A stretch of 64,000 nucleotides of DNA, from positions 1-64,000 of the forward strand of contig VCMS01000161.1 in NCBI GenBank assembly GCA_022539475.1, written 5' to 3'. The notes below the pieces were generated by a model. It was not told where the DNA came from, ran no database searches, and saw only the letters and a list, made by a program, of their open reading frames with translations. A program made the translations under genes and the position numbers. Position 1 is the first letter of the stretch, and the number at the start of each line of letters is the position of its first letter. The DNA comes from Gracilaria domingensis (taxonomy: Eukaryota; Rhodophyta; Florideophyceae; Gracilariales; Gracilariaceae). Shown in pieces: positions 1 through 64,000 of the stretch.

Positions 1-1900
1 TGCAACGCCGCGCGAAGCGACCATTAAAATCTTACCAATGTGTCAACAATTTTTTGATGAAACAGCTTGCCCAGGACGGTTTTCGGCCAAAAGATCTAAG
101 ACTGGCCGTGATAGATCTCGTCTTGTGACCACGCACAGACGAACGACCACCGGATTCGGAATCTCACTAGAATACGCGATTCCAGCCAAATTAAACGATT
201 CCGAGGATCTGCACGCACCAAAACTGGCGCAATAGCAAAGCACCGCGAATCCGTTGGCACTGGAGTTCAAAAAATCAACCAATATACTTTATTGATCAAC
301 CCGATGGCGCTACTTGGCACTACCTTGAATCGCACTCAGTGCGGTCAGTTACTGTAACCCAATGATGAGACGCAACAATACGGGCCTCCCAAGTTAGACA
401 GAGACAGTGACAATTGTTGCAAGTCGGGCAACCGGCTACCCAAATTGGCTCACGAACACTGCAGCGACTGTGACGCCTGAGCTCCCGCTGACAGCGGGAA
501 GAAGCAAGCTGAACACTTTCTTCTGGAACGACCTCTGGAAGGCAACAGTAGCATCCCGTGCTGAACCACACTTCACACATTTAGGACCGCACATGCCACC
601 ACTTCTCACCCCGATATACTGCTAGACATCGCGCTTAGCCTGACGAGTTGCTTGGAAGGATCACCTCGGATGCGGGCGCGAAAGCGAAAGCATCGCAACT
701 CCCCTCAACTCGGAGCGCTATCAACCTCTCTGTGACTGAGCGCCATAATTTTCGCCTTCTGGCGCTAAGCGATCCTCCCAATTTGGTGGCCTAGAAGCCG
801 TTCGAGACGATCAGGAGCTTCGAGCCTCTCGAAGGCCTGCGAGAGAGCAGCAAACGTCGGCGTGCCCGCGACTGATTTAGGCTTCTACACCGCACAAGAT
901 GCTGTAGTCGCTGCTAGTAATCGATACAGTATCTCTGACAATCCTTCTCGAGTTTTGGGTCTTTCCTTGAGGATTTTCACTCCAGACCTGGATGCAGTTC
1001 TGCAACCGCGCTGATCCAACAAGGGACTCGTGCCCTTCGGCGAGCGACGCAAGCAGGACGGCCGTTGTCCCGCAATGTATCTCAGCCTCCACTGTGGCCC
1101 TATGTATCTTGAGCTACTATCTCTGCGGCAGTTTCTCGAATGCGCGAGCACCTCGGGAACTAGACAGGTCCGTTACTGATAACCGAATAGACGTTCTATC
1201 GGAAACTGAATGTACTGCGCGCCGTCTATATATGTACAGCTTTCGCTGGTTTTAAACCGCATAGTGCCTACAGTCCCGAAGCAGCCCCATGGACGGAGAG
1301 TGGCGCTGAGTGGCTCTAGGTGCACAGTACTCAGCGTCAGTGAGTGGGAAGCGGCCCATGCAAACGGGATTCCACGACCCTCCGCGGGAACCATACTAGG
1401 TGATCCGTGCATGTTAGACCATCATAGGGCCATAAACAATCTTCCGCACTGCAGGATGGCGCGGTAGCATCCACACTCCACGTTGTCGGACCAGCCTTAG
1501 AACGATGACCGCACCACAAAACTCTCCCTCTGACGATAGTAGTCGGGTAACTTTCCGACGAGGCACCCCTTCTGGATTAGATCTCGCAAGGGACCATGAC
1601 TGGGTACGTCGTGTTTCCGGCGATACCTAGTTCTACCAGTCCAAAAATCGATCAGAAAAATCTAATTTTATATGTAAATTGCGATCAGGAAAAGTTTTGA
1701 AGTGGCAAAGAAAAACTAGAGTAAACTCCAGATCAATACAGGTATGGTTTGAACATGGTAAATACTAGGCTGACCGTTTCAAACTACGACGGATATTTCA
1801 TTCAAGAAATATGAAGTTGCTAGAATCTTAGAAACTAACTTCCATTTCTGCTACAGTCACTGTACTACCACGGTCCATCCGGTTGTCCAAAGAACGCCAC
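1..1900. other. No gene recognised
   Basis: All reading frames here are short and none resembles a protein family I know. I see no clear repeat, RNA gene or element end. The next stretch to the right becomes pyrimidine-rich and is probably the subterminal region of the Plavaka-like element. This is best read as unannotated intergenic or decayed repeat DNA. Confidence 0.5.
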
Positions 1901-3720
1901 GGCTCCGAAAGCAGTGGAAAGTTCCCATCTAGCAGAAAAATGCAATTTATTGAATGCAGTATGTGCAGGGTTCATGCAAGTCATGTATAGCCAACCACAA
2001 TGAAAACAGGCAGGCCAAACCCGGTCATCGTACACGATCCATCCACCCCTACCTTCTCTCCACCCCCACACCGAAAATCATTCTGAACATCAACCAAAAA
2101 GACAGTTGTATCATTGGGAAGACAATACGCAGTCAAGACCTCACCGAACTCAGATACCCTAAAATGCTCTCTCGGTTGCCCTCAAATGAGACACTTTTCC
2201 CCTTGGTACGTTTTATCTGTTGCTAGTCTCTCTTCGTCCAATACCCCATATGGAGTACAAAACGACACTTTACTCAACCATTCTTCCGCCGATCCTTTCA
2301 GTCTCCCAAACTCCCTCGAAACACATCTCAAACATGCACAATTTCCACACCAGCACACCGATCATCGCCATCCAAACGCACCGACTGACAAAGCACAAAC
2401 CACAAGCTAGTCAAATACTCCGTTACGAACTTTTACCATCTTCGAAACTTTCCCAACAGCGGACATAATCTACTTAACCATGGTGTCACACCTCACCAAT
2501 ACGCCTCGAAAACACCGAATTGCAAACTGTCCGAAATTCCTGCACAATACACATCTCAAAACCAAGTAACCCAATTAGCATTCATTATCAGAACTCAGAC
2601 CAAACATCTCGTACGTTACCGACGCGTACCTTGCCATCCACACACGAACTCTGGACGAACCAAGAAATCATGGAGGCCAATTTAATGCGCAAAGATTGAA
2701 ATTAAACCTTTGGAGGGCCCTTTTTTTTCCGGATTGGGACAGGTAATCATTCTTTCCATGACCCCCAAACATCTTGTTCGTCAGAGTTCAGGTCAAATTA
2801 GCATGAATTCCTTCTAGAAAACCCAACACACCCCAGCACATCGGTAACCATCTCTCCTTAATCCATCACCTCAAAAAAACACGTTACACCATAGGGAAAC
2901 GAACCTTCGTTCCTATGTGTAAACGGTTTCTTGATGTCGACAGTGCTTGAAGTAAGTAAACCACCCGCCTTACCGCCCCATCCCCATTCCATTCCAATCC
3001 AACGATCCCGCACGCTATAACTCCATGAACCTATCGCGCTCATTCTCGCAAACAGCCCCCGCCGCGCAGTCACATATCCCGTTAGCTAACTCTTCGCTCT
3101 TCGAAACATTCTCAAATGAACACTCATCTACTTACCATGTGTCCCCTACCTCACCAATACCCTCGATAACACGCATCAAACTGTCCCAAAAGCCCTACGC
3201 ATACGCATACACCATTATCCAGTTAGCATTCACATCAAAAGTCGAACAAAAAGCTCCTCAAACTTACCCATAGGCCCCCGCCCAAGACATTCACGCTAAC
3301 CTGCTTCCAAATCCTCTCCGTGCGTCTCGCAAAATCACGTAACGTTCCGCAGTTAGACTTCGCAAACACCATCAGCATCAAAAGGTCTCACTTACATTGA
3401 ACCCATTCAGTACGCATCCCAAACATAAAAAACCTGAACTACTCCGGTTCCAATCCAAAGATTCCGCACGCTGCAGCTTCATGAACCTGTCGCGCTCATT
3501 CTCGCACACAGCCGCCGCCGCGCAAAAACACTGGTCAGAGTCGCGCATATTCGCCATATCAAACATTTACGCCTCGACTTACCTGTTTCGCACGTTTCAC
3601 ATCCCAGGACAGGACTCAGAGGCAACGCCACTGAAGCTCACAGAAGAAGAACTTCAATCGCAGCCACACTGTACGTCAATCATCGCCGGCCGCGTAATGC
3701 GCCGTCCGCGAAAATTTTTG
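1900..3720. repeat. Pyrimidine-rich, internally repeated region upstream of Plavaka-like copy A
   Basis: The + strand is strongly C/A/T-rich and holds diverged direct repeats. One pair is seen directly at about 3003-3075 and 3455-3530: both carry CGCACGCT, then CTCCATGAACC or TTCATGAACC, then CGCGCTCATTCTCGCA and a CGCCGCGCA run. Another pair, near 2490-2590 and 3140-3240, shares CCTCACCAATAC and CAGTTAGCATTCA-like words. A similar pyrimidine-rich block (35.5-37.0 kb) precedes copy B, so these are probably subterminal repeats of the same transposon family. No convincing coding frame was found. The exact element terminus is not identified. Confidence 0.5.
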
Positions 3721-3931
3721 AAAGTTGTGTTCAGAAAAGTTCGAAATCCTCCCCACACTGAAACATGCAGGAAAGGTACGTAAACGATCACGTGCACGGT
3801 GGAGTTGGTGGCGTATAAACACACTTTATACTCTCCCTGCAGGGTGCTCCAAGATTCTGCGCCGCACCATCACCACCGACCTCCCTCTGCAAGCAACTTC
3901 CCTCACTACTTTCATACCCTCTCACCCAGCG

Positions 3932-6900
3932 ATGCACAACTGTTGTTTCCCCCGCTGCTCATTCCATACACAGTCCCTCGCCTCTCTCGCCCAGCATCAG
4001 AAGCGATGCAGACACAGGACTGACCCAAACCCGTTTCTCACCCCAACACCTCATCGAGATCCCACTTCCCTCCCCGAACCAAGCGCCGCAGACTCAACAA
4101 CACCGAACCCCCTTCCTTCCCCCCCTCTAACCGCCCGTCCGATAACGTAGCACTCGCAGACGACGACCCTTATCTCCAGGAACAGCTTGCTCTCTCCCTA
4201 CGCTCATCCGACGCAGCACAGATACTCAGCCCGCATCACCAACTCGCCTCCCAGTCCCCTTCCACAGGCTCAGGTAACGCCTTCTCCCCCTCTCCACCCT
4301 CACAGAAAGACCACATCCATAACCTCGTCACCTACATATCCTCCATCGCCACAAAACTCGGAAAGCGTTCTGCTGACGAGCTCATCAACATTCTCAGGCA
4401 ATCCACCTTCCCTCTTCCCTCTTCCAGACCTCCATCACTTCCGCTGCCGAATGTCTGAAACTGCACTCCAAAATCTTCGAAGAAAACAGTCAGCTCCATT
4501 GGGTTCACCTCAACCATCATCCATGACAAAAACCATAACTTCTCCGCCACCCTCTACCTCAGGGACCCCGTTCAGGTTCTCCTACAACAACTTCGTCTCG
4601 CATCCCACAGCAACTCCTTCTTTCATCCAGTCAAACAAGCTTCAAGAACAGGAACTACCGCAATCGCACACCCTATGGCTTCGGAACTCGGCCGCCATGT
4701 CGTCCCGACTATCAAGAGGCATATCATGCATTCTCCGGACCCCGACGTCATCTGGCACGATCCCAGTATCACCGGCACAGACTCGTTCGTCGGCCTCGTT
4801 CAACTATATTCAGACAAGTCTTCCACCTCTTTGAAAAGTTCTTCTGTTACGTCGTATCCTCTTCACATCACCCTCCTCAATTTCAATGACCCTTCCGCAG
4901 AAAGTGCATCACGCAGAACTACACACTCGTCGGATACATACCCACATCCTTCACCTCCGACTCGTCCTCCACTGACACAGATTCCTTGGAAGTCGCTCCC
5001 TCAACCCCCAGCGTGACCCGCATTGTGCGCATGCAGCTCGTCCAGGAGTCCCTAGAAACCATCCTCAAACCTCTGTATCATATCGGTATGAAGGGTTTTC
5101 CCTTCCGCGACGCCAAAGGAGTCCTTCGTCAATGCCATCCAGTCATCTCCAACTACAGCGCTGACATCCCCGAAGCCAAGGACATTCTCGCAGTACTTCA
5201 TGGCACAAAGCCAAGCAACCCTGCCACCGGTGTCTCCTCCCTCGTTCAAAACTCAACCTCTACCAACCTACTCTCACAGAGCGAACCCTCTCACACACTT
5301 TGCAAACCAGAAAAAGACATGATGACCTACTTCTCGAGGCAGATTCTGCTCTCCTCTCCCATAGACCACGGGTTGCAAGGAACCTCAAAGAAGAAGCTGC
5401 AGAACTTCTCCACTCCACCTCTCTCTCTCCATACAAGTCCTTTCTGGAATCTTACCCTCTTCTCAACATCTCTTCACTGCTCACTCCTTATTCAATCTTC
5501 TCCTTCGAGCCCCTTCACAACTTTCACCTTGGCATCTCTAAACTCATCAAACTCGCCACAATCGAACGCCTGAAGTCCGATTCTCTTCACACTTCCGTGG
5601 GCTTCAATGGATCCTCCAGGTCGTTTCGGTCCATCAGAACATCTATTCTTACTCACGCCAACTCCATCCTAGCTGACATCGAACGCTCGTTTCCGGCTCC
5701 AGGGCTTCATATTGATTTCTCGACATCTGAAAAGGGTAAGTCTCTCAACGGCTTCTTCACCACTGACGGAATCAGAGGCATGCTAGAAGCAAAGGACTAT
5801 CGCGCCCTGGACATGGTCTTCCCCTTCATCGGTGCATTCTTCGACCGTTGCTGCGGTGAAGTATCTCCCGCCCCAATAACACCATTTTCACCTCTTACGT
5901 CGATCTCGTCAATAACGTTCTTCACTACCACACTGCCCCAGAATGGACTGATGATCGCTTACGCTCTTTGGAGACTCTCATCAAGAACTTCAAGACTCAA
6001 ACTGTCTCAGTTTTGGGTCCATACCAGGCCTCCAACTTTCGTACTCTCAAATTCCATCTCCTGGATCACATCATTCCAGACATCCGTCGATACGGAGGCC
6101 TCCATTTCGGTGATGCAGGTGTGTACGAGCACGCGCATCTCCTTTCAAGAACCACTACCGCCGTACCTCTCGCAGAAGATCAACTGCGCATAAGGAAACA
6201 GTAGACTCAATCCAAGAGTCGCAAGATTCTTACACTCCATCTCGGTAAGGAAACACTTCTCCATGTCTACCAACTCGGCCAGTCGTTTGTCGCAACGGTG
6301 TCCCTCCATGGTTCGTGATGGTAGTTCATTCTCCCTCTTCGACATCATCACGGCCGACAAGTATCTACGGTCCCATCCAAACGTCCCGTCATCTGCTCTC
6401 ACAGATTTGTTCTCCCAAAACTACATTGCAGTTCATCAACCAAATCTCTCGCGACGCCCTCTCTTCCTTCCGTACCCTAAGCTTAGAAACTCTTCAACCG
6501 TTGGACAACCCCCATGACATCAAAATCACCGTCGTTAACTCCGCTTACATTGTTTCTGGATTCTGCCCCTCGCTGGATGACTACGATCGTCACTTTCAAT
6601 GCATTAGACTGCGAAAGCCGGAGGTCTCTTTGTGTGAACGTATTTTGCAACCACTTCTTTCGGCCCTTCCAAGTCCCCAAAATTCTCTACCGTCCTGGTT
6701 AATGGAACTCCTCCTCCCGGTTGTGACTTCCCGACCGCATGGGTATGCAAAGTCTTGCCCTGGTTCGCTTTAGCAGATGTAACCAAAGCAATTCCGATTC
6801 TGAATTTGCCTTTGTTCGCTTCTTCGAGGTAACGGAGCCGTTGGATAACATTGACGAATCCTTGAACTGCATTTCCCTCCGCTGGGCCACGGATGACGAG

Positions 6901-7191
6901 GAAGATCACACATTGCAAACCTCCAATTCTCTAAAACGGTCAACAACTGCATCTGTATCCCCATGGTTCGGTCTCGTCCCATTCTCTTCGATCAAAGGCT
7001 CGGTACACATCCTCCGACAAAACTATCCCGCACGCCCTTTTTCCCTCCATTGCACTGGAAGTTCCACCGATTCTACATTAACAGATTCTATCGCAATCCC
7101 CGAGCTCGTGTACACTACCATCCAATCACCAAACTTTCGTAACGTAAACCATAATGCATTAGTGACGTTCTATCCAATTCTCCTCATGTAA
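3932..7191 (+). pseudogene. Plavaka-like DNA transposase, copy A (multiple frameshifts)
   Basis: Six or more overlapping fragments in different frames line up, in order, with the Plavaka class of cut-and-paste transposases. Near 3932 is an N-terminal C2H2/C2HC-like finger (Cys pair, HTQSLASLAQHQKRC). Next comes a proline/serine-rich linker. Then, about 4675-4990, is the DKSST...YPLHITLLNF segment. The HPVISNYSADIPEAK segment follows at 5130-5190. The FEPLHNFHLGISKLIKL segment (5505-5560) matches the H..hKG block of the family, and KFHLLDHIIPDIRRYGG (about 6050-6095) matches the KFH..HY...IRR.G block. A C-terminal FVRFFEV... region (6800-7150) completes it. Each block occurs again in copy B. 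No frame is long enough to give an active enzyme. The gene is convergent with, and overlaps the 3' end of, the accessory gene on -. Family assignment is by motif order seen by eye. Confidence 0.75.
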
Positions 7192-9706
7192 TCCTTCTTG
7201 CACAGACCTTTCCCTCATATCCCTCTCTGCAGTTATGTCGTAGAACATACGGTCTCCCCGACTGCAGCATCCAACATAGCAATCCAGTACAGCTCCGAGC
7301 TTCTCAGAGATCTCTCCCATAAACACATCTTCTCGGACAGCAAGGTACATTTTCCTTTTCGACGGAATCCAGTAAACCACAGTGCCCACCCGGTCATCAT
7401 TTCCATGCCGCGCATCTTCAGCATTCGATGGGCCATTTCTGAACTCTGTTGGATAACTCTGCTGCATGCGGACCCTCACGGTCTTCAGTATACTCTCAAG
7501 TGCCAGTGGTAGATATTTCCCGAACAAGTTGGAGAACAACACTTGTCTCTTACCACCTCTCCCTCGTTCAGACTCTGTCGCGCGAACAACGGACGCCATC
7601 CAGGCATCAAGACGTGCCAGATGCATAATTGTTCCATCCACTGGATCCCTCTCTTCGGTATTCCTCGAACTTGTTTGTAAAACGTCGTAGCCCATGAACT
7701 CACGCAGCACCTCCAAGCTCAGGCTGTTCCGAAAAAGCAAGTCACATGGTTCATCTTCGTTGCATGATATGGGTTAAAGCCCGAGAAACATATATCTTCT
7801 ACCTTCTGAGTTCTCCACGACGACAGAATCTCACATCCATTTGTATCTTCGGGTAGGAGTTTTTCACGTACCTCTCTGGTTTGTATTCATACTTGTTCTG
7901 CTCCATTTCATCATTTTTTATCGGGGTCCTTACAAGCATGTCGTAACCTAGTCCCATCAATAACTTCTCCTTCGCATGGCGTTTTCGAACACCTATTGCA
8001 TCACTTAAAGCCTGTTTCAACCTTCTGCGCAAACAAATGTCGTGCGTTAACTGTTTCACACAGTCATCTTCCATTTTCATTCTCGGATAGATTCCCAACG
8101 TGGCTTCATTACCTCCGTCTCCACAATTTGCATCAACAAATGGTCGCCTCCACCACGTACGGATGGCGTGTACGCCCTCATTCCATGGCAAGATCCATTG
8201 GGCACCGTGGCACTATCTCCTTCCCATCAACAACCAGCACACTTTCGTCTTTCTCAGGTCCAACTGTCTCACTTCGGTTGCCCCAGTTCCTTGCCGGTAT
8301 ACTCATCTCGAAGCATAGCTCTCTTGTCTCGTCTTTGCGTATTGAAGTATGGAGTCATAGACGGTCTTCGCAACACCAACAAACTCGTCGTTCACGTCAA
8401 TGTTGTACCGCTTCCTGCTCTTGTTACTGTCACGTTCGTTCCTTTTCCCTCCACGTCTGAGAGCCTCTCTCAAAGAGTGTATGAGAACCTCTTGTTCTCT
8501 GACCTTAACCTCCAGTTGCTCTATGTTCTTCTGAGCATGTCGTACGCTCATTTTCAGACTTTGCTTGTCCTCTATTGTACGATACAGATCTCCCTTCAGT
8601 TTCCCGATCTTTTCCAAAAGCTCGTATCGCGGAGTAAGGGATTCATCTTCATCTTCTTCCATTGCACCATGCAGGGAAAAGCTCCGTGACAAAGCACCAC
8701 GATCAACATCTTTATCGTTCCATACTCCTCTACGGGCGTTTGCTATGACAGGTTGCCGATCGTTCCCCACCCGTCTATTCTCATTTCCATGGTTCGTCCT
8801 TCTTCTGACCTGATTGAACCTGTTTCTCTGTGACTCACCTGTGACTGGTGTCGGTTGTATCTCGTTTTCGTCTTCGTCTTCCTTGTGTCTGGACCCAATA
8901 TGAGGGACGGAATCATGCCTGCCTTCGATGGGAGCCATATGCGTTGCATTTCCGGCGTCCACGTTGTCGTTCGCCTTCACGTTATCCTTGTCCTCGACGT
9001 CACTTGGGATATCTACTGCGTCCGTGGACTCCCGCTCCTTTCTTCCACTGCCTTTCTTGGCACGAGAGACACCCTCATTCATTTTCTCGTTCCTCTTCAC
9101 TTTTCTCGAATCATAACTGTTACGTTCTGTTCCGGCAGCGCTTCTGGGTATCTCCCTATCCCCAGGTTCGGCTCTAGGTTCGGCCCTCACGATGGCGCAA
9201 TCCTCGGTTTCCATCTCCGCATTGTCATCCGCAGTTCTCACCTTGTCGAAACAATCATCGATACGAGGACCTTCTGTTCCTCCACTGCCTCTTGTCCTCC
9301 TTACATTCTGACGTACAGCCGTTCTTCTCTTATTTCCTTTCATCGCTTTGATATCTACATTTCCATCATCACTGACCCTTGGCTCTTCCATTGCAGCCAT
9401 GTGGCGTGTAACAGGCCCACGCATTGCACTATCCTTGGCTTGAACGGTTTCACTTACTGTGCGTTCCGTAGTGCATGTGGAAGCTCCTGACCTCCTTCTC
9501 GGTTTTACTTCCGATACTGTAGATGAAGATTTTGGTTTGCGAAGTCCAGCACGAGGTGCTCGGCCTCGGCTACCTCTCCCATTAGTAGCACTACTTCGTG
9601 AGACGACCGCGCTCCTACGTTTGGCCACCCCAGTATCCCAGCGCTCCGGCGGTACCGATGCCTTTCGCGGTTTACCACCTGCATGCTCCGCACGTTGAGG
9701 AGCCAT
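7159..9706 (-). pseudogene. Accessory coiled-coil protein of the Plavaka-like element, copy A (broken)
   Basis: A 467-residue frame starts at 9706. It is basic and disordered (RPRKAS, many R/K/D/E), then forms a heptad-like coiled coil at about residues 360-418 (RYELLEKIGKLKGDLYRTIE and onward), and ends in a stop at 8303. Comparison with copy B shows the protein should continue, so a frameshift lies near 8300-8320. Downstream fragments are at about 8280-7799 (RKRHAKEKLLMGLGYDMLV) and 7740-7159 (LFRNSLSLEVLREFMGYDV, then HGNDDRVGTVVYWIPSK). I do not recognise the family. Its presence at the same place, tail-to-tail with the transposase, in both A and B says it is part of the element and perhaps a DNA- or transposase-binding partner (inference). 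Confidence 0.65.
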
Positions 9707-9739
9707 CCGAGATCCTTCGGCCTTCGTGCGCGGTAGTAT

Positions 9740-10165
9740 TACGGAACAGATATAGAAACGTGAACGATACTGAAGGTATATGATTGAGAGTGATATGTGA
9801 GGGTCACGTACTCGGTGTGCAGGACTGATATGTGAAGGGAGGGGAATTTAACCTCGTACTGCATATATGGAGAAAAGCATTCTGCAGCATTTGTGGCGGA
9901 TCGGCATTCAATTTTTGGACCTTTCCCGGGTCCATATTCCGGACTTGGTCCGATTTTCCCGGATGTTGCGCCCTGCATATACAAGTACGGCACTTTCAAC
10001 GATCTTTCATACCACTATATGCATCAATATGTTACACAGTACAGCTTGAGTGTACATATGAGTAGTATTTCTGCAATCATAGCAGAAGTGTTCAATACAA
10101 TTTACTTCAACAAAAAGCTTTTCTCACTACATTGAGCCCATACGAAGTCCAAGGACATTGTCTGA
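9740..10165. other. Gap between Plavaka-like copy A and the SET/methyltransferase gene
   Basis: No coding frame is supported. A short imperfect dyad is visible near 9918-9960 (GGACCTTTCCCGGGTCC with nearby GGTCCGATTTTCCCGGA). The downstream end of the methyltransferase-SET gene lies just to the right, so a poly(A) or terminator region may be included, but nothing decisive is seen. Confidence 0.4.
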
Positions 10166-10169
10166 GAAC

Positions 10170-11867
10170 TTAGGTTAACCTTTCCCAAGGATATGTGGGT
10201 CCATAGTCAACGTAAATTTCGTCGTGCTCCTTAATGTCCCTTGAGGCCGTGACTACGAGGAGTCTGTAGTTCTCCAAAAGCCCCAAAGTTGTAGCCTGAT
10301 ACTCTGTGGGCTGGCGAATGAATACATTTGGTTTGCGTGCCATGTTAGAATCCATTTCTTCCAATTCCTTGTCCTCATCGCCTTCACGATATGACGCGTC
10401 ATTGATATAGCCCGCTACACAGAAAGGAGCAGGAACTATCCAGGCATGACCAGCGTTGACTTCAGTATCATAATGCGGGAGAGTGTTGTACATTTGCCCC
10501 TTCAGCCTCACTTGCATGCAATACTTCCTGAACCGAGATGCAGTGGCCCCCAGCATTCCGTCTCCATACGTCAAATGTGTGGTATTGCGTCGGCTTAGAT
10601 CATGATACACCAAGGTCCCATAAAAGTATCCAATAACCTCCCCTTCGGAAAACGCCCTACTCGTAAATACTCCATTTCCACTTGCTGCATGTTTGATATT
10701 CGACTTCTTCACATAGAGCCATAGCGATGTCGCCTCGACAGAGAGTAAAGTGTGACTGTCCAACGTAGTCATCTTCCCTTGTAAGGCAAGTGGCCACTCA
10801 TGGAACGGTTTCTCTTTGTACGTAGTGATAAGACCAGGTTCATTCCAATAGGTGGATAGGTACGACATGATATGGAATGGGAAAGATTGGTACGATGGGA
10901 ATCCCTTGGGTGCATTCCATATAGTCGAAGTCTTTCGTTTCCGTTCAGGAAATTTGGCATCCACCATATAAGACGCTTGAACTACCTCATTCGTATCCGG
11001 TTCTTTCATCTTCAATTCATTGCGCCACACCTTTCTTGCGTAATGCACAATAGCATTGTGCTTGGCATGAGAGAAACACTGCTCATCTTGCTCACATCCA
11101 ATGAAACGCCGAGGCCCCTCAATATCCATACATGCCAGCGCGCACGAGAACGTCCCGGAGTAGAGATCAACCACAACATCCCCGGGATTCGAGAACCTCG
11201 CTATCAGCTCCATCAGTAGTTGCCTCGACTTTTGTTCTGGACGAGCGTTCGCGGTTCGAATTCTTCTACCACTCTTCACTCTCCATCGGAGACTCTCCCC
11301 AGGCGTAAGATTTGGAACCTGGTCAATGATAGAATAGTGCCCAGGATAGCGAGCTGAAACGTCGTTGAAGTTCTGATAGTTCACCATTACCTTCTGTTCC
11401 GCGTACGGGTTTCCATTCCTCACGCCATGCACGGCGTACTCCGTCGCCCCAAACAGGCGAGTAGTATTACGCGCAGGGTTCTTCAAGGGGTTCGAACGAG
11501 AACGAATGAAGTTCATAGGCGTCGAATCCACTAAGAATGATGCGGTTTTCTTTCCGCTTGCGTCCTCCGACTTGTGCTCTCGCAAAATCTCTTCCCAGTC
11601 TCCAAACTGGTCGATACTGCAGAACAAAACGAAATGTCCTCCTGGTCGAAGCATGGATGCCATGATGTCCGCAGTATTGTCCATATCATCGTCAGCAAAT
11701 TCGTCGTACTCGCTGTCGCGGATGCCATATGGTGGGTCTGTGAGCACGAACTGAACGTTGCCTTCCAAAGATGTATCCGATGGGAAGATAGTACCATGAG
11801 CCTCCACCAGTTCGTCATATCCGACACAATGCATTGAGAATTGCTTCTCCATGCTTCCTCGCACCAT
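10170..11867 (-). CDS. DNA amino-methyltransferase (DPPY) fused to a C-terminal SET domain
   Basis: The open frame is 565 residues. Residues 42-48 read LTDPPYG, the motif IV of N4-cytosine/N6-adenine methyltransferases. The AdoMet-binding motif I (VVVDLYSGTFSCALACM, about 231-247) comes after it, which is the beta-class order. A GPRRFIGCEQD strand follows. Residues 398-420 (GNGVFTSRAFSEGEV...FYG), 485-492 (AGYINDAS) and 550-556 (EIYVDYG) match the three core SET motifs, with ND in place of the usual NH. No cysteine-rich pre- or post-SET is seen. The annotated ATG is probably not the real start: copy 2 shows an in-frame N-terminal extension (TVKVEDS...IVILDSDNEEGD here), linking this gene to the frame ending at 11879. 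The likely role is methylating DNA and a protein (histone) substrate; both are inferred. Acidic DSEYDEFADDD follows the DPPY loop. Confidence 0.85.
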   Translation of the reverse strand: MVRGSMEKQFSMHCVGYDELVEAHGTIFPSDTSLEGNVQFVLTDPPYGIRDSEYDEFADDDMDNTADIMASMLRPGGHFVLFCSIDQFGDWEEILREHKSEDASGKKTASFLVDSTPMNFIRSRSNPLKNPARNTTRLFGATEYAVHGVRNGNPYAEQKVMVNYQNFNDVSARYPGHYSIIDQVPNLTPGESLRWRVKSGRRIRTANARPEQKSRQLLMELIARFSNPGDVVVDLYSGTFSCALACMDIEGPRRFIGCEQDEQCFSHAKHNAIVHYARKVWRNELKMKEPDTNEVVQASYMVDAKFPERKRKTSTIWNAPKGFPSYQSFPFHIMSYLSTYWNEPGLITTYKEKPFHEWPLALQGKMTTLDSHTLLSVEATSLWLYVKKSNIKHAASGNGVFTSRAFSEGEVIGYFYGTLVYHDLSRRNTTHLTYGDGMLGATASRFRKYCMQVRLKGQMYNTLPHYDTEVNAGHAWIVPAPFCVAGYINDASYREGDEDKELEEMDSNMARKPNVFIRQPTEYQATTLGLLENYRLLVVTASRDIKEHDEIYVDYGPTYPWERLT

Positions 11868-11878
11868 ATCTAGAGCAT

Positions 11879-13336
11879 TTAACGTGCGCGTGTCATCAAA
11901 GTCATGAGGGGGGAGAACCCCATCTGGAACGTTATCTTTCGCCCCAACAGAGGCACCAGGTGTATCACCTTCTTCATTGTCGCTATCGAGAATGACGATG
12001 ACATCGGAGTTAACTGAGCTTTTCCCTGCGGCGTTCCTCTTGGAGGAGCTCGGAATCTGTATCGAGTCCTCAACCTTAACCGTGACGGTATTACTTCCTC
12101 CATCCTCTCTGAAGGAGCGGCCCTAGGGATAAGTCGAGATGGTTGGAGGTTATGTACAGACATCGCTTGACGAATAGAAGACACGTACTCTTTGGAGAAT
12201 ACATTGAAACGGGGTGGTACTCGTGCGGGGCGGCCAGGTCTGAAGCTTTCCAACAAATTCCATCTTGACGTTGGGGACATTTTGTATAGGAAGCCATTCA
12301 ACACAATCTTGCTGACATCTGCCAAGAATTCCTTTGCCAACTCCCGTAAGTTGGCGTCGATAGTATCCGGAAGAGTATGAACCCAAGAAACGGTGTCGGT
12401 CACATCCAACGTGGGTTTCAGTTCTTCCCCCAACGTATGAAAAGCTGACTCCGGACTGTACCCAACAGAGCGGGATTCAATGACATGGAACCCAAGCGAC
12501 TTCTTTTCTACAAGCAGGTATGGCAGCAACATCTGCTCACCATCACCAAAGCCTAAGGTTGAGGCAAAGAAATCCCATCCCTTACAAATTGTTTGCACTG
12601 CATGTGCCATCCGTCTCCCGTGCGTCTCATTTGAAGCTATGTAGCCGTCGACGAACTGCACAGCTCTATGGGTTCCCTTCCCGGTCTTTCCTCTCTTCGC
12701 CGCTGGGAGATTTCTCTCCGAAGTTATATGCTTCACGAAAGAGAGATAGAGTAACTGCTGAAAACGAGTGGGAGGCCCAATCCTGAACGTAGTTCTCTTC
12801 GTCTGCTTACTGCCTGGACCATGTCGTTTGAAAAGGTCATTCCAGAAAGCCAGTTCTATGAACGAGCTACCGTTGTCGACATCCTTTTCAAGACTCCAGG
12901 TAAACAAATCTCTCACGCGCCGATCAGAATTCTCGTCGTCTAGATCAGTGATACGCGTATATTTGTAGACCCTGCTCAGAAAACGCACGTCCAGACAGAT
13001 CTTCGTGACTTCTTTTGCGGAGTAGTTTTGGAAAGGACCCTTGACCGCAGTGGTGATGAACTCTCGTGCACATGCCAGGTGTTCACGGTTTGATACAGCG
13101 TATTCCACAATTTCCGTGTACCCAACTTCACGCGGATTACCAGTACCGCTTCTTGAAGCGGCATACGCATCTCGCAACTCAATGAACAACCCCCAACATT
13201 TCAAGAAACGCGTTGCCATGCTGGCTGAATCGAACGACGCGCTAGAGGATGCGCTAGAGGATACCGTGCCGTGGTTCTCATCGGCCAGCACACTCTGCTT
13301 AACAGTCCGAGGAGCGTCATTTCCGGTGGACGCCAT
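11879..13336 (-). CDS. N-terminal domain of the methyltransferase-SET protein (frameshifted from it)
   Basis: I chose the ATG at 13336 (MASTGNDAPR) because copy 2 aligns from about this point; an in-frame ATG 39 codons upstream adds a hydrophobic stretch not shared with copy 2. A Ser-rich start (about residues 20-40) is followed by a helical, conserved domain (LFIELRDAYAASR, DVRFLSRVYKYTRI, PGSKQTKRTTFRI, TRFQQLLYLSFVKHI, EFLADVSKIVLNGFLYKM). I recognise no family. Its tail after about 12110 is out of frame: in the neighbouring frame the sequence reads SNTVTVKVEDS, matching copy 2, where the domain and methyltransferase share one frame apart from a TGA. So the ancestral product was one protein of about 1,050 residues (10170-13336), split here by a single-base shift near 12100-12115. 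A sequencing error is possible. Confidence 0.75.
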   Translation of the reverse strand: MASTGNDAPRTVKQSVLADENHGTVSSSASSSASFDSASMATRFLKCWGLFIELRDAYAASRSGTGNPREVGYTEIVEYAVSNREHLACAREFITTAVKGPFQNYSAKEVTKICLDVRFLSRVYKYTRITDLDDENSDRRVRDLFTWSLEKDVDNGSSFIELAFWNDLFKRHGPGSKQTKRTTFRIGPPTRFQQLLYLSFVKHITSERNLPAAKRGKTGKGTHRAVQFVDGYIASNETHGRRMAHAVQTICKGWDFFASTLGFGDGEQMLLPYLLVEKKSLGFHVIESRSVGYSPESAFHTLGEELKPTLDVTDTVSWVHTLPDTIDANLRELAKEFLADVSKIVLNGFLYKMSPTSRWNLLESFRPGRPARVPPRFNVFSKEYVSSIRQAMSVHNLQPSRLIPRAAPSERMEEVIPSRLRLRTRYRFRAPPRGTPQGKAQLTPMSSSFSIATMKKVIHLVPLLGRKITFQMGFSPLMTLMTRAR

Positions 13337-13646
13337 GTAAGAACTGAGAATCAGAAAGGACGCGAAGTAAACGAGTATTGTGAAACGGTAGAAGTTTCGG
13401 AGATGTTTAAATGGGTGGGAAGCGACGGAAACGTCGGGAAGCGTCGGAAACAATGGTGGAGAGCGCGGTTGCGACGGATTACCGAGAACTGAGCGGGTAA
13501 TGAAATAGAGAGACGAGAGTGGGATCTAAACACATCAAACCGGTGGGGCACGTCAGTATGTGCAGTGCATTATATGCCTAGTATGTAAAACCAATGTAGA
13601 AAACACTGGGTTCGTACATCTTTGAACATCGCCCGAGCGCGGTGTG

Positions 13647-13722
13647 GGAACCGCGGTTCGCCGAGTTCATAGCCGAGATCATAGCTATGATCTCGGCTAT
13701 GAACTCGGCGAACCGCGGTTCC
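13647..13722. repeat. Perfect 76-bp palindrome (left arm)
   Basis: The two 38-base halves are exact reverse complements around an AGCT centre at 13683-13686. The core is GTTCATAGCCGAGATCAT and its complement, and the outer part is GAACCGCGGTTC, itself a palindrome. It lies about 310 bp upstream of the ATG at 13336. It could form a cruciform or bind a dimeric protein. The same core occurs at 14144-14220 and, diverged, at about 60749-60836. Confidence 0.95.
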
Positions 13723-13901
13723 GGCACGGCGCATCTGACGAAACGCCACGTGTATACCGCCGAAAGGACCCCCCCTGAGGACCCCCTGGAGACCACTTCT
13801 ACTACACAATGCGCACCAAAGCACCTGTTCTCACCCACACCACCACTACCTGGTGGTGTTGCTGGCGTTTATATGGGCAGTGAATAAGTGACGCCCCGTC
13901 G

Positions 13902-14040
13902 ATGGCCGCCGCCCTCCGTGCGCTGCTCCGCTCCCACCGCATCGTCTCTCCTCCTCAAGCCCTTCCCCTCCGTCTTCCACGCTTGCTACACAATGTGTCC
14001 GAAGTGTCATCCGCGTCTCCATCGCTCTCCCGTTTATTCG
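13902..14040 (+). pseudogene. Possible mitochondrial presequence fragment of a host gene
   Basis: The frame opens with MAAALRALLRSHRIVSPP and continues with Leu/Arg/Ser-rich, acid-poor sequence (LPLRLPRLLHNVS), typical of a mitochondrial targeting peptide. After about 45 residues the frame runs into the right arm of the inverted repeat and becomes palindrome-derived sequence, so no mature protein follows. Upstream sequence is C/T-rich. The fragment sits between two oppositely oriented repeat arms, as if a host 5' end was captured or interrupted. The similarity is compositional only; no mature domain is left to identify it. Confidence 0.45.
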
Positions 14041-14143
14041 ACGTCACTGCCCACATAAACGCCAGCAAGGGGTCCTCCAGGGGGTCATCAGGGGGGGTCC
14101 TTTCGGCGGTATACACGTGGCGTTTCGTCAGATGCGCCGTGCC

Positions 14144-14220
14144 GGAACCGCGGTTCGCCGAGTTCATAGCCGAGATCATAGCTATGATCTCGGCTATGAA
14201 CTCGGCCGAACCGCGGTTCC
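14144..14220. repeat. Near-perfect 77-bp palindrome (right arm)
   Basis: This is the same palindrome as at 13647-13722, with one extra C in its right half (GGCCGAACC instead of GGCGAACC). The centre is AGCT at 14180-14183. It lies about 230-590 bp upstream of the possible starts of the ParB-like gene, mirroring the arrangement on the left. Confidence 0.95.
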
Positions 14221-14736
14221 CACACGGCGCTCGGGCGATGTTCAAAGATGATGAAAGGCGGGGACAGTGGTCAACCAGGACGGAATCAGACATTGATCCA
14301 ACCATTTATAACCATCAGAAACTGTACCCACACTGCTCACGTGGGCATTGCAGCCGTTTTGAACGTGAATGGTTGCGTCCATTGTGCTCACGCGAGAAAG
14401 GGCGGAGATTCGAACACGAGCGGTTGCAACTTCACGGGAGCAAACGTAGGATTTGAAGAACACCAGGACTCGTGTATATCACACACACTGGCACCATATA
14501 ATGGATATGAGGGGACTGGGAAAGGGTCAAATGAGACGCTCTCGAAAGGTGAGAAAGCCTCGACGAACCATGGCACCACAACTTCGGAGCGGGACCAGAA
14601 CTGCTGAACCGAACGCAGCGACGGGGAACGCATCCACAGCTATGAAGTCGAAGCCCGCACCAGGCGAAGAAGTGACCTTGTTGTTGGGAGGGCAGGAGGG
14701 AACAAAGCAGCGATTGGGAAAGCTGTTCTCGTTGAA

Positions 14737-15825
14737 GTGGACGCTGGTGGAGGGAAGACAACGTTCAGAAGGGAAATGCATGGACATGCTCTGCAGGGAA
14801 AACCAGGGGAAGATGTAGTTGGTATATGGCTAGCGAAGATATCTCATGAGCTTGACACTCCCTATCCCTATCTCTTTAAGTGTACCGATGAAGATTCTGT
14901 TCCGAAGACATTGAAGGACATGAACAGGCCCGGTTTCTACGCCTGGGACCTGAACTTAATGTCTAAGGTGGGTGACGTCGTAAGCGCTGATGAAGGAGAC
15001 AAGGGTGCTCCGAGTTCCAAATTCGTCGCCCCTGAGGAGCCATCGAATACTGCTGGGAAACGGGTGCGAGTCGTAGAACCTAAAACTCCATCCAGTGCCC
15101 GAAAGCGAATGGAGATGAAAGTGGCTCATGTGAAAACCCCGTCGAATGCTAAAAAACCCCAAGGCGGGAAACAAGCGCCAGTACCAAAGCTGAAAACACC
15201 ATCGAACGTTCACGGTGGTGGAAAGCAGATGCAAGAATTTAAGATGACCACGACCCCAGAGAGTGCTGTATCGGCATTTCGTAAACAAACTGCTACGATT
15301 GTGCAGTCTGGAGCATCGAGGAACAGCACTGCGGAAGCTATTACTCAGGCTGGAAATCGCAGTGGAGTGACAATGGAAGTGATTGACGTGGATGAAGACG
15401 AAGACGAAGACGTGGTTCTAGTGAAGGAAAGCCTTGGAAGCAACGTCAATGAACTCTTTGATGAAGGTGATGTGATACCTCCTGATGATGTCGATACGAG
15501 TTTAGCGAGTTTGGTATTTGACTTAGATCATTACGAGTATGTGTCTGTTCAAGTCGATATTGAGCTCATTCAAGTTCCGGAAATGACTGTGAGAGGGTTG
15601 TTCCGGAATCATGTCGAGGCTCTGAAAGAAGAGATTGGACGCAAAAGCTTCTTACAGGCACTTGGGACCATGAGCGTTGCTGTTCTGTCTCAGGATGTGT
15701 CCGAGAAGGACATAGTGCAGAACAATCGCTTGAAAGTGAAATGTGTGCTGATTGATGGAGCTCATCGTTATGTAGCACTCAAAGAGCTCTGTGAATCTAT
15801 GCCCAACATTAGGAATCTATGTTGA
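14737..15825 (+). CDS. ParB/sulfiredoxin-fold domain protein, N-terminal part of a longer broken gene
   Basis: The first ATG of this frame is 14737, but the true N terminus is unclear: an overlapping frame (14453-14818) has a basic start (MRRSRKVRKPRRT) and may be the original 5' end joined by a frameshift. Residues 1-75 look folded (DVVGIWLAKISHEL, PGFYAWDL). Residues 80-225 are a low-complexity linker with KTPS repeats (PKTPSS, VKTPSN, LKTPSN), then an acidic DEDEDED run. Residues about 270-352 match the ParB-N fold: VDIELIQVPEMTVRGLF, a helix, and the hallmark box DGAHRYVALKEL at 340-351. The stop at 15823-15825 falls straight after the domain. The same frame reopens at once, and the neighbouring frame reads YVEVFLFRCGREK, so compensating indels are likely. 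Predicted role: nucleic-acid or nucleotide binding/modification. Confidence 0.75.
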   Translation: MDAGGGKTTFRREMHGHALQGKPGEDVVGIWLAKISHELDTPYPYLFKCTDEDSVPKTLKDMNRPGFYAWDLNLMSKVGDVVSADEGDKGAPSSKFVAPEEPSNTAGKRVRVVEPKTPSSARKRMEMKVAHVKTPSNAKKPQGGKQAPVPKLKTPSNVHGGGKQMQEFKMTTTPESAVSAFRKQTATIVQSGASRNSTAEAITQAGNRSGVTMEVIDVDEDEDEDVVLVKESLGSNVNELFDEGDVIPPDDVDTSLASLVFDLDHYEYVSVQVDIELIQVPEMTVRGLFRNHVEALKEEIGRKSFLQALGTMSVAVLSQDVSEKDIVQNNRLKVKCVLIDGAHRYVALKELCESMPNIRNLC

Positions 15826-15867
15826 GGTCTTTCTGTTTCGCTGTGGAAGAGAAAAGATGGACAGAAG

Positions 15868-17022
15868 ATGACCACGAGGGAAATCTTGAGCCTTGGCAAT
15901 GTGCTAAACGATGGATTGAAGCAAGCTCGTCTTATGGGTTTTGCTGACAAAGTGCATTCTATTGTGTCATTTATAAGGGTCCTGGTTGAGGAAGAGAAGA
16001 AGGACTTGAGCAAGATGACGAGGACCTCTGTCGCAGGTGCACTAAGTGTTTGCGGTATCATTGGCCAGTACAATATCAAGCATTTGGCAAGATTTGCAGA
16101 GATGGGGTTGAAGGTGGCGAGAAGTCCTGGATTGCTGGAACATTTGGAGCGGATTTGTGGGGAATACCATGAGATTGGAATTTCTTGTATATCAAGTGAT
16201 GAATTCTTTACCATGGATGAGCATACAACCCACTTCACGCTCGACGCTCTGGTTGCATACTTTTCCAGGAGGCGAGTGTCGAAACTGACGGGTCGTTTTG
16301 AAGACGTACGCAAATACTTCTTTATCTGCTGCAGGAGGCTTCAATCTTTGCCAGAGGAGCTTTCGAAGAAGAAGAAAGTTACATTGGAAGAAGCGTATGC
16401 CATGAAGGTGGAAGTGACAAAGTTTGAAATGCGCACCGTTCGTGAGTACCTTGCAACACAGGCAGCACGAATTGATGTACCTTCGAATAAGAAGCTCTGG
16501 GAAGGAAGGATTTCGAGAAGAATCTGGATTGCTCGTGATAAGCTGGCAAAGAGTTTAGGGGTGGATATGTTGAAACCTGCCACTGGTACTACGCCGACTG
16601 AAACACAGTCTGAGACCAAAGCGGTAGACGAGTCTACAACGCAGAGAATGGCCACACGTTCGGCAAGTAGGAAGGCCAAAGCGCCAGTGCGCAAGGGCTC
16701 TAAGGACTCTGATGTAGAAAGTGAAGAGAATATGCCATCGAAGACAAGAAGCATGAGGAGTTCAAGACGAAGCCGTCGACGAAGGAATGCAATGAGAGAC
16801 GTGAACCCTAATCAACGGAAGAAGTCAAGGACGGAGGGTATTCAATCTGTTCAAAATGAAGTTATCAGTCATCTGCGGAGTCTTGGTGCGAAGGGGGTGA
16901 GAAACTTGTTGAAAAGTCATCAGATATCCATTGGCAGCGACACAGACTCAGATGGAGTACCAATTGTGGTCTCACAGGCAGAGGACACTGACCCGTTCGA
17001 TGACACAGTACCGCAGGTGTAG
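15868..17022 (+). CDS. Middle part of the ParB-like/dioxygenase gene: helical region and basic linker
   Basis: It lies in the same frame as the preceding and following segments. It opens with MTTREILSLGNVLNDGLKQA, which resembles the helical region that follows ParB boxes. An alpha-helical domain without a known match follows (residues about 20-225). Residues about 225-325 are a basic, NLS-like linker (MATRSASRKAKAPVRKGSK, SMRSSRRSRRRRNAMRD), suited to nuclear DNA binding. The frame ends in a TAG at 17020-17022 inside Thr/Asp/Val-rich sequence. After the stop it continues in frame (APGLKKAEEVAYEGDDSW) into the dioxygenase segment, so a single nonsense mutation probably separates them. Confidence 0.65.
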   Translation: MTTREILSLGNVLNDGLKQARLMGFADKVHSIVSFIRVLVEEEKKDLSKMTRTSVAGALSVCGIIGQYNIKHLARFAEMGLKVARSPGLLEHLERICGEYHEIGISCISSDEFFTMDEHTTHFTLDALVAYFSRRRVSKLTGRFEDVRKYFFICCRRLQSLPEELSKKKKVTLEEAYAMKVEVTKFEMRTVREYLATQAARIDVPSNKKLWEGRISRRIWIARDKLAKSLGVDMLKPATGTTPTETQSETKAVDESTTQRMATRSASRKAKAPVRKGSKDSDVESEENMPSKTRSMRSSRRSRRRRNAMRDVNPNQRKKSRTEGIQSVQNEVISHLRSLGAKGVRNLLKSHQISIGSDTDSDGVPIVVSQAEDTDPFDDTVPQV

Positions 17023-17082
17023 GCGCCAGGTCTGAAGAAGGCTGAAGAAGTAGCATATGAAGGTGACGATTCGTGGCTAAAG

Positions 17083-18348
17083 TTGGTGAAGACCTTACCA
17101 AGCAAGTGGCCGACTGGAGTGGAGAATGTCATTAAATCTGTGTACCCGTGGATGGATGCGATACATCTCCAGAAGCAACACCGAGGCCACTTGTTGGAGC
17201 CCAAGGACTTTGAAAGTGTGCACCATGCAGTCTTTTGGCATGCAGCGTATCATGGCCATAAACTCCTGAACGCGGCAATGGGAGGCATGGAGGTCGACGA
17301 GAAGACGTTATGGGGGGATGCACTGAAGAACGACTCTCTTGCGTATGTCTATTTTGTGAAGAAGAACGTCGAGCTTCGAGAGAGAGGTTTCTGTATTCTG
17401 GACGGCTTTGCATCGGATGGAGAGTTGGTGAAGCTGACAGAGAGTTTGAACAAGCTCATTGACGGGGATGTTAGTGTGGAATTACTGGACTTCTTCCGAA
17501 GGGACTTCGAGAGGGCTGCAGGCCTTAGGATACCAGAGAACCGAATCACATGGATACCGATCATCAACGCAGATGGTGGGAGGTACATGACTACGAGAAG
17601 AGGCATAGTGGATGACATGGAGGCAGCCGTAGAAAGACATGTGCTTGTGAAGAAGAGAGCTTTACTGGATGCCCGACTGGGACAGATATGTGCTTTAATG
17701 GGTTTACAAGATAATAGGGTGGAAAAGGAGAGGATGTATGCGCCGAAGACGGGGGGGAGGGTGTTATGCAGTGCAGTTGGATGCAAGCGGCAGCAGTTAC
17801 ATACGGATTTCCCGACCTTGGCGAATGAGGATAAGCTGGAAGAAAAGAAGAACCCGGGGTACTTTATGATGGTGTCCGGAAGTGTGTCGTTTCCAATTTG
17901 GGTATGTGAAGGGTCTCATACACACTACGCAGTTACTCCCAAGGCATTTGAAGGTTTGGCACGGGGGATGTTTGTGAGGAAGTTTTTCGTTCCGCCTAAG
18001 TCTATATTTATTGGAAGAGGTGATGTGTTCCATGCAGGCGCTTCAAATGAGGATGGAAGATTCCCCGAGATTCCCTTGTTTCGTTACCACATGGAGATGG
18101 TACCTGAGATATACAACCTCCCAGATGCGGTACACCTTAACCCACACTTTCGACCTCAGTTCAAGGAGGATGAAGACCTGGTTAGTATGAAGGAGAAGAG
18201 GAAGAATCCAGAACCGTCGAATTTGGAGGAGGAGAATGATGAAATGATAGTAGAGGAAGGGGAAGAACAGTATGAAGAAGATGACGAAGATGAGAATTAT
18301 GAAGTGGAGGAGATTGAAAACGATCTTGAGGATGGCGAAGAAGACTGA
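17083..18348 (+). CDS. 2-oxoglutarate/Fe(II)-dependent dioxygenase domain, C-terminal part of the ParB-like gene
   Basis: The open frame is 421 residues. The double-stranded beta-helix signature is visible: an HxD metal pair at H240-T-D242 (KRQQLHTDF), a distal His at 317 (GRGDVFHAG) and an Arg at 334 (LFRYH) in the place of the 2-oxoglutarate-binding residue. An N-terminal helical part (1-150) and a FPIWVCEGSHTHYAV strand pair surround it. The last 60 residues are extremely acidic (EEGEEQYEEDDEDE). The first ATG is internal: sequence upstream, past one TAG, is in frame. The TET/JBP base oxidases, AlkB and many phytanoyl-CoA-type enzymes share these residues; I cannot place it in one of them. 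The link to a ParB-like domain and the adjacent DNA-methyltransferase gene suggest a nucleic-acid substrate (inference). Confidence 0.8.
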   Translation: MVKTLPSKWPTGVENVIKSVYPWMDAIHLQKQHRGHLLEPKDFESVHHAVFWHAAYHGHKLLNAAMGGMEVDEKTLWGDALKNDSLAYVYFVKKNVELRERGFCILDGFASDGELVKLTESLNKLIDGDVSVELLDFFRRDFERAAGLRIPENRITWIPIINADGGRYMTTRRGIVDDMEAAVERHVLVKKRALLDARLGQICALMGLQDNRVEKERMYAPKTGGRVLCSAVGCKRQQLHTDFPTLANEDKLEEKKNPGYFMMVSGSVSFPIWVCEGSHTHYAVTPKAFEGLARGMFVRKFFVPPKSIFIGRGDVFHAGASNEDGRFPEIPLFRYHMEMVPEIYNLPDAVHLNPHFRPQFKEDEDLVSMKEKRKNPEPSNLEEENDEMIVEEGEEQYEEDDEDENYEVEEIENDLEDGEED

Positions 18349-18679
18349 GTGAATATGTGATGAAACTTTGTAGTAATCTATGTGTCGAATATAGTTTCGA
18401 AGTAAATGATCTTGTGAATCGAGAGAAAGTTTAAGAATTGTGGAAGCGACGACTCTACCCAAGATTGAAGGGTAGGATAGGATACCATACCAAACACTTC
18501 AATCCTGGAGAGCGTCATGAATATGTGGGAACTATGTTTGTAGAGAAGAGATTCTGTTTAGTTGAAACATGTATCAGTTATGTACTTATGTTCGTATACT
18601 ACTTGTCTCGCACTTGGTGAATACGTCAGCCAGAAGGCAGTAGATGTTGTGTCGTGGGTCTAGGGTGCTCACCAATGGC

Positions 18680-19828
18680 TCACAAGTATCGCTTTGCGTT
18701 GATTCTTGGTGCGTGTTTGACGACTCCGGAGCATACAAGTAGTACAATGAACAAGGTATTTGTGAGGAGGGACGGGATACCTCTGTACGAACCAAAGGAT
18801 TCGGGGTCCAAAGACTCGGAGAGTGTGTGTGCGAAGAAAACTGGGACCACTCTGTTCAGAAAAAGTCTGATAGAAAGCAGGAAATCCTGAAGGAACAAAG
18901 CTTTTCGGAACGAGTTTAGAATACAACGGCAGTACGGATTTAGCCCTCTTCTCCGGTATACCACCCGATTGGAGAGCGGAACTATGTTGTTGAACGTATG
19001 TTTTGTAGAGAAATAGATCCCAAATGTGTTGATGAGAATGTTGAAGAAGCCGAAGAAGAAACCGCCGGGGAAGAAGGAAATACATGCAGTTTTGAGAGAA
19101 TCCATGACATCGATTGGAGGAGGACGGAGCTGATAGGTGACGAAGATAGAGAGGTTGAGGACGATAAGCCCACCGATGCTCATGCCGAGGTATTTATTCC
19201 TCAGTGCCGAAACGGTGCTGGATGTGTGCGACGGAGTCATTGGACCATATGCGAGTCTACCATACCTTGTGTCGTGAAGAGAGAATGCCAATTCAAACAG
19301 AATAATGTGAAACATAGTTTCGAGCATGCTGTACAGGATGGTGAATCCCAGTTGTGTTCGGCAGGAGGAGCGATCGTAGAGAAGAGCGTGTGTTATGAGA
19401 GGCTTTATAATCCCATAGAGAGCTCCTATGGCTACTGAAACGAAGAGGGAGAATGCCAAGAGAGAGGATAGCGAGAGCATGTTCAGGGGATTATGTGAAT
19501 AAGACCGAGCCTCTGACATGTAGTTGGGTAGCTCTGAAAGATTCCTAATTGTATGGAAGAAGGGAGGATGTTCAAGGATTCGGTCATGAATTGAAACTTC
19601 GTGAAGTATGTCATAAACATCACTGAGTTCATCCAGCAGTTCGGGGGATAAAAGGGTCTGGACTCCTCGAACCGTGGCTTCCCCGGTGTCAACGTTGTAC
19701 TTCAGTTGAAGGCAGTCGTCAAAGGTGATGTATGTCCTATGGGGAAATGCGTTGAGATGGATAGGTATGAGAGCAGTTTGGTTGCGAAGCTGTACGTGCG
19801 ATACCTTGTGGGTGTTTTGGAAGGCCAT
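18680..19828 (-). CDS. Polytopic membrane protein, unknown function
   Basis: The frame is intact and 382 residues long. About 110 soluble N-terminal residues (YITFDDCLQLKYNVDTGEAT, LSPELLDELSDVYDILHEV) precede about five hydrophobic segments at residues 115-141, 158-184, 213-233, 245-272 and 352-371. A basic stretch (VVYRRRG) lies between the fourth and fifth. There is no cleavable signal peptide. I do not recognise the family. It is convergent with the dioxygenase gene (ends about 330 bp apart) and divergent from the acidic coiled-coil gene. The intact frame among broken neighbours hints that it is either recent or under selection. A cytochrome, transporter or viral envelope identity is not supported by any motif I can see. 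Confidence 0.6.
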   Translation of the reverse strand: MAFQNTHKVSHVQLRNQTALIPIHLNAFPHRTYITFDDCLQLKYNVDTGEATVRGVQTLLSPELLDELSDVYDILHEVSIHDRILEHPPFFHTIRNLSELPNYMSEARSYSHNPLNMLSLSSLLAFSLFVSVAIGALYGIIKPLITHALLYDRSSCRTQLGFTILYSMLETMFHIILFELAFSLHDTRYGRLAYGPMTPSHTSSTVSALRNKYLGMSIGGLIVLNLSIFVTYQLRPPPIDVMDSLKTACISFFPGGFFFGFFNILINTFGIYFSTKHTFNNIVPLSNRVVYRRRGLNPYCRCILNSFRKALFLQDFLLSIRLFLNRVVPVFFAHTLSESLDPESFGSYRGIPSLLTNTLFIVLLVCSGVVKHAPRINAKRYL

Positions 19829-20468
19829 TGTGAGCTCTGCTGCCTGTGAGTAGGTAGGAAAGAGGAGAAGAAATGAAGAAAGAAGGGGCGAGGAGAAGAT
19901 ATATTTATTGAGAACGAAACGAGCAGATACTACCTATAAAGAGGTGTATCGAAGGAGCTATATCTATGTTTTGTTTCCTTTAAGGCTTGTAAATTTGAAG
20001 TGAAGAAGGTGTTCATAAATGAGTGGCGAACTTAGCTTCTGTGATGGAAAAGCTATGAAGAGAAGGAGTACATGAAGAGTAAAATGTAGGGCGATGAAGA
20101 GGACGGAAGAATCATGATATGATGGTAGTGGTAGGATTTCATTTCATATACTACTGGCATGAACCATGTATGAAACGGGACGCCCTTCTCGCAACGGTTG
20201 GGAGAACATGGAGAATGAGAAGCATAGAGAGTGTTCAAAAGTGAAGAATTGTGCTAGTAAATATGAAAATAATTGCGATGCAGAGGTTGGACGGATATGA
20301 GCGGGTGCGGCGGTACTACAGTGTCATGGGACGAAAGCGTCTACCCTTGGTACACCGTGATCGGTTTGCGAAGGAACGATCAGCGAGTTCTGTTCTTTTC
20401 GGCTTCCCTGATTTCTCTTCTTTCGATATCCCTTTTGCTCTTCTACCAGATCTTCTACCAACGCGACC

Positions 20469-21287
20469 ATGAGCGATGACGATTCGCGTTCGAACATTAG
20501 GTGGCCGTGAGAGTCGGACGAAGGGGTACGGTCGCACAAGAAGTTAAAGAGTGTGTTCGAGGAGGAGGAAGAAAAGGACGAGCTGGACTGGTGGGCCACT
20601 GCAGTGCTGGGATGTGCCGGAGCGATGGGGACGCGCATGGGAGAGAACGTGGGTCGACTGACGAAGAAGGTGACAGGGTTCGTGGTAAGGGAACTGAGGG
20701 GGGTGAAAGAGGAGCAGAAGAAGATGATGAAACGCATTGAGAATCTGGAGGGGAGCTCGAAGGAGGTGAATGGGAGGAAGAAGGGCGGGGTAGGGGGTGT
20801 GGAGGGAACGCCGGTAACTCCGGCGCCGAAGACGAAGATCGTGAACGGCGTTGGGGTAGGAGTGTGCATCGGAAGCGAGGACGAGGATGCGAGAGACTTT
20901 GTACCGGCGACGGATAGTTTTGGGGCGGATGAGGTGATGGAGGGAGAATTGGTGAGGAAGAGAGGTCTGAAGAGGAAGGTTGGCGAGAAGAGGCCGATCC
21001 AACCGAGGAGTGTGGGGGTAGAAGAGGATGAAATTCAGCCGAAGGTGGAGAACAAGAAAGGAAAAGGGGATAGTAAGAAGAGGACACGGGTTGGGTTCAG
21101 GACTGTTCCGAAGCCGGTGTGGAGAGGGAGCAGTGTTGTTGGATACGAGGAGAAGTGGAGCTGGGAGGATGTTGTGGAGGATGAGGAGGAAACGGTTGAG
21201 AATGATGATGGGAAAGAATTTCGTACGCTATCATTCGCGGATGTGGATGTGGAGGTAGAGGAAGGAGATGAAGGTGCTTTACTTTGA
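20469..21287 (+). CDS. Acidic/basic disordered protein with a short coiled coil
   Basis: The clear open frame runs from ATG 20553 (244 residues). The same frame extends upstream to ATG 20469 (MSDDDSRSNIRWP), interrupted only by a TGA at 20508-20510, and the intervening SDEGVRSHKKLKSVFEEE is protein-like, so the original start was probably 20469. Features: WWATAVLGCAGAMGTRMG, a short helix/coiled coil (VKEEQKKMMKRIENLEG), a bipartite-like basic stretch (RKRGLKRKVGEKRP), a second one (KKGKGDSKKRTR) and a very acidic C terminus. The composition suggests a nuclear protein. No family was recognised. The opposite-strand frames here are mirror images of this biased sequence. Confidence 0.5.
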
Positions 21288-21289
21288 TT

Positions 21290-21960
21290 GAGGTGATACA
21301 GTAGTTGCCGGGTTGATGGAGGTAGAAAAGCGTTGGGGGATTGGATGTGCGCAACTACCATTTCATGAATGTTGTACTAGCCAGAGTTAGTTTACATTCA
21401 TTATTTGTGTTTATTTGCAATCGACAAGTATGCAAGTGCCGTTGGTAGCTTCCAGATCGAGCTACCACCTAATCCGTCTGAGTATACTAGGTACAAAAAC
21501 TTTCATGTCATGGAGGTGAACTAGCAATTATGTCCGCTTTCACTCATTCTACAAATTCTGTAGTATTGCTTGAATAAATGAAAGTATGGTATCCAAAAAA
21601 TTTTGTTTTTGGCTTGCACATAGCCGTACATTCAATTCTTTGCACATTTTTTAACGATTCAATCCACAAAATAGCATTCTAGCCTCTTGACATAGCGTTC
21701 CGGAAACACAGACGTAGGCCTTACCGTCGTCTTGTTGGGTTGGATGCTGCGGGATGGGTTCGAAGTTGTCGTCCTCATAGTCATACCAAAGGTATCCAGG
21801 AGTTGCCACCCAGTCAACACGGGGGATGTAGTCCAGAAGCCTCGCGACGTCCTCTGGCTAATATTCGGTACCGCGCACGATGTTTTGGATCCCCAACCCC
21901 CGCAGATATACTATCATCATCTTTGGAAGAGGAACAAAGCGACCACGGGGACTGGGGCAG
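21290..21960. other. No gene recognised
   Basis: AT-rich to about 21660, then mixed sequence. A - strand continuation of the 21.96-22.85 kb relic may extend here in decayed form (LPKMMIVYLRGLGIQNIV on - near 21900), but it cannot be confirmed by eye. Confidence 0.3.
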
Positions 21961-21962
21961 GC

Positions 21963-22849
21963 TCAATGATTCCACACTCGCCAGTACTTAGTGCGGATAT
22001 TGCAGCGTACACCATACCTGCAGGTGTCGAGAAAAGCCATGAGGACGAAGTTGGCCCACTCCACCGTGAGTACCTTCCACGTTAACCAGCACCGTCGGTC
22101 GTTTGGCGTCAAAATCATTTGACGTGAGTGATACGCGACCAATGGAGGGGTAGGGACTGCCAACAGGTTCGAAACCTTCCAAAAGTCCTCCCAATAGACG
22201 TCGTGGAAAAACGGGAGCCTGAGATAAATCCTGTTGCGATCGAAACCCTCCATATCGTGGAACTCTACCTGGTGCCACCTGAACAAATACTTCAGGTTCG
22301 TACGCATCCTCCCTTCAGGCTCCGCCATTTCGTTCCAATGAGGTCAGTCCAGCATCCAATACAGGCGATCGTACGGCTGTTGGAACGCCATCAATCCTAA
22401 CAGGTTATGATTTGCCGGTGGAAACGCTATCGAAGTATCGGCGAACTTGCCGTAGATATCCCGGAGGATATCGTTCACTCGCCACTGGTAATCTTCTTCC
22501 TCAAGTGTCCTCAAGAAGGTCATGTCGGTCACGATATGCCCGACATATCCTGGGACAGTCATCCCGTTGACAGGGACGTGTAACCAACGGTTATACGAAG
22601 CTGTTTCCAGCACACTCTTGGGCCCAGGAGTGACCTCTGGAATGGCAGCAAAGCGCGTGCATCGAAGAATTCCTGCTGAAGGCTGAGGTAGTGTTCTAAC
22701 GTGTACGGCATCGACGCGTAACGTGAACCGTTGAAACTTCGTCCAACGGTGTGGTGGAACGCATCTGCCGGGCGCTTCGGGGCACCCGACCCCTGCGGTT
22801 GGGGCATTGTGAGTGGATCTCGGATAGAAGTTGAACCCTGCGGACACAT
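21963..22849 (-). pseudogene. Decayed gene of unknown family
   Basis: A Pro/Gly-rich start (MPQPQGSGAPKRPADAFHH, YASMPYTLEHYLSLQQEFF) is in one frame down to about 22650. The sequence then continues in another frame with SYNRWLHVPVNGMTVPGYV and VNDILRDIYGKFADTSIAF. That frame passes one TGA at 22344 and goes on through MRTNLKYLFRWHQVEFHDM and NDRRCWLTWKVLTVEWANF. The continuity of sensible sequence across one frameshift and one stop shows a broken gene of at least 290 codons. Aromatic-rich blocks and a proline-rich start would suit an LTR-retrotransposon Gag, but there is no zinc knuckle. Confidence 0.45.
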
Positions 22850-22899
22850 GGAGATGAATAGTTTAGTCCATTCTTTTGAGGATTTGAGGGATTATTTTA

Positions 22900-23800
22900 G
22901 CTAGTCTTTATTTTGACACTCTGACAGTCAAGTTGCGTACGTGTACAGCTCACACGGGTGTATAGTACTCTAATATGCCAGATTTCACTGTACCTGCGGT
23001 ACGTAGGAGGTGCAGTGATGGCGACGTTCCCTTGATGGTAAATCAACCAACCCTCTCCTTCGAGAACTGCCAATCGGATCAGAGGGCACTCGAAACTCAT
23101 CTCTTGAGTGTGGGTTCTAGGCAACGCTGGCCTCGTCGGTGTGTTACTCCATTTGGAGCGTCACCTCGAGAGATATGAGCGCACTTACTTCTCTTGGGTC
23201 TTTAGAATCCCTGATTACACCATGCGGTGTTGGTTTCTAACTGTTTATTATCTCTTCAGTGCATGACAGATTCCAGCCCCATGGTTAGGTTTCTCTATTT
23301 GTTCTCTGTTGTTTCTTTCCCCGTCTTCGGGCCTCTTGCCTGCGTGTGCAGGGCCGGTTACTTCTCTCTCGCATCTTAGAATCAATTTTCTCCCTTTTTA
23401 GGGGTACGCCTCCCATCGGAGTCTGTGGCTCACGCTTTCGCGTATTCCACGTCTTCCACCGTTTGAGTGGGTGATCGCTCTCGGTGGCTGACTTTCTTCA
23501 CTCACCTCTGTAGGAATACCTCAGAGCACCAATGGATTTACACCCAGGTCCCCGACGTGAACAGAGGCTCTTCTGCCGAGCTGCTTCCTAAATGGAGGAG
23601 GACGTTTGACATCCTGCGCGTGTTTCACCCGTTCTCGGTTTGCATTACATTGATCCCGGTTGCTAAGAATGCCTCTGAGAAGACCGGGTTCCTACTTGAA
23701 ACCGGCGGCAAGCAGTTCTTCCTCAAGAGCTGTCCGCGCTCCGGCAGATGCCCATGCAGAAAAACTAGAGTGCGTCGCCATTAAGATTTCATTCACGGTT
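22900..23800. repeat. Possible LTR or leader remnant
   Basis: T/C-rich sequence with no gene. It shares short words with the leader at 62.0-62.7 kb: CCATTTGGAGCGTCACC here against CCATCTGGAGAGTAACC there, and CACCTCTGTAGGAATA here against CACCTCTGTAGGTATA there, in the same order and at similar spacing. That suggests a diverged LTR of a related retrotransposon. I could not define TG...CA ends or a target duplication. Confidence 0.35.
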
Positions 23801-23912
23801 CAAGAAAAATTCTTTAGGTTCCAGGCCAATTTATTAAAACTACATTTCCTTGAATTTCTATTGAGAGAGGGCAAGCCAAAAATTTTGGCAGGAAACTGAC
23901 TTTGGAAAGATA

Positions 23913-25325
23913 TTGGAATACTACGAAAATATCCCTACTTATATAATTGTAATTAAAAATCAAATGAGAGAAAGTTCCGCCTGGGATGCTAGCGGAGGGT
24001 CTCGAACAGGCCCGGGAGGTGTAAGTAAACCGCCGAGAAGCAGTCCAAGTAAGATCTCACTTGTGTCGCACATTCGAGAGCTAATTGATGAGCAGAAGAA
24101 AGGTAACCATCTACTGAAAGAAACAAAAATGGCAGTTGAGTCGTTTAAATCCCATCTTCTTACTACTTCTGTGGAGATCCAAATGCAGCTACAAGTCAAA
24201 TAACGGGATAAGGAATCGATGCATTCATCAGAAAAGGATGAGCTGAAAGGAAAGCACGAAGATTTCATGGAAGCTTTGCGGCAGATCAGAGATCTCCCTT
24301 ACGTCACTATCTAGCCATCGTCAATCCCAGAAAGTGCAGCAGATCTTGCCAAGCTTCGTATTCTCCATTTTTTGGACGCATTTCTTTCTCCTGATCTCAA
24401 GTTTTTCTTTCCCTACAAACATAGAAATGTAAGGTAGCAGAGGTATGTTATTCCAGTTTATATCCAACTTATTTTGCTTCTAAATGTTACCAGTCCTGTT
24501 AAATCCCAACTTGCGTTCTCTATGCTACTGCACCAAAGATGTTTGTCAGGCTGAGAGTCACGATTGAAGTTTTAGATGCTCTACTGGATAAAGACATATG
24601 CGAAGGCATGAGCGTGAACTCGTCCTAATCCAGCAACATGATATTGGATGCAGCGCGAATTGCATCCAAGAACACACCGGAAATTCTGATATGGAGAAGT
24701 TCTTGAAGGCGAAGACCACGAAAGATAGGAAACACTCTGCTGCTGGTCAAAAGGTTTATTCAATACTTTCTAACGCATTCAAAAGGGCAATTGAGCCTAT
24801 CAGAGACCATATTCTACGTACCTCTGGTCTGTAATTGCCTTCGAAGAACGGCAATGTTCTGACTTTGTGTCAATGTCAAACTACGTTCGTAAGTTTCGTT
24901 CAATCATTCCTGAGAATCCTGTGCTTCCTATCTTTGCCAAGTCGCAAAGGAAGACATTGGGTGTAGGAAGCGATTCTGAGAAAGAAGTAGAAGACCAAGA
25001 CCATACAGCGCGTTGAAAGGCAGCAAAACATGTTTTATTACTGTTAGTTTAACACACGAGGCGGAGGTTAACTCTGCGTAGCTCTCGGCCTGGAAAGCGG
25101 TGCGACGGAAATGTCGAACTCAAGCTCGTATTTACTTCCTATCATTGAGGAAGCGGGATATGAATCCCTTCCAGAGGTCCCAAGTGCAGCCTCCTCTCCG
25201 GAAGAACGTCCATGGATTAGCATTTATAGTCTTGGGTTAATGCACATGAAGATCGGGGAACGTTTTCAAGATTTGTGCACTGGTGAAAGAACTTGTTGGA
25301 AGTCTGCGCAAGGTCCAGAATAGGC
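23913..25325 (+). pseudogene. Unrecognised helical protein fragments
   Basis: Short frames in series read like coding sequence: SKISLVSHIRELIDEQKKG with LLKETKMAVESFKSHLL (about 24050-24160), and GQKVYSILSNAFKRAIEPI (about 24750-24805). They are separated by stops and T-rich sequence. Two closely spaced frames could also be exons. I know no family for them. Another short frame (25111-25323, LPIIEEAGYESLPEVPS) may or may not belong. Confidence 0.25.
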
Positions 25326-25329
25326 AAAG

Positions 25330-25800
25330 GGCCGTGTGAAATAAAGTGATGCGCATTGGATGTCAATCTGATGAAAATTTGGGACATCTACTGGATATCA
25401 GTCAGATATCTTCTGCGCATCCAGAATACCTCATTGATAAGCTATTGTACCACGTTGGATACGCTTAATTGATGCCCTTCACATATTCCTTGGATATACG
25501 AAAACTGTTCCAAAGATATTCATATGATGCACGAAGATATGTCCGATAGATGTCCGGATATCCACCTTGGTCACTTTGACATCACAAAATCCATTGCACA
25601 TTCTCTTCGTACATCATATACATATCGGGAGTTTATCATTTTGGTTATACTTCATGCATCATCTGAGTATCATTTACGTATATAGTATGGATATCATAAG
25701 AAGATCAAATTGACATCTTCAGTTTTCGTAGTTCTAATATGGGTTTTCCGGAGGATGTCATCGGGACATCAATTCACCTCTCTGGGGGAGATTCGGAAAC
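25330..25800 (+). repeat. GATATC-rich dispersed repeat, copy 1
   Basis: About 470 bp matches the reverse complement of 33731-34170 along its length. Shared words include AAGTGATGCGCA, AGATATTCATATGATGCA, GAAGATATGTCC, TCTTCGTACAT and GACATCAATTCACCTCTCT. Both copies are dense in GGATAT, GATATC and CATATG words every few tens of bases, with no coding frame. It is probably a non-autonomous element or satellite-like unit. Confidence 0.75.
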
Positions 25801-25829
25801 TTGACAGAGTGTTGAAGATATTTGTTGAT

Positions 25830-26980
25830 GATAATGGTATGTCACCGTCGTTTGTATCGTACAATGGTTTGCTTTTCCGTGCGTTGTTGGTGAAAAATGA
25901 AATGCGCTCACTTGAAGACGATTACTAAATTTCTTTCACACCCAATAGGGGTTAGAGTGTTTATTGATATTAGGTGTGGCAGAATATACTGTTTGTTCTT
26001 GATCATCATTTGAAAAACGTGTCATAATAAAATGGAGAGAATTCCTGGAAGTGACCAAAGGTTTGTCTCGTATTGAATGTTTCCATGATATCCTTATTTT
26101 GTTTTTCAAATTTGCAAATATAATTTGACCTTAGTACTGGGTTACATGTTATGTATCTCGTTTAAAGCTTCGTTTGAGGATGGCTTTGCTCATCGGCAGG
26201 TGCAGGGTTGGACAACTGTTTGCTACTGTCTGGCTCTTCCTCCTGCAAGCTCTAGCTTCTTGCCAGAAGGAGTGTTAAACGTGTCTCTTGGAGCTCACGT
26301 GTGCTTTGCGATGATCTCGCTTCAGCATCTAGCGCCAACAACTTTCATTATGCAGCCAAAAGGAACAAAAAATTTTCGATGAACTACATCCCCAAAGTCC
26401 AGAAAAGATTAGCATCTGTATCAAATCGTAAAGCGCATCAAAATCTTCTCGCGCAAACAAGCAGATGAAGTTACCTTAAATGTCTCAAACCAGCTCTATA
26501 GTCGAAAATCGTCAAATAACAGCTACTGAGAGCGTTCCTACGCGTCAGCCCAAAAACTAAAATTATTCTGCGAGGTGTACACTGTAGGATACTGAGCCGT
26601 GACGGTTGCAGTGGTGGCACTGTAAGCAAACCGGCTGGTCGGATGTTGCCGTTGTACTAGACATGGTAGTAGTAGTAGTCCACGTGTATGCCGGTGGCAT
26701 CTAATGCCCCGTACTCGGTAACCCGTACACGTGTGTGGCGGCGCCAGACCAGATATTTATTTTCCCCAGGTTGGCGCTAGCCCCCAAGACAGTAAACCAA
26801 GGTGCTTCCTACTAGGTTCTTCGTCTAGTTTCCCGTGGCACGGATCCTAAGTCGTATATGAACTTTTGATCGATTGTCATCTGATTTAGTAGGAACTCAG
26901 CTTGTCTAAGACCTACACAAGCTGTTCTGCAGCGATATCACTACCGTTGCACTGGCTCTCTGGCTAGGCGCGTGCCAACT
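25830..26980. other. No gene recognised
   Basis: This interval lies between the GATATC-rich repeat and the Harbinger transposase. A short frame at 26125-26382 and T-rich DNA are present, with no protein family recognised. The left end of the Harbinger element should be somewhere here, but no terminal repeat matching the right side was found. Confidence 0.35.
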
Positions 26981-27315
26981 CTTGGAGCTGCGCGTGTTTC
27001 CGTACCCTTTTTCACCACAGAGTGCCGTGAGCTACTCCGCACCTCCAACGACCATCTTTTCCGATACGGCAGATCACACGGCCTTACACTCCGTGTGCCG
27101 CAGATCCACCCTACCGTTTCCGGACATTCTATTGAGTAGACGCTCGCGCGTACTATCTCATATAAACATCTGGTTAGTCGACTAAGGCGTCAAAGTTGTT
27201 TGAGATAGTCTGTGTGCAACATTGCGGATCCTTGTCGTCCGAAAGTCAAACTTAAGATCTTCGCCGCGGTTTTTACTATCCCGTCTATCTCTCCTTCTGG
27301 TACACACACCTCACA

Positions 27316-28600
27316 ATGAACGATATGCGCAATTCCTCTTCATCTTCTGGTGCCAATGAAGTTCTCGATCACGGTCTCAAGCCTTATCTGAAGTGTTTTA
27401 CGCAAAAAAGTACAGGTATCTCAAAGAAACTAAGGGGATCCAGAAAAAGCAGGAAAACAAATCGTAACATTAATCGCTTTGGCGTAGAATTACAGTTTGA
27501 CGCGGACTATTTTTTCTGACAAACACTAAGAAACCCAATGTTTTCTAACCATGAGTTTGAACATCGTTTTGGAGTGTCGAGAACCATATATGAAACCGTT
27601 CGTCCTGCTTTTTGTGCCGAAAATGATTACTTTATTCCACGCGTGGACGCTAAAAAGGAAATCGGGGCGATTGGAGACCAAAAGCTGATGGGTGCACTGT
27701 TTCAATTGATTTTGGGTGTTCGCGCAGATCAAGTAGTTTCATATATTCGATTGCACGAATCTTCAGTACTAGAGGCCATGCAACAGTTTTGTCGAACTGT
27801 CGTAAAAGTGTTTACAGAGAAATATCTTCGTTGACCATCGGAGGCTGATATGCGACGAATCGAGTGTGACTACAGCCACCTTGGCTTTCCAGGCTACAAT
27901 GGCGCCCTTGAATGTTCTGGATGGGAATTTAGAAACTGGCCATTGCTTGCAAAGGAATATATAAAGGCAAGGAAGGAAAACCAATGCTGCAATTGGAAGT
28001 TGTGTGTGACTACCGTCTTAACATTTGGCATGTCATGTTTGGCTCCCCGGGAGGTAAGAATGATAGATCCATCATGTCTCAAATTTTTCTTTTCTAATGA
28101 CATTCGCAATGGTAAGTGGTCCCCTTTACGGCCAAGATCTATAATTGTCTGATCATAGATTAACTGGTTTCACTATCTTACTAGTGGTATATATCCAAGG
28201 TACCGGACACTCGCGAAGCCCCACCCTGATCCTAAGTCTCATAAGAAACTTTACACGTCAGGTCATAGTTCTGCAAGGAACGCAGGGGAGAGGATGTGCT
28301 GCATCTCGTTATGCTCAATTCGAGATATTGGACAGGCCCGCCAAATTGGGGAGCTCATGTGATTTGAATGATGGTGTGCTGTACTGCATAATTTTACATA
28401 ACATGATTGCTGAACAGATAATATATAATGGTACTGCAAAGTTTCGCCTTTTTGGAGACGAACTGCACACAGACGATACAATATATTACAAAATTGTGCA
28501 CCAAAACTGCAGCTATGAACAAGCAGAAGTTTTGGTGCACTAGCGAAGAGCTAGAAGAGACACAGACGCCGAAAATTAGTTCGTGACGTAGCCACCTCTC
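27316..28600 (+). pseudogene. PIF/Harbinger-type transposase (dead copy)
   Basis: The frame starts at 27316 and has stops at about 27517, 27831 and 28150, then shifts. Family blocks appear in the right order: EHRFGVSRTIYETVRPAF (helix-turn-helix region), LMGALFQLILGVRADQVV, then GYNGALECSGWEFRNWP, which corresponds to the G..D.MHW.WKN.P block with the first catalytic Asp replaced by Glu. CNWKLCVTTVLTFGM and VRMIDPS follow, the latter in the place of the NDI.V.D block, with the Asn-Asp lost. Then come GIYPRYRTL and, in another frame, FEILDRPAKLG and ILHNMIAE near the C terminus. This is the plant-transposon-protein (DDE_4-like) group. Loss of catalytic residues plus frame breaks mean it is inactive. 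Confidence 0.8.
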
Positions 28601-28609
28601 GTGGTGTCT

Positions 28610-29330
28610 TAGCCGGAGAGAAACAAGTAGAAGTACTGATGAAGAACCAAAGAGAAACTCACAGAGAACGTGTGAAGATTGGGAGGAAAGGGAAGAAAGA
28701 GAGATGGCGCAGAAAGGAAAAAGGAAAGGGAGAGAAGGAAGAGGGTGTAGAGCGAAGAGGGGATGACTGTATGAAGTAGAATACAGGGGGACACTTGCAA
28801 CGAACGAGAAGGATAATACTTCCGAAAGATAACGTTAGACCTGGGCGTAGAGCAATGGCGGTGCTCTAGCTAACAAGCGCTAGGTGTACACGCATCGGCG
28901 AACTATGCCGGTAACTACCTAACATCTTAGCGGTCACTAAGAACGAAGAAGGTGCTTGAAGGTTGAGGCTTTTGCATCTCGCTCTCTTCACTGTTTAAGT
29001 AGAACTGAAGCTATGAGCACGTATACACGTGTGTGATGCGCACATCAATCATGATTCATTATATCTGATGTCATCGAAAATTGAGATTTGTGGTCGCGCG
29101 TTTCGCAGTAGGGGTTCCAGTGCACTACAGAAGAGTGGCGATCTTTACTTGATGAAGTTGAAAGTTTATCCGACAATAACAAACCCCAGTGTACGCCTAT
29201 CTCTCATTTCTGGAATATTTTCAGCGTTTGAAGCGATTGAATACCCATAATATCTCGACAGAGCCTTCCTATTTATTACCATTTAGCTCTTAGACAACCA
29301 GGTCTTCATATTCAACGGGTGTACTCTTCA
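28610..29330. other. Intergenic DNA between the two Harbinger genes
   Basis: No coding frame is supported. A purine-rich stretch (28650-28760) of GGGAAAGGGAGAGAAGG type gives an artificial frame on the opposite strand. The remainder shows nothing recognisable. Confidence 0.4.
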
Positions 29331-29334
29331 TTCA

Positions 29335-30397
29335 CTATGCGGAAACCCTCAAAAGAGTCTCCGCTGTCCCACTCTCACTACCATGCAGAGACCGAGTACC
29401 ATTCGCTGCGAGGTTGCTCTCTGTTTTCGATTTCTTCAGTGGGGTGCAGTTCTGTTCCTTCTGTTCCAAGCGTTGTAATAAACGCTTACAAATGTGCCAC
29501 TGGATACGCTTCTTCTTTATCTGAGGAACGTCTTCAGAGTTAAAAGGCCTAGGAACCACATCCCTTTCTAATTTCTCGCGCTGCAGCTCGAGCTTCTCTC
29601 TCGTCAACATGTTCTTCTCCTGGATTGAGTTCGTTAACATGTGCTCATTGCGCTTTACATTTTCAAGGAAGCCATTTCTCTAGTCCTTGTTATCTCCAGC
29701 ACTGCCCTTCGATTTCTTTCCTCTTGCTTCCTTTATTGCTTTTGCGACTTTCGTACCAAGAAGAATATGCACATTCCCGGTTCATTTTCATGTTCCGTAA
29801 TTGCAGCGGCTTCCAACAGGGTTGCTTGAGTGTTCAGAAACGTAAATGATACCTCAAACTTGAGGGATTTGGCTACGTGATAGTTTGTGTTACGCACGCA
29901 GATACGGATGCGACACCGACCGGCTTCCATCGCTGTAGAGAGGTTCAACGCATCGAAGAAGATCATTGGCATGCGGGTTCTCTGTAATTATCATTGCTTT
30001 GTCTCTGTCATAACAGGGTTTCAACTTAGTACACTCGTCCCGAGTTTTCTCCCACAGCTTTCTACAAACATTTGACGACCTTTCATCCCAGCGCTTGTTG
30101 TACAACTCACTTCCAGTCTTCTCTAAGGTACAGTTTTGGGCTACCACCGTCCTTGATGAACAGAGCACGAATGCGCCGACCACATTTTGCCCCAGACATG
30201 TTAGATCCTGTAGCAGGATCCGTAGACGCCGCAGCAGCTGCGCGAGTTACCGCGATCCTCTCCGCCTCGTTCCATGTCGAGTTCTTCCCTCGCCCAGGCC
30301 TCTCTCTATGCTGCAATGTTGAATTTTTCAGCCCGATTTCGTATACAACCGACGGCGACTGCTTCGAAGCGCATTGAATCTCGTCCGTGTGTGCCAT
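29335..30397 (-). pseudogene. Myb/SANT-like partner protein of the Harbinger element (frameshifted)
   Basis: The gene starts at 30397 (MAHTDEIQCASKQ). Frames join in order: KNSTWNEAERIAVTRAAAAA and RRIRALFIKDGG; then, after a shift, KTGSELYNKRWDERSSNVC and DECTKLKPCYDRD; then NYHVAKSLKFEVSF; and finally a coiled-coil end (MLTREKLELQREKLERDV) and KKRIQWHICKRLLQRLEQKE. The W-spaced trihelix and the ELYNKRW...LWEK..DECTKLK pattern is the DNA-binding partner typical of Harbinger transposons, which imports and guides the transposase. Position (convergent, downstream of the transposase) fits. At least two frameshifts are present. Confidence 0.65.
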
Positions 30398-30750
30398 TGT
30401 AGATGTGTTGCTCTTTGAGGTTTACACAGGGCCTGACAAAGGCACATGCAAGAGCTCTCTCTCGAAAATAAAAACCTTCTCGGCTCTTTCTGCTTTGCTC
30501 AAGGAAAGTGCAGTGGGATCTGGCGTCGCATCATTTTATTACGCAAGAAAAATGTTGCAGAGCCCTAAAATTGTTTCGATTGCAAGGCTTCGAAGCCCAA
30601 ACTGCACAGAACCTGTTTTGTTTTTCGTGCATTGGGCGAGTCTGATTCCTGGCAATACGTTTGGAGAGCGTAGCGGAGTGTTGTGGACCGTAGCATGAAA
30701 GCAAAGAGCGCCAGGAACGACAAAAGGAAAACGTCTGATCTCACCGCTCG

Positions 30751-30944
30751 CAGGCAAAACTCGTCAAGGGAAAACTAAAAGGGTTTTCAGTAGACTTGCA
30801 GACAAGGTGACTAGTGTGGTAAGGTAGTATGACCAACGTCATTGAAAAATAAGTAAGTATTTCTTTCACTGACGTCCATGAGTGAGATGTTTTGAAAAAA
30901 TTAAATTCCTCGAAAGTGCCCTTACATTTTATTGAAAAACATCA
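30751..30944 (+). repeat. Left terminal inverted repeat
   Basis: This is the reverse complement of 34797-34986, with scattered mismatches and small indels. Outermost bases are CAGGCAAAAC; the inner boundary lies just after CTTACATTTTATTGAAA. Confidence 0.8.
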
Positions 30945-31247
30945 ATTTAATTTACCGCCGCATGATGAATTAATGAATGGGTTTTGCTAGGGGCTGTGAG
31001 TCGGAGGCAACTGCGTGTGGACAGTGGTGTTTCGTTTTAGAGTGTCGGCGCGAAAGTAGAAGCATTTGGGCCAGAGCAAATTTTTTGATCGGCAATTTAT
31101 GTTATAATCTGACGAGTGGGGTGCGTTGCGGCTCAAAAAGTGGAGTACAGTGCAGGGTATGGGCTATGTTCGGACGAGTGGAAATGCCATGACGCAGTGC
31201 CCACGACTTCCAGAGCGGACATTCCATTTCAATGATTGGCAGTCGGT

Positions 31248-31645
31248 GTACAACTCTGGTAATCATTTCGGTGGTATATATACTATAGTGTCTGGTGAAG
31301 GGGTTCAAGTGTTTAATCTGTGCCCGTTCTGGACCAAAATCTGATTTATGTCGTATCTTTGTCGTATCTTTGTCGCATCTAAGCCGTATGTATGGTTAGC
31401 TTATGAATGGTTTCCGCGCACAACAGGCACAGTGCCAATCTCAAGAAAATAACATTTTCTATTCCGTTACATTCGCCATGATCAGACATACATTTGGCAC
31501 TCATACGACACATATAAGGCAAAGATACGACTTATACACGACCTTGTGCCAAACTAGGCATAGCATAGCCACCTGAACCCCTACATCAGACATGAAGTGT
31601 ACACAAACCACCCGAATGGCCACCTGGGCAAAATAATCGTATATT
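31248..31645. repeat. Imperfect inverted repeat inside the TIR element
   Basis: The left half (31248-31375) and the reverse complement of the right half (about 31496-31645) share, in order, a CATTNNGGTGGT word, TGTCTGGTGAAGGGGTTCA (TGTCTGATGTAGGGGTTCA on the other side) and GTCGTATCTTTG. Divergence is high, so this is an old foldback element or two copies of one repeat in opposite orientation. Confidence 0.5.
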
Positions 31646-31679
31646 TTGGCGACCATTATGGTCTTTGTCTTTTGCAGAT

Positions 31680-31961
31680 AATCCACCGTTTCAATTGGTA
31701 CCCAATAGTCTGTACACGAAAACGACGAGAAACCTCTTGAGGTGCAGTTTCAGCTCGAGCAATTTCAAACGCTTGGTCTTGTCTGTCGTTTTTTCTTTCG
31801 CAATGTTGAAGAGAATGGCCGAGTAGATTGCGCCTCGAGATGCAACAAGCGAGCCACTGGACTCGGATTCTTGCGCGGAACCGCCGACAAGCAGAAATGG
31901 CCCGATGTTCTCTTGCGCAGCCGTGAGCAACCAACCCAGCCGATATGTGGAGACCTTCCAA
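31680..31961 (-). pseudogene. Basic helical fragment, possibly a second Harbinger-partner tail
   Basis: The frame starting at 31930 contains GSLVASRGAIYSAILFNIAK then EKTTDKTKRLKLLELKLHLK. The Lys/Leu-rich helical end with a Ser/Gly-rich lead resembles the C-terminal tails of transposon Myb/SANT partner proteins. It is too short and has no DNA-binding part, so the call is tentative. Confidence 0.25.
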
Positions 31962-33730
31962 AGTTTACGGCGTGTGCTGCAATCTTCTGTGCCCGAAGTG
32001 AAAGAGACAGGAAATGAACTTCACTAAAAAGGTCATGCGGCTACGCAATACACAGTGGTGCAGCGGAAAGAGATCGAACTTTGCGCCAGTGGAAGAAAAG
32101 GGTTGGCGGCCATACAGTCCTGTCTAACGCTCATGCGAGATACCACGCGCTAAGAACAAGTATTGAAGACCCCAGAAGAAAAATTCCGAAAGGGAGGAAA
32201 AATGTCCTTATTTCTTCCTTACAATCAGACGCGGGAGCAAAACATCCTAGTCTGAAACGGTGAAAATTGTAGAGCAATGCCTATGAGATGAAAGCACACC
32301 ACGAAGATGTTCGGGATGTTCCTCCTTGGAGGGTAGCCAGCGAATAGGGCCCCTTTGAGATGGCACGAAGAGCTGGGTGTAAGAACGGAGCCACACCGTA
32401 ACGACGGAGGTTAGAGAATTGAGCCAGAAAGGAACGTGATCCATTTGTGGGATGTCTTCCTTCGGGAGATCGGTACCACGGAATGGGTAAGAAGGGAAAA
32501 GAGAAAGAGAAAGAAAACGAGAGATCTACGGTAGTAGTGACTTCGTAAGAGGGATGGAGGAATGAAGGCGTATCGCAGGTTTATTCCCTCTAAAGGTTCG
32601 ATGGCAACAACAACATGGTTAGAAACTTCCCAAAGTTGGCTTCTTTCGAGAACCCAAGGCGAATAACCAAACGGTTGCAATGGGAAGTCTTCTTGGAGAG
32701 GAGTTAAACACCGGCGAAAAAGAGAAATGCTGGAGACGAAAGTCGTAAATAGGGTAACTCTGGTTGGGGAACTTTACTTGTGCGACGGCGGCGACGCCGT
32801 CAAACTAAATACTGTACACATCTAAAATTAATACATAATATTAACGAAACACCCCACATTTTGTAGCAATTGCCAACGTGTAGTGGCCAGCCTCCATGCA
32901 GCTCCACCGTTTTCCACGTGTCCGATCCATCTCGATGGCAACCACTAGTCACTCTCAGTCATATACTGGTTTGTATCAGGCAAACCCGTGGACGGTAAGT
33001 ATGACTAAGACTAAGCAAATTACTGATACGTGAGCGTTGCACTACACAAATGTAGACGCCGATTATGAAAAGGTCTGTCACTTTGAATCCATAATAAAAA
33101 TCGTGCCGACCACAAATCAATCTGAATGTTACAAAGTCGCACAAGATACCGGAAATACTCGAACATTCTCCTCTGATCTATGCGGAAGCGTAGTGGGGAA
33201 CCATTTGTACGATTTGTGCCGAAGTAGACAAGGTGATGAATTGAATCTCGACAGAGTGGCGCAGTATGGTTTGTATGATGTATGATGGCGAGGACGGTAA
33301 ACTTTGGTCCGCAGACGGGCTGATGTTCATTAACAAAAACTGTTTTCTTCTGGGGCAGTTTGGGGTCCGAATCTATCACGGTCCTGCCAATTACGCCAAA
33401 AACCACGACTAGCCACGATGGGGTTGGAGTTGTGTATCGTTGAATACCATCAGTGGTCCGAGACTGAAGAGCGCTGTAATCCAGCAAAGAATATGGGGTG
33501 GTGCTCTTTAATGTGAAATTCATCGGTCTCTCAAACGTATTGCGCGAGATCCGAGTTAGCTACACCTTTCGATCGATGCATTAGACCGGTTCCCTGCAGT
33601 TCCCCCAGAACACCAGTTTGCATCTCAAGCCCAGGACACCGCCCGCACTGGAAGTGTATACAGAAGTATCACATCAGCAGCAGCCATTTATGGCCTCGAA
33701 CAATGAAGATTTCTTCATACACTCGTCTGT

Positions 33731-34170
33731 CATCCTTCAGAGAGGTGAATTGATGTCCGGATGATATCCCCTAGATAACCCATATTAGAATTACAAAACC
33801 TGAAGATGTCCATTTGATCTCCTTAAGATGTTCACATGATACTAATGATACTCAGATGAGAAGTATATCCAATTGATAACCTCCTGATACGCATATCATG
33901 TACGAAGAGATATACATTGGATGTTATGATGCAGCCTGGATTTCTGAACATTCATTGGACATATCTTCATGCATCATATGAATATCTTGGGAATAGGTTT
34001 CGTACATCCAAAGGACATGTAAAGGGTATCACTTAGGCGCATCCGACACGGTACCACGGCATATCATTCGGATATCCTGGATGCGGTGAAGATATCCGAC
34101 TGATATATCATAGATATCGGACGTTTTCATCCGATGGACATCCACTGCGCATCACTTCATCTCACAGGTT
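33731..34170 (-). repeat. GATATC-rich dispersed repeat, copy 2
   Basis: Reverse-complement copy of 25330-25800; see there for shared words. It lies inside the TIR element, so either the element captured it or it inserted there. Confidence 0.75.
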
Positions 34171-34796
34171 CAAAGTGACAGAAAGACTGCTGGGTCAAGG
34201 CTTGCAAAGTGAAATTTGTTAGCATCGGACATTACAGCGCTGCTGAACTTCAGAGATGTTTCCAATTAGTTCTAGTACAGAGCGGCGTAAAGTACGCAAT
34301 TTTCCGGGAAAAGCAGATAAGTTACGATGTATAGCGTTACACACAAACGGAATTTTTCTAATGCGTCTTCGAGCCAGAACACAGACCACGTAGTATGCAT
34401 CGAAGCTGACATAGAAGAAATATTAGATGCAGTGGAACCATACGGGATGGAAAATTCCTACAATGGTCTATGCGCTTGTCTCGACAGTTTAAAAGAAGAA
34501 ATACGGGTGATGGAGCTACGCAAAGTCTAGTTGTTAGCTCGAACTAAGAAGGGCCCTCCTAAATGACAAATTGAAGCTTTTATAAGCAAATCTTGGCTTA
34601 CCCTGTTGATAGAATTTCAATATCATCAAAATTCGGCAGGGTCGGTAAGGCTGACATTTGTTGATTCTCCAGCTAACACCTATGCGGATGTACCAGGGAC
34701 TCTCTTGGCATTCTCGAAGACAAATTCTGTGATGATACCTTCCTAGCGAGCCCATTCTCATTCAATCATCATGCGGGAGTATATGAAATTGCTGCC

Positions 34797-34986
34797 TTTC
34801 AATAAAATGTAAGGGCACTTTCGAGGAATTAACTTTTCTAAAAAAAAACAAACTTGTGGAAATGTCAATGAAACAAAAACTTACTTATTTTTCAATGAAG
34901 TTAGTCATGTTACCTTACTATACCATTCATCTTGTCTGCAATTCTACTGAGAACCCTTTTAGTTCTCCCTTAACGAGTTTTGCCTG
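34797..34986 (-). repeat. Right terminal inverted repeat
   Basis: This is the partner of 30751-30944. It ends ...CGAGTTTTGCCTG at 34986. The similarity stops on the inner side near 34797 (TTTCAATAAAATG). Confidence 0.8.
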
Positions 34987-34989
34987 GGC

Positions 34990-35470
34990 CCGTGAACATG
35001 ATCTCCTTTAACCAGCAAAACATCATTACATTTCTTTTCTTCTGTTCATCGACGTGGTTAATGGACCGTTGAATCCATTTCAGCACAGAGATTTTGCCAG
35101 TTTCAAATAACGCACAAAGCCTTGCGACAGTCGGCCGAAGGCGATAGTCTTTTCTTTCATTGAGAGTTGTGATTGTGGAATGGAGGCCTTCAAAGTCTAC
35201 CGTCGACGCAAACGGCAGTGCCTCTGTATCTTAGTATGTCCGTCTAGTCGCAAATGACATCGAAGATCCCCGCTCAGCTGAACGTCTGTGTTCTTTTTTT
35301 TGCTAGTTAGCAGTCCAAAAATGCTAGTTTCGAAATGCTAGTTTTTTAAATGTTAAATTGCACTTTCTGTAGTTTCCATTCGGAGGAAAAACTAGAGAAA
35401 ACTGAGGTATGCTAAAGTATGCTATGTTTTTGATACTAGACATCTAAACCTAGCAAGTATGTAAGATGGC
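34990..35470. other. No gene recognised
   Basis: Flank of the TIR element. The word GCTAGTTT recurs near 35300-35345 in A/T-rich sequence. No gene or element end is recognised. Confidence 0.35.
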
Positions 35471-35479
35471 AGAACCGTA

Positions 35480-37130
35480 CTTCCAGTCCTCCACTTTTGC
35501 TAGTGGTCTAGGTGAGTGAGCCCATTCGGGTGGTCCACCAACGGACCACATGGGAAGCCCAGAGAAAAGATCAGTCTGGACCGAACGCAGCCAGCCTTCG
35601 AGAATACTACGGCTGCAAAATTCATTGGCTGCAGTACCCCCTGAGCACCACCACCGCAACCGCATATCCTCAAAACACCATGATCAAACCCAGAACTCAT
35701 CTTCAAAACTTCTTCATCGGCTGTTGCATGTAACATCTTCCTTCGCACAGTCCACATACCTCAATCGCATCATCAAAGAAAGCCGTAAACGGACACAAAG
35801 TTGGTAGCCATACACAAAACAACCAAGAAACGTCTCTTCGAGACCTGAACCTCTTACCTCTCCATCACATTAAATCCCAATCACCGTCCATACACTTTCA
35901 TCGCTGGAGCACAGAAACACACACTGAAACACAGTTAGTACCTATAGCGCGCACAAAACCCGTTCAATGCGATATCCCCCTACCTTTTCAAATCTTCTAG
36001 TTCTCGTATCCAAACACACTTTCACGTCTTTATTCAAGAATCGAGACCTTGCCAGAGGCAGTAATGAAACACACAGTTAGCAATCAGATAATTCACACGA
36101 ACTTCTTCTCGATTCATTCGTTTTACATAACTCTCCATGTCTTGCAGTCCACTAATGCGACATATTCACCCTCCACTGCTGCACAATCCACCCTCAACGC
36201 CTCGTAATGCGACACATTCACCCTCCACTGCTTCCCAATCCATGTTTTCTAGAGTTTTGACCCATGTTGAATAGGAAAGTGAACGTTCCCGTTCCTATTC
36301 AACATGGATCGAAAATCTGCAAGCAGTAATTGGACACACAGTTTGTACATATACAACAAAGGTAAACCTCTCCTCGTTAGGTTATTGTTACATACCTCTC
36401 CATTTCTTCCAGTCCTGATAATGCGACACCTTCACGGTCTACCGCCCCACCATCTACCCTCAACGCCCCCCATATGCCACAGTATCCAATCCAATTCAAT
36501 GGACGACCCAAACTTCACCAAGCCAGAACTAAAACCAAACCCAGCTGTTAGTCATTGGAACCTCTCTAATTAAGTTCTATAAGCGTCTCCAGTGAGAATT
36601 GCAGTATATTTCTCACTCGAATCGCTTCTTAGAGCGTAATCACCGACGTACCTTACGAACACGCACATGCGTTCCTAGAACCTTTGCTCGCTCTCTGTAA
36701 ATCGCGCGCGTCAACCTGGGTCAGCAAGAACTACATACCATGACAACTGTAGATAGAGTGTAACCCGTACCAGTATATCACTCGCATGATCTGCATAATA
36801 GACTTTCGCTCGTTATTCGTACATGGCTCGTATCGAACTAGGTCAGCAACAAATAAGATCGCAGTAAGAGTCGAAACCGTTACGTGCTTGCTTCACGTAC
36901 CTGTATGAAACATGCATGATCTGGAAGATAATGTGTCGCAGAGAAGGGCCATGATCAGAGCTCGCATAGCACTGGTCAGGCCCGTTCCATGGCAATTTCC
37001 TGACTTCTCCAGTGCAGCACTATCTACGTCTAGTGTGGAGTTCACGCCGGCCGCAAAGTATGGGCTCAAAAATTTAGGAATGTTTTCAGTGTTTCACAAT
37101 TCCTTCCCTCTTCGACGTACCCATATCATA
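35480..37130. repeat. Pyrimidine-rich region with short tandem units upstream of Plavaka-like copy B
   Basis: It has the same base bias as 1.9-3.7 kb. The word GCGACACATTCACCCTCCAC (first copy with one change) occurs at about 36158 and 36212, a looser version occurs at about 36424, and CCACCCTCAACGCC-like words follow the first and last. No coding frame is supported. Probably subterminal DNA of the transposon family. Confidence 0.45.
36262..36307. repeat. Short hairpin, 16-nt arms
   Basis: CCATGTTGAATAGGAA and its exact reverse complement TTCCTATTCAACATGG are separated by 14 bases. It lies within the subterminal region of copy B and has no gene context. Confidence 0.85.
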
Positions 37131-37303
37131 TCGTGATGTACGTAAACCATCACGTGCATGGCGCCGATTCGACTCTCCCTAAATTCTCCCCCACACGGTT
37201 CGGCAACAATTTCCTACAAGTTGCAGCACTGCCCCTTAGACCTCCGCTCCTCACCTCCAACGTTCCAACCAACCGCCTTCCCCCCTTCCCGCCCTACTTC
37301 ATC

Positions 37304-40300
37304 ATGTACATATGTTGCTTCCACCCATTGTGCCTTTCACACAGACTTTATCGCCTCCCTCGCGCAATATCAGAAACGTTGCAGGCACCGGCATGACCCA
37401 AACCCTTTTCTCACTCCTGCAGCCCCGCGCGGTTCCGTCTCCCCCCCTCCGAACGAAACGTTGCCAACACAGCGGTACAAAACCCCCTCTCCTTTCTACC
37501 TCCACCGGCCTCTCCGATAAGGTAGCACTCGTCACTGACAAACCGTCTGAAGAACAGCAGCTCGCTCTCTCCATACCTTCTTCTGACGCAGCACATCTAG
37601 CTACACCACAACCCCCATCCAATTCTCAGTCCCTCTCCATAGGTTTCGGTCATGCTGTCTCTCCGCCCACTTCAAGTGATAAAATTCACAATCTCGTCAC
37701 ATACATTTCCTCCATCGCCACGAAACTCGTAAAGCGCTCCGCCGACGAGCTTATCAATATTCTAAGGAAGTCGAACATTCCCCCCTCTCTTTTCCAAACC
37801 TCCATCACCTACGCTTCTGAGTGTCTCAAACTACACTCCAAAATCTTTGAAGAGACTATGACCTCCATCGGCTTCACCTCCATTACCAATTATGACAACG
37901 ACCCTCAGTTTCTGCCACCGTTTATGTCAAGGACCCCATTCAATTTCTTCGACAACAACTTCGGCTAGCATCCCATGAGAAAGCCTTCTTTCACCCAATT
38001 CACCAAGCCTCTTGCACTGGAACCCACGCATTTGCGCATCCCATGGCCTCCAAACTCGTACATGACGTCGTTCCTGCTCTGAAAAAGCACATCGCACATT
38101 CGCCAAACCCAGTAGTCATCTGGCATGATCCCACCACTACTGGTATAGACTCCATCATCGGCATGCTTCAACTCTACTCCGATAAGTCCTCCAACACGCT
38201 AAAAAGCTACTCTTTCACATCATACCCCTTGCATATTACGTTTCTCAACTTCAAGGACTCTTTCCACAGAAAATGTATCACACACCAGCACACTCTCGTC
38301 GGCTACATTCCCACTTCCTTCACATCCTTCTCCTCCGATTCTTCCTCCAACGACACCGACTCTTTGGAAGTTGGCGTCTTGTCGTCGAACATAACTCGGG
38401 TTTGCGCACGGAGCTCGTCCAGAAGGCCTTGGAAACTCTCCTTAAACCTCTGTACGACATATTTAAAACAGGTTTCCTCTTCAGAGACGCCAAGGGAGTC
38501 CTTGGTCAGTGCCATCCCATCATCGCTAACTACAGCGCTGACATTCCCGAAGCAAAGAACATTCCCGCTGTTCTCCATGGCACAAAACCAAACAAACCCT
38601 GTCATAGATGCCTCATCCCTCGTTCGCCTCTCAACATCTATCAACCCATTCTCAATGAGGAAACTGTATCCTACACCTGTGAAACGAGAAAGAAACACCA
38701 AGATCTACTTCCCGGCGCTGAACAGCTTCCGCTCTCCCGCAGACCTCGAATGGCAAGGACCCTAAAAATGAAGCTGTTGAACTAATCCAAACTACCTCCT
38801 TATCCACTTACAAGTCCTTTCTCGAATCATTCCCTATGCTCAATGTCTCCGAGCCGCTCACGCTGCTCACTCCTTACTCAATCTTCTCCTTCGAGCACCT
38901 TCATAACTTTCATCTCGAAATCTCCAAACTCATCAAACTCGCCTCGATTGAACGCCTCAAGTCCGATTCGCTTCACACCTCTTTTGTTTCTCAAGGAAAC
39001 CAGAGGTCTGTCAAGACCGTTCGAACTTCTATTTCAAGCCACGCCAACGCCATTTTTGCCGACATTGAGCGCTTCTATCTAGAATCCGGACTTCACATCG
39101 ACTTCTCTACATCCGAAAAAGGAAAATCTCTGAACTGTTTCTTCACGACAGACGGCATCAGGGGTATGTTGGAAGCCAAGGACCACCGTTCTCTTGATCG
39201 GTTCTTCCCTTTCATTGGCGCTTTCTTTAACCGCTGTTCTGGTGAGGAATTCTCCGCCTCTATTACCACCGTTTTCACATCCTACGTTGACCTCGTCAAC
39301 AACGTCCTTCGCTACAATGCCACTTCAGAATAGACAAAGCATCGCATAGATGCGTTGGAAACTATGATCACGAACTTCAAGTTTCACACAGTCTCCATTC
39401 TCGGCCCGTACCAAGCCTCTAACTTTCGTACTCTTAAGTTACACCTCCTTGACAACATCATTTGAGACATACAGCGATACGGAGGTTTTCACTTCGGCGA
39501 TTCAAGAGTATACAAACATGCTTATCTTCTCTTCAAAAACCACTATCGTCAAACTTTTCGAAGGCGAACTACAGCTCATAAGGAGACGGTGTTAGAACAC
39601 TGGGTCTGAGGTTGAGAACGTGAACGATCGTGACTGCCGAGGAGAGTTCGGGCAGTCGACCAGGGTTTATATGGAGAATCGGACCTTCGAAAATAAGGTC
39701 GCTAACGCAGATTTCTAGAATATCCCTCAAACTAATGTGTCTATGAGTACTGGCCCTTGCGTCGGAATTAGTGTAGAAACTGTGCGTAGAAATCGACAGT
39801 GGAGTCGTCTAAAAGCTTCTAGAAGTTCCTGAAACGTGTCCATTTGTAGAAGTTCCAGCAAGGCACCGAAACTATGAAGTCAGTCATGACGTCAACTGAC
39901 GAGGCAGACATCACACGTGACATGTCTTGGTAACATTATGACAACTAATGTCAAACAAAGACTCTGAGGATCATTAGGGTATCAAATCGGATCGCTAGAT
40001 CACGGGGAATTCAAAGAAGGCATCAAAACATTAAATGACTAACTAAAAGCGTAGCAATATAACAAATTCAAATAAAAACATGACCAGAATTAACGAAATC
40101 CTAACAGACGGTGAACGCCATTCAAGAGTCGCAGGACTATTTGCAATCCCTTCGGTCAGAATTCACTTCTCTGTCTCTTTCAACTCTCGCAGCCCTTCCA
40201 TCAACGGCTGTCCCGCCATGGTTCGCGACGGTAACTCCTTCTCACTCTTTGACATCATCACAGCTGACAAGTACCTACGATCGCATCCATATGTATCTTC

Positions 40301-41044
40301 TTCGGCTCTGGCAAAACTTTTCTTGACAACCACACTACAATTCATCAACCAAATATCTTGCGACGCTCTTACATCCTTCCGCACCCTTTGCAAAAACCAT
40401 TCAACAGCTGAAGAACTCTCACGAGATCAAACTCACTGTCGCTAATTTTGCATAAGTTCTTAGCGGCTTCTTCCCCTCTCTTGATGATTACGATCGGGAT
40501 CTTTGGTGCATAAGACTGAGAAAGCCCGATGTACAACTATGTGAACGCATCTTCGATACGACTTCCTTCGGACCTTGCAAGGTGCCTAAGTTCTGCACGA
40601 TTCTGGAGCACAGAACGGACCCTCCCACCGTATACGTTCTCCACAGCGTGGATATGCAAAGTATTTGCATTGCTTCGCATCAGGGACAAGACCTGAGAAA
40701 ACTGTGAATCGGAGCTCCCTTTCGTTCGTTTCTTCGAAATGACAGAGCTATTGGATAACGTTGATGAAACTCTGAACTGTATATCACTACGTTGGACCAC
40801 CGACGACGAGCATGATCACACCGTGCATCCAAGTACGTCAAAGATGAAACGTCGTTCTGCTACGGTCTCTCCTTGGTTCGGGCTTATCCCGTTTTCCTCA
40901 ATCAAAGACTCTATACACGTCATTGGCCAAAACTACCCTGCCCGACCATTTCTACCTCCCCTTCACTGGCCATTACATCGTTTCTACATTAACAGATTCT
41001 ATCGTAACCCTCGAGCCCACATTTATCATACTCGTACTACGTAA
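37304..41044 (+). pseudogene. Plavaka-like DNA transposase, copy B (frameshifted, interrupted by a solo LTR)
   Basis: It carries the same blocks as copy A: finger remnant (about 37304-37380, split by a shift, and with a finger His replaced by Tyr), HNLVTYISSIATKLVKRSAD, DKSSNTLKSYSFTSYPLHIT (about 38180-38235), CHPIIANYSADIPEAK followed by KPCHRCLIP (about 38510-38620), FEHLHNFHLEISKLIKLA, and KLHLLDNII (about 39435). A 517-bp solo LTR (39590-40106) splits the gene. After it the C-terminal part continues (40140-41040: VRFFEMTELLDNVDETLNC, then SPWFGLIPFSSIKDS). CHRC preserves the paired cysteines that copy A has lost. Several stops and shifts are present, so it is inactive. Confidence 0.75.
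39590..40106. mobile_element. Solo LTR of an LTR retrotransposon
   Basis: The 517-bp insertion begins TGTTAGAACAC and ends ATCCTAACA, the classic TG...CA ends with a short inverted repeat (TGTTAG/CTAACA). It is flanked by a 5-bp target duplication GACGG (39585-39589 and 40107-40111). Removing it in thought joins two pieces that are contiguous in copy A (...AAGGAAACAGTAG / CAAGAGTCGCA region). No internal coding domain remains, so recombination between two LTRs probably removed it. Confidence 0.9.
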
Positions 41045-41170
41045 CATTCTTAACATACACTGTTCATGTACTTTAGATATTCTACTCATCGTCTTCCATC
41101 TCGTGCTCATCGTCCACGCCTCCACTGTTTCGATACCTACTTTGTTCCCAGACATTCAGATTACAATCGA

Positions 41171-43525
41171 TCACATATTATCTCGAGTTTCATCGATTGC
41201 TCTTATACGGGAGTATACGCGATCCCGTGGGTCACAATGCCCAATATAGCAATCCAATACGGCTCCAAGATGTTCCGTAATCTCTTCCATGAATACATCT
41301 TCTCTAGCAGCTAGATATAGCTTCTTCTTAGACAGTATCCAGTATGCCACAGTTCCCACACGGTCATCATTTCTATGGGGTGGATCTTGAGCCATTGAGT
41401 CGTTCGTGAACTCCGTTCCAAACTTCTGCTCCATTTTCATTCGTACAGCCATCAGTATACTTTCCAACGCCTGTGCAACATACTTTCCCCAGAGGTTGGA
41501 GAAAAACCCCGGCCTTTTACCCCCCCACCCTCCTTCAAACTCTGTATCTCGAACCACTGACGCAATCCAGGCGTGTAGACGCGCCAACTGCACTATTTTG
41601 TCATTCACTGGGCCCTCCTCTCCAGCCTTTATCGAATCCTTTTGGTTCACATCGTAACCCAGAAACTCCCGTAAGATCTTTAGGCTTAGAGCGTTTCTAA
41701 ACAGCAAGTATTGCGGCTTGTTTTCTTCGCCACCCATTTTAAACCCAAAAAATGATATATCCTTTTTTTCGGATGTTCTCCATGTGGAAAGAATCTCACA
41801 CCTTTTGCATCTAGCCGCAGAAGCTTCTCCGGTAGTTCCTTCACCTGTTTTAGGTATATCCTCTCCCTCTCATGGGATGGTGTCTTCACCAACATGTCAT
41901 ACCCTGGCCCCATCAACAATTTCTCCTTCGCATGGCGTTTTCGAACACCCATCGTATCGCTCAAGGCTGCTTCAACCTCTTCCGTAAGCACATATCGCTG
42001 GTCAGCTGTCTGATGCAGTGTTCTTCCATCTTCATCTCCCGGATGGATTCCCAACAAGGTTTCATTACCTCCGTCTCCAAGATTTGCATCAGCAAGTTAT
42101 GACCCGTACCACGAATTGATGGAGTATTCGCTCTCATCTCCATCGCGACCTTTATTGGACATCGTAAAGCAATCTCTTTCACATCAATGACCACGACATT
42201 GTACTCAGTCTCATGTTCGAGTGTCTCACTTAGATTCCCCCAGTTTCTCGCTGGTGAACTCATCTCGAAGCACAACTCCCTTCTTTCGTCTTTCGCGTAT
42301 TGCAGTATGGACTCTTATACTGTCTTTGGTACCCCTACATAAGCGTCGTTCACATCAATCTCGTATCTTTTTCTTCCCCTGTGTGAATCACGCTCCATCC
42401 GTGTTGCTCCTCGCTTCAATCTCTCTCGAACTGATCGTATTGGAACATCTTGCTCCTTCACCTTTAGCTCTAGTTCCGTCACGCTTTTCTGTGCTTTTCT
42501 TACGCTCATCTTCAGATTTTGATTATCCTCGGTTACTCGAAAGAGATCCGCTTTCAAGCCTTTAATCTTCTCCAACAGCTCGTAGCGTGGCATTAGGCTT
42601 TCATCTTCTTCACCTTCTTCGTCTACACCAGCAAGAGCACGAGATGGAAGCTTACGGTTAATTTTCCGGCGGCCTGCCACATTACGACCCCTTTCGTTCC
42701 ATGTCTCTCTTGGTAATTCTTACCCCACCTTTGTCCGTTCCCTACGCATCTCGCCAAAGTAAATTGAGATCGAACCCTTCCTTCTCATTTGGTTGAACCT
42801 ATTCTGCGATGGTACGATCGTACGAGGAGCAGGCTGTATCTCGTCGACTTCTTCCTCGTTCGTATGAAGTTCGGTATGAATGGAATCGTTTCCATTCCGG
42901 AAAGTCTTCCTCGACGGTGCGGGAGCACGTACAGAGGACTTTATATTATCGAATTCTTCTTCGTGACTAGCACGATCGGCATGAAGGGAATCGCTCCTAT
43001 TTTTGATCTCCCTTCGCGATGTTGCCAGCGCAGGTACAGCGGGCTGTATATCACCGGCTTCTTCTTCTTCCCTACTACGCATAAATTGAATGGAATCGTT
43101 TGTAATGCGCCTCGTCCTCTCAGGTGAGATTGTTCTTGCATGTCTGTCCAACTGTTCTTCGATGACATTGTTTCTCAACTTTCTTGTCCGTGTTCCTTTC
43201 GCTCTCGTACGTCTCTCGGCACTCTTCTCTTCCACATTCGCATCATCGATTATTCTAGGCACTTCCTCTGCAGCCATGTGTCGTGTAACCGGCCCTTCCA
43301 CTGAAATGTGATGTGATAATACTACTTCGCTCTCAGTCACTTCCGTTGCGGTCGTACTAACACCCAGCTTCGATTTCGGTTTTGCCTTCGAAGCCCAGAG
43401 TGCTCACTTTGAACCAGACTTCTTTCCAGTAAGCCCGACAGGGGGAGCTCGTCGCCAAGTACGTCTTCGGGTCGCAGCAGGCGGAGGGTTCTTGCGCTTA
43501 GCGACGCCAATACCATATCAAGAGA
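41171..43525 (-). pseudogene. Accessory coiled-coil protein of the Plavaka-like element, copy B (broken)
   Basis: Read from about 43525 leftwards: a decayed basic N terminus; MTESEVVLSHHISVEGPVTR (43340), in which the VTRHMAA word is shared with copy A; Arg/Glu-rich sequence to 42720; the coiled coil at 42600-42400 (RYELLEKIKGLKADLFRVT); DVNDAYVGVPKTV; a central part (42275-41690) with RCPIKVAMEMRANTP and RKRHAKEKLLMGPGYDMLV; and the C-terminal part (41737-41171) with LFRNALSLKILREFLGYDV and NDDRVGTVAYWILSKKKLYL. The same domains lie in the same order as in copy A, with stops at different places, so the family can be rebuilt by alignment. Function unknown. Confidence 0.65.
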
Positions 43526-43559
43526 TTGTTTGGAATCTTTTCGTTTCCCGGTCTTCCGC

Positions 43560-44220
43560 GCTGCTGGAATTTTGTGGAACCATAATTGCGCTTCAGAATC
43601 GTTTGAAAAGGAAGGGATTATGTTCGGATTATGGAGGGAGAAAACGGAAGCTTCTGGAGTTCTGCTCGTAGTTTGGGGTAAAAAAGCGCAAGGAGGGAAG
43701 CTTGTGAACCCTTTGTCGCAGCTGATGCAGACTTTCAGTGGTTCTTGAGCCCTAAATGAGCTGGTCCATTCCTGTGGCAGACATTCATACCAATTTTACA
43801 CACTTCCCATGGCCGTATTTTTCATTAGCTATGTTCTATGTGCCAGGTCTCTCTGTCGGGTCCCTTGATGATGAACGTCTGTCTCTTGCAGATGCTAGTT
43901 TTTGGCGAGGGTCGTCCAGAAAGTGGCAAGGGTCGTCCAGTAAATTTTTTGAAAAAATATCGAGATCAATTATTTCAAAATTTGAAGATAATTGCTTGGG
44001 TCGTCCAGAATCGCTGTGCAGTAAATACTGGTGGGTTTTCCACTCGTGCTAGTTCTTTAGTCGAGGGCTACCTGAACGGTATTTCGCGAAGTCTAGGTTC
44101 AGTTTCCATTAAGGTGCACATTACACGATACCTTCTGCGGAATGATACCCTGCAACGCATGGAATACTGCTGCTAGTACAGATGATGTCTATTATGAAAT
44201 CATACTGTTTTATTCGTATC
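43560..44220. other. No gene; short GGGTCGTCCAG repeats
   Basis: The 11-mer GGGTCGTCCAG occurs three times within about 105 bp: about 43909, 43931 and 44000. The spacer is A/T-rich. No coding frame is convincing. Confidence 0.4.
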
Positions 44221-44373
44221 TATTCTTCTATCGACCGCTTTTGCTAACCACTACTTCGCTATATTGCATGTACCATTTCCCCATGATGAAGCGGGTGTAG
44301 GCGCAATCTGCGGTAGATGCCGCAGAGGGCACCTGCACCAAATTGCAGTATCGGTAGAACACATACGCACTCC

Positions 44374-44459
44374 GAGAGGATGAGGCGCGAAGCGCCTCAT
44401 CCTCTCCGTTCCTCATGTAGGGAACCATACCCAGATGCATGGTTCCCTACTTGAGGAAC
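44374..44459. repeat. Two adjacent hairpins
   Basis: Hairpin 1 (44374-44406) has perfect 15-nt arms GAGAGGATGAGGCGC around GAA. Hairpin 2 (44408-44459) has arms of about 20 nt: GTTCCTCATGTAGGGAACCA and its near complement. They follow each other directly and precede the tandem repeat. Confidence 0.9.
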
Positions 44460-45325
44460 CTGCACCTGTAACTCGTGAGCTACGTACGCATCAAAAGTCA
44501 TTTACCTGTATGCGCAAGCAGAAAGTATCCATAAGTTAGTCAATGCTCCGTTGGATAAATTTGAAATGCGATGGAACGTACCATTGATAAACTAAAACAG
44601 AAACGTTGCGCTAGAAAATTCGAGGGACCTAGTAAGCCGCAATAGGAAGAAGAAGAAGGAAAGGGATCGGTTAGATTACCAGCAATCCATTCATCGTAAA
44701 ACGCGAAAGGTGTCGAAGCGAGAACTCCCGAGCAACGACACCAAGAATGCCCATGCAGCAAACATACCGCAATTCCCCCTAAAAACGTGCACCTGCAACT
44801 CGTGAGCAACGTCCGCATCAAAAGTCATTTACCTGTATACGTAAGCAGAAAGTATCCATAAGTTAGTCAATGCTCCATTGGATACATTTGAAATGCGATG
44901 GAACGTACCATTGATAGTGCAAAACAGAAACGTTGCGCTAGAAAAGTCGACGGACCTAGTAAATCGCAAAAGGAAGAAGAAGAAGAAAAGGGATCGGTTA
45001 GATTACCAGCAATCCATTCATCGTAAAACGCGAAAGGTGTCGAAGCGAGAACTCACAAGCAACGACACCAAGAATGCCCATGCAGTAAACATACCGCAAG
45101 ATGCGATAAACGAGAATGCAGCCTATGTCCCAACCAAGTACCAGAATCGCCTATCCCGAACAATGAGGCAGGTAAACGACCAATTCCATTTCCTCTTTCA
45201 AGATCAAGTTAGTCAATGCTCCGTTGGATACATTTGAAATGCGATGGAACGTACCATTGATAAAGCAAAACAGAAACGATGCGCTAGAGAAGTCGAGGGA
45301 CCTAGTAACTCGCGAAAGTAACCCA
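44460..45325 (+). repeat. Tandem repeat, ~330-bp unit, 2.3 copies
   Basis: Unit 1 (about 44460-44784), unit 2 (about 44788-45105) and a partial unit 3 (about 45205-45322) share long identical runs such as GATTACCAGCAATCCATTCA and AATGCGATGGAACGTACCAT. One frame through unit 2 (44878-45237) encodes a very basic peptide (NRKRKKKKKRDRLDYQQ, IHRKTRKVSKRE), but it is not conserved as an open frame in unit 1. Most likely a non-coding repeat or a decayed basic protein gene. Confidence 0.8.
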
Positions 45326-45593
45326 AAGCTTATTTCCTGCCATGTACATGTCGCAGAGCGCGAAGAGACGTGGTGAGGATTGGTTAGTTTAGAACAAAGA
45401 TACGTAGAAGAATATGGAAGCACGTACGAAAAGATTGCACGGAAAGACTGCACGGAATACATCCGTGAGATACGGATGATGTCCGCTTTATGGAGGCGTC
45501 CATTAGGCGGACATGAAGCGTACCTCATTCTCTTCCCCGCACTCTACTTCGTAGCGAGTGCGAGGGCGGAGAAAGGTACGACGGAGCGCCGCT

Positions 45594-45670
45594 CGTGATC
45601 CGTGCCATCCACATCCTCGCGTTCTACTCCGGCGGAGTAGAACGCGAGGATGTGGATGGCACGGATCACG
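45594..45670. repeat. Perfect palindrome, 38-nt arms with a 1-nt centre
   Basis: The left arm starts CGTGATCCGTGCCATCCACA and the right arm is its exact reverse complement, around a single G at 45632. Its arm length equals that of the palindromes at 13647 and 14144, but the sequence is unrelated. A CGGCGG trinucleotide-like tract follows (45683-45718). Confidence 0.95.
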
Positions 45671-46001
45671 ACGGTAACGATAGGTCGGACGGCGGAGGCG
45701 CGGCGGCGGCGGCGGAGGGAAGAGATTTATTTTTCTGTGCGAGATTGGACAGGTGTACAGCGTACAACGTTCCGAAACCTCAGGTTTATAACCAGTGGTA
45801 GATAATACGAGAAGTACACCCTTGTGTTGAGGTCGACGTGTACCTACGTTCCTTTTTGAACGAAAGCACGTGATTTAAACTCAAATTATATTCTCCATTC
45901 TCAGCTTGACGTCGATCTTGACTGTCGCCTGACCTCCTTCTCCCCTCCAATGACCTTCTTTTGCCGTCTTTGTCGTCGTTACTCCTTCCTTTCTTCTTCC
46001 C

Positions 46002-47640
46002 ATGATCTACTACTGTACACATAAGAAGCGTGGGTGCCCGTTCGTTACTCGCCGAGGAGTGCTATCTCTTCAACAGCATGTTAACCGTTGCCCGTTTCGT
46101 CTGAAAGCAGCGCTGGAAGATGAAAATAGGCGGCCCATTCGGAGAAGCAAGCGTCTCAAGCTTTCCGCGCCCGCGCCCGCATCTTCCGAAACGGTCACTG
46201 CCCCTTGTCGCCTTCCCGAGCCTCCGGTGTCCGAGGACATCGTCGACCCCACTCCGTGCGCCCCTCTCATTCCGGACACTTCGCATTGTGTTTCTCCTTC
46301 CCCGGGTCCCGCGGCATTAGAGCGAGAACACGGAAGCAGTCCACGCCCAGTGCCTTCTGAGGAGGCCCTCGGTGATTTGCATATGGATTATCTCACGGTT
46401 TGTCTGGCTTCAGTAGCTTCCAACCTTGGTCATCGTGAAGCAGACGAGCTAATTGGGCTACTTCGGGACCCGCGATTCTCGCAAAAGCGATTCAACGAGA
46501 CCATAACAAGTTCTAAGCGCTGTACAGAACTGAAGAACGCCATTTTCGAACGATACGCCTCAAAAGACGGTTTCAATCGAAGAACTGTCTCGCCAGAAGG
46601 ATGTAAGTTCAGCGCCACCCTCTACACGAGAGACCCCCGTTCAGACACTTGTGAAACAGCTCCAGTTGGCTAACAACGAAAACACATTCTTCCACCCTAT
46701 ACCTCAGACCCACTCCACGAAAATATCTCACCCCATGTCCGGCTCTCTCGCAAGAGACGCCACCTCGAAACTTAAGGAAATGGTCATGGGCTCTTTGGAT
46801 AGTAGAATAGTGTGGTACTCCCAAGAAATAAGTTACAGTGAATCTTTCGTAGGTATTCTGCATGTATACACCGATAAGTCTTCAACAACTCTAAAGCAAA
46901 CATCGGTTACCGCCTGTACTCTTCACCTCATATTTCTCAACTTCTCCGACGAGCTACGCCGTAAGCGCATCCGTGATGACCTCACAGTAGTGGCATACTT
47001 TCCTACAACACTGGTACAGGTTTTCGCATCTGAAGCAGACGCAATGCCATTCGTTTCTAGCAAGTCTCTACGCGAGTCCAGGATGCACATCCTTCAAGAA
47101 TCTCTTCGTCAAGTCCTGTAGCAAATTATACATCTAATGCAGAAAGGTTTTCAGTTCATCGGCGAAGACGCAGTATATCGAGTGTGCCATCCTCAGCAAG
47201 TTTTTGTGCCGATATTCTGAGGCTAAGTACATTCTGTCTACTCTTCATAAGAGCCAAACGGAAAGCCCTTGTCATAGATGCAAAGCCCCTCCCTCATCTT
47301 TAGGCGGTAATGTTCTTACGTCATTCACTGGACTCTCCCAAAACCACACTAAAAGCGTCAGAAAGACATACTCAGTTATTCTCGAATATGCAAAGAAAGG
47401 CGAAGGAGAAACAAACTTACGTCGTACACGGGAGACGAGATCCAAGTCGGATATTTTCATGCGTTCCAATTCCATATCTCTCATTCTCTCGTCCATCAAA
47501 ATCGCCTTGACCGTAAGATTCATCCAGGGGTTATTTCTATGCAGTCTGTTCGAAACAAGGAGAGCTCGCTTCGAACAGTTACGCAACTTGCATCTCGGCA
47601 TATTGAAACTGATTAATATTCCAGAAATCGAGAGACTGTA
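46002..47640 (+). pseudogene. Diverged Plavaka-like transposase, copy C
   Basis: The frame starts at 46002 with an N-terminal finger (MIYYCTHKKRGCPF, LQQHVNRC) and a basic patch (RRSKRLK). It is open for 223 residues. Later frames carry SVASNLGHREADELIGLLRD, DKSSTTLKQTSVTACTLHLI (about 46875), LTVVAYFPTTLV, EAKYILSTLHKSQTESPCHR with its paired Cys (about 47220-47285), and FEQLRNLHLGILKLINIP (about 47570-47625). The order matches copies A and B, but the sequence is clearly more distant, so this is a separate subfamily. The 3' half and any accessory gene are missing. Confidence 0.7.
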
Positions 47641-47650
47641 GTCAGAGACC

Positions 47651-47695
47651 CTAAGCACTGCAATAGAATCATCATGTTTCTATTGCAGTGCTTAG
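47651..47695. repeat. Hairpin with perfect 18-nt arms at the break point of copy C
   Basis: CTAAGCACTGCAATAGAA and its exact reverse complement surround a 9-nt loop. It falls where recognisable transposase sequence of copy C stops, so it may mark a rearrangement junction. Confidence 0.9.
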
Positions 47696-47699
47696 AGCG

Positions 47700-48520
47700 G
47701 ATGATCCGCGTCACGTTCATTTCGAACGATACGTACTCAAATCCAGAACTTTACAAACGCAAATCTATCTTCCATGCAATGCAACTTTTCTGTCAGAAGT
47801 TTGCCTTTAGATTTGTCCACGACGAAGAAAGGCAGGTTACTGAATGGAACCTTCACCAAGGCAGATCTCCTTTGAATGATGGAGGCCAAAGCATACAAAG
47901 ACATTGACATATTTTTCCTTTTATGATGGAATTCTTTGAAATCTGATGGGGAGCGCAGGACACGGCCCCAATCAGAAAAATTTTCTCTCAGTACTCGGAC
48001 GTTGCTTGGAATAATTATAGGTGCATTAGTGGGCCATGATGTAATGAAAGCTCTATTTCGTCTCTTCGGTGGCAGATTGAAGCCTCCAAATGCTGCTCGA
48101 CAACGTAGTCGGCAGCAATTCATAGCTCTGGAAGTGGAACTCTGAAGTTTTATAACGGCTCTTAACAGAAGAAGAACTAACACCTTTGGCAGCATTTTAC
48201 GGTATCTCCACAACACGCCGATTTATATCTTCTCTTGTATTGTTGCTGACAGGCCTTGTTACCGAGAGGCGAAGCGATAGGAGTTCAATATTGGAACTAT
48301 TGTCATGTGCTACAAGCCCAAGCATGCCGGGCTGAAGGGTTTTCATAACTACCATATGTTTTGCTTTCAACTACCACTCTGGTTGCGTTTTTCTTCCATA
48401 GATTTTTATACTGAATGAATTTAGCATATAGGAGCTGCTACAGCCCCCGTTCTCTAAACCTGTGAGGATCATGTAGTAGTCAATCCACGTGGCCAGCAGC
48501 GTTCACGTGTTGGCGGGCAG
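47700..48520. other. No gene recognised
   Basis: Overlapping frames on both strands (47674-47907 +, 47737-48216 -) exist but match no family I know. The - frame is basic and may be the remains of an accessory gene. No further structure is seen. Confidence 0.3.
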
Positions 48521-48604
48521 GTGCACCGTAATGAGTGCGGGAAGTGTGGAGGAAGGTGTTTTGGGAGGTCTCTGCATGGTGCCAAAATATGGCCAGAACG
48601 TGCG

Positions 48605-48910
48605 CGTGGGCGTGGGGGGGGGGTCGGTTGGGTTAGGGTGGCTACCCTAACACAACCGGACCCCCCCGTCCGCGGGCACGTTTTGGCCGGTTTTCTAAAA
48701 AATGTGCTTTTTCATGCCTGCGGGCGGGGGGGGTCGGTCGTGTTAGGGTAGGTACCCTAACACGACCGGACCCCCCCGCCCGCGGGCACGTTTTGGCCGA
48801 TTTTTTGAAAAATGTACGATTTTATGCCCGCGGGCGGGGGGTCCGGTCGTGTTAGGGTACCTACCCTAACACGACCGACCCCATCCACCCGCGGGCACGT
48901 TTTCGCCTCA
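48605..48910. repeat. Array of three GC-rich palindromes carrying TTAGGG/CCCTAA
   Basis: Units at about 48616-48667, 48721-48783 and 48826-48893 are spaced about 110 bp apart. Units 2 and 3 have the perfect arms GTCGTGTTAGGGTA/TACCCTAACACGAC around a central GG (unit 2) or CC (unit 3), that is, the same palindrome in the two possible orientations. Unit 1 is an imperfect version. Between units is a conserved spacer GCGGGCACGTTTTGGCC followed by A/T-rich sequence and a G run. No coding content. Confidence 0.9.
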
Positions 48911-49539
48911 TTCTGGTAGCGTCCACAGACCTCCTAAAACACACACCGCACGCAACGCCAGCCAAAACGTAGCGCATGCTGTTCGAGCTGAAGCGCCTCG
49001 CTGACGCGCGCGAGGGCGCGCATTCCCGTGCGCGGCGCACTCCGCGCGCGGCTGTCTCGCGCCGCAGAGCTGTGCGTCGTCGATGTGACGTGGCGCGCGA
49101 CGCCTTCCAATGTGCGCATGTTGCGCGCTTCAGTCATTTTATGCGGGCTGTACGTGCAGTACAATTGCACTAGGCTCCTTCGCGCTCCACCCCCGCGTGC
49201 ACTTCCGCGTGGGGATCGCTGCCGTTGCCCGTCATCACTGGCACCCTGCCATACCGCCCGTAAACCACGCCCTCCGTTCGCTCACGGACCTCGCTTCCAG
49301 CCTCCCGAACTTTCGCGCGCGCCACTCGTTCACCGTCGCCGCCATCCCGCCGTGAGTCGTCGTCGACGCCGCGTCTCGCGCCGATTTGCGTGCTGCTACT
49401 GCTGGCTGCCAGAGCCCTCGCGTTGCCGTCGCTGCTGTAGTGACAGCAGCAAAACCCGCAGCTATTCCAGTTCCTCTACCTGGGCGCGGGAGGCCCGGAC
49501 CTCTTCTTTCGGCACCCGAACGAGGCCCATCGCCGCCGG

Positions 49540-50950
49540 TGACCCCGTCTCCGACGGGTTTCAGCTGGGCACGACCATGATCACGCGCAGCCGCACCGGT
49601 CGCGACGTGGTCCTCCTCATGTCGGCGAGCCAGTCAAATTAAGCGCTGTTCTACAACGACATTGCCACCGATACGCAAAACTTCAACGGCTACTTCGACG
49701 TGGAGTTAGATACCGTGCGCGATTCGCATGACCCTGCCAATGGTATGGACTTCTTCTTTTTGTGGGACCGCCCGAGGTTAGGCTATGCCATGGGTATTGC
49801 GCATATATTTGTGGGGCTTGGCATCATTATCGACACCTTTTCCAACTCTCGAACGCGAAATGTGGCCCATATGTACGTTTATGTGTCGGACGGAACCAAG
49901 CAATGAAAGCCTGACACCGATGGCGCGGATACCAAGCTTTTCGAGGGCTGCTCGCTTGAGATGAACCACCCGATTCGCGTGTAAGTCCAGCTGCTCGGTG
50001 GCAATCTTCACGTGGGCGTCGCTATGAACCCACGCGCCCCACAACGCTGGCATACGTGCTTCAAGGTTTGGGGTGTGCAGCTGCCATTCTCTGGTGGTGG
50101 CTTCCTCGCACTACCTGCTGAGACCGGCCATTTCTTTGCCAATCATGAGGTCCATGACGCCGTCTTAATTCATGAATCCGCTCAGGTTGCCCACACTTAT
50201 CGATCCGACTACTATTCGCAGCAGTATGGCGCCGGTTCTGCTTCCGGAACTACGGACCGACCACCGTGGTCAGTGACAGCAACAACAGCGGAAACAGCAT
50301 CAACAACAGCAGCAGAGCGATAATTCGCGCGGCTACGTGCCGCCGGCTTTCAATGGTAGCTCCAGTGGTGTAGCAATGACAGCACCGCCCCTGCTCCGCC
50401 TCCGCATCGCACCGATCTGAACCCTACCGCGCGCATGCACCGCAGAGAGGACGCCACCTCGTCGATCTCAGGCTCTTCAGACCTGCAGGTGTACGAGGTG
50501 TACAACTCTATGACGTCCATTTTCAAGGGCCTCGGCGACGAGAATGCGCAAGAAAGAAAGCTTCGACTGGAGGGTGTGCGCCAAATCATTGCGCAACTCA
50601 TTCGCGAGATGGAGAAACAAAAGGGCGACATGTGGCAGTTGGTGGCCGTTTTGAAACCTCTTAAGGCTACTGCAGGCGACTTGTCGCGTGCTTCGGGCAG
50701 GTTTTCTAGCCAGTTGCAAGGCCTTCATAACTCGCGGCGTGCGCTTAAGTAGAAGACGCATAACATTTCTGATTCGCATGATGATCTGAACGAGGAGTTG
50801 GTGGATCATCACGAGAGCATCACCGAGCAGTCTCCTGGCGGAAGTGGTACCCTTATCATGTTCGTAATCATTCAAGCGCTTTTGAGAGTTGGCGTATACC
50901 ATGTCAATAAGATGTCGTTGGCCGTGCGGAAAGTGCATCGAATGGTCTAA
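49540..50950 (+). pseudogene. L-type (legume-like) cargo lectin, ERGIC-53/VIP36 family
   Basis: The frame can be followed across four stop codons (about 49640, 49904, 49982 and 50750) and a gap of low-complexity sequence. The lectin domain shows FNGYFDVELDTV, NGMDFFFLWDRPRLGYAMG, GLGIIIDTFSNSR, VYVSDGTK, DGADTKLFEGCSLE, HTCFKVWGVQLP and LALPAETGHFFANHEVHD, which are the family's sugar- and metal-binding strands. A stalk coiled coil follows (50435-50752: RQIIAQLIREMEKQKGDMW), then a single membrane segment (about 50850-50890: LIMFVIIQALLRVG) and a short basic tail. The protein would carry glycoproteins between ER and Golgi. The sequence has no introns and several nonsense codons, so it is not functional. 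It may be a processed copy or a relic of a compact gene. Confidence 0.8.
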
Positions 50951-50959
50951 CACCACGAG

Positions 50960-51450
50960 AAAATCTTACTGCCAGCCTTTGGGCGACATCATTGGCACGT
51001 CGAGGGAAACAAGATTATCCTGAAAAGCCGTCACTGATGCACTCTATCGTCGTCATCAGAATGTGGTCGCCGGTTCCGAGTTCAGACCATTAGCTTTCTG
51101 TTCTTCTTTTATACACATGCACCCCGGGTGATGATGCAGAGTTAACGCGCTTTCATTCGGCATGAACAGATGGAACACATGCGTCTGGTGCTCACCCAAG
51201 GTCTCAAGCACAGCATCCCCCAACGAGTAACTACCGACGCGTACACCGCACGCATGTAAAGGCGATTACAACTAGCTTCAGTTGCGTTCAAAGCTTACTT
51301 GGATTACCTAGAATGAGCTAAAAGGGACCGCGCTTCCAAGTGAGTGGCGCGCGATTGAGTTATTCATAGTCGTTGGACGGTCACCAGGTAGATACGTAAA
51401 CACACAGATTAGCCGAACCTCTTTGCCTAACTGCCTAAGCTCTACTTTTC
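50960..51450. other. Gap between lectin and ECM29 relics
   Basis: No coding frame or repeat is recognised. The two relics converge here. Confidence 0.35.
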
Positions 51451-51454
51451 AACC

Positions 51455-52740
51455 TCAAAAGCCCCAGCCTAAACTATGATCACGAAATGCCAACGCCGTG
51501 CATAGTTTAATTGCAACGGATCGCACCCAAGGCTCGGAATCTTCGTTCCGAGACCTCTGGATCGCAATTAGCGTGTCCTCTACAATCACACCCTTCATTG
51601 CCGTAGAATCCTTGGAAACGTTGACCAAGTGATCAAGAATTGTTAACCCACTATTTCTTAGCACTTTATACTTGGGTTCGTGAATGCCGTTTTTGCTGAG
51701 GTTTACTAATCGTTTAATCAATGCCTCAGTGCGCTCCAGGGAGTTTCTAAATTGCAGTTCATGTTTGGAGAAACGTTCGGACAACTTCTCAATGGCTTGA
51801 AGTACAGTTAGTCGAATGTCCCAATCGTTCTGCATCAGTTCTTCAAACACACACAGCAAATTAAGTACGTGTTCTTCTAGCTTCTCAACGCCCGCCACCC
51901 CTGTGATTGAAGATTGCAGGCACTGAATCGCTGCTTTGCACAATAGCTTTTGCGACTTTCGCGCTTTGTTCCAAGCATCAACAGCATCTGCATCAGACCC
52001 AGTTTCCCACACCATCTGTGACACATTTGGTACGCTAGCGTTTACATCCGACGAGTTTGGAGACACGAGCTCTGACAAGTGATCCCTGACTTTCTCGTAC
52101 ATGCAAACGGTTTCTCGGGTGTTAACCAGCACCTTCCTCGCCGCATCAATTGCTGCAATTCGATAATCCTTCTTCCCTCGATCAGATTCGGACAGCACAG
52201 GCTGCACAACAGCTACGCTCCCTCCGCACGACTCCCACAAAGATGCGCTTGAACAGAAATCTGCCAAAGACCCAATGGCCTCAATTGCAACATGCTGTCC
52301 TTTCCAAATATGACCTGGAAGCACCGCTAACAACGTTTTTGCGCTTCGCGACATGTACTGTACATCGACAATGTCATTTGAAGCGTTCGTGAGGTCCCCT
52401 AGCGTGGCTGCGGCGTTCCTTTTCACGCGGTACTGAGCAGAAGTAGATAGCCGTTGCTCACATATTTCAACAATCGCCTTTGCGTACAAACGAAGCCCGG
52501 CCTGAGTACTTGGCGCACCTTTATTCCAGGCGTCTTTCCAGTTCTTGCTGTCATCTCCTACGTCGTCGTCTGTTTCAGGGCGCCCCATGTATGCGAAGGG
52601 CCGTATAGAGCTTGCGTGCTGCTGGGTCGTATCGGGCGCCATCCGACACAACCCAGCAGCGAGAGACGAGGCAAGCGCGCGATCCCGAGGATACTCCGAT
52701 GTGGCCTTCTTGCTAATTTTGTTTGCAATACTTTGCAACT
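51455..52740 (-). pseudogene. ECM29: ECM29-type proteasome adaptor, C-terminal portion
   Basis: The frame continues the HEAT-repeat protein from the segment upstream (52713-53645) after a single frameshift near 52740. It runs from about KLQSIANKISKKATSEYPRD to the end WVRSVAIKLCTALAFRD, about 425 residues. Helical pairs are visible throughout (YRVKRNAAATLGDL, GQHVAIEAIGSLADF, WDIRLTVLQAIEKLSERF). The stop at 51455 fits the expected C terminus. ECM29 tethers the 26S proteasome and stabilises it. This part is almost free of lesions, unlike the 5' part. Confidence 0.7.
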
Positions 52741-53645
52741 TCATCGACGCGGCACAACTTTGAACCTCTGCCAGCGGCCTTGCACCATGCCTTTCGAAGC
52801 ATTGCGTTGCGCTCCATGCCCGCAGCGCTTGCCGCTGAAAACTGCAGCTTTGCAGCATATGTTTCCATGCCCACTGCTCTGGATTGCAGAACGCTCGACA
52901 TCAACCTTGCCGTCGCTGCACGCGTAGGAATTCCCACTCCTACGCGAGCCAATCGTGCCAGATTCGGAACCACCTCCGCCGCGATTGTCTCGTCAACTTG
53001 CCCTATGAGCCTTTCAATCGACTCGATCAAAGAGGACGAGGACATACTCGATGCAGTGACCAGAGCGTTTTGCAGCTCCTCCGGTGAGGCTACATGATAC
53101 TCCGCGTAGTTTAAGATTTGCGGCTCGAGCTCTGTCGCAACGTCCAACAGATTCGCGATCAAATCCGGCACAGACGACCGCAAGGCCGTTCCTCCATGTC
53201 GTGTGATCTCGGACAGAGTCTTTGACACGAGCGCTCTCACCTCCTCGGCCCTGTGTGTGAAGGACGTCATAAGCACAGACAGTACAACGTCAACGGCTTG
53301 AGCCGATTCCTCTTCACCCAAATAGTTTGGATTACGTAGATATATCGAAAGTTCCGAGAGTGCCCTTCCAGTGCCTTGAGCACTCTTTCGCACACTTTCC
53401 TTCATATCATCCATAGCCCTCAGTGTGTAGTACCAGAAATCCTTTAAAGAGTCCTTCACCTCCTCCCATGTGCGGGAGGCAAGAACGTCGCGAAGCGCGG
53501 CGCACCCCGCTTCTCGCGAACGCCATTGCCGGGAAACGATTGACTTGATGCAGTGGTCCGTCACTGCAAGCAAGTTCGCCTTGATCGCCTCGGCCACTGA
53601 GCCGTGACCAGAAGCCTTGACCACCGCGGATATAATTGAGCGCAT
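52713..53645 (-). pseudogene. ECM29: ECM29-type proteasome adaptor, central HEAT repeats
   Basis: 310 codons read as HEAT repeats with the family's diagnostic stretches: RQWRSREAGCAALRDVL, RTWEEVKDSLKDFWYYTLRA, MDDMKESVRKSAQGTGRALS, PDLIANLLDVATELEPQILN and NLARLARVGVGIPTRAATAR. The match to the central-to-C-terminal region of ECM29 is convincing by pattern. A stop lies just upstream of the ATG in the same frame, so the gene is broken there, and the frame is shifted relative to the C-terminal segment. Older fragments upstream carry earlier parts of the same protein. Confidence 0.75.
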
Positions 53646-53699
53646 AGCAATGCGAACGCTCTATATCGGGTGATGGCAGTACACATACAAGCGCAGCAA

Positions 53700-54920
53700 A
53701 AGACTCTTCACGTGCAGTCGAAGCTGTTCGGCGGCGATATCATTATTCAAGAGGGAACTGCCAATGCTGCGCGCTTGCGACTGTTCCAGGTTGACTCATG
53801 TCTTGAGCCGGACTACAGAGCTTCTCGTTGGTACCAGAGCGCGCGCCAGCCGTTTTTGATTCCACTTCCACGCCGCTGAACTCGAGAAACACTCCTTGAT
53901 TGCCCGGGACGATCACCGCAGCCCGCTCGCCGGCGGTCAGAGACCGGACGAGGTTTCCAACAATATCTTGCTGACCCTTGGGGGGAAGTATACGATATTG
54001 GAGAGCGCGTCGCAGCAGACGGCGACGAGAAGCGCACAAATACATCTCCCAAGGCAGACTGGGGGGCAATGAGCGAAAACAAGTCTTGCAGCTCATGCCG
54101 TAGCGCGCGTGCCACCTGCTCGCCCAGCGAGGGCGCGTTCGAAGCCAGCAGCACCACCGCCAGCGCGGCTGCAGCAGCCGCTGCTGCGCGGTGCTCAGCG
54201 CGGCTCGCAGCGCGTGCAACGCGTCCGCGTCGGCGCGCAACAGCACGTGCAGATTGGCGGCGGGCAGCAGCTGCAACCGGCGTGCCGGCGCGAGCTGCTG
54301 CACTAGGTAGCGCAGCGCAAACAGCAGATATGCTGCCACGGAGCAGCTACGCGGCTAGTGGCGCTCGCAATGCGCTCCGTACACTGCGATAATGGGCGCA
54401 AGCGGCGGGGGTGGCTCCCGCGCGCTAGCGCGGCGTGGCGCGCGAGTTTGCGCCGGCGCATCCCGGCAGCGGCGAGTTGCATGACGCGTGGGCTGGCGTT
54501 GGAGGCGGCGAGGACTTCGATAAGGCGCGCGTGCGTGTCAGCTAAGGAGAAGATGTCTTCAGCCCAGTGTACGGCGGTGGCGCACGCCGGCTCTCACAGC
54601 GGGCGCGCGTCGAGCATGGCGGGCATGAGCGCGCCCAGCGCGGCGGCGCGAAATGGCGACGAGTCGCGCGTGCTCAGCGACACGAAAAGCGACAGCGTGA
54701 CGAGCGCCTACTCGGCGGCGGTGGGCACGGGCGGCGGGGGCGCCAGCGCGCTCGCGCTGGAGGAGAAGCGCGGGGCGGCTGTGGGGTCGGCCAGCAGCAG
54801 CGACGGGATGCGCAGCGCTAGGTAGAACAGCGCGGTGTAGCCGATGGCGCGCAGCGCGTCGCGGAGGAGCGGCGCGCCTTTGGTGCAGGCACCCACCGCA
54901 CGCGGCAGCGGACGGCGTAG
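53700..54920 (-). pseudogene. ECM29: ECM29-type adaptor, decayed upstream part (GC-rich)
   Basis: Frames on - in series suggest the preceding HEAT repeats: GTNEKLCSPAQDMSQPG (about 53780-53830) corresponds to the ECM29 block TYKELCSLA.D..QPD; DIVGNLVRSLTAGERAAVIV and ALGDVFVRFSSPSAATRSPI precede it; APLLRDALRAIGYTALFYL (about 54870) lies furthest upstream. Several shifts and stops, and alanine-rich GC-biased sequence, make the far end doubtful. The GC bias differs sharply from the 3' half of the same relic. Confidence 0.5.
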
Positions 54921-54959
54921 AGAGCGTTGTGACCAGCGCCGGTAGCAGGCGCGCCAGGA

Positions 54960-55260
54960 CGTGAGCTGAGAAGAGTAGCGAAATAGAAATAAATGACGTG
55001 GAACTGGTCCAAATCATAATTGCGTCGTATGATCTGGGTCCAATGGAGACCATATTTCGTCATCATTATCTCTGCTGCTACATTTTGTACCAATAACGAT
55101 CCATAGAATACAATACGGCAAGGCATCCAAATGGCCACTGTACTGTACACGCCCATTATACGGCCAATTAAATCTATTTTGGAAATAATTACGGCCACTA
55201 ATCGGCCATTTATAGCCCGAAATTGATGTTCATATGGGCGAAGTCTTGAAGAGAGCTAAG
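54960..55260. other. AT-rich gap between ECM29 and LCB2 relics
   Basis: AT-rich sequence with short GGCCGTAATT / CGGCCAATTA-type dyads (55150-55215). No gene is supported. It separates two divergently oriented relics and could be an old insertion or a former bidirectional promoter. Confidence 0.35.
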
Positions 55261-55267
55261 GAGCACG

Positions 55268-56172
55268 CATGATGCCCCGTTGGTTGGTTGGTTCATCCAG
55301 CGTACACACCCATTCAGGCCGATGTCACTCCCGCGGCCGAGCATTCTTCCATGTCTCCGGACCCTACTGCCAGGGTTACGAGGTTTCGTAACTTGGGCAG
55401 GTGCAATTACCTGGGGTATGCTGAGGTTCTTGAAAGTGTTCACTCGTACGTCACCGATGTCTTAGATCAGTGTGGTGTCGCTTCGTGCAATGTGTCTGTG
55501 TCTACGGGGCGCTCTGAGCTTGTACGCAACCTGGAGCGCACGGTCGCCAAAGATTTTGGTAAGAAAGATGCCATCGTGGTTGGCACCGTCCTTACCACCA
55601 ACTGGCAGATCATCCCAGCTATTGTGGGTAGGGGCGATCTCGCCATCTCCGGCCTGATGAATGACGCGTCTGTCATGGTCGACGGTCGCTCATTCGGCGC
55701 CAGGATTCGCGTGTTTGAACATAATTTGGCAGAATCGTAGGAAAGTAATATTCTTGTTGGCATTGCTACGGGATACCCTGACAAGAGCCCTCTGTGGAAA
55801 CGAATCATGACGGTTGTCGAGAGTATGTACTCAGTGGAAGGTCAGATGTGCAATCTTTGCCAGGTTGTCGCAGTCAAAAATAAGAATGATGCCTGCTTAT
55901 ACGTGGATGAGGCGAATTCCATTGGCGCCCTTGGACCGACCAAACGAGGTGTTTCGGGGCATCATCACTATGATAGTGTAGATACGCGTAGTATTGATAT
56001 TATGATACGTACCTTCACTAAATCGTTCAGGACCGTTGGAGGTTACTTCTCTTCCGAATCTGCTCTAACTGAACGTATTTTCGCGCTTTCTCCAGCTTCT
56101 CTCTATGCGTCGGCATCGTGTCCTCCGAAATCGTGGCAGCAGGTGCATTCGAAGAGGTTAGGACTGAAATAA
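55268..56172 (+). pseudogene. LCB2: Serine palmitoyltransferase subunit 2 (LCB2-like), truncated and interrupted
   Basis: The frame starts near 55288 and reads NLGRCNYLGYAEVLESVHSY, CGVASCNVSVSTGR, VAKDFGKKDAIVVGTVLTTN and FGARIRVFEHN, then a TAG at 55738. It continues in frame with VVESMYSVEGQMCNL, ACLYVDEANSIGALGPTKRG and IMIRTFTKSFRTVGGYF. This is the alpha-oxoamine synthase (PLP) fold of the enzyme that makes 3-ketosphinganine from serine and palmitoyl-CoA. The PLP lysine (TFTKSF) is kept, but VDEANSIG has Asn where the family has His, and the C-terminal third is missing. Together with the stop this is a dead copy. Confidence 0.8.
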
Positions 56173-56174
56173 AG

Positions 56175-56630
56175 GACGAAAGTGGATCTGTATCATTCGG
56201 GAAGATGAAGGAAGCGTTCCCAAGCTTCTGTGGTGGATGCCGTGCGGATGTTTACGGGGTAACCGACACGGGAGTGATGACTGCGTACATCGCGCGATGG
56301 AGCAACTGCGAGTTGGTGGCAATGAAGCCGAGCCTGACGCTGCTGCGGGAACAGTACCGACACGAAAGGCATCATCTCCAACAGGGCTAGTTTGGCGAGA
56401 GGATGAAACTGTTCTGGGGTGTGATGAGCGCGCTGCCAATGGTTGTGGCGTCCAACGCGCGGGAGGCGGAGGGCGCGAAGACGGCACCGGCGATGTGCCG
56501 TGAGTACATGGTCGGGCTGTACCTGGAAGCGGCGGGACGCACGACGAAATCGGTAGGCGACAGCGAGTGATAGGTGCAGTCGGCGGGTCTCTTCTCGCGG
56601 CAAAGAGCGCAAAGTAAATAAAATTTGCTT
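56175..56630 (+). pseudogene. Unrecognised protein fragment downstream of LCB2
   Basis: The frame 56118-56390 reads FGKMKEAFPSFCGGCRADVY and ARWSNCELVAMKPSLTLL, then stops. A further frame reads ERMKLFWGVMSALPMVVAS. It does not match the C-terminal part of LCB2, so it is either a different relic joined here or out-of-frame decay. I do not know the family. Confidence 0.25.
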
Positions 56631-56639
56631 CTAGAATTC

Positions 56640-57225
56640 TAAGGTGGGGAGCCATGATAGATGAGAATGAATAGCAGGGTGGTTGACATGAGATGAGTTG
56701 CGACTTGCATCGCCACTTGGGAGAAAATGGAAACGCAAACTAGCACGAGCGCAGATTTGAGAGAGGGTCGCGGAAAAGAGTGGATGGGGTGGTGCGGCGA
56801 AGTAGAACCTCTACAAAAACTAAGAGACCCAAGAATTAAACTGCGCGAGATGGAATTCAATATTCCAAAATTTCATAATTTTTTGAGTGCCAGCCTCTGC
56901 CACCCCCTCGCGCGCCCCAAATAGCCCAAAAACTAGCTTAGTTTCCAAAGCGAACAGACTATATTCCACTTTGCAGAACACAGACGAAGGTTCTCTGTTC
57001 CTTTGTCCAACCTGCCGGGTGTGAGATGTTAGTTCTAAGTTGTTGCTTCTGAGGTGGTAGCTCTGACCGCTGTGGATTATTCTTAGTAGCTTTTTGCTTA
57101 GGACGACAATGTGTCCTTGTGCCACGTTGTCGATTCCTGCAAGAATAGGTTTACTGGAATGATGAATGCATTCAATAAATGACGCAGTAGTTATAAAATA
57201 CACTACAACAGTTTGTACTACGTCA
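56640..57225. other. No gene recognised
   Basis: Short frames only. This is the region 3' of methyltransferase-SET copy 2; no repeat shared with the region 3' of copy 1 (9.74-10.17 kb) was seen. Confidence 0.35.
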
Positions 57226-57227
57226 AA

Positions 57228-57790
57228 CTATAAAGCATGGGAGTGTTTCAAATACCTCTCTCGTGGATAGCTGGGTCCATAGTCTACGTACAGCTCATCG
57301 TGTTCATGAATATCCCTTGTAGCCGTCACCAACAGTAGTCTATAGCTTGCGAGTGTACTCAATATGGTAGCTTGATGCTCGGAGGGCTGTCGAATAATAA
57401 CGTTTGGTAAGTGGCCTTGGTAACGCTCCATCTCGGCCAAATCCTTCTCTTCGTCCTAATCCCGGTACGAAGCATCATTAATGTAGCCCGCTATACAGAA
57501 AAGAGCAGGTACTACCAGGCACTTTCAGTATTGATTTCGCAATCATAATGAGGAAGCGTGCTGTACATCTGCCCTTTCAGCTTCACTTCCATGCAATACC
57601 TCCTGAAACGAGAAACGGTGGCACCGAGCACTCCGCTTCCGTATTTCATTTGTTTTGCATTGCGTCGGCTTATGTCATGATATAACAATGTCTCATAGAA
57701 GTACCCACAACCTCTCCTTCCGAGAACGATCTACTACTGAACACTCCATCTGCGCTTATGGGGTGTTTGATATTTGGTTTCTTCCTGTAC
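57228..57790 (-). pseudogene. SET domain part of methyltransferase-SET copy 2
   Basis: Pieces matching copy 1: ISADGVFSSRSFSEGEVVG (about 57760-57700), then shifted frames around 57690-57450, and finally PNVIIRQPSEHQATIL with HEHDELYVDYGPSYPRERY (57228-57410). The core SET motifs GVFSSRSFSEGE and ELYVDYG are kept. At least two stops or shifts separate them, so no functional SET domain is made. Confidence 0.8.
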
Positions 57791-57794
57791 AACC

Positions 57795-59177
57795 ATAAAC
57801 CTGCTGCTTCAGCAGCGAGCCAACTTTGTACATCCATCGTCTCCAATGTGCCTTGGAGATTCAGAGGCCACACGTGCATTGGTTTCTCCTTGTGCTGCGC
57901 AATGAGACTCGGTTTTCTGCAGAAAGTTGCGATGTAGGAATTGATATAAAACGGAAAACTTGGTATGGCGGGAATCCTTTCAGTGCGGTCCATATACGCG
58001 AGGTTCTTTGCTTCCCTTCCGGGAACTTTGTCTGTGCTAAATACGAGGCTTGAACGACCTCATTACTGAAAGTTATTCTTGCGTTGAACTCGTTACGCCA
58101 AACCTTCCTCGCATACATCACTACAGCATTGTGTTCAGCATGAGCGAAGCACTGCTCATCCCTCTCACATCCAATGAAGCGTCGGGGCTCTTCTATGTCC
58201 ATGCACGCCAAGACACCGGAAAATGTTACACTATAGGGATCAACCACAACGTCCCAGGGGTTTGAGAACCTGGCAATAAGTTCCTTTAGCAGTGCCCTCG
58301 GTTTCAATTCGGGGCGAACCTGAACCGAGTGTATTTTAGAACGCTTCTTTACCCTCCAACGGAGTTCTTCACCAGCCTTCAGATGCGGAACCTGGTCGAT
58401 AATGAAGTAATGCCCGGGGTAGTGCGTAGGGATGTAGTGGAAACTTTTGTAGCTCACCATCACCTTCTGCTTCTCGTACGCGTTTCCATTCCGGATTACG
58501 TGCAAGGCATACTCGGTTGCAGAGAACAACCGTGTTGTGTTCCTTCCGGGGTTCTTCAAAGTGTGCGCACGAGAGCGAATGAATTGCATCGCGGTGGGGT
58601 CGACTAAGAACGAAGCACTTTGCCTCCCCACTGCATTCTCCAATTTGTGCTCAGGTAGAATCTCCTTCCAGTCCCCGAACTGTTCGACAGTACCAAACAT
58701 TATGAAATGACGACCAGGGCGAAGCATTTAGGACATCATTTCTGCAGTATTAACCATATCTTCATCGAGAAGCTCATCATGCTCACTGTCACGTATACCA
58801 TAAGGTGAGTCCGTGAGTACGATTAGAAAATTGCTCTCTAGGGAATTATCGGAAGGGAACAGTGTACCATGAGCCTCCACTAACTCTTCATAACCAACAA
58901 AATGCATAGAGAACTGTTGCTCCATGTTCTTTTTGACCACAACGAGAGCCTTCGTCGTCCTTACATCGCCAAAGTCGTGAGGTGGAAAACTACCATCAGG
59001 AACATTACAAAGAGGGTGCGCTCCATCGTCGTCATCATCCGTGTCGTCTATGACAATGACAGCCACTGGACCCGGGTCTGCACCAGATGTTTTACCGGAT
59101 GTTTTACCCACAGCCCTAGCCCTTTGCCTGGAGGAAATGGTTCTCTGTGCCGTAGCCGTATCCTCAATATTCACCAT
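57795..59177 (-). pseudogene. Methyltransferase part of methyltransferase-SET copy 2
   Basis: The in-frame start region MVNIEDTATAQRTISS..., followed by an acidic IDDTDDDDDG and PPHDFGDVRTTKAL, leads into MEQQFSMHFVGYEELVEAHG. The catalytic motif is LTDSPYG, with Ser for the first Pro of DPPY. A stop at 58728 separates this from MLRPGRHFIMFGTVEQFGDW. The AdoMet motif is weakened (DVVVDPYSVTFSGVLACM, where copy 1 has VDLYSGTF). Strong overall similarity to copy 1 is clear. Lesions in both the catalytic and the cofactor motif mean it is not an active enzyme. Confidence 0.8.
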
Positions 59178-59204
59178 GACCGTGTTGCTTTCTTTCTGAA
59201 GTTC

Positions 59205-60467
59205 TCAGATAGTGGCCCGGGATGCCTGCTGCGAAGGTCTCAGGTTCAGCTGGACAATAGCGGTACGAAGAGTAGCCAAATACGCATCGGAAAAAGCATC
59301 AAAACGAGATGGAAACCGTGTCCGAAGTTTCCTTTGAAAGCCTTCCAGCAGTTCCGACTTGGTAGTAGCGGACATTTTGTACAGAAATCCGTTTAAGACA
59401 ACCTTGTTCAAATCGGACAGGAACTCTTTTGACAAATCCCTTAGTTTGGTATCGATATCATCCGAAATGGTAAGAACCCAAGGCACAGTAGCGTTGACGT
59501 CTGTGGTGGGCTTCACTTCGATCCCCAATGTTTCGAACACCGATGCTGGGCTGTATCTGGAAGAACGGGCCTCAATTGCGCCGAAAGAAAGCGTCGCTTT
59601 CTCCATGGCAAGAAACGGTGGCAGCATTTGTTCTGCGTCACGAAACCCAAGACTGGATGCAAAGTAATCTCATCCTAGACATACAATTTGTACAGCATAA
59701 CCCATCCGCCTTATGTGCGCTTGGTTTGACATGACGAAACCATCAACAAACGGTACCTGTCACCGAGAACCAGTTGTAGTCCTCGCCTTCTGCGCAACTG
59801 GGAGTTGTCTCTCCATATTGATACGCTTCACTAGGGATAGAGAGAGCAACTGCTGAAAACGAGTAGCAGGCTCAATCCGGAAGGTAGTTTTCTTCGTCTG
59901 CTTGGATCCGGGACTATGCTCTTTGAATAAGTTATTACAGAACACACGCCCCATAAAAGAATTCCCGCCATCCACATTCTTATCCAAACTCCATTGGAAA
60001 AGATCCCTCACCCCACAATCCTGACTCCAGTCATCCACGTCAATGATACGGACATACTTGTACACCCGACTTATGAACCTAACATCGGTACTTATCTTCA
60101 CCAGCTCCTGCGGCGTACAGTTTGCGTACGTGCTCTTCGTAACATCCGTGAGAGATTCTCGTGCAAAAGCCAGACTGGCACGGTTTGCCACAGCGCACTC
60201 AACGAGAGCCGTGTACCCAACCTGCCGAGGGCAACCAATGCCGCCTCGAGACGCCGCAAACGACTCTCTCAGCTCGAGAAGTATGCTGAACAAGCGAAGC
60301 AACCGCGTTGTCATAATATCCTTCTTACCGGAGCTATACTGCGTGGATGCCACGGAAGATGCGGTAGTCGACATCGCCCTGCTGTTAAGACCACGGGGGG
60401 TTCCGTTTCCGACGGGCGCCACGTAACTCTCGCAAGAACTCGCGAAAGCAGAATAGACGCTGGCCAT
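59205..60467 (-). pseudogene. N-terminal domain of methyltransferase-SET copy 2
   Basis: The 235-residue frame (60467-59760) and the 140-residue frame (59627-59205) match the domain at 11.9-13.3 kb: SILLELRESFAASRGG, DVRFISRVYKYVRIIDVDD, PGSKQTKKTTFRIEPATRFQ, then after stops EFLSDLNKVVLNGFLYKM. The stop at 59205 is a TGA. Beyond it the same frame reads ELQKESNTVMVNIEDT straight into the methyltransferase, which is the evidence that the domain and the enzyme were one protein. The family of the domain is unknown. Confidence 0.75.
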
Positions 60468-60479
60468 GGAACTCGCTGG

Positions 60480-60610
60480 AAGAGTTCTCGAAAGCGTAGC
60501 AGAAGGTGGTGATGAAACTCTCGCAGGGGTCGCGAAAGCAGAATAGACGGTCGCGATGAAACTCGCTGGACGAGTTCTCGAAATCGTAGTAGACGGTGGT
60601 GATGAAACTT
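60480..60610. repeat. Short direct repeats upstream of copy 2
   Basis: A unit containing GATGAAACTCTCGCAGGGGT-type sequence, then GCGAAAGCAGAATAGACG, ATGAAACTCGCTGGA and AGTTCTCGAAA, occurs about twice (GCGAAAGCAGAATAGACG at about 60442 and 60532), and GTAG[CT]AGA[CA]GGTGGTGATGAAACT recurs at about 60497 and 60587. It sits just upstream of the start of copy 2 and extends into its first codons. Confidence 0.7.
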
Positions 60611-60748
60611 TATTCTAAATTCGTATTTGAGCGGATGTTAGTCGTGCGCAGTGGGGTGTGAACAGGGTTGCGAGAGCGAGTGTAGTACGCATACTTGTTT
60701 AGAATCACGCCTGGTAGTGACCTCCCAGGTGGCCGGATGCGACGTGTT

Positions 60749-60836
60749 CAGACCGCGGTCTGGACCGCGGTCAGCCGAATTCATAGCCAAGATCATAGCC
60801 ATGATCTCGGCTATGAACTGCGCTGATCGCGGTCTA
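60749..60836. repeat. Diverged palindrome upstream of copy 2
   Basis: Outer GACCGCGGTC on the left and GATCGCGGTC on the right enclose TTCATAGCCAAGATCATAGC and CATGATCTCGGCTATGAA. This is the same core as at 13647-13722 (TTCATAGCCGAGATCATAGC), with a few changes and a different outer flank (GACCGCGGTC instead of GAACCGCGGTTC). The distance to the gene start (about 290 bp) is the same as for copy 1 (about 310 bp). The outer flanking sequence is not similar. Confidence 0.85.
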
Positions 60837-61154
60837 TGGCGGAAACACCGTGTGGAACATAAGTTTTCATTTGGATGTTTAGGCTCTATGTCGAACATGG
60901 TTGACAAATCTACAGGTTTGATGAGGACATAATGTAGTCATAACCTATGACAAGTATGCATATTTAAGTAGTCTTAGAAGTTTCAGAACCACTCTCAAGT
61001 AGGGTTTTGGAACAATATAAGTAGACTACCGTAGTTTACAAAAATAGAAAAAGGAGGAAGAGGCAGCACCTCCAGGGCGAGGTTACAGACGCTTGGTTGA
61101 TGCTCCGACGTCTGTTTGCGAGCAACTTCGTGACCTTCGGCAAGTAAAAAACCT

Positions 61155-61920
61155 TTGTGCTCAATTGTGACTTGTATAGTTGTGGGCCCAGGATGGAGAG
61201 GCCGTGGTGGCCGCAGCCCCTACCGATTTTCTACAGCAGTTCGTTCGAAAAACCCAGGAGAAGGGCCAGTCTACGATGAAGGAGTAGACGTTCGAGCCTA
61301 CCGGAGAGCTCTAATCGATTGGATTAAGTTTCAGGATCTCGCGGACAAGGATTCAGAACGACGACCTCTCACTCGGGCAACAATTATTCGCCATTCTTGG
61401 AAATATTCGGGGAAATGCAAGTTATCGACTAGCGCATATCTCATCTATGGTCTATGCAGAGTTGACTCAGAAGGAAGTTGGACAACTGGTGGATTACATC
61501 TTGAACACTATTGATCCGCTCGACAGAGAAACCGCGTTTCTCGATACAGCAAAGGCATGGAAAGAGCTAATGCTCAAATCGCACGCCAAAAGACAATTCT
61601 TTGACGAGTACTGGCAGAAATATAGTGGTCTTTGCACTCAGTGTGCATATGCGCATGGAAATGTCGCCCAGTCAGCCGGAGTTCGAGAGCTTTTAGGTCT
61701 GTTGTGCGTTCTTCACGCCAAACTGGATCTATCAGAATTCACATGGGCGCTCAGGAGCGCTATGAAATAGCAAAATTCAGTGATAAATACCCAAGATCGT
61801 TTGTCTATTGCAGGTCAGACCCGAGTGGTACGTGTGGAGCAACGGCTTTACGCTATCGGATGCATCATGCCGCTCATAATGAGATGGTACCGATGGCCGA
61901 TGACGTGGCGAAGTTATGAA
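61155..61920 (+). pseudogene. Gag-like or unknown helical protein fragment
   Basis: Frames in order: DVRAYRRALIDWIKFQDLAD with PLTRATIIRHSW (61300-61400), a shift, then LIYGMVYAELTQKEVGQLVD with LLKSHAKRQFFDEYWQKYSG-type sequence (61440-61620) and LLGLLCVLHAKLDLSEF (about 61690-61740). The all-helical character and position just before an LTR-like leader would suit a retrotransposon Gag, but no zinc knuckle is seen and the family is not recognised. Confidence 0.35.
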
Positions 61921-61969
61921 AACTCCGTTTAATTTTGGGCAATTTCTGGAGAGATTTAACAGAGCCTTG

Positions 61970-62890
61970 ATACGTGAACCCTCTGTAGGAAGTATAGTAA
62001 GTAGAATAGTTGGCCACGTGTGGAGGTTGGCCTCCAGATAATTGGAATTACCCTACCCCCTTACAGTAGATTGTCTACGTGTAGAACCCTCGGGAGGTTT
62101 GAACCGTAGACATAGTAGTAATATATATGCTTGGGTGATCTCACCCTTGAGCCTCCAAGTAAATGGACAACTGAGTCGACACTCAAGTCGAATCCTGTTC
62201 AGGATCGGGCTATAGTAGCTTGATGCCTAGGTAGGTATACGACTCCATCTGGAGAGTAACCACGAATGGTATCGGCACTACTACCCCTCAGGGTCACTAA
62301 GGAAGCACTTGTCTCGCCATCTTTGGATCTTTGATTGTCTTTACCGCTGTGTCGGTTGTCTCTTGTTGTCCCTTGTTTTGTTCTTGTTTTTGATTCTTGT
62401 TGTTGTCACTCTCTTGAGTCTCGTTGTTTACAGTTATTCACCTGGTTCAGATATCACTTCCGCCCCAGTATTGGGTTTATTTTTGGCCCCTTTGAGTGCG
62501 TCGCTCCGCTGTCGGACCTGTTCCGGCTGGTTGGCAGGGTCCGTAGCTCCGCTCCAGTGGTTTCTACCCTGAATTTTTCCCGTTTACACGGTCCCCTTTT
62601 CTTCCTCATTGTCCAGGTTCGGATCGCACTTCATCTCTGGATCTGCACCGTTCTTTGCATCCCACCTCTGTAGGTATAGATAGTCACCGCCTCCGGTCTT
62701 ACACCTGGCTTGTCACTCGACTCGAGTACGGACAGAGGGTTCTATCGCTGAGTCTACCCCTCATAAGGAGTAGGACTTGGGCATCCTAGTGGAGATTCCC
62801 CATAGCCTTTATCGCATGGTTTTGCTCTACAGTACGGCAGGGACCGCAATCAGCAGCAGATATTATTAGGCAGGGGATAACATCCAGTAT
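61970..62890 (+). repeat. LTR-like leader of a retrotransposon
   Basis: T/C-rich sequence without genes, directly in front of the gag-protease frame. Words shared with 22.9-23.6 kb are described there. CTCTGTAGG occurs at about 61980 and 62665. No exact TG...CA ends or primer-binding site were identified. Confidence 0.4.
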
Positions 62891-62892
62891 CG

Positions 62893-64000
62893 TGCCTCAG
62901 ACTGAATCTCAAATTGGGAGTTCTGAAGGAGAGGCTGGACCAAGCACTCTACATGAAACACCACAGCCGATGAGTAGTGTGGAATTGAGTGCTGTGTGTA
63001 CTGTTCAACTGAATGATCTTCGACGAAGATGGGACAGTGCATTAGCAAATGTGCAACAGGTATCATTGGGTTCAGATCAATTGGGTGAATCTATTGAAGA
63101 ATCTCCAATCCGACAGTACATTCAAACAGCAGAAGCATCTTTGGTGGCAACTCAGAGAACATTGGACACATTGCAGTCGTTGAGCAAACAGATTCAAAGC
63201 ATGAAAACTTCAATGACCGATGAAGAAACTGGCAATGACCAACGTCAAGACGAAGCGATCATAACCATGGATTCAGTTCGTATTGCGCTGCGTAGACTTC
63301 ACCACGGTGAGTCAGCGGCAAGGACTCAGCTTAGCTCAAGTGGATCTTCTCGGAAGGATACGGCAGAGGGGCAGACCTTCAGCAAGAAAACTACTTCTAA
63401 TTCTAACGAGCGAGAATGTTGGATCTTTAATTTAAATCACTTTGCATGTGAGAACCCTCTGTGCAAAAAGTCGTTGGAGAGCAAGCGGGAGCTGAGGAAG
63501 ACTAAGAAGAATCAGAAACCGAATCGAGGTGATGATCAGACAGAATTCCCTCCTCCTGATGATGAAGGATCAAGTTCGAAGAATGCAACGTTGAACACAT
63601 CTCTAGACATTCTGTACTCGTCAATGACTCTGAATCCTATAAAAGATTCTTCCACAAAGAAGGAGCTTTGCTCAATCATTGTTGATGGTGGTGCAAAGGG
63701 TACTGTAGTTGGAAAGAGCAACTACAACCGGATATGCAAAGCTCTTGATAAAGGACCTCTTTTCAAACCAAAATTGGAATCTGACTGCACAGCTCAAGCT
63801 TTTGGGACTTCTGAGAACAAGTTACAATCGCAAGATGTCTACTTCCTTTACCTATTGGAAACGGTGAAGTATTATCAGTTGAAGCGTTGGTTGTGGATGG
63901 AGATGTCCCATTTAACGTTGGGGAGGGATAACTTGCAGACGTTCAAAGCGATTGAATCTCACGCGAGGGAACGTTTATCTCTCATGAAAAATGAAAAACG
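62893..64000 (+). CDS. Gag-protease frame of an LTR retrotransposon, running off the window
   Basis: The frame is open from about 62893 to the right edge; the first ATG in it is near 62970. The N-terminal part is Gln/Ser-rich with helices (TVQLNDLRRRWDSALANVQQ, LVATQRTLDTLQSLSKQIQS). A short Cys/His segment CWIFNLNHFACENPLCK (about 63420-63470) may be a degenerate zinc knuckle. Next is a basic linker, then SIIVDGGAKGTVVGKSNYN (about 63680-63725), which resembles the retropepsin active site with DGG for the usual DSG/DTG. From about 63845 to 63925 the neighbouring frame (FLYPIGN region, VDGDVPFNVG) reads better, and then GRDNL returns in the first frame, so two compensating indels are likely. 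Confidence 0.5.

Follow-up and report, generated by a model that had tools for sequence, protein, structure and literature searches.

A 20.1-kb Plavaka-type transposon of a red alga with a divergent MTase-SET and ParB-like/2OG-like gene pair around a palindrome

A divergent pair of broken multidomain genes facing away from a shared inverted repeat, found within a window of 64,000 nucleotides (the whole stretch of DNA analysed) from the red alga Gracilaria domingensis, raises the question of what kind of genetic unit such genes belong to and what their methylating and oxidising parts might do for it. The initial annotation had regarded the pair and the repeat as an arrangement standing by itself; the arrangement around the palindrome held good but its independence did not, the pair being cargo of a 20.1-kb Plavaka transposon. 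Taken as a whole, the preferred reading, to which we would give slightly less than an even chance, is of a Plavaka transposon furnished with an MTase-SET plus ParB-like/2OG-like module for self-marking or anti-silencing.

Anatomy of the inserted element

Positions 1607–21714 of the window almost certainly represent a single inserted Plavaka-type DNA transposon of 20,108 bp in a red-algal host, its ends being delimited by terminal inverted repeats (TIRs), a target site duplication (TSD) and seven uninterrupted empty sites, for when joined the flanks of the element matched without interruption at seven other places in the genome with 84–89% identity. The TSD is TA on both the left (1605–1606) and the right (21715–21716); the left TIR (1607–1620, + strand) reads CGTCGTGTTTCCGG, a variant of the CGTCTGTGTTTCCGG that constitutes the right TIR (21700–21714, − strand; 15/15). 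Matching 2-bp duplications were recorded for eight of the 11 copies with both ends seen, the exceptions being C12, C233 and C293, and the first two of these have their right flank in common. The element is abundant in the genome (75 matches, plus 33 further diverged loci), and among the matches listed the long pieces of the window copy and ten others are mostly 95–99% alike. The description of the genes as broken applies to the window copy, several sister copies by contrast retaining open frames.

Membership of the Plavaka group was assigned from the transposase rather than the termini. The corresponding gene, located by tblastn with the C12 copy at 3932–7142 (+), is interrupted here by several frame changes, and one piece of it matched PF18759 at E 0.17; the open C12 transposase matched the same profile at E 6.3e-24 (85.2 bits, cut-off 26.3). 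Its residues D292, D409, C429–C432, H707–H711 and E731 occur in that order, as judged by motif order rather than alignment, with the C(2)C and H(3)H that characterise Plavaka transposases lying between the second D and the last E. Such a D, D, E transposase would move the element between its short inverted termini, duplicating 2 bp in the process. The termini themselves, CGTCTG..CAGACG with a TGT..ACA pair 4 bp further in, matched neither of the TGT..ACA (A) and CATCA..TGATG (B) ends of Plavaka elements, and would represent a new Plavaka terminal type.

An MTase-SET gene lies within 9 kb of 22 of the 43 transposase loci among the matches listed, all 22 being in one orientation and nine spaced at 3037–3040 bp; contig ends may account for some, not necessarily all, of the other loci. 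Gene 2 (7159–8226, −; broken here, a 356-aa frame in C12) has no family match, gene 3 (8181–9847, −; 556 aa in C12) matched DUF7603 below the cut-off only, gene 6 (18629–19933, −; 435 aa in the C140 copy) exhibits four hydrophobic peaks and has no family match, and gene 7 (20511–21287, +) is a 258-aa frame. The Pfam profile scan covered the other six element genes.

The divergent gene pair

The product of the left gene (10170–13336, −) combines a DNA amino-methyltransferase with a SET lysine methyltransferase in one chain. Both domains had been called from the letters of this strand, and both calls were borne out by profiles, an N6_N4_Mtase domain with DPPY before the AdoMet motif at 11061–11756 (−; PF01555, E 1.7e-15) and a SET domain at 10200–10679 (−; PF00856, E 1.1e-6); the third region, previously annotated as an unknown domain, corresponds to an N-terminal part that likewise has no family match. 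A window frame at 10170–12122 (−) holds the two recognised domains and, past one frame change near 12.1 kb, the gene runs on into 11879–13525, while in the C12 copy it is a single 1118-aa frame. PF01555 and PF00856 were each matched at E ≤ 0.01 by all 11 aligned members, and the precomputed Pfam lists of homologues named SET in six of ten.

DPP was invariant in the 11 aligned rows (DPPY/F), in the beta order that places DPPY ahead of the AdoMet motif, the latter being degenerate (GTFS). The SET catalytic motif is usually NH; at the equivalent position of the alignment ND was invariant and NH was not found, and with ND and GTFS at these two sites catalytic activity is not assured. The nearest solved relatives of the methyltransferase part are the adenine enzymes DpnA, CcrM and MboIIA, which together with DPPY make adenine N6 the likelier target as predicted from sequence; those of the SET part are KMT2C and KMT5A. 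Searches of bacterial and archaeal genomes yielded 11 loci matching the methyltransferase part with 23–42% identity, in the 331 frames of which no DGxHR-type box was found.

The right gene (14501–18348, +; placed by tblastn and checked positions) lies in open pieces at 14608–15825, 15826–17022 and 17023–18348 (+), all of which fall within a single open frame of 1326 aa in copy C140. The lesions initially reported for the pair were confirmed as one frame change in the left gene, and one frame change plus two in-frame stops in the right. At motif level the right gene appears to be a fusion of a ParB-like box with a 2OG/Fe(II)-like oxygenase. The former region, placed by alignments and tblastn (15532–16323, +), is recognised by motif only, as a DGxHR box with a conserved follow-on; so is the latter, placed by alignment (17134–18165, +), with the pattern HxD...H...R. 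Checked window positions are IDGAHR at 15751–15768, HTD at 17800–17808, HAG at 18031–18039 and R at 18082–18084. Residues D80, G81, H83 and R84 of the box and H223, D225 and H300 of the oxygenase-like part were invariant in all six aligned rows; the arginine after HxD...H was present in five (in P0014 it stands three residues further from YH), and C140 has leucine in place of the presumed 2OG-binding arginine.

The earlier assignment of a ParB-like box and a 2OG/Fe(II) dioxygenase agreed with both motifs but acquired no profile support, neither part having a significant match in Pfam, NCBIfam, PHROG or PDB-sequence searches. A phage match at E 4 and another at E 8, both from searches for such support, were taken as chance. 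PF02195 (ParB_N) matched nothing in the genome even with E values allowed up to 10, as against matches in 11 of 14 control genomes, and the box is for this reason called ParB-like only. Neither TET/JBP nor any other oxygenase family occurred among the Pfam matches, and the PhyH profile matched just two other loci in the genome. Comparison by hhalign with two host PhyH genes and with phage P1 ParB, the one template for bacterial ParB, gave no signal, these templates being too thin to weigh against the assignment. Homologues of the right gene were not found by a sparse-word search; a dense search using the oxygenase-like portion of the protein from C20 produced five, of which one belongs to G. 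domingensis itself.

The palindrome and the recurrence of the pair

The tract between the genes (13617–14250) matched the description of a shared inverted repeat of ~630 bp with genes facing away from it: its length is 634 bp, its arms (13617–13798 and 14067–14250) are 97% alike, and each arm is near-palindromic by itself, the self-palindromic portions at 13637–13732 and 14134–14230 each containing two CCGCGG sites. The whole folds 34.5 standard deviations better than 20 shuffles. Each of 11 copies has four CCGCGG sites at its palindrome and no more than two in the rest of the copy. At the diverged loci C20 and C168 an intergenic palindrome of unrelated sequence has the same two-armed layout, again with CCGCGG in its arms. 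A related palindromic tract with four CCGCGG sites is also present at 48521–48913 of the window, beside a Plavaka relic without the gene pair. The centre of the palindrome reads like the start of a transit peptide; an origin as a host-gene copy was considered and rejected, the 40 scored places of the centre being 39 listed palindromes and the end of contig C171.

Divergent pairing was confirmed within the genome: a divergent partner is situated within 12 kb at 40 of the 66 MTase loci, compared with two convergent and two tandem relations, among the matches listed. Contig ends may explain some of the partnerless MTase loci, not necessarily all. The palindrome is present at no fewer than 40 main places genome-wide, and of the 40 listed, 20 are accompanied by both genes oriented as expected, five by the left gene only, 13 by the right gene only and two by neither. 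Gene order and palindrome are kept in the diverged loci. The proposed pairing was to be judged coincidental if homologues never occurred together or near the palindrome; copies in the same genome do not refute it, and for other genomes the indications are indirect. The distant homologues P0001 (MTase-SET) and P0012 (right gene) are each associated with four contigs, the longest of 20,528, and P0005 and P0013, one per gene, both have a longest contig of 19,696; these matching lengths provide an indirect indication of pairing outside this genome.

Substitution ratios suggest purifying selection on the element genes. Between subfamilies 1 and 2, two stretches of MTase-SET gave pN/pS values of 0.23 and 0.46 (calculated without a significance test), similar to the 0.21 and 0.40 of the transposase; within subfamily 1 the ratios, again without a significance test, were 0.67 (MTase-SET) and 0.47 (2OG).

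A candidate self-marking or anti-silencing cargo

An element-encoded self-marking or anti-silencing role for the cargo is, on sequence grounds, possible though tentative, and within it the suggestion that the MTase-SET and oxygenase-like genes form a writer/eraser pair for one mark is plausible. In such a scheme the two-gene module would face outward from the palindrome inside the transposon; the ParB-like part would most likely bind the palindrome arms, perhaps at sites around CCGCGG, and recruit the oxygenase to the DNA or chromatin of the element, where the MTase-SET protein would write its marks, with the possible net effect that element genes stay expressed despite host silencing. The most elaborate form of this proposal, a self-addressed epigenetic machine in which the ParB-like protein would recognise the CCGCGG palindromes and load the oxygenase while the dual writer marked DNA and histones of the same copies, is unlikely to be correct in every part; if true, it would mean that a mobile element in a eukaryote combines a parS-like address with a cis-fused writer for DNA and histones.

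Bacterial ParB-parS similarly combines a DGxxR-type box protein with palindromic DNA; however, the present case is a eukaryotic element, with no ParA recognised among the six genes scanned and no significant ParB profile match. In the papers drawn on here, transposon-borne chromatin-editing enzymes are TET/JBP or SET. Fungal Plavaka transposons described with TET/JBP dioxygenase cargo and a proposed anti-silencing role (Kojima 2025, PMC12730594) have in common with the algal element the transposase C(2)C and H(3–4)H, 2-bp duplications and an oxygenase cargo, but in the latter the oxygenase-like part, joined in one gene to a ParB-like one, goes unrecognised as TET/JBP, an MTase-SET partner and a palindrome are added, the termini are CGTCTG..CAGACG and the host is a red alga. 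A self-marking or anti-silencing cargo comparable to that of these fungal elements, achieved with different enzymes, is the reading preferred here. HarbingerS and MuDR transposons of Phytophthora likewise carry a SET histone methyltransferase gene, with other transposases and, where they are named, no mention of a fusion of SET to a DNA methyltransferase (PMC12730594). Many reported genes in the Plavaka giant repeats of Amoebidium encode tyrosine recombinases (PMC11244446), whereas none was recognised among the six algal element genes scanned. Bdelloid N4CMT, as described in PMC8885841, is also a bacterial-type amino-methyltransferase recruited in a eukaryote with a link to histone methylation; it has SPPY, a chromodomain and a separate SETDB1, as opposed to DPPY/F and SET in one chain, and SPPY was not found in any of the 11 aligned rows, nor a chromodomain in a Pfam scan of the C12 protein.

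That bdelloid coupling of a DNA amino-methyl mark to SET-based silencing, N4CMT with SETDB1 (PMC8885841), lends some credit to the opposite of anti-silencing, namely that MTase-SET silences its own element through a DNA and a histone mark and so limits copy number, the right gene relieving this at a chosen time. The fusion would join both marks in one chain; nevertheless, the copy number is high and self-silencing alone leaves the paired oxygenase-like gene unexplained, such that this account is improbable. Dam methylation distinguishes newly replicated DNA for IS10, and adenine methylation of the termini could time transposition in the same manner, as the adenine-type relatives of the methyltransferase would allow; with SET, the oxygenase-like part and the central palindrome all unaccounted for, the chances of this are slim. 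Hardly better is the prospect that captured host or bacterial genes merely ride along without serving the element: the 26 of 66 MTase loci without a divergent partner and the 21 of 43 transposase loci without MTase-SET, in each case among the matches listed, are in keeping with it, as are within-subfamily pN/pS values not far below 1, but between subfamilies the ratios are well below 1 and resemble those of the transposase, and the diverged loci preserve gene order and palindrome.

A further alternative concerns the palindrome, which might be a nested foldback insertion or a source of hairpin RNA rather than a protein-binding site. Its near-perfect 634-bp foldback, the two listed examples with neither gene listed nearby and the related tract beside the pairless Plavaka relic are all compatible with this view, which is nonetheless doubtful, as place, two-armed layout and CCGCGG are kept at loci without detectable likeness in palindrome sequence, and the centre is confined to these loci at 39 of 40 scored places, the fortieth being a contig end. 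Since methyltransferases, SET proteins and oxygenases occur in giant viruses, descent of the module from a large DNA virus that had integrated into the algal genome was also considered; it is highly improbable given a Plavaka structure bounded by TIR and TSD. No relative emerged when 2.9 million viral contigs were scanned by pattern with P0001, the MTase-SET alignment and the oxygenase-part alignment.

Returning to the preferred reading of a self-marking or anti-silencing transposon, the novelty lies in a red-algal element that has a DNA amino-methyltransferase and SET in one chain together with a palindrome and a recurrent divergent oxygenase-like partner, a combination for which no published description was found in the open-licence literature. 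Transposons bearing chromatin-editing enzymes are natural experiments in escape from host silencing, and because several sister copies have open frames, self-marking of the element by 6mA or 4mC can be asked about directly with existing long-read methods. Among the copies compared, the per-site frequency of CpG-type transitions was 2.3 times that of other transitions, and the element is thus not free of CpG decay, a point against this reading.

Ends, insertion and transposase of the element

Searches of the 77.9-Mb genome (680 contigs) returned at least 75 matches to the left protein (MTase-SET), at least 103 to the oxygenase part of the right gene and at least 110 to its middle part, together with at least 150 alignment rows for the intervening palindrome, representing at least 40 main places genome-wide. 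A more distant methyltransferase query added 33 loci to the at least 75 listed, with 37–39% identity to that query and no stop in the matched part at 13 of them, and these apparently constitute a third subfamily. Comparison with ten other copies indicated that homology to the window begins left of 3931 and stops sharply at 21714; the left end was placed at 1607, and CGTCTGTGTTTCCGG was found inverted at both ends, the left one being degenerate in the window copy.

Both ends were inspected in twelve copies including that of the window, of which eleven were scored, the left end of the copy on contig C469 lying outside the stretch taken. Matching 2-bp duplications were present in eight of the eleven (C161, the window copy, TA; C25 AA; C96 TA; C202 AT; C266 TA; C277 TT; C42 TA; C120 CG), and did not match in C12, C233 and C293. 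One right flank was common to C12 and C233, and another to C293 and C442, a sharing which suggests that these copies later recombined or were duplicated. Insertion of the element is proved most strongly by the window flanks, which, when joined with a single TA, gave an uninterrupted match at seven other places (84–89%). The anatomy of the element is well supported.

In the window copy, the left end (1607–2100) was only 79–80% like the 39 other left ends scored, unlike the interior, which was 99% like the C12 copy; subfamily exchange or a recombinant end is offered as a reading. The left flank also occurred at three other places (C533, C252, C42) up to the identical point, as if there had been insertion at one shared site of a repeat family, or duplication together with it.

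A stop-free stretch of 1069 aa in the C12 copy matched the Pfam Plavaka transposase domain (E 6.3e-24), and a pattern search located D, D and E plus C(2)C and H(3)H, ordered as PMC12730594 describes for Plavaka. The termini of the element matched none of the published Plavaka terminal types, and would therefore represent a new one. After seven fragment rows had been dropped from the at least 50 listed for the transposase (leaving 43 loci), and nine from the 75 listed for MTase-SET (leaving 66), MTase-SET lay within 9 kb of the transposase at 22 of the 43 listed loci, in the same orientation at all 22 and with a spacing of 3037–3040 bp at nine; at the other 21, no MTase-SET was present among the matches listed.

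The divergent genes and their products

The two genes and the palindrome reported in the initial annotation were recovered at the same positions by frames, profile matches and repeat alignment, and their divergent order proved to be recurrent: with fragments merged to give 66 MTase loci and a partner sought within 12 kb, a divergent ParB/2OG partner was present at 40 of the 66, as against two convergent and two tandem, among the matches listed. Of 40 listed palindromes, 20 lay between both genes, while among the gene matches listed five had the left gene only, 13 the right only and two neither; a listed palindrome separated the genes in 19 of the 40 divergent pairs. The arrangement was kept at both more diverged loci examined, the MTase N-terminus on C20 starting divergently next to the right gene, and C168 carrying the MTase at 60827–63364 (minus) and the oxygenase part at 67487–68752 (plus).

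Beyond the host genome, ten MTase-SET homologues (29–42%) were found; five right-gene homologues were recorded, one from G. domingensis itself (FGB62_6g410; 97% identical across 15% of the query region). The MTase-SET homologue P0001 and the right-gene homologue P0012 had an equal number of contigs and an equal longest contig (20,528), and the corresponding P0005 and P0013 an equal longest contig (19,696); from these equal lengths we infer physical linkage within each pair.

An amino-methyltransferase plus SET domain, as originally proposed for the left strand, was borne out on the frame 10170–12122 by profile matches to N6_N4_Mtase (E 1.7e-15) and SET (E 1.1e-6); past a frame change, the gene runs on into an N-terminal part with a start codon at 13336. 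Both domains were matched at E ≤ 0.01 in all 11 aligned members, and SET was named in six of ten homologues at a stricter precomputed level; invariant columns of the alignment included D597, P598, P599, E764, Q765, K766, D787, G791 and T792. The AdoMet motif reads GTFS where DpnA has GSGT, and the SET domain has ND in place of the usual NH. The nearest solved SET relatives were KMT2C, KMT5A and EZH2; because those of the methyltransferase (DpnA, CcrM, MboIIA) are adenine methyltransferases, adenine N6 would be the likelier base target.

The right gene, present as three open pieces in the window and as a single 1326-aa frame in the C140 copy, had been described as a ParB-like box with a 2OG/Fe(II) dioxygenase, a description upheld by its motifs but not by any significant library match. 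The H, D and H of the HxD...H site and the DGxHR box were kept in all six aligned sequences, and the subsequent R in five (Leu in C140). Searches against Pfam, PHROGs and PDB sequences gave no significant match, and NCBIfam only DGQHR at a non-significant E of 0.15, over the box itself; genome-wide, the ParB_N profile matched nothing significantly and PhyH matched two other loci only. The names ParB-like and 2OG-like are used for this reason. By eye, the N-terminal region of P0013 appears repeated, suggesting a small duplicated domain ahead of the ParB-like part.

The palindrome and CCGCGG

Folding of the 634-bp palindrome (13617–14250), both arms of which are themselves palindromic, gave z -34.5, and no sequence among 20 shuffles folded as well. 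CCGCGG occurred 15 times in the window: four times in this palindrome, the only occurrences inside the element, twice at the short palindrome of a diverged second copy (60753, 60765), four times in a third palindromic tract (48670–48889) and five times elsewhere. Each of 11 element copies had four at the palindrome and at most two elsewhere in 16.6–20 kb, five of the six on C20 lay within a two-armed palindromic tract, and C168 carried two on its palindrome arms, counts which overstate independence since the motif is self-complementary and doubles automatically in an inverted repeat, and which concern a motif picked after looking at the sequences. By blastn at E 1e-3, the palindromes of subfamilies 1 and 2 shared detectable sequence, and those of subfamily 1, C20 and C168 had none in common. 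The independent fact is that three sequence-unrelated palindromes at one position all contain CCGCGG, which suggests a putative binding site that the ParB-like part may recognise.

A tract at 48521–48913, 82–92% like that of C168, adjoins a Plavaka relic without the gene pair, and speaks against the palindrome being exclusive to the pair. The palindrome centre (13884–14070) reads like a promoter plus transit-peptide start (MAAALRALLRSHRI...); among 40 places scored, no copy of it lay outside element loci.

Constraint, functional reading and neighbouring features

Within subfamily 1, pooled pN/pS was 0.67 for MTase-SET (seven copies, two pairs identical) and 0.47 for the oxygenase part (five copies). 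When subfamily 1 was compared with subfamily 2, two MTase-SET stretches gave 0.23 and 0.46, and two transposase stretches 0.21 and 0.40. All these ratios are descriptive and derive from non-independent pairs, and between the subfamilies synonymous sites lie close to saturation (pS 0.61–0.79). Given this similarity, constraint on the cargo appears about as strict as that on the transposase. CpG-type transitions among copies were 2.3 times other transitions per site, a mild sign of CpG decay.

The pair had initially been read as an unusual writer/eraser-like combination, which was a good impression; the 20-kb transposon around it had been missed, and the eraser half stands at motif level. The nearest idea is that of fungal Plavaka transposons carrying a TET/JBP epigenetic oxygenase, described in PMC12730594 as thought to evade silencing; giant Plavaka repeats are reported from Amoebidium (PMC11244446). 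Bdelloid N4CMT and SETDB1, according to PMC8885841, form a partnership in trans that connects an amino-methyl mark with histone methylation; the Gracilaria element has both domains in one chain. No description of this combination was found in searches of the open-licence literature. Among several functional readings, the one judged best is a putative cargo that would mark the element itself or counter its silencing.

A second, diverged copy of the element occupies 37329–43583 and 57255–60834, with some 13.6 kb of other sequence separating its halves, and contains the transposase, genes 2 and 3, MTase-SET and a short palindrome (60763–60834); beyond it, a ParB-like match lies past the window end at contig position 68300. 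Between the halves are a HEAT-repeat frame (51455–53660, minus), possibly a host gene, and a third Plavaka relic (46035–48153; 30–41% identity) beside the C168-type palindromic tract with its four CCGCGG, with neither MTase-SET nor right gene found adjoining. The frame 62790–63998 (plus), with a protease-like IVDGGAKGT stretch and no Pfam match, is probably a retroelement. Inverted repeats 77–82% alike (25335–25784 with 33738–34166, and 30751–30991 with 34742–34986) lie between the two element copies and are possibly other transposons.
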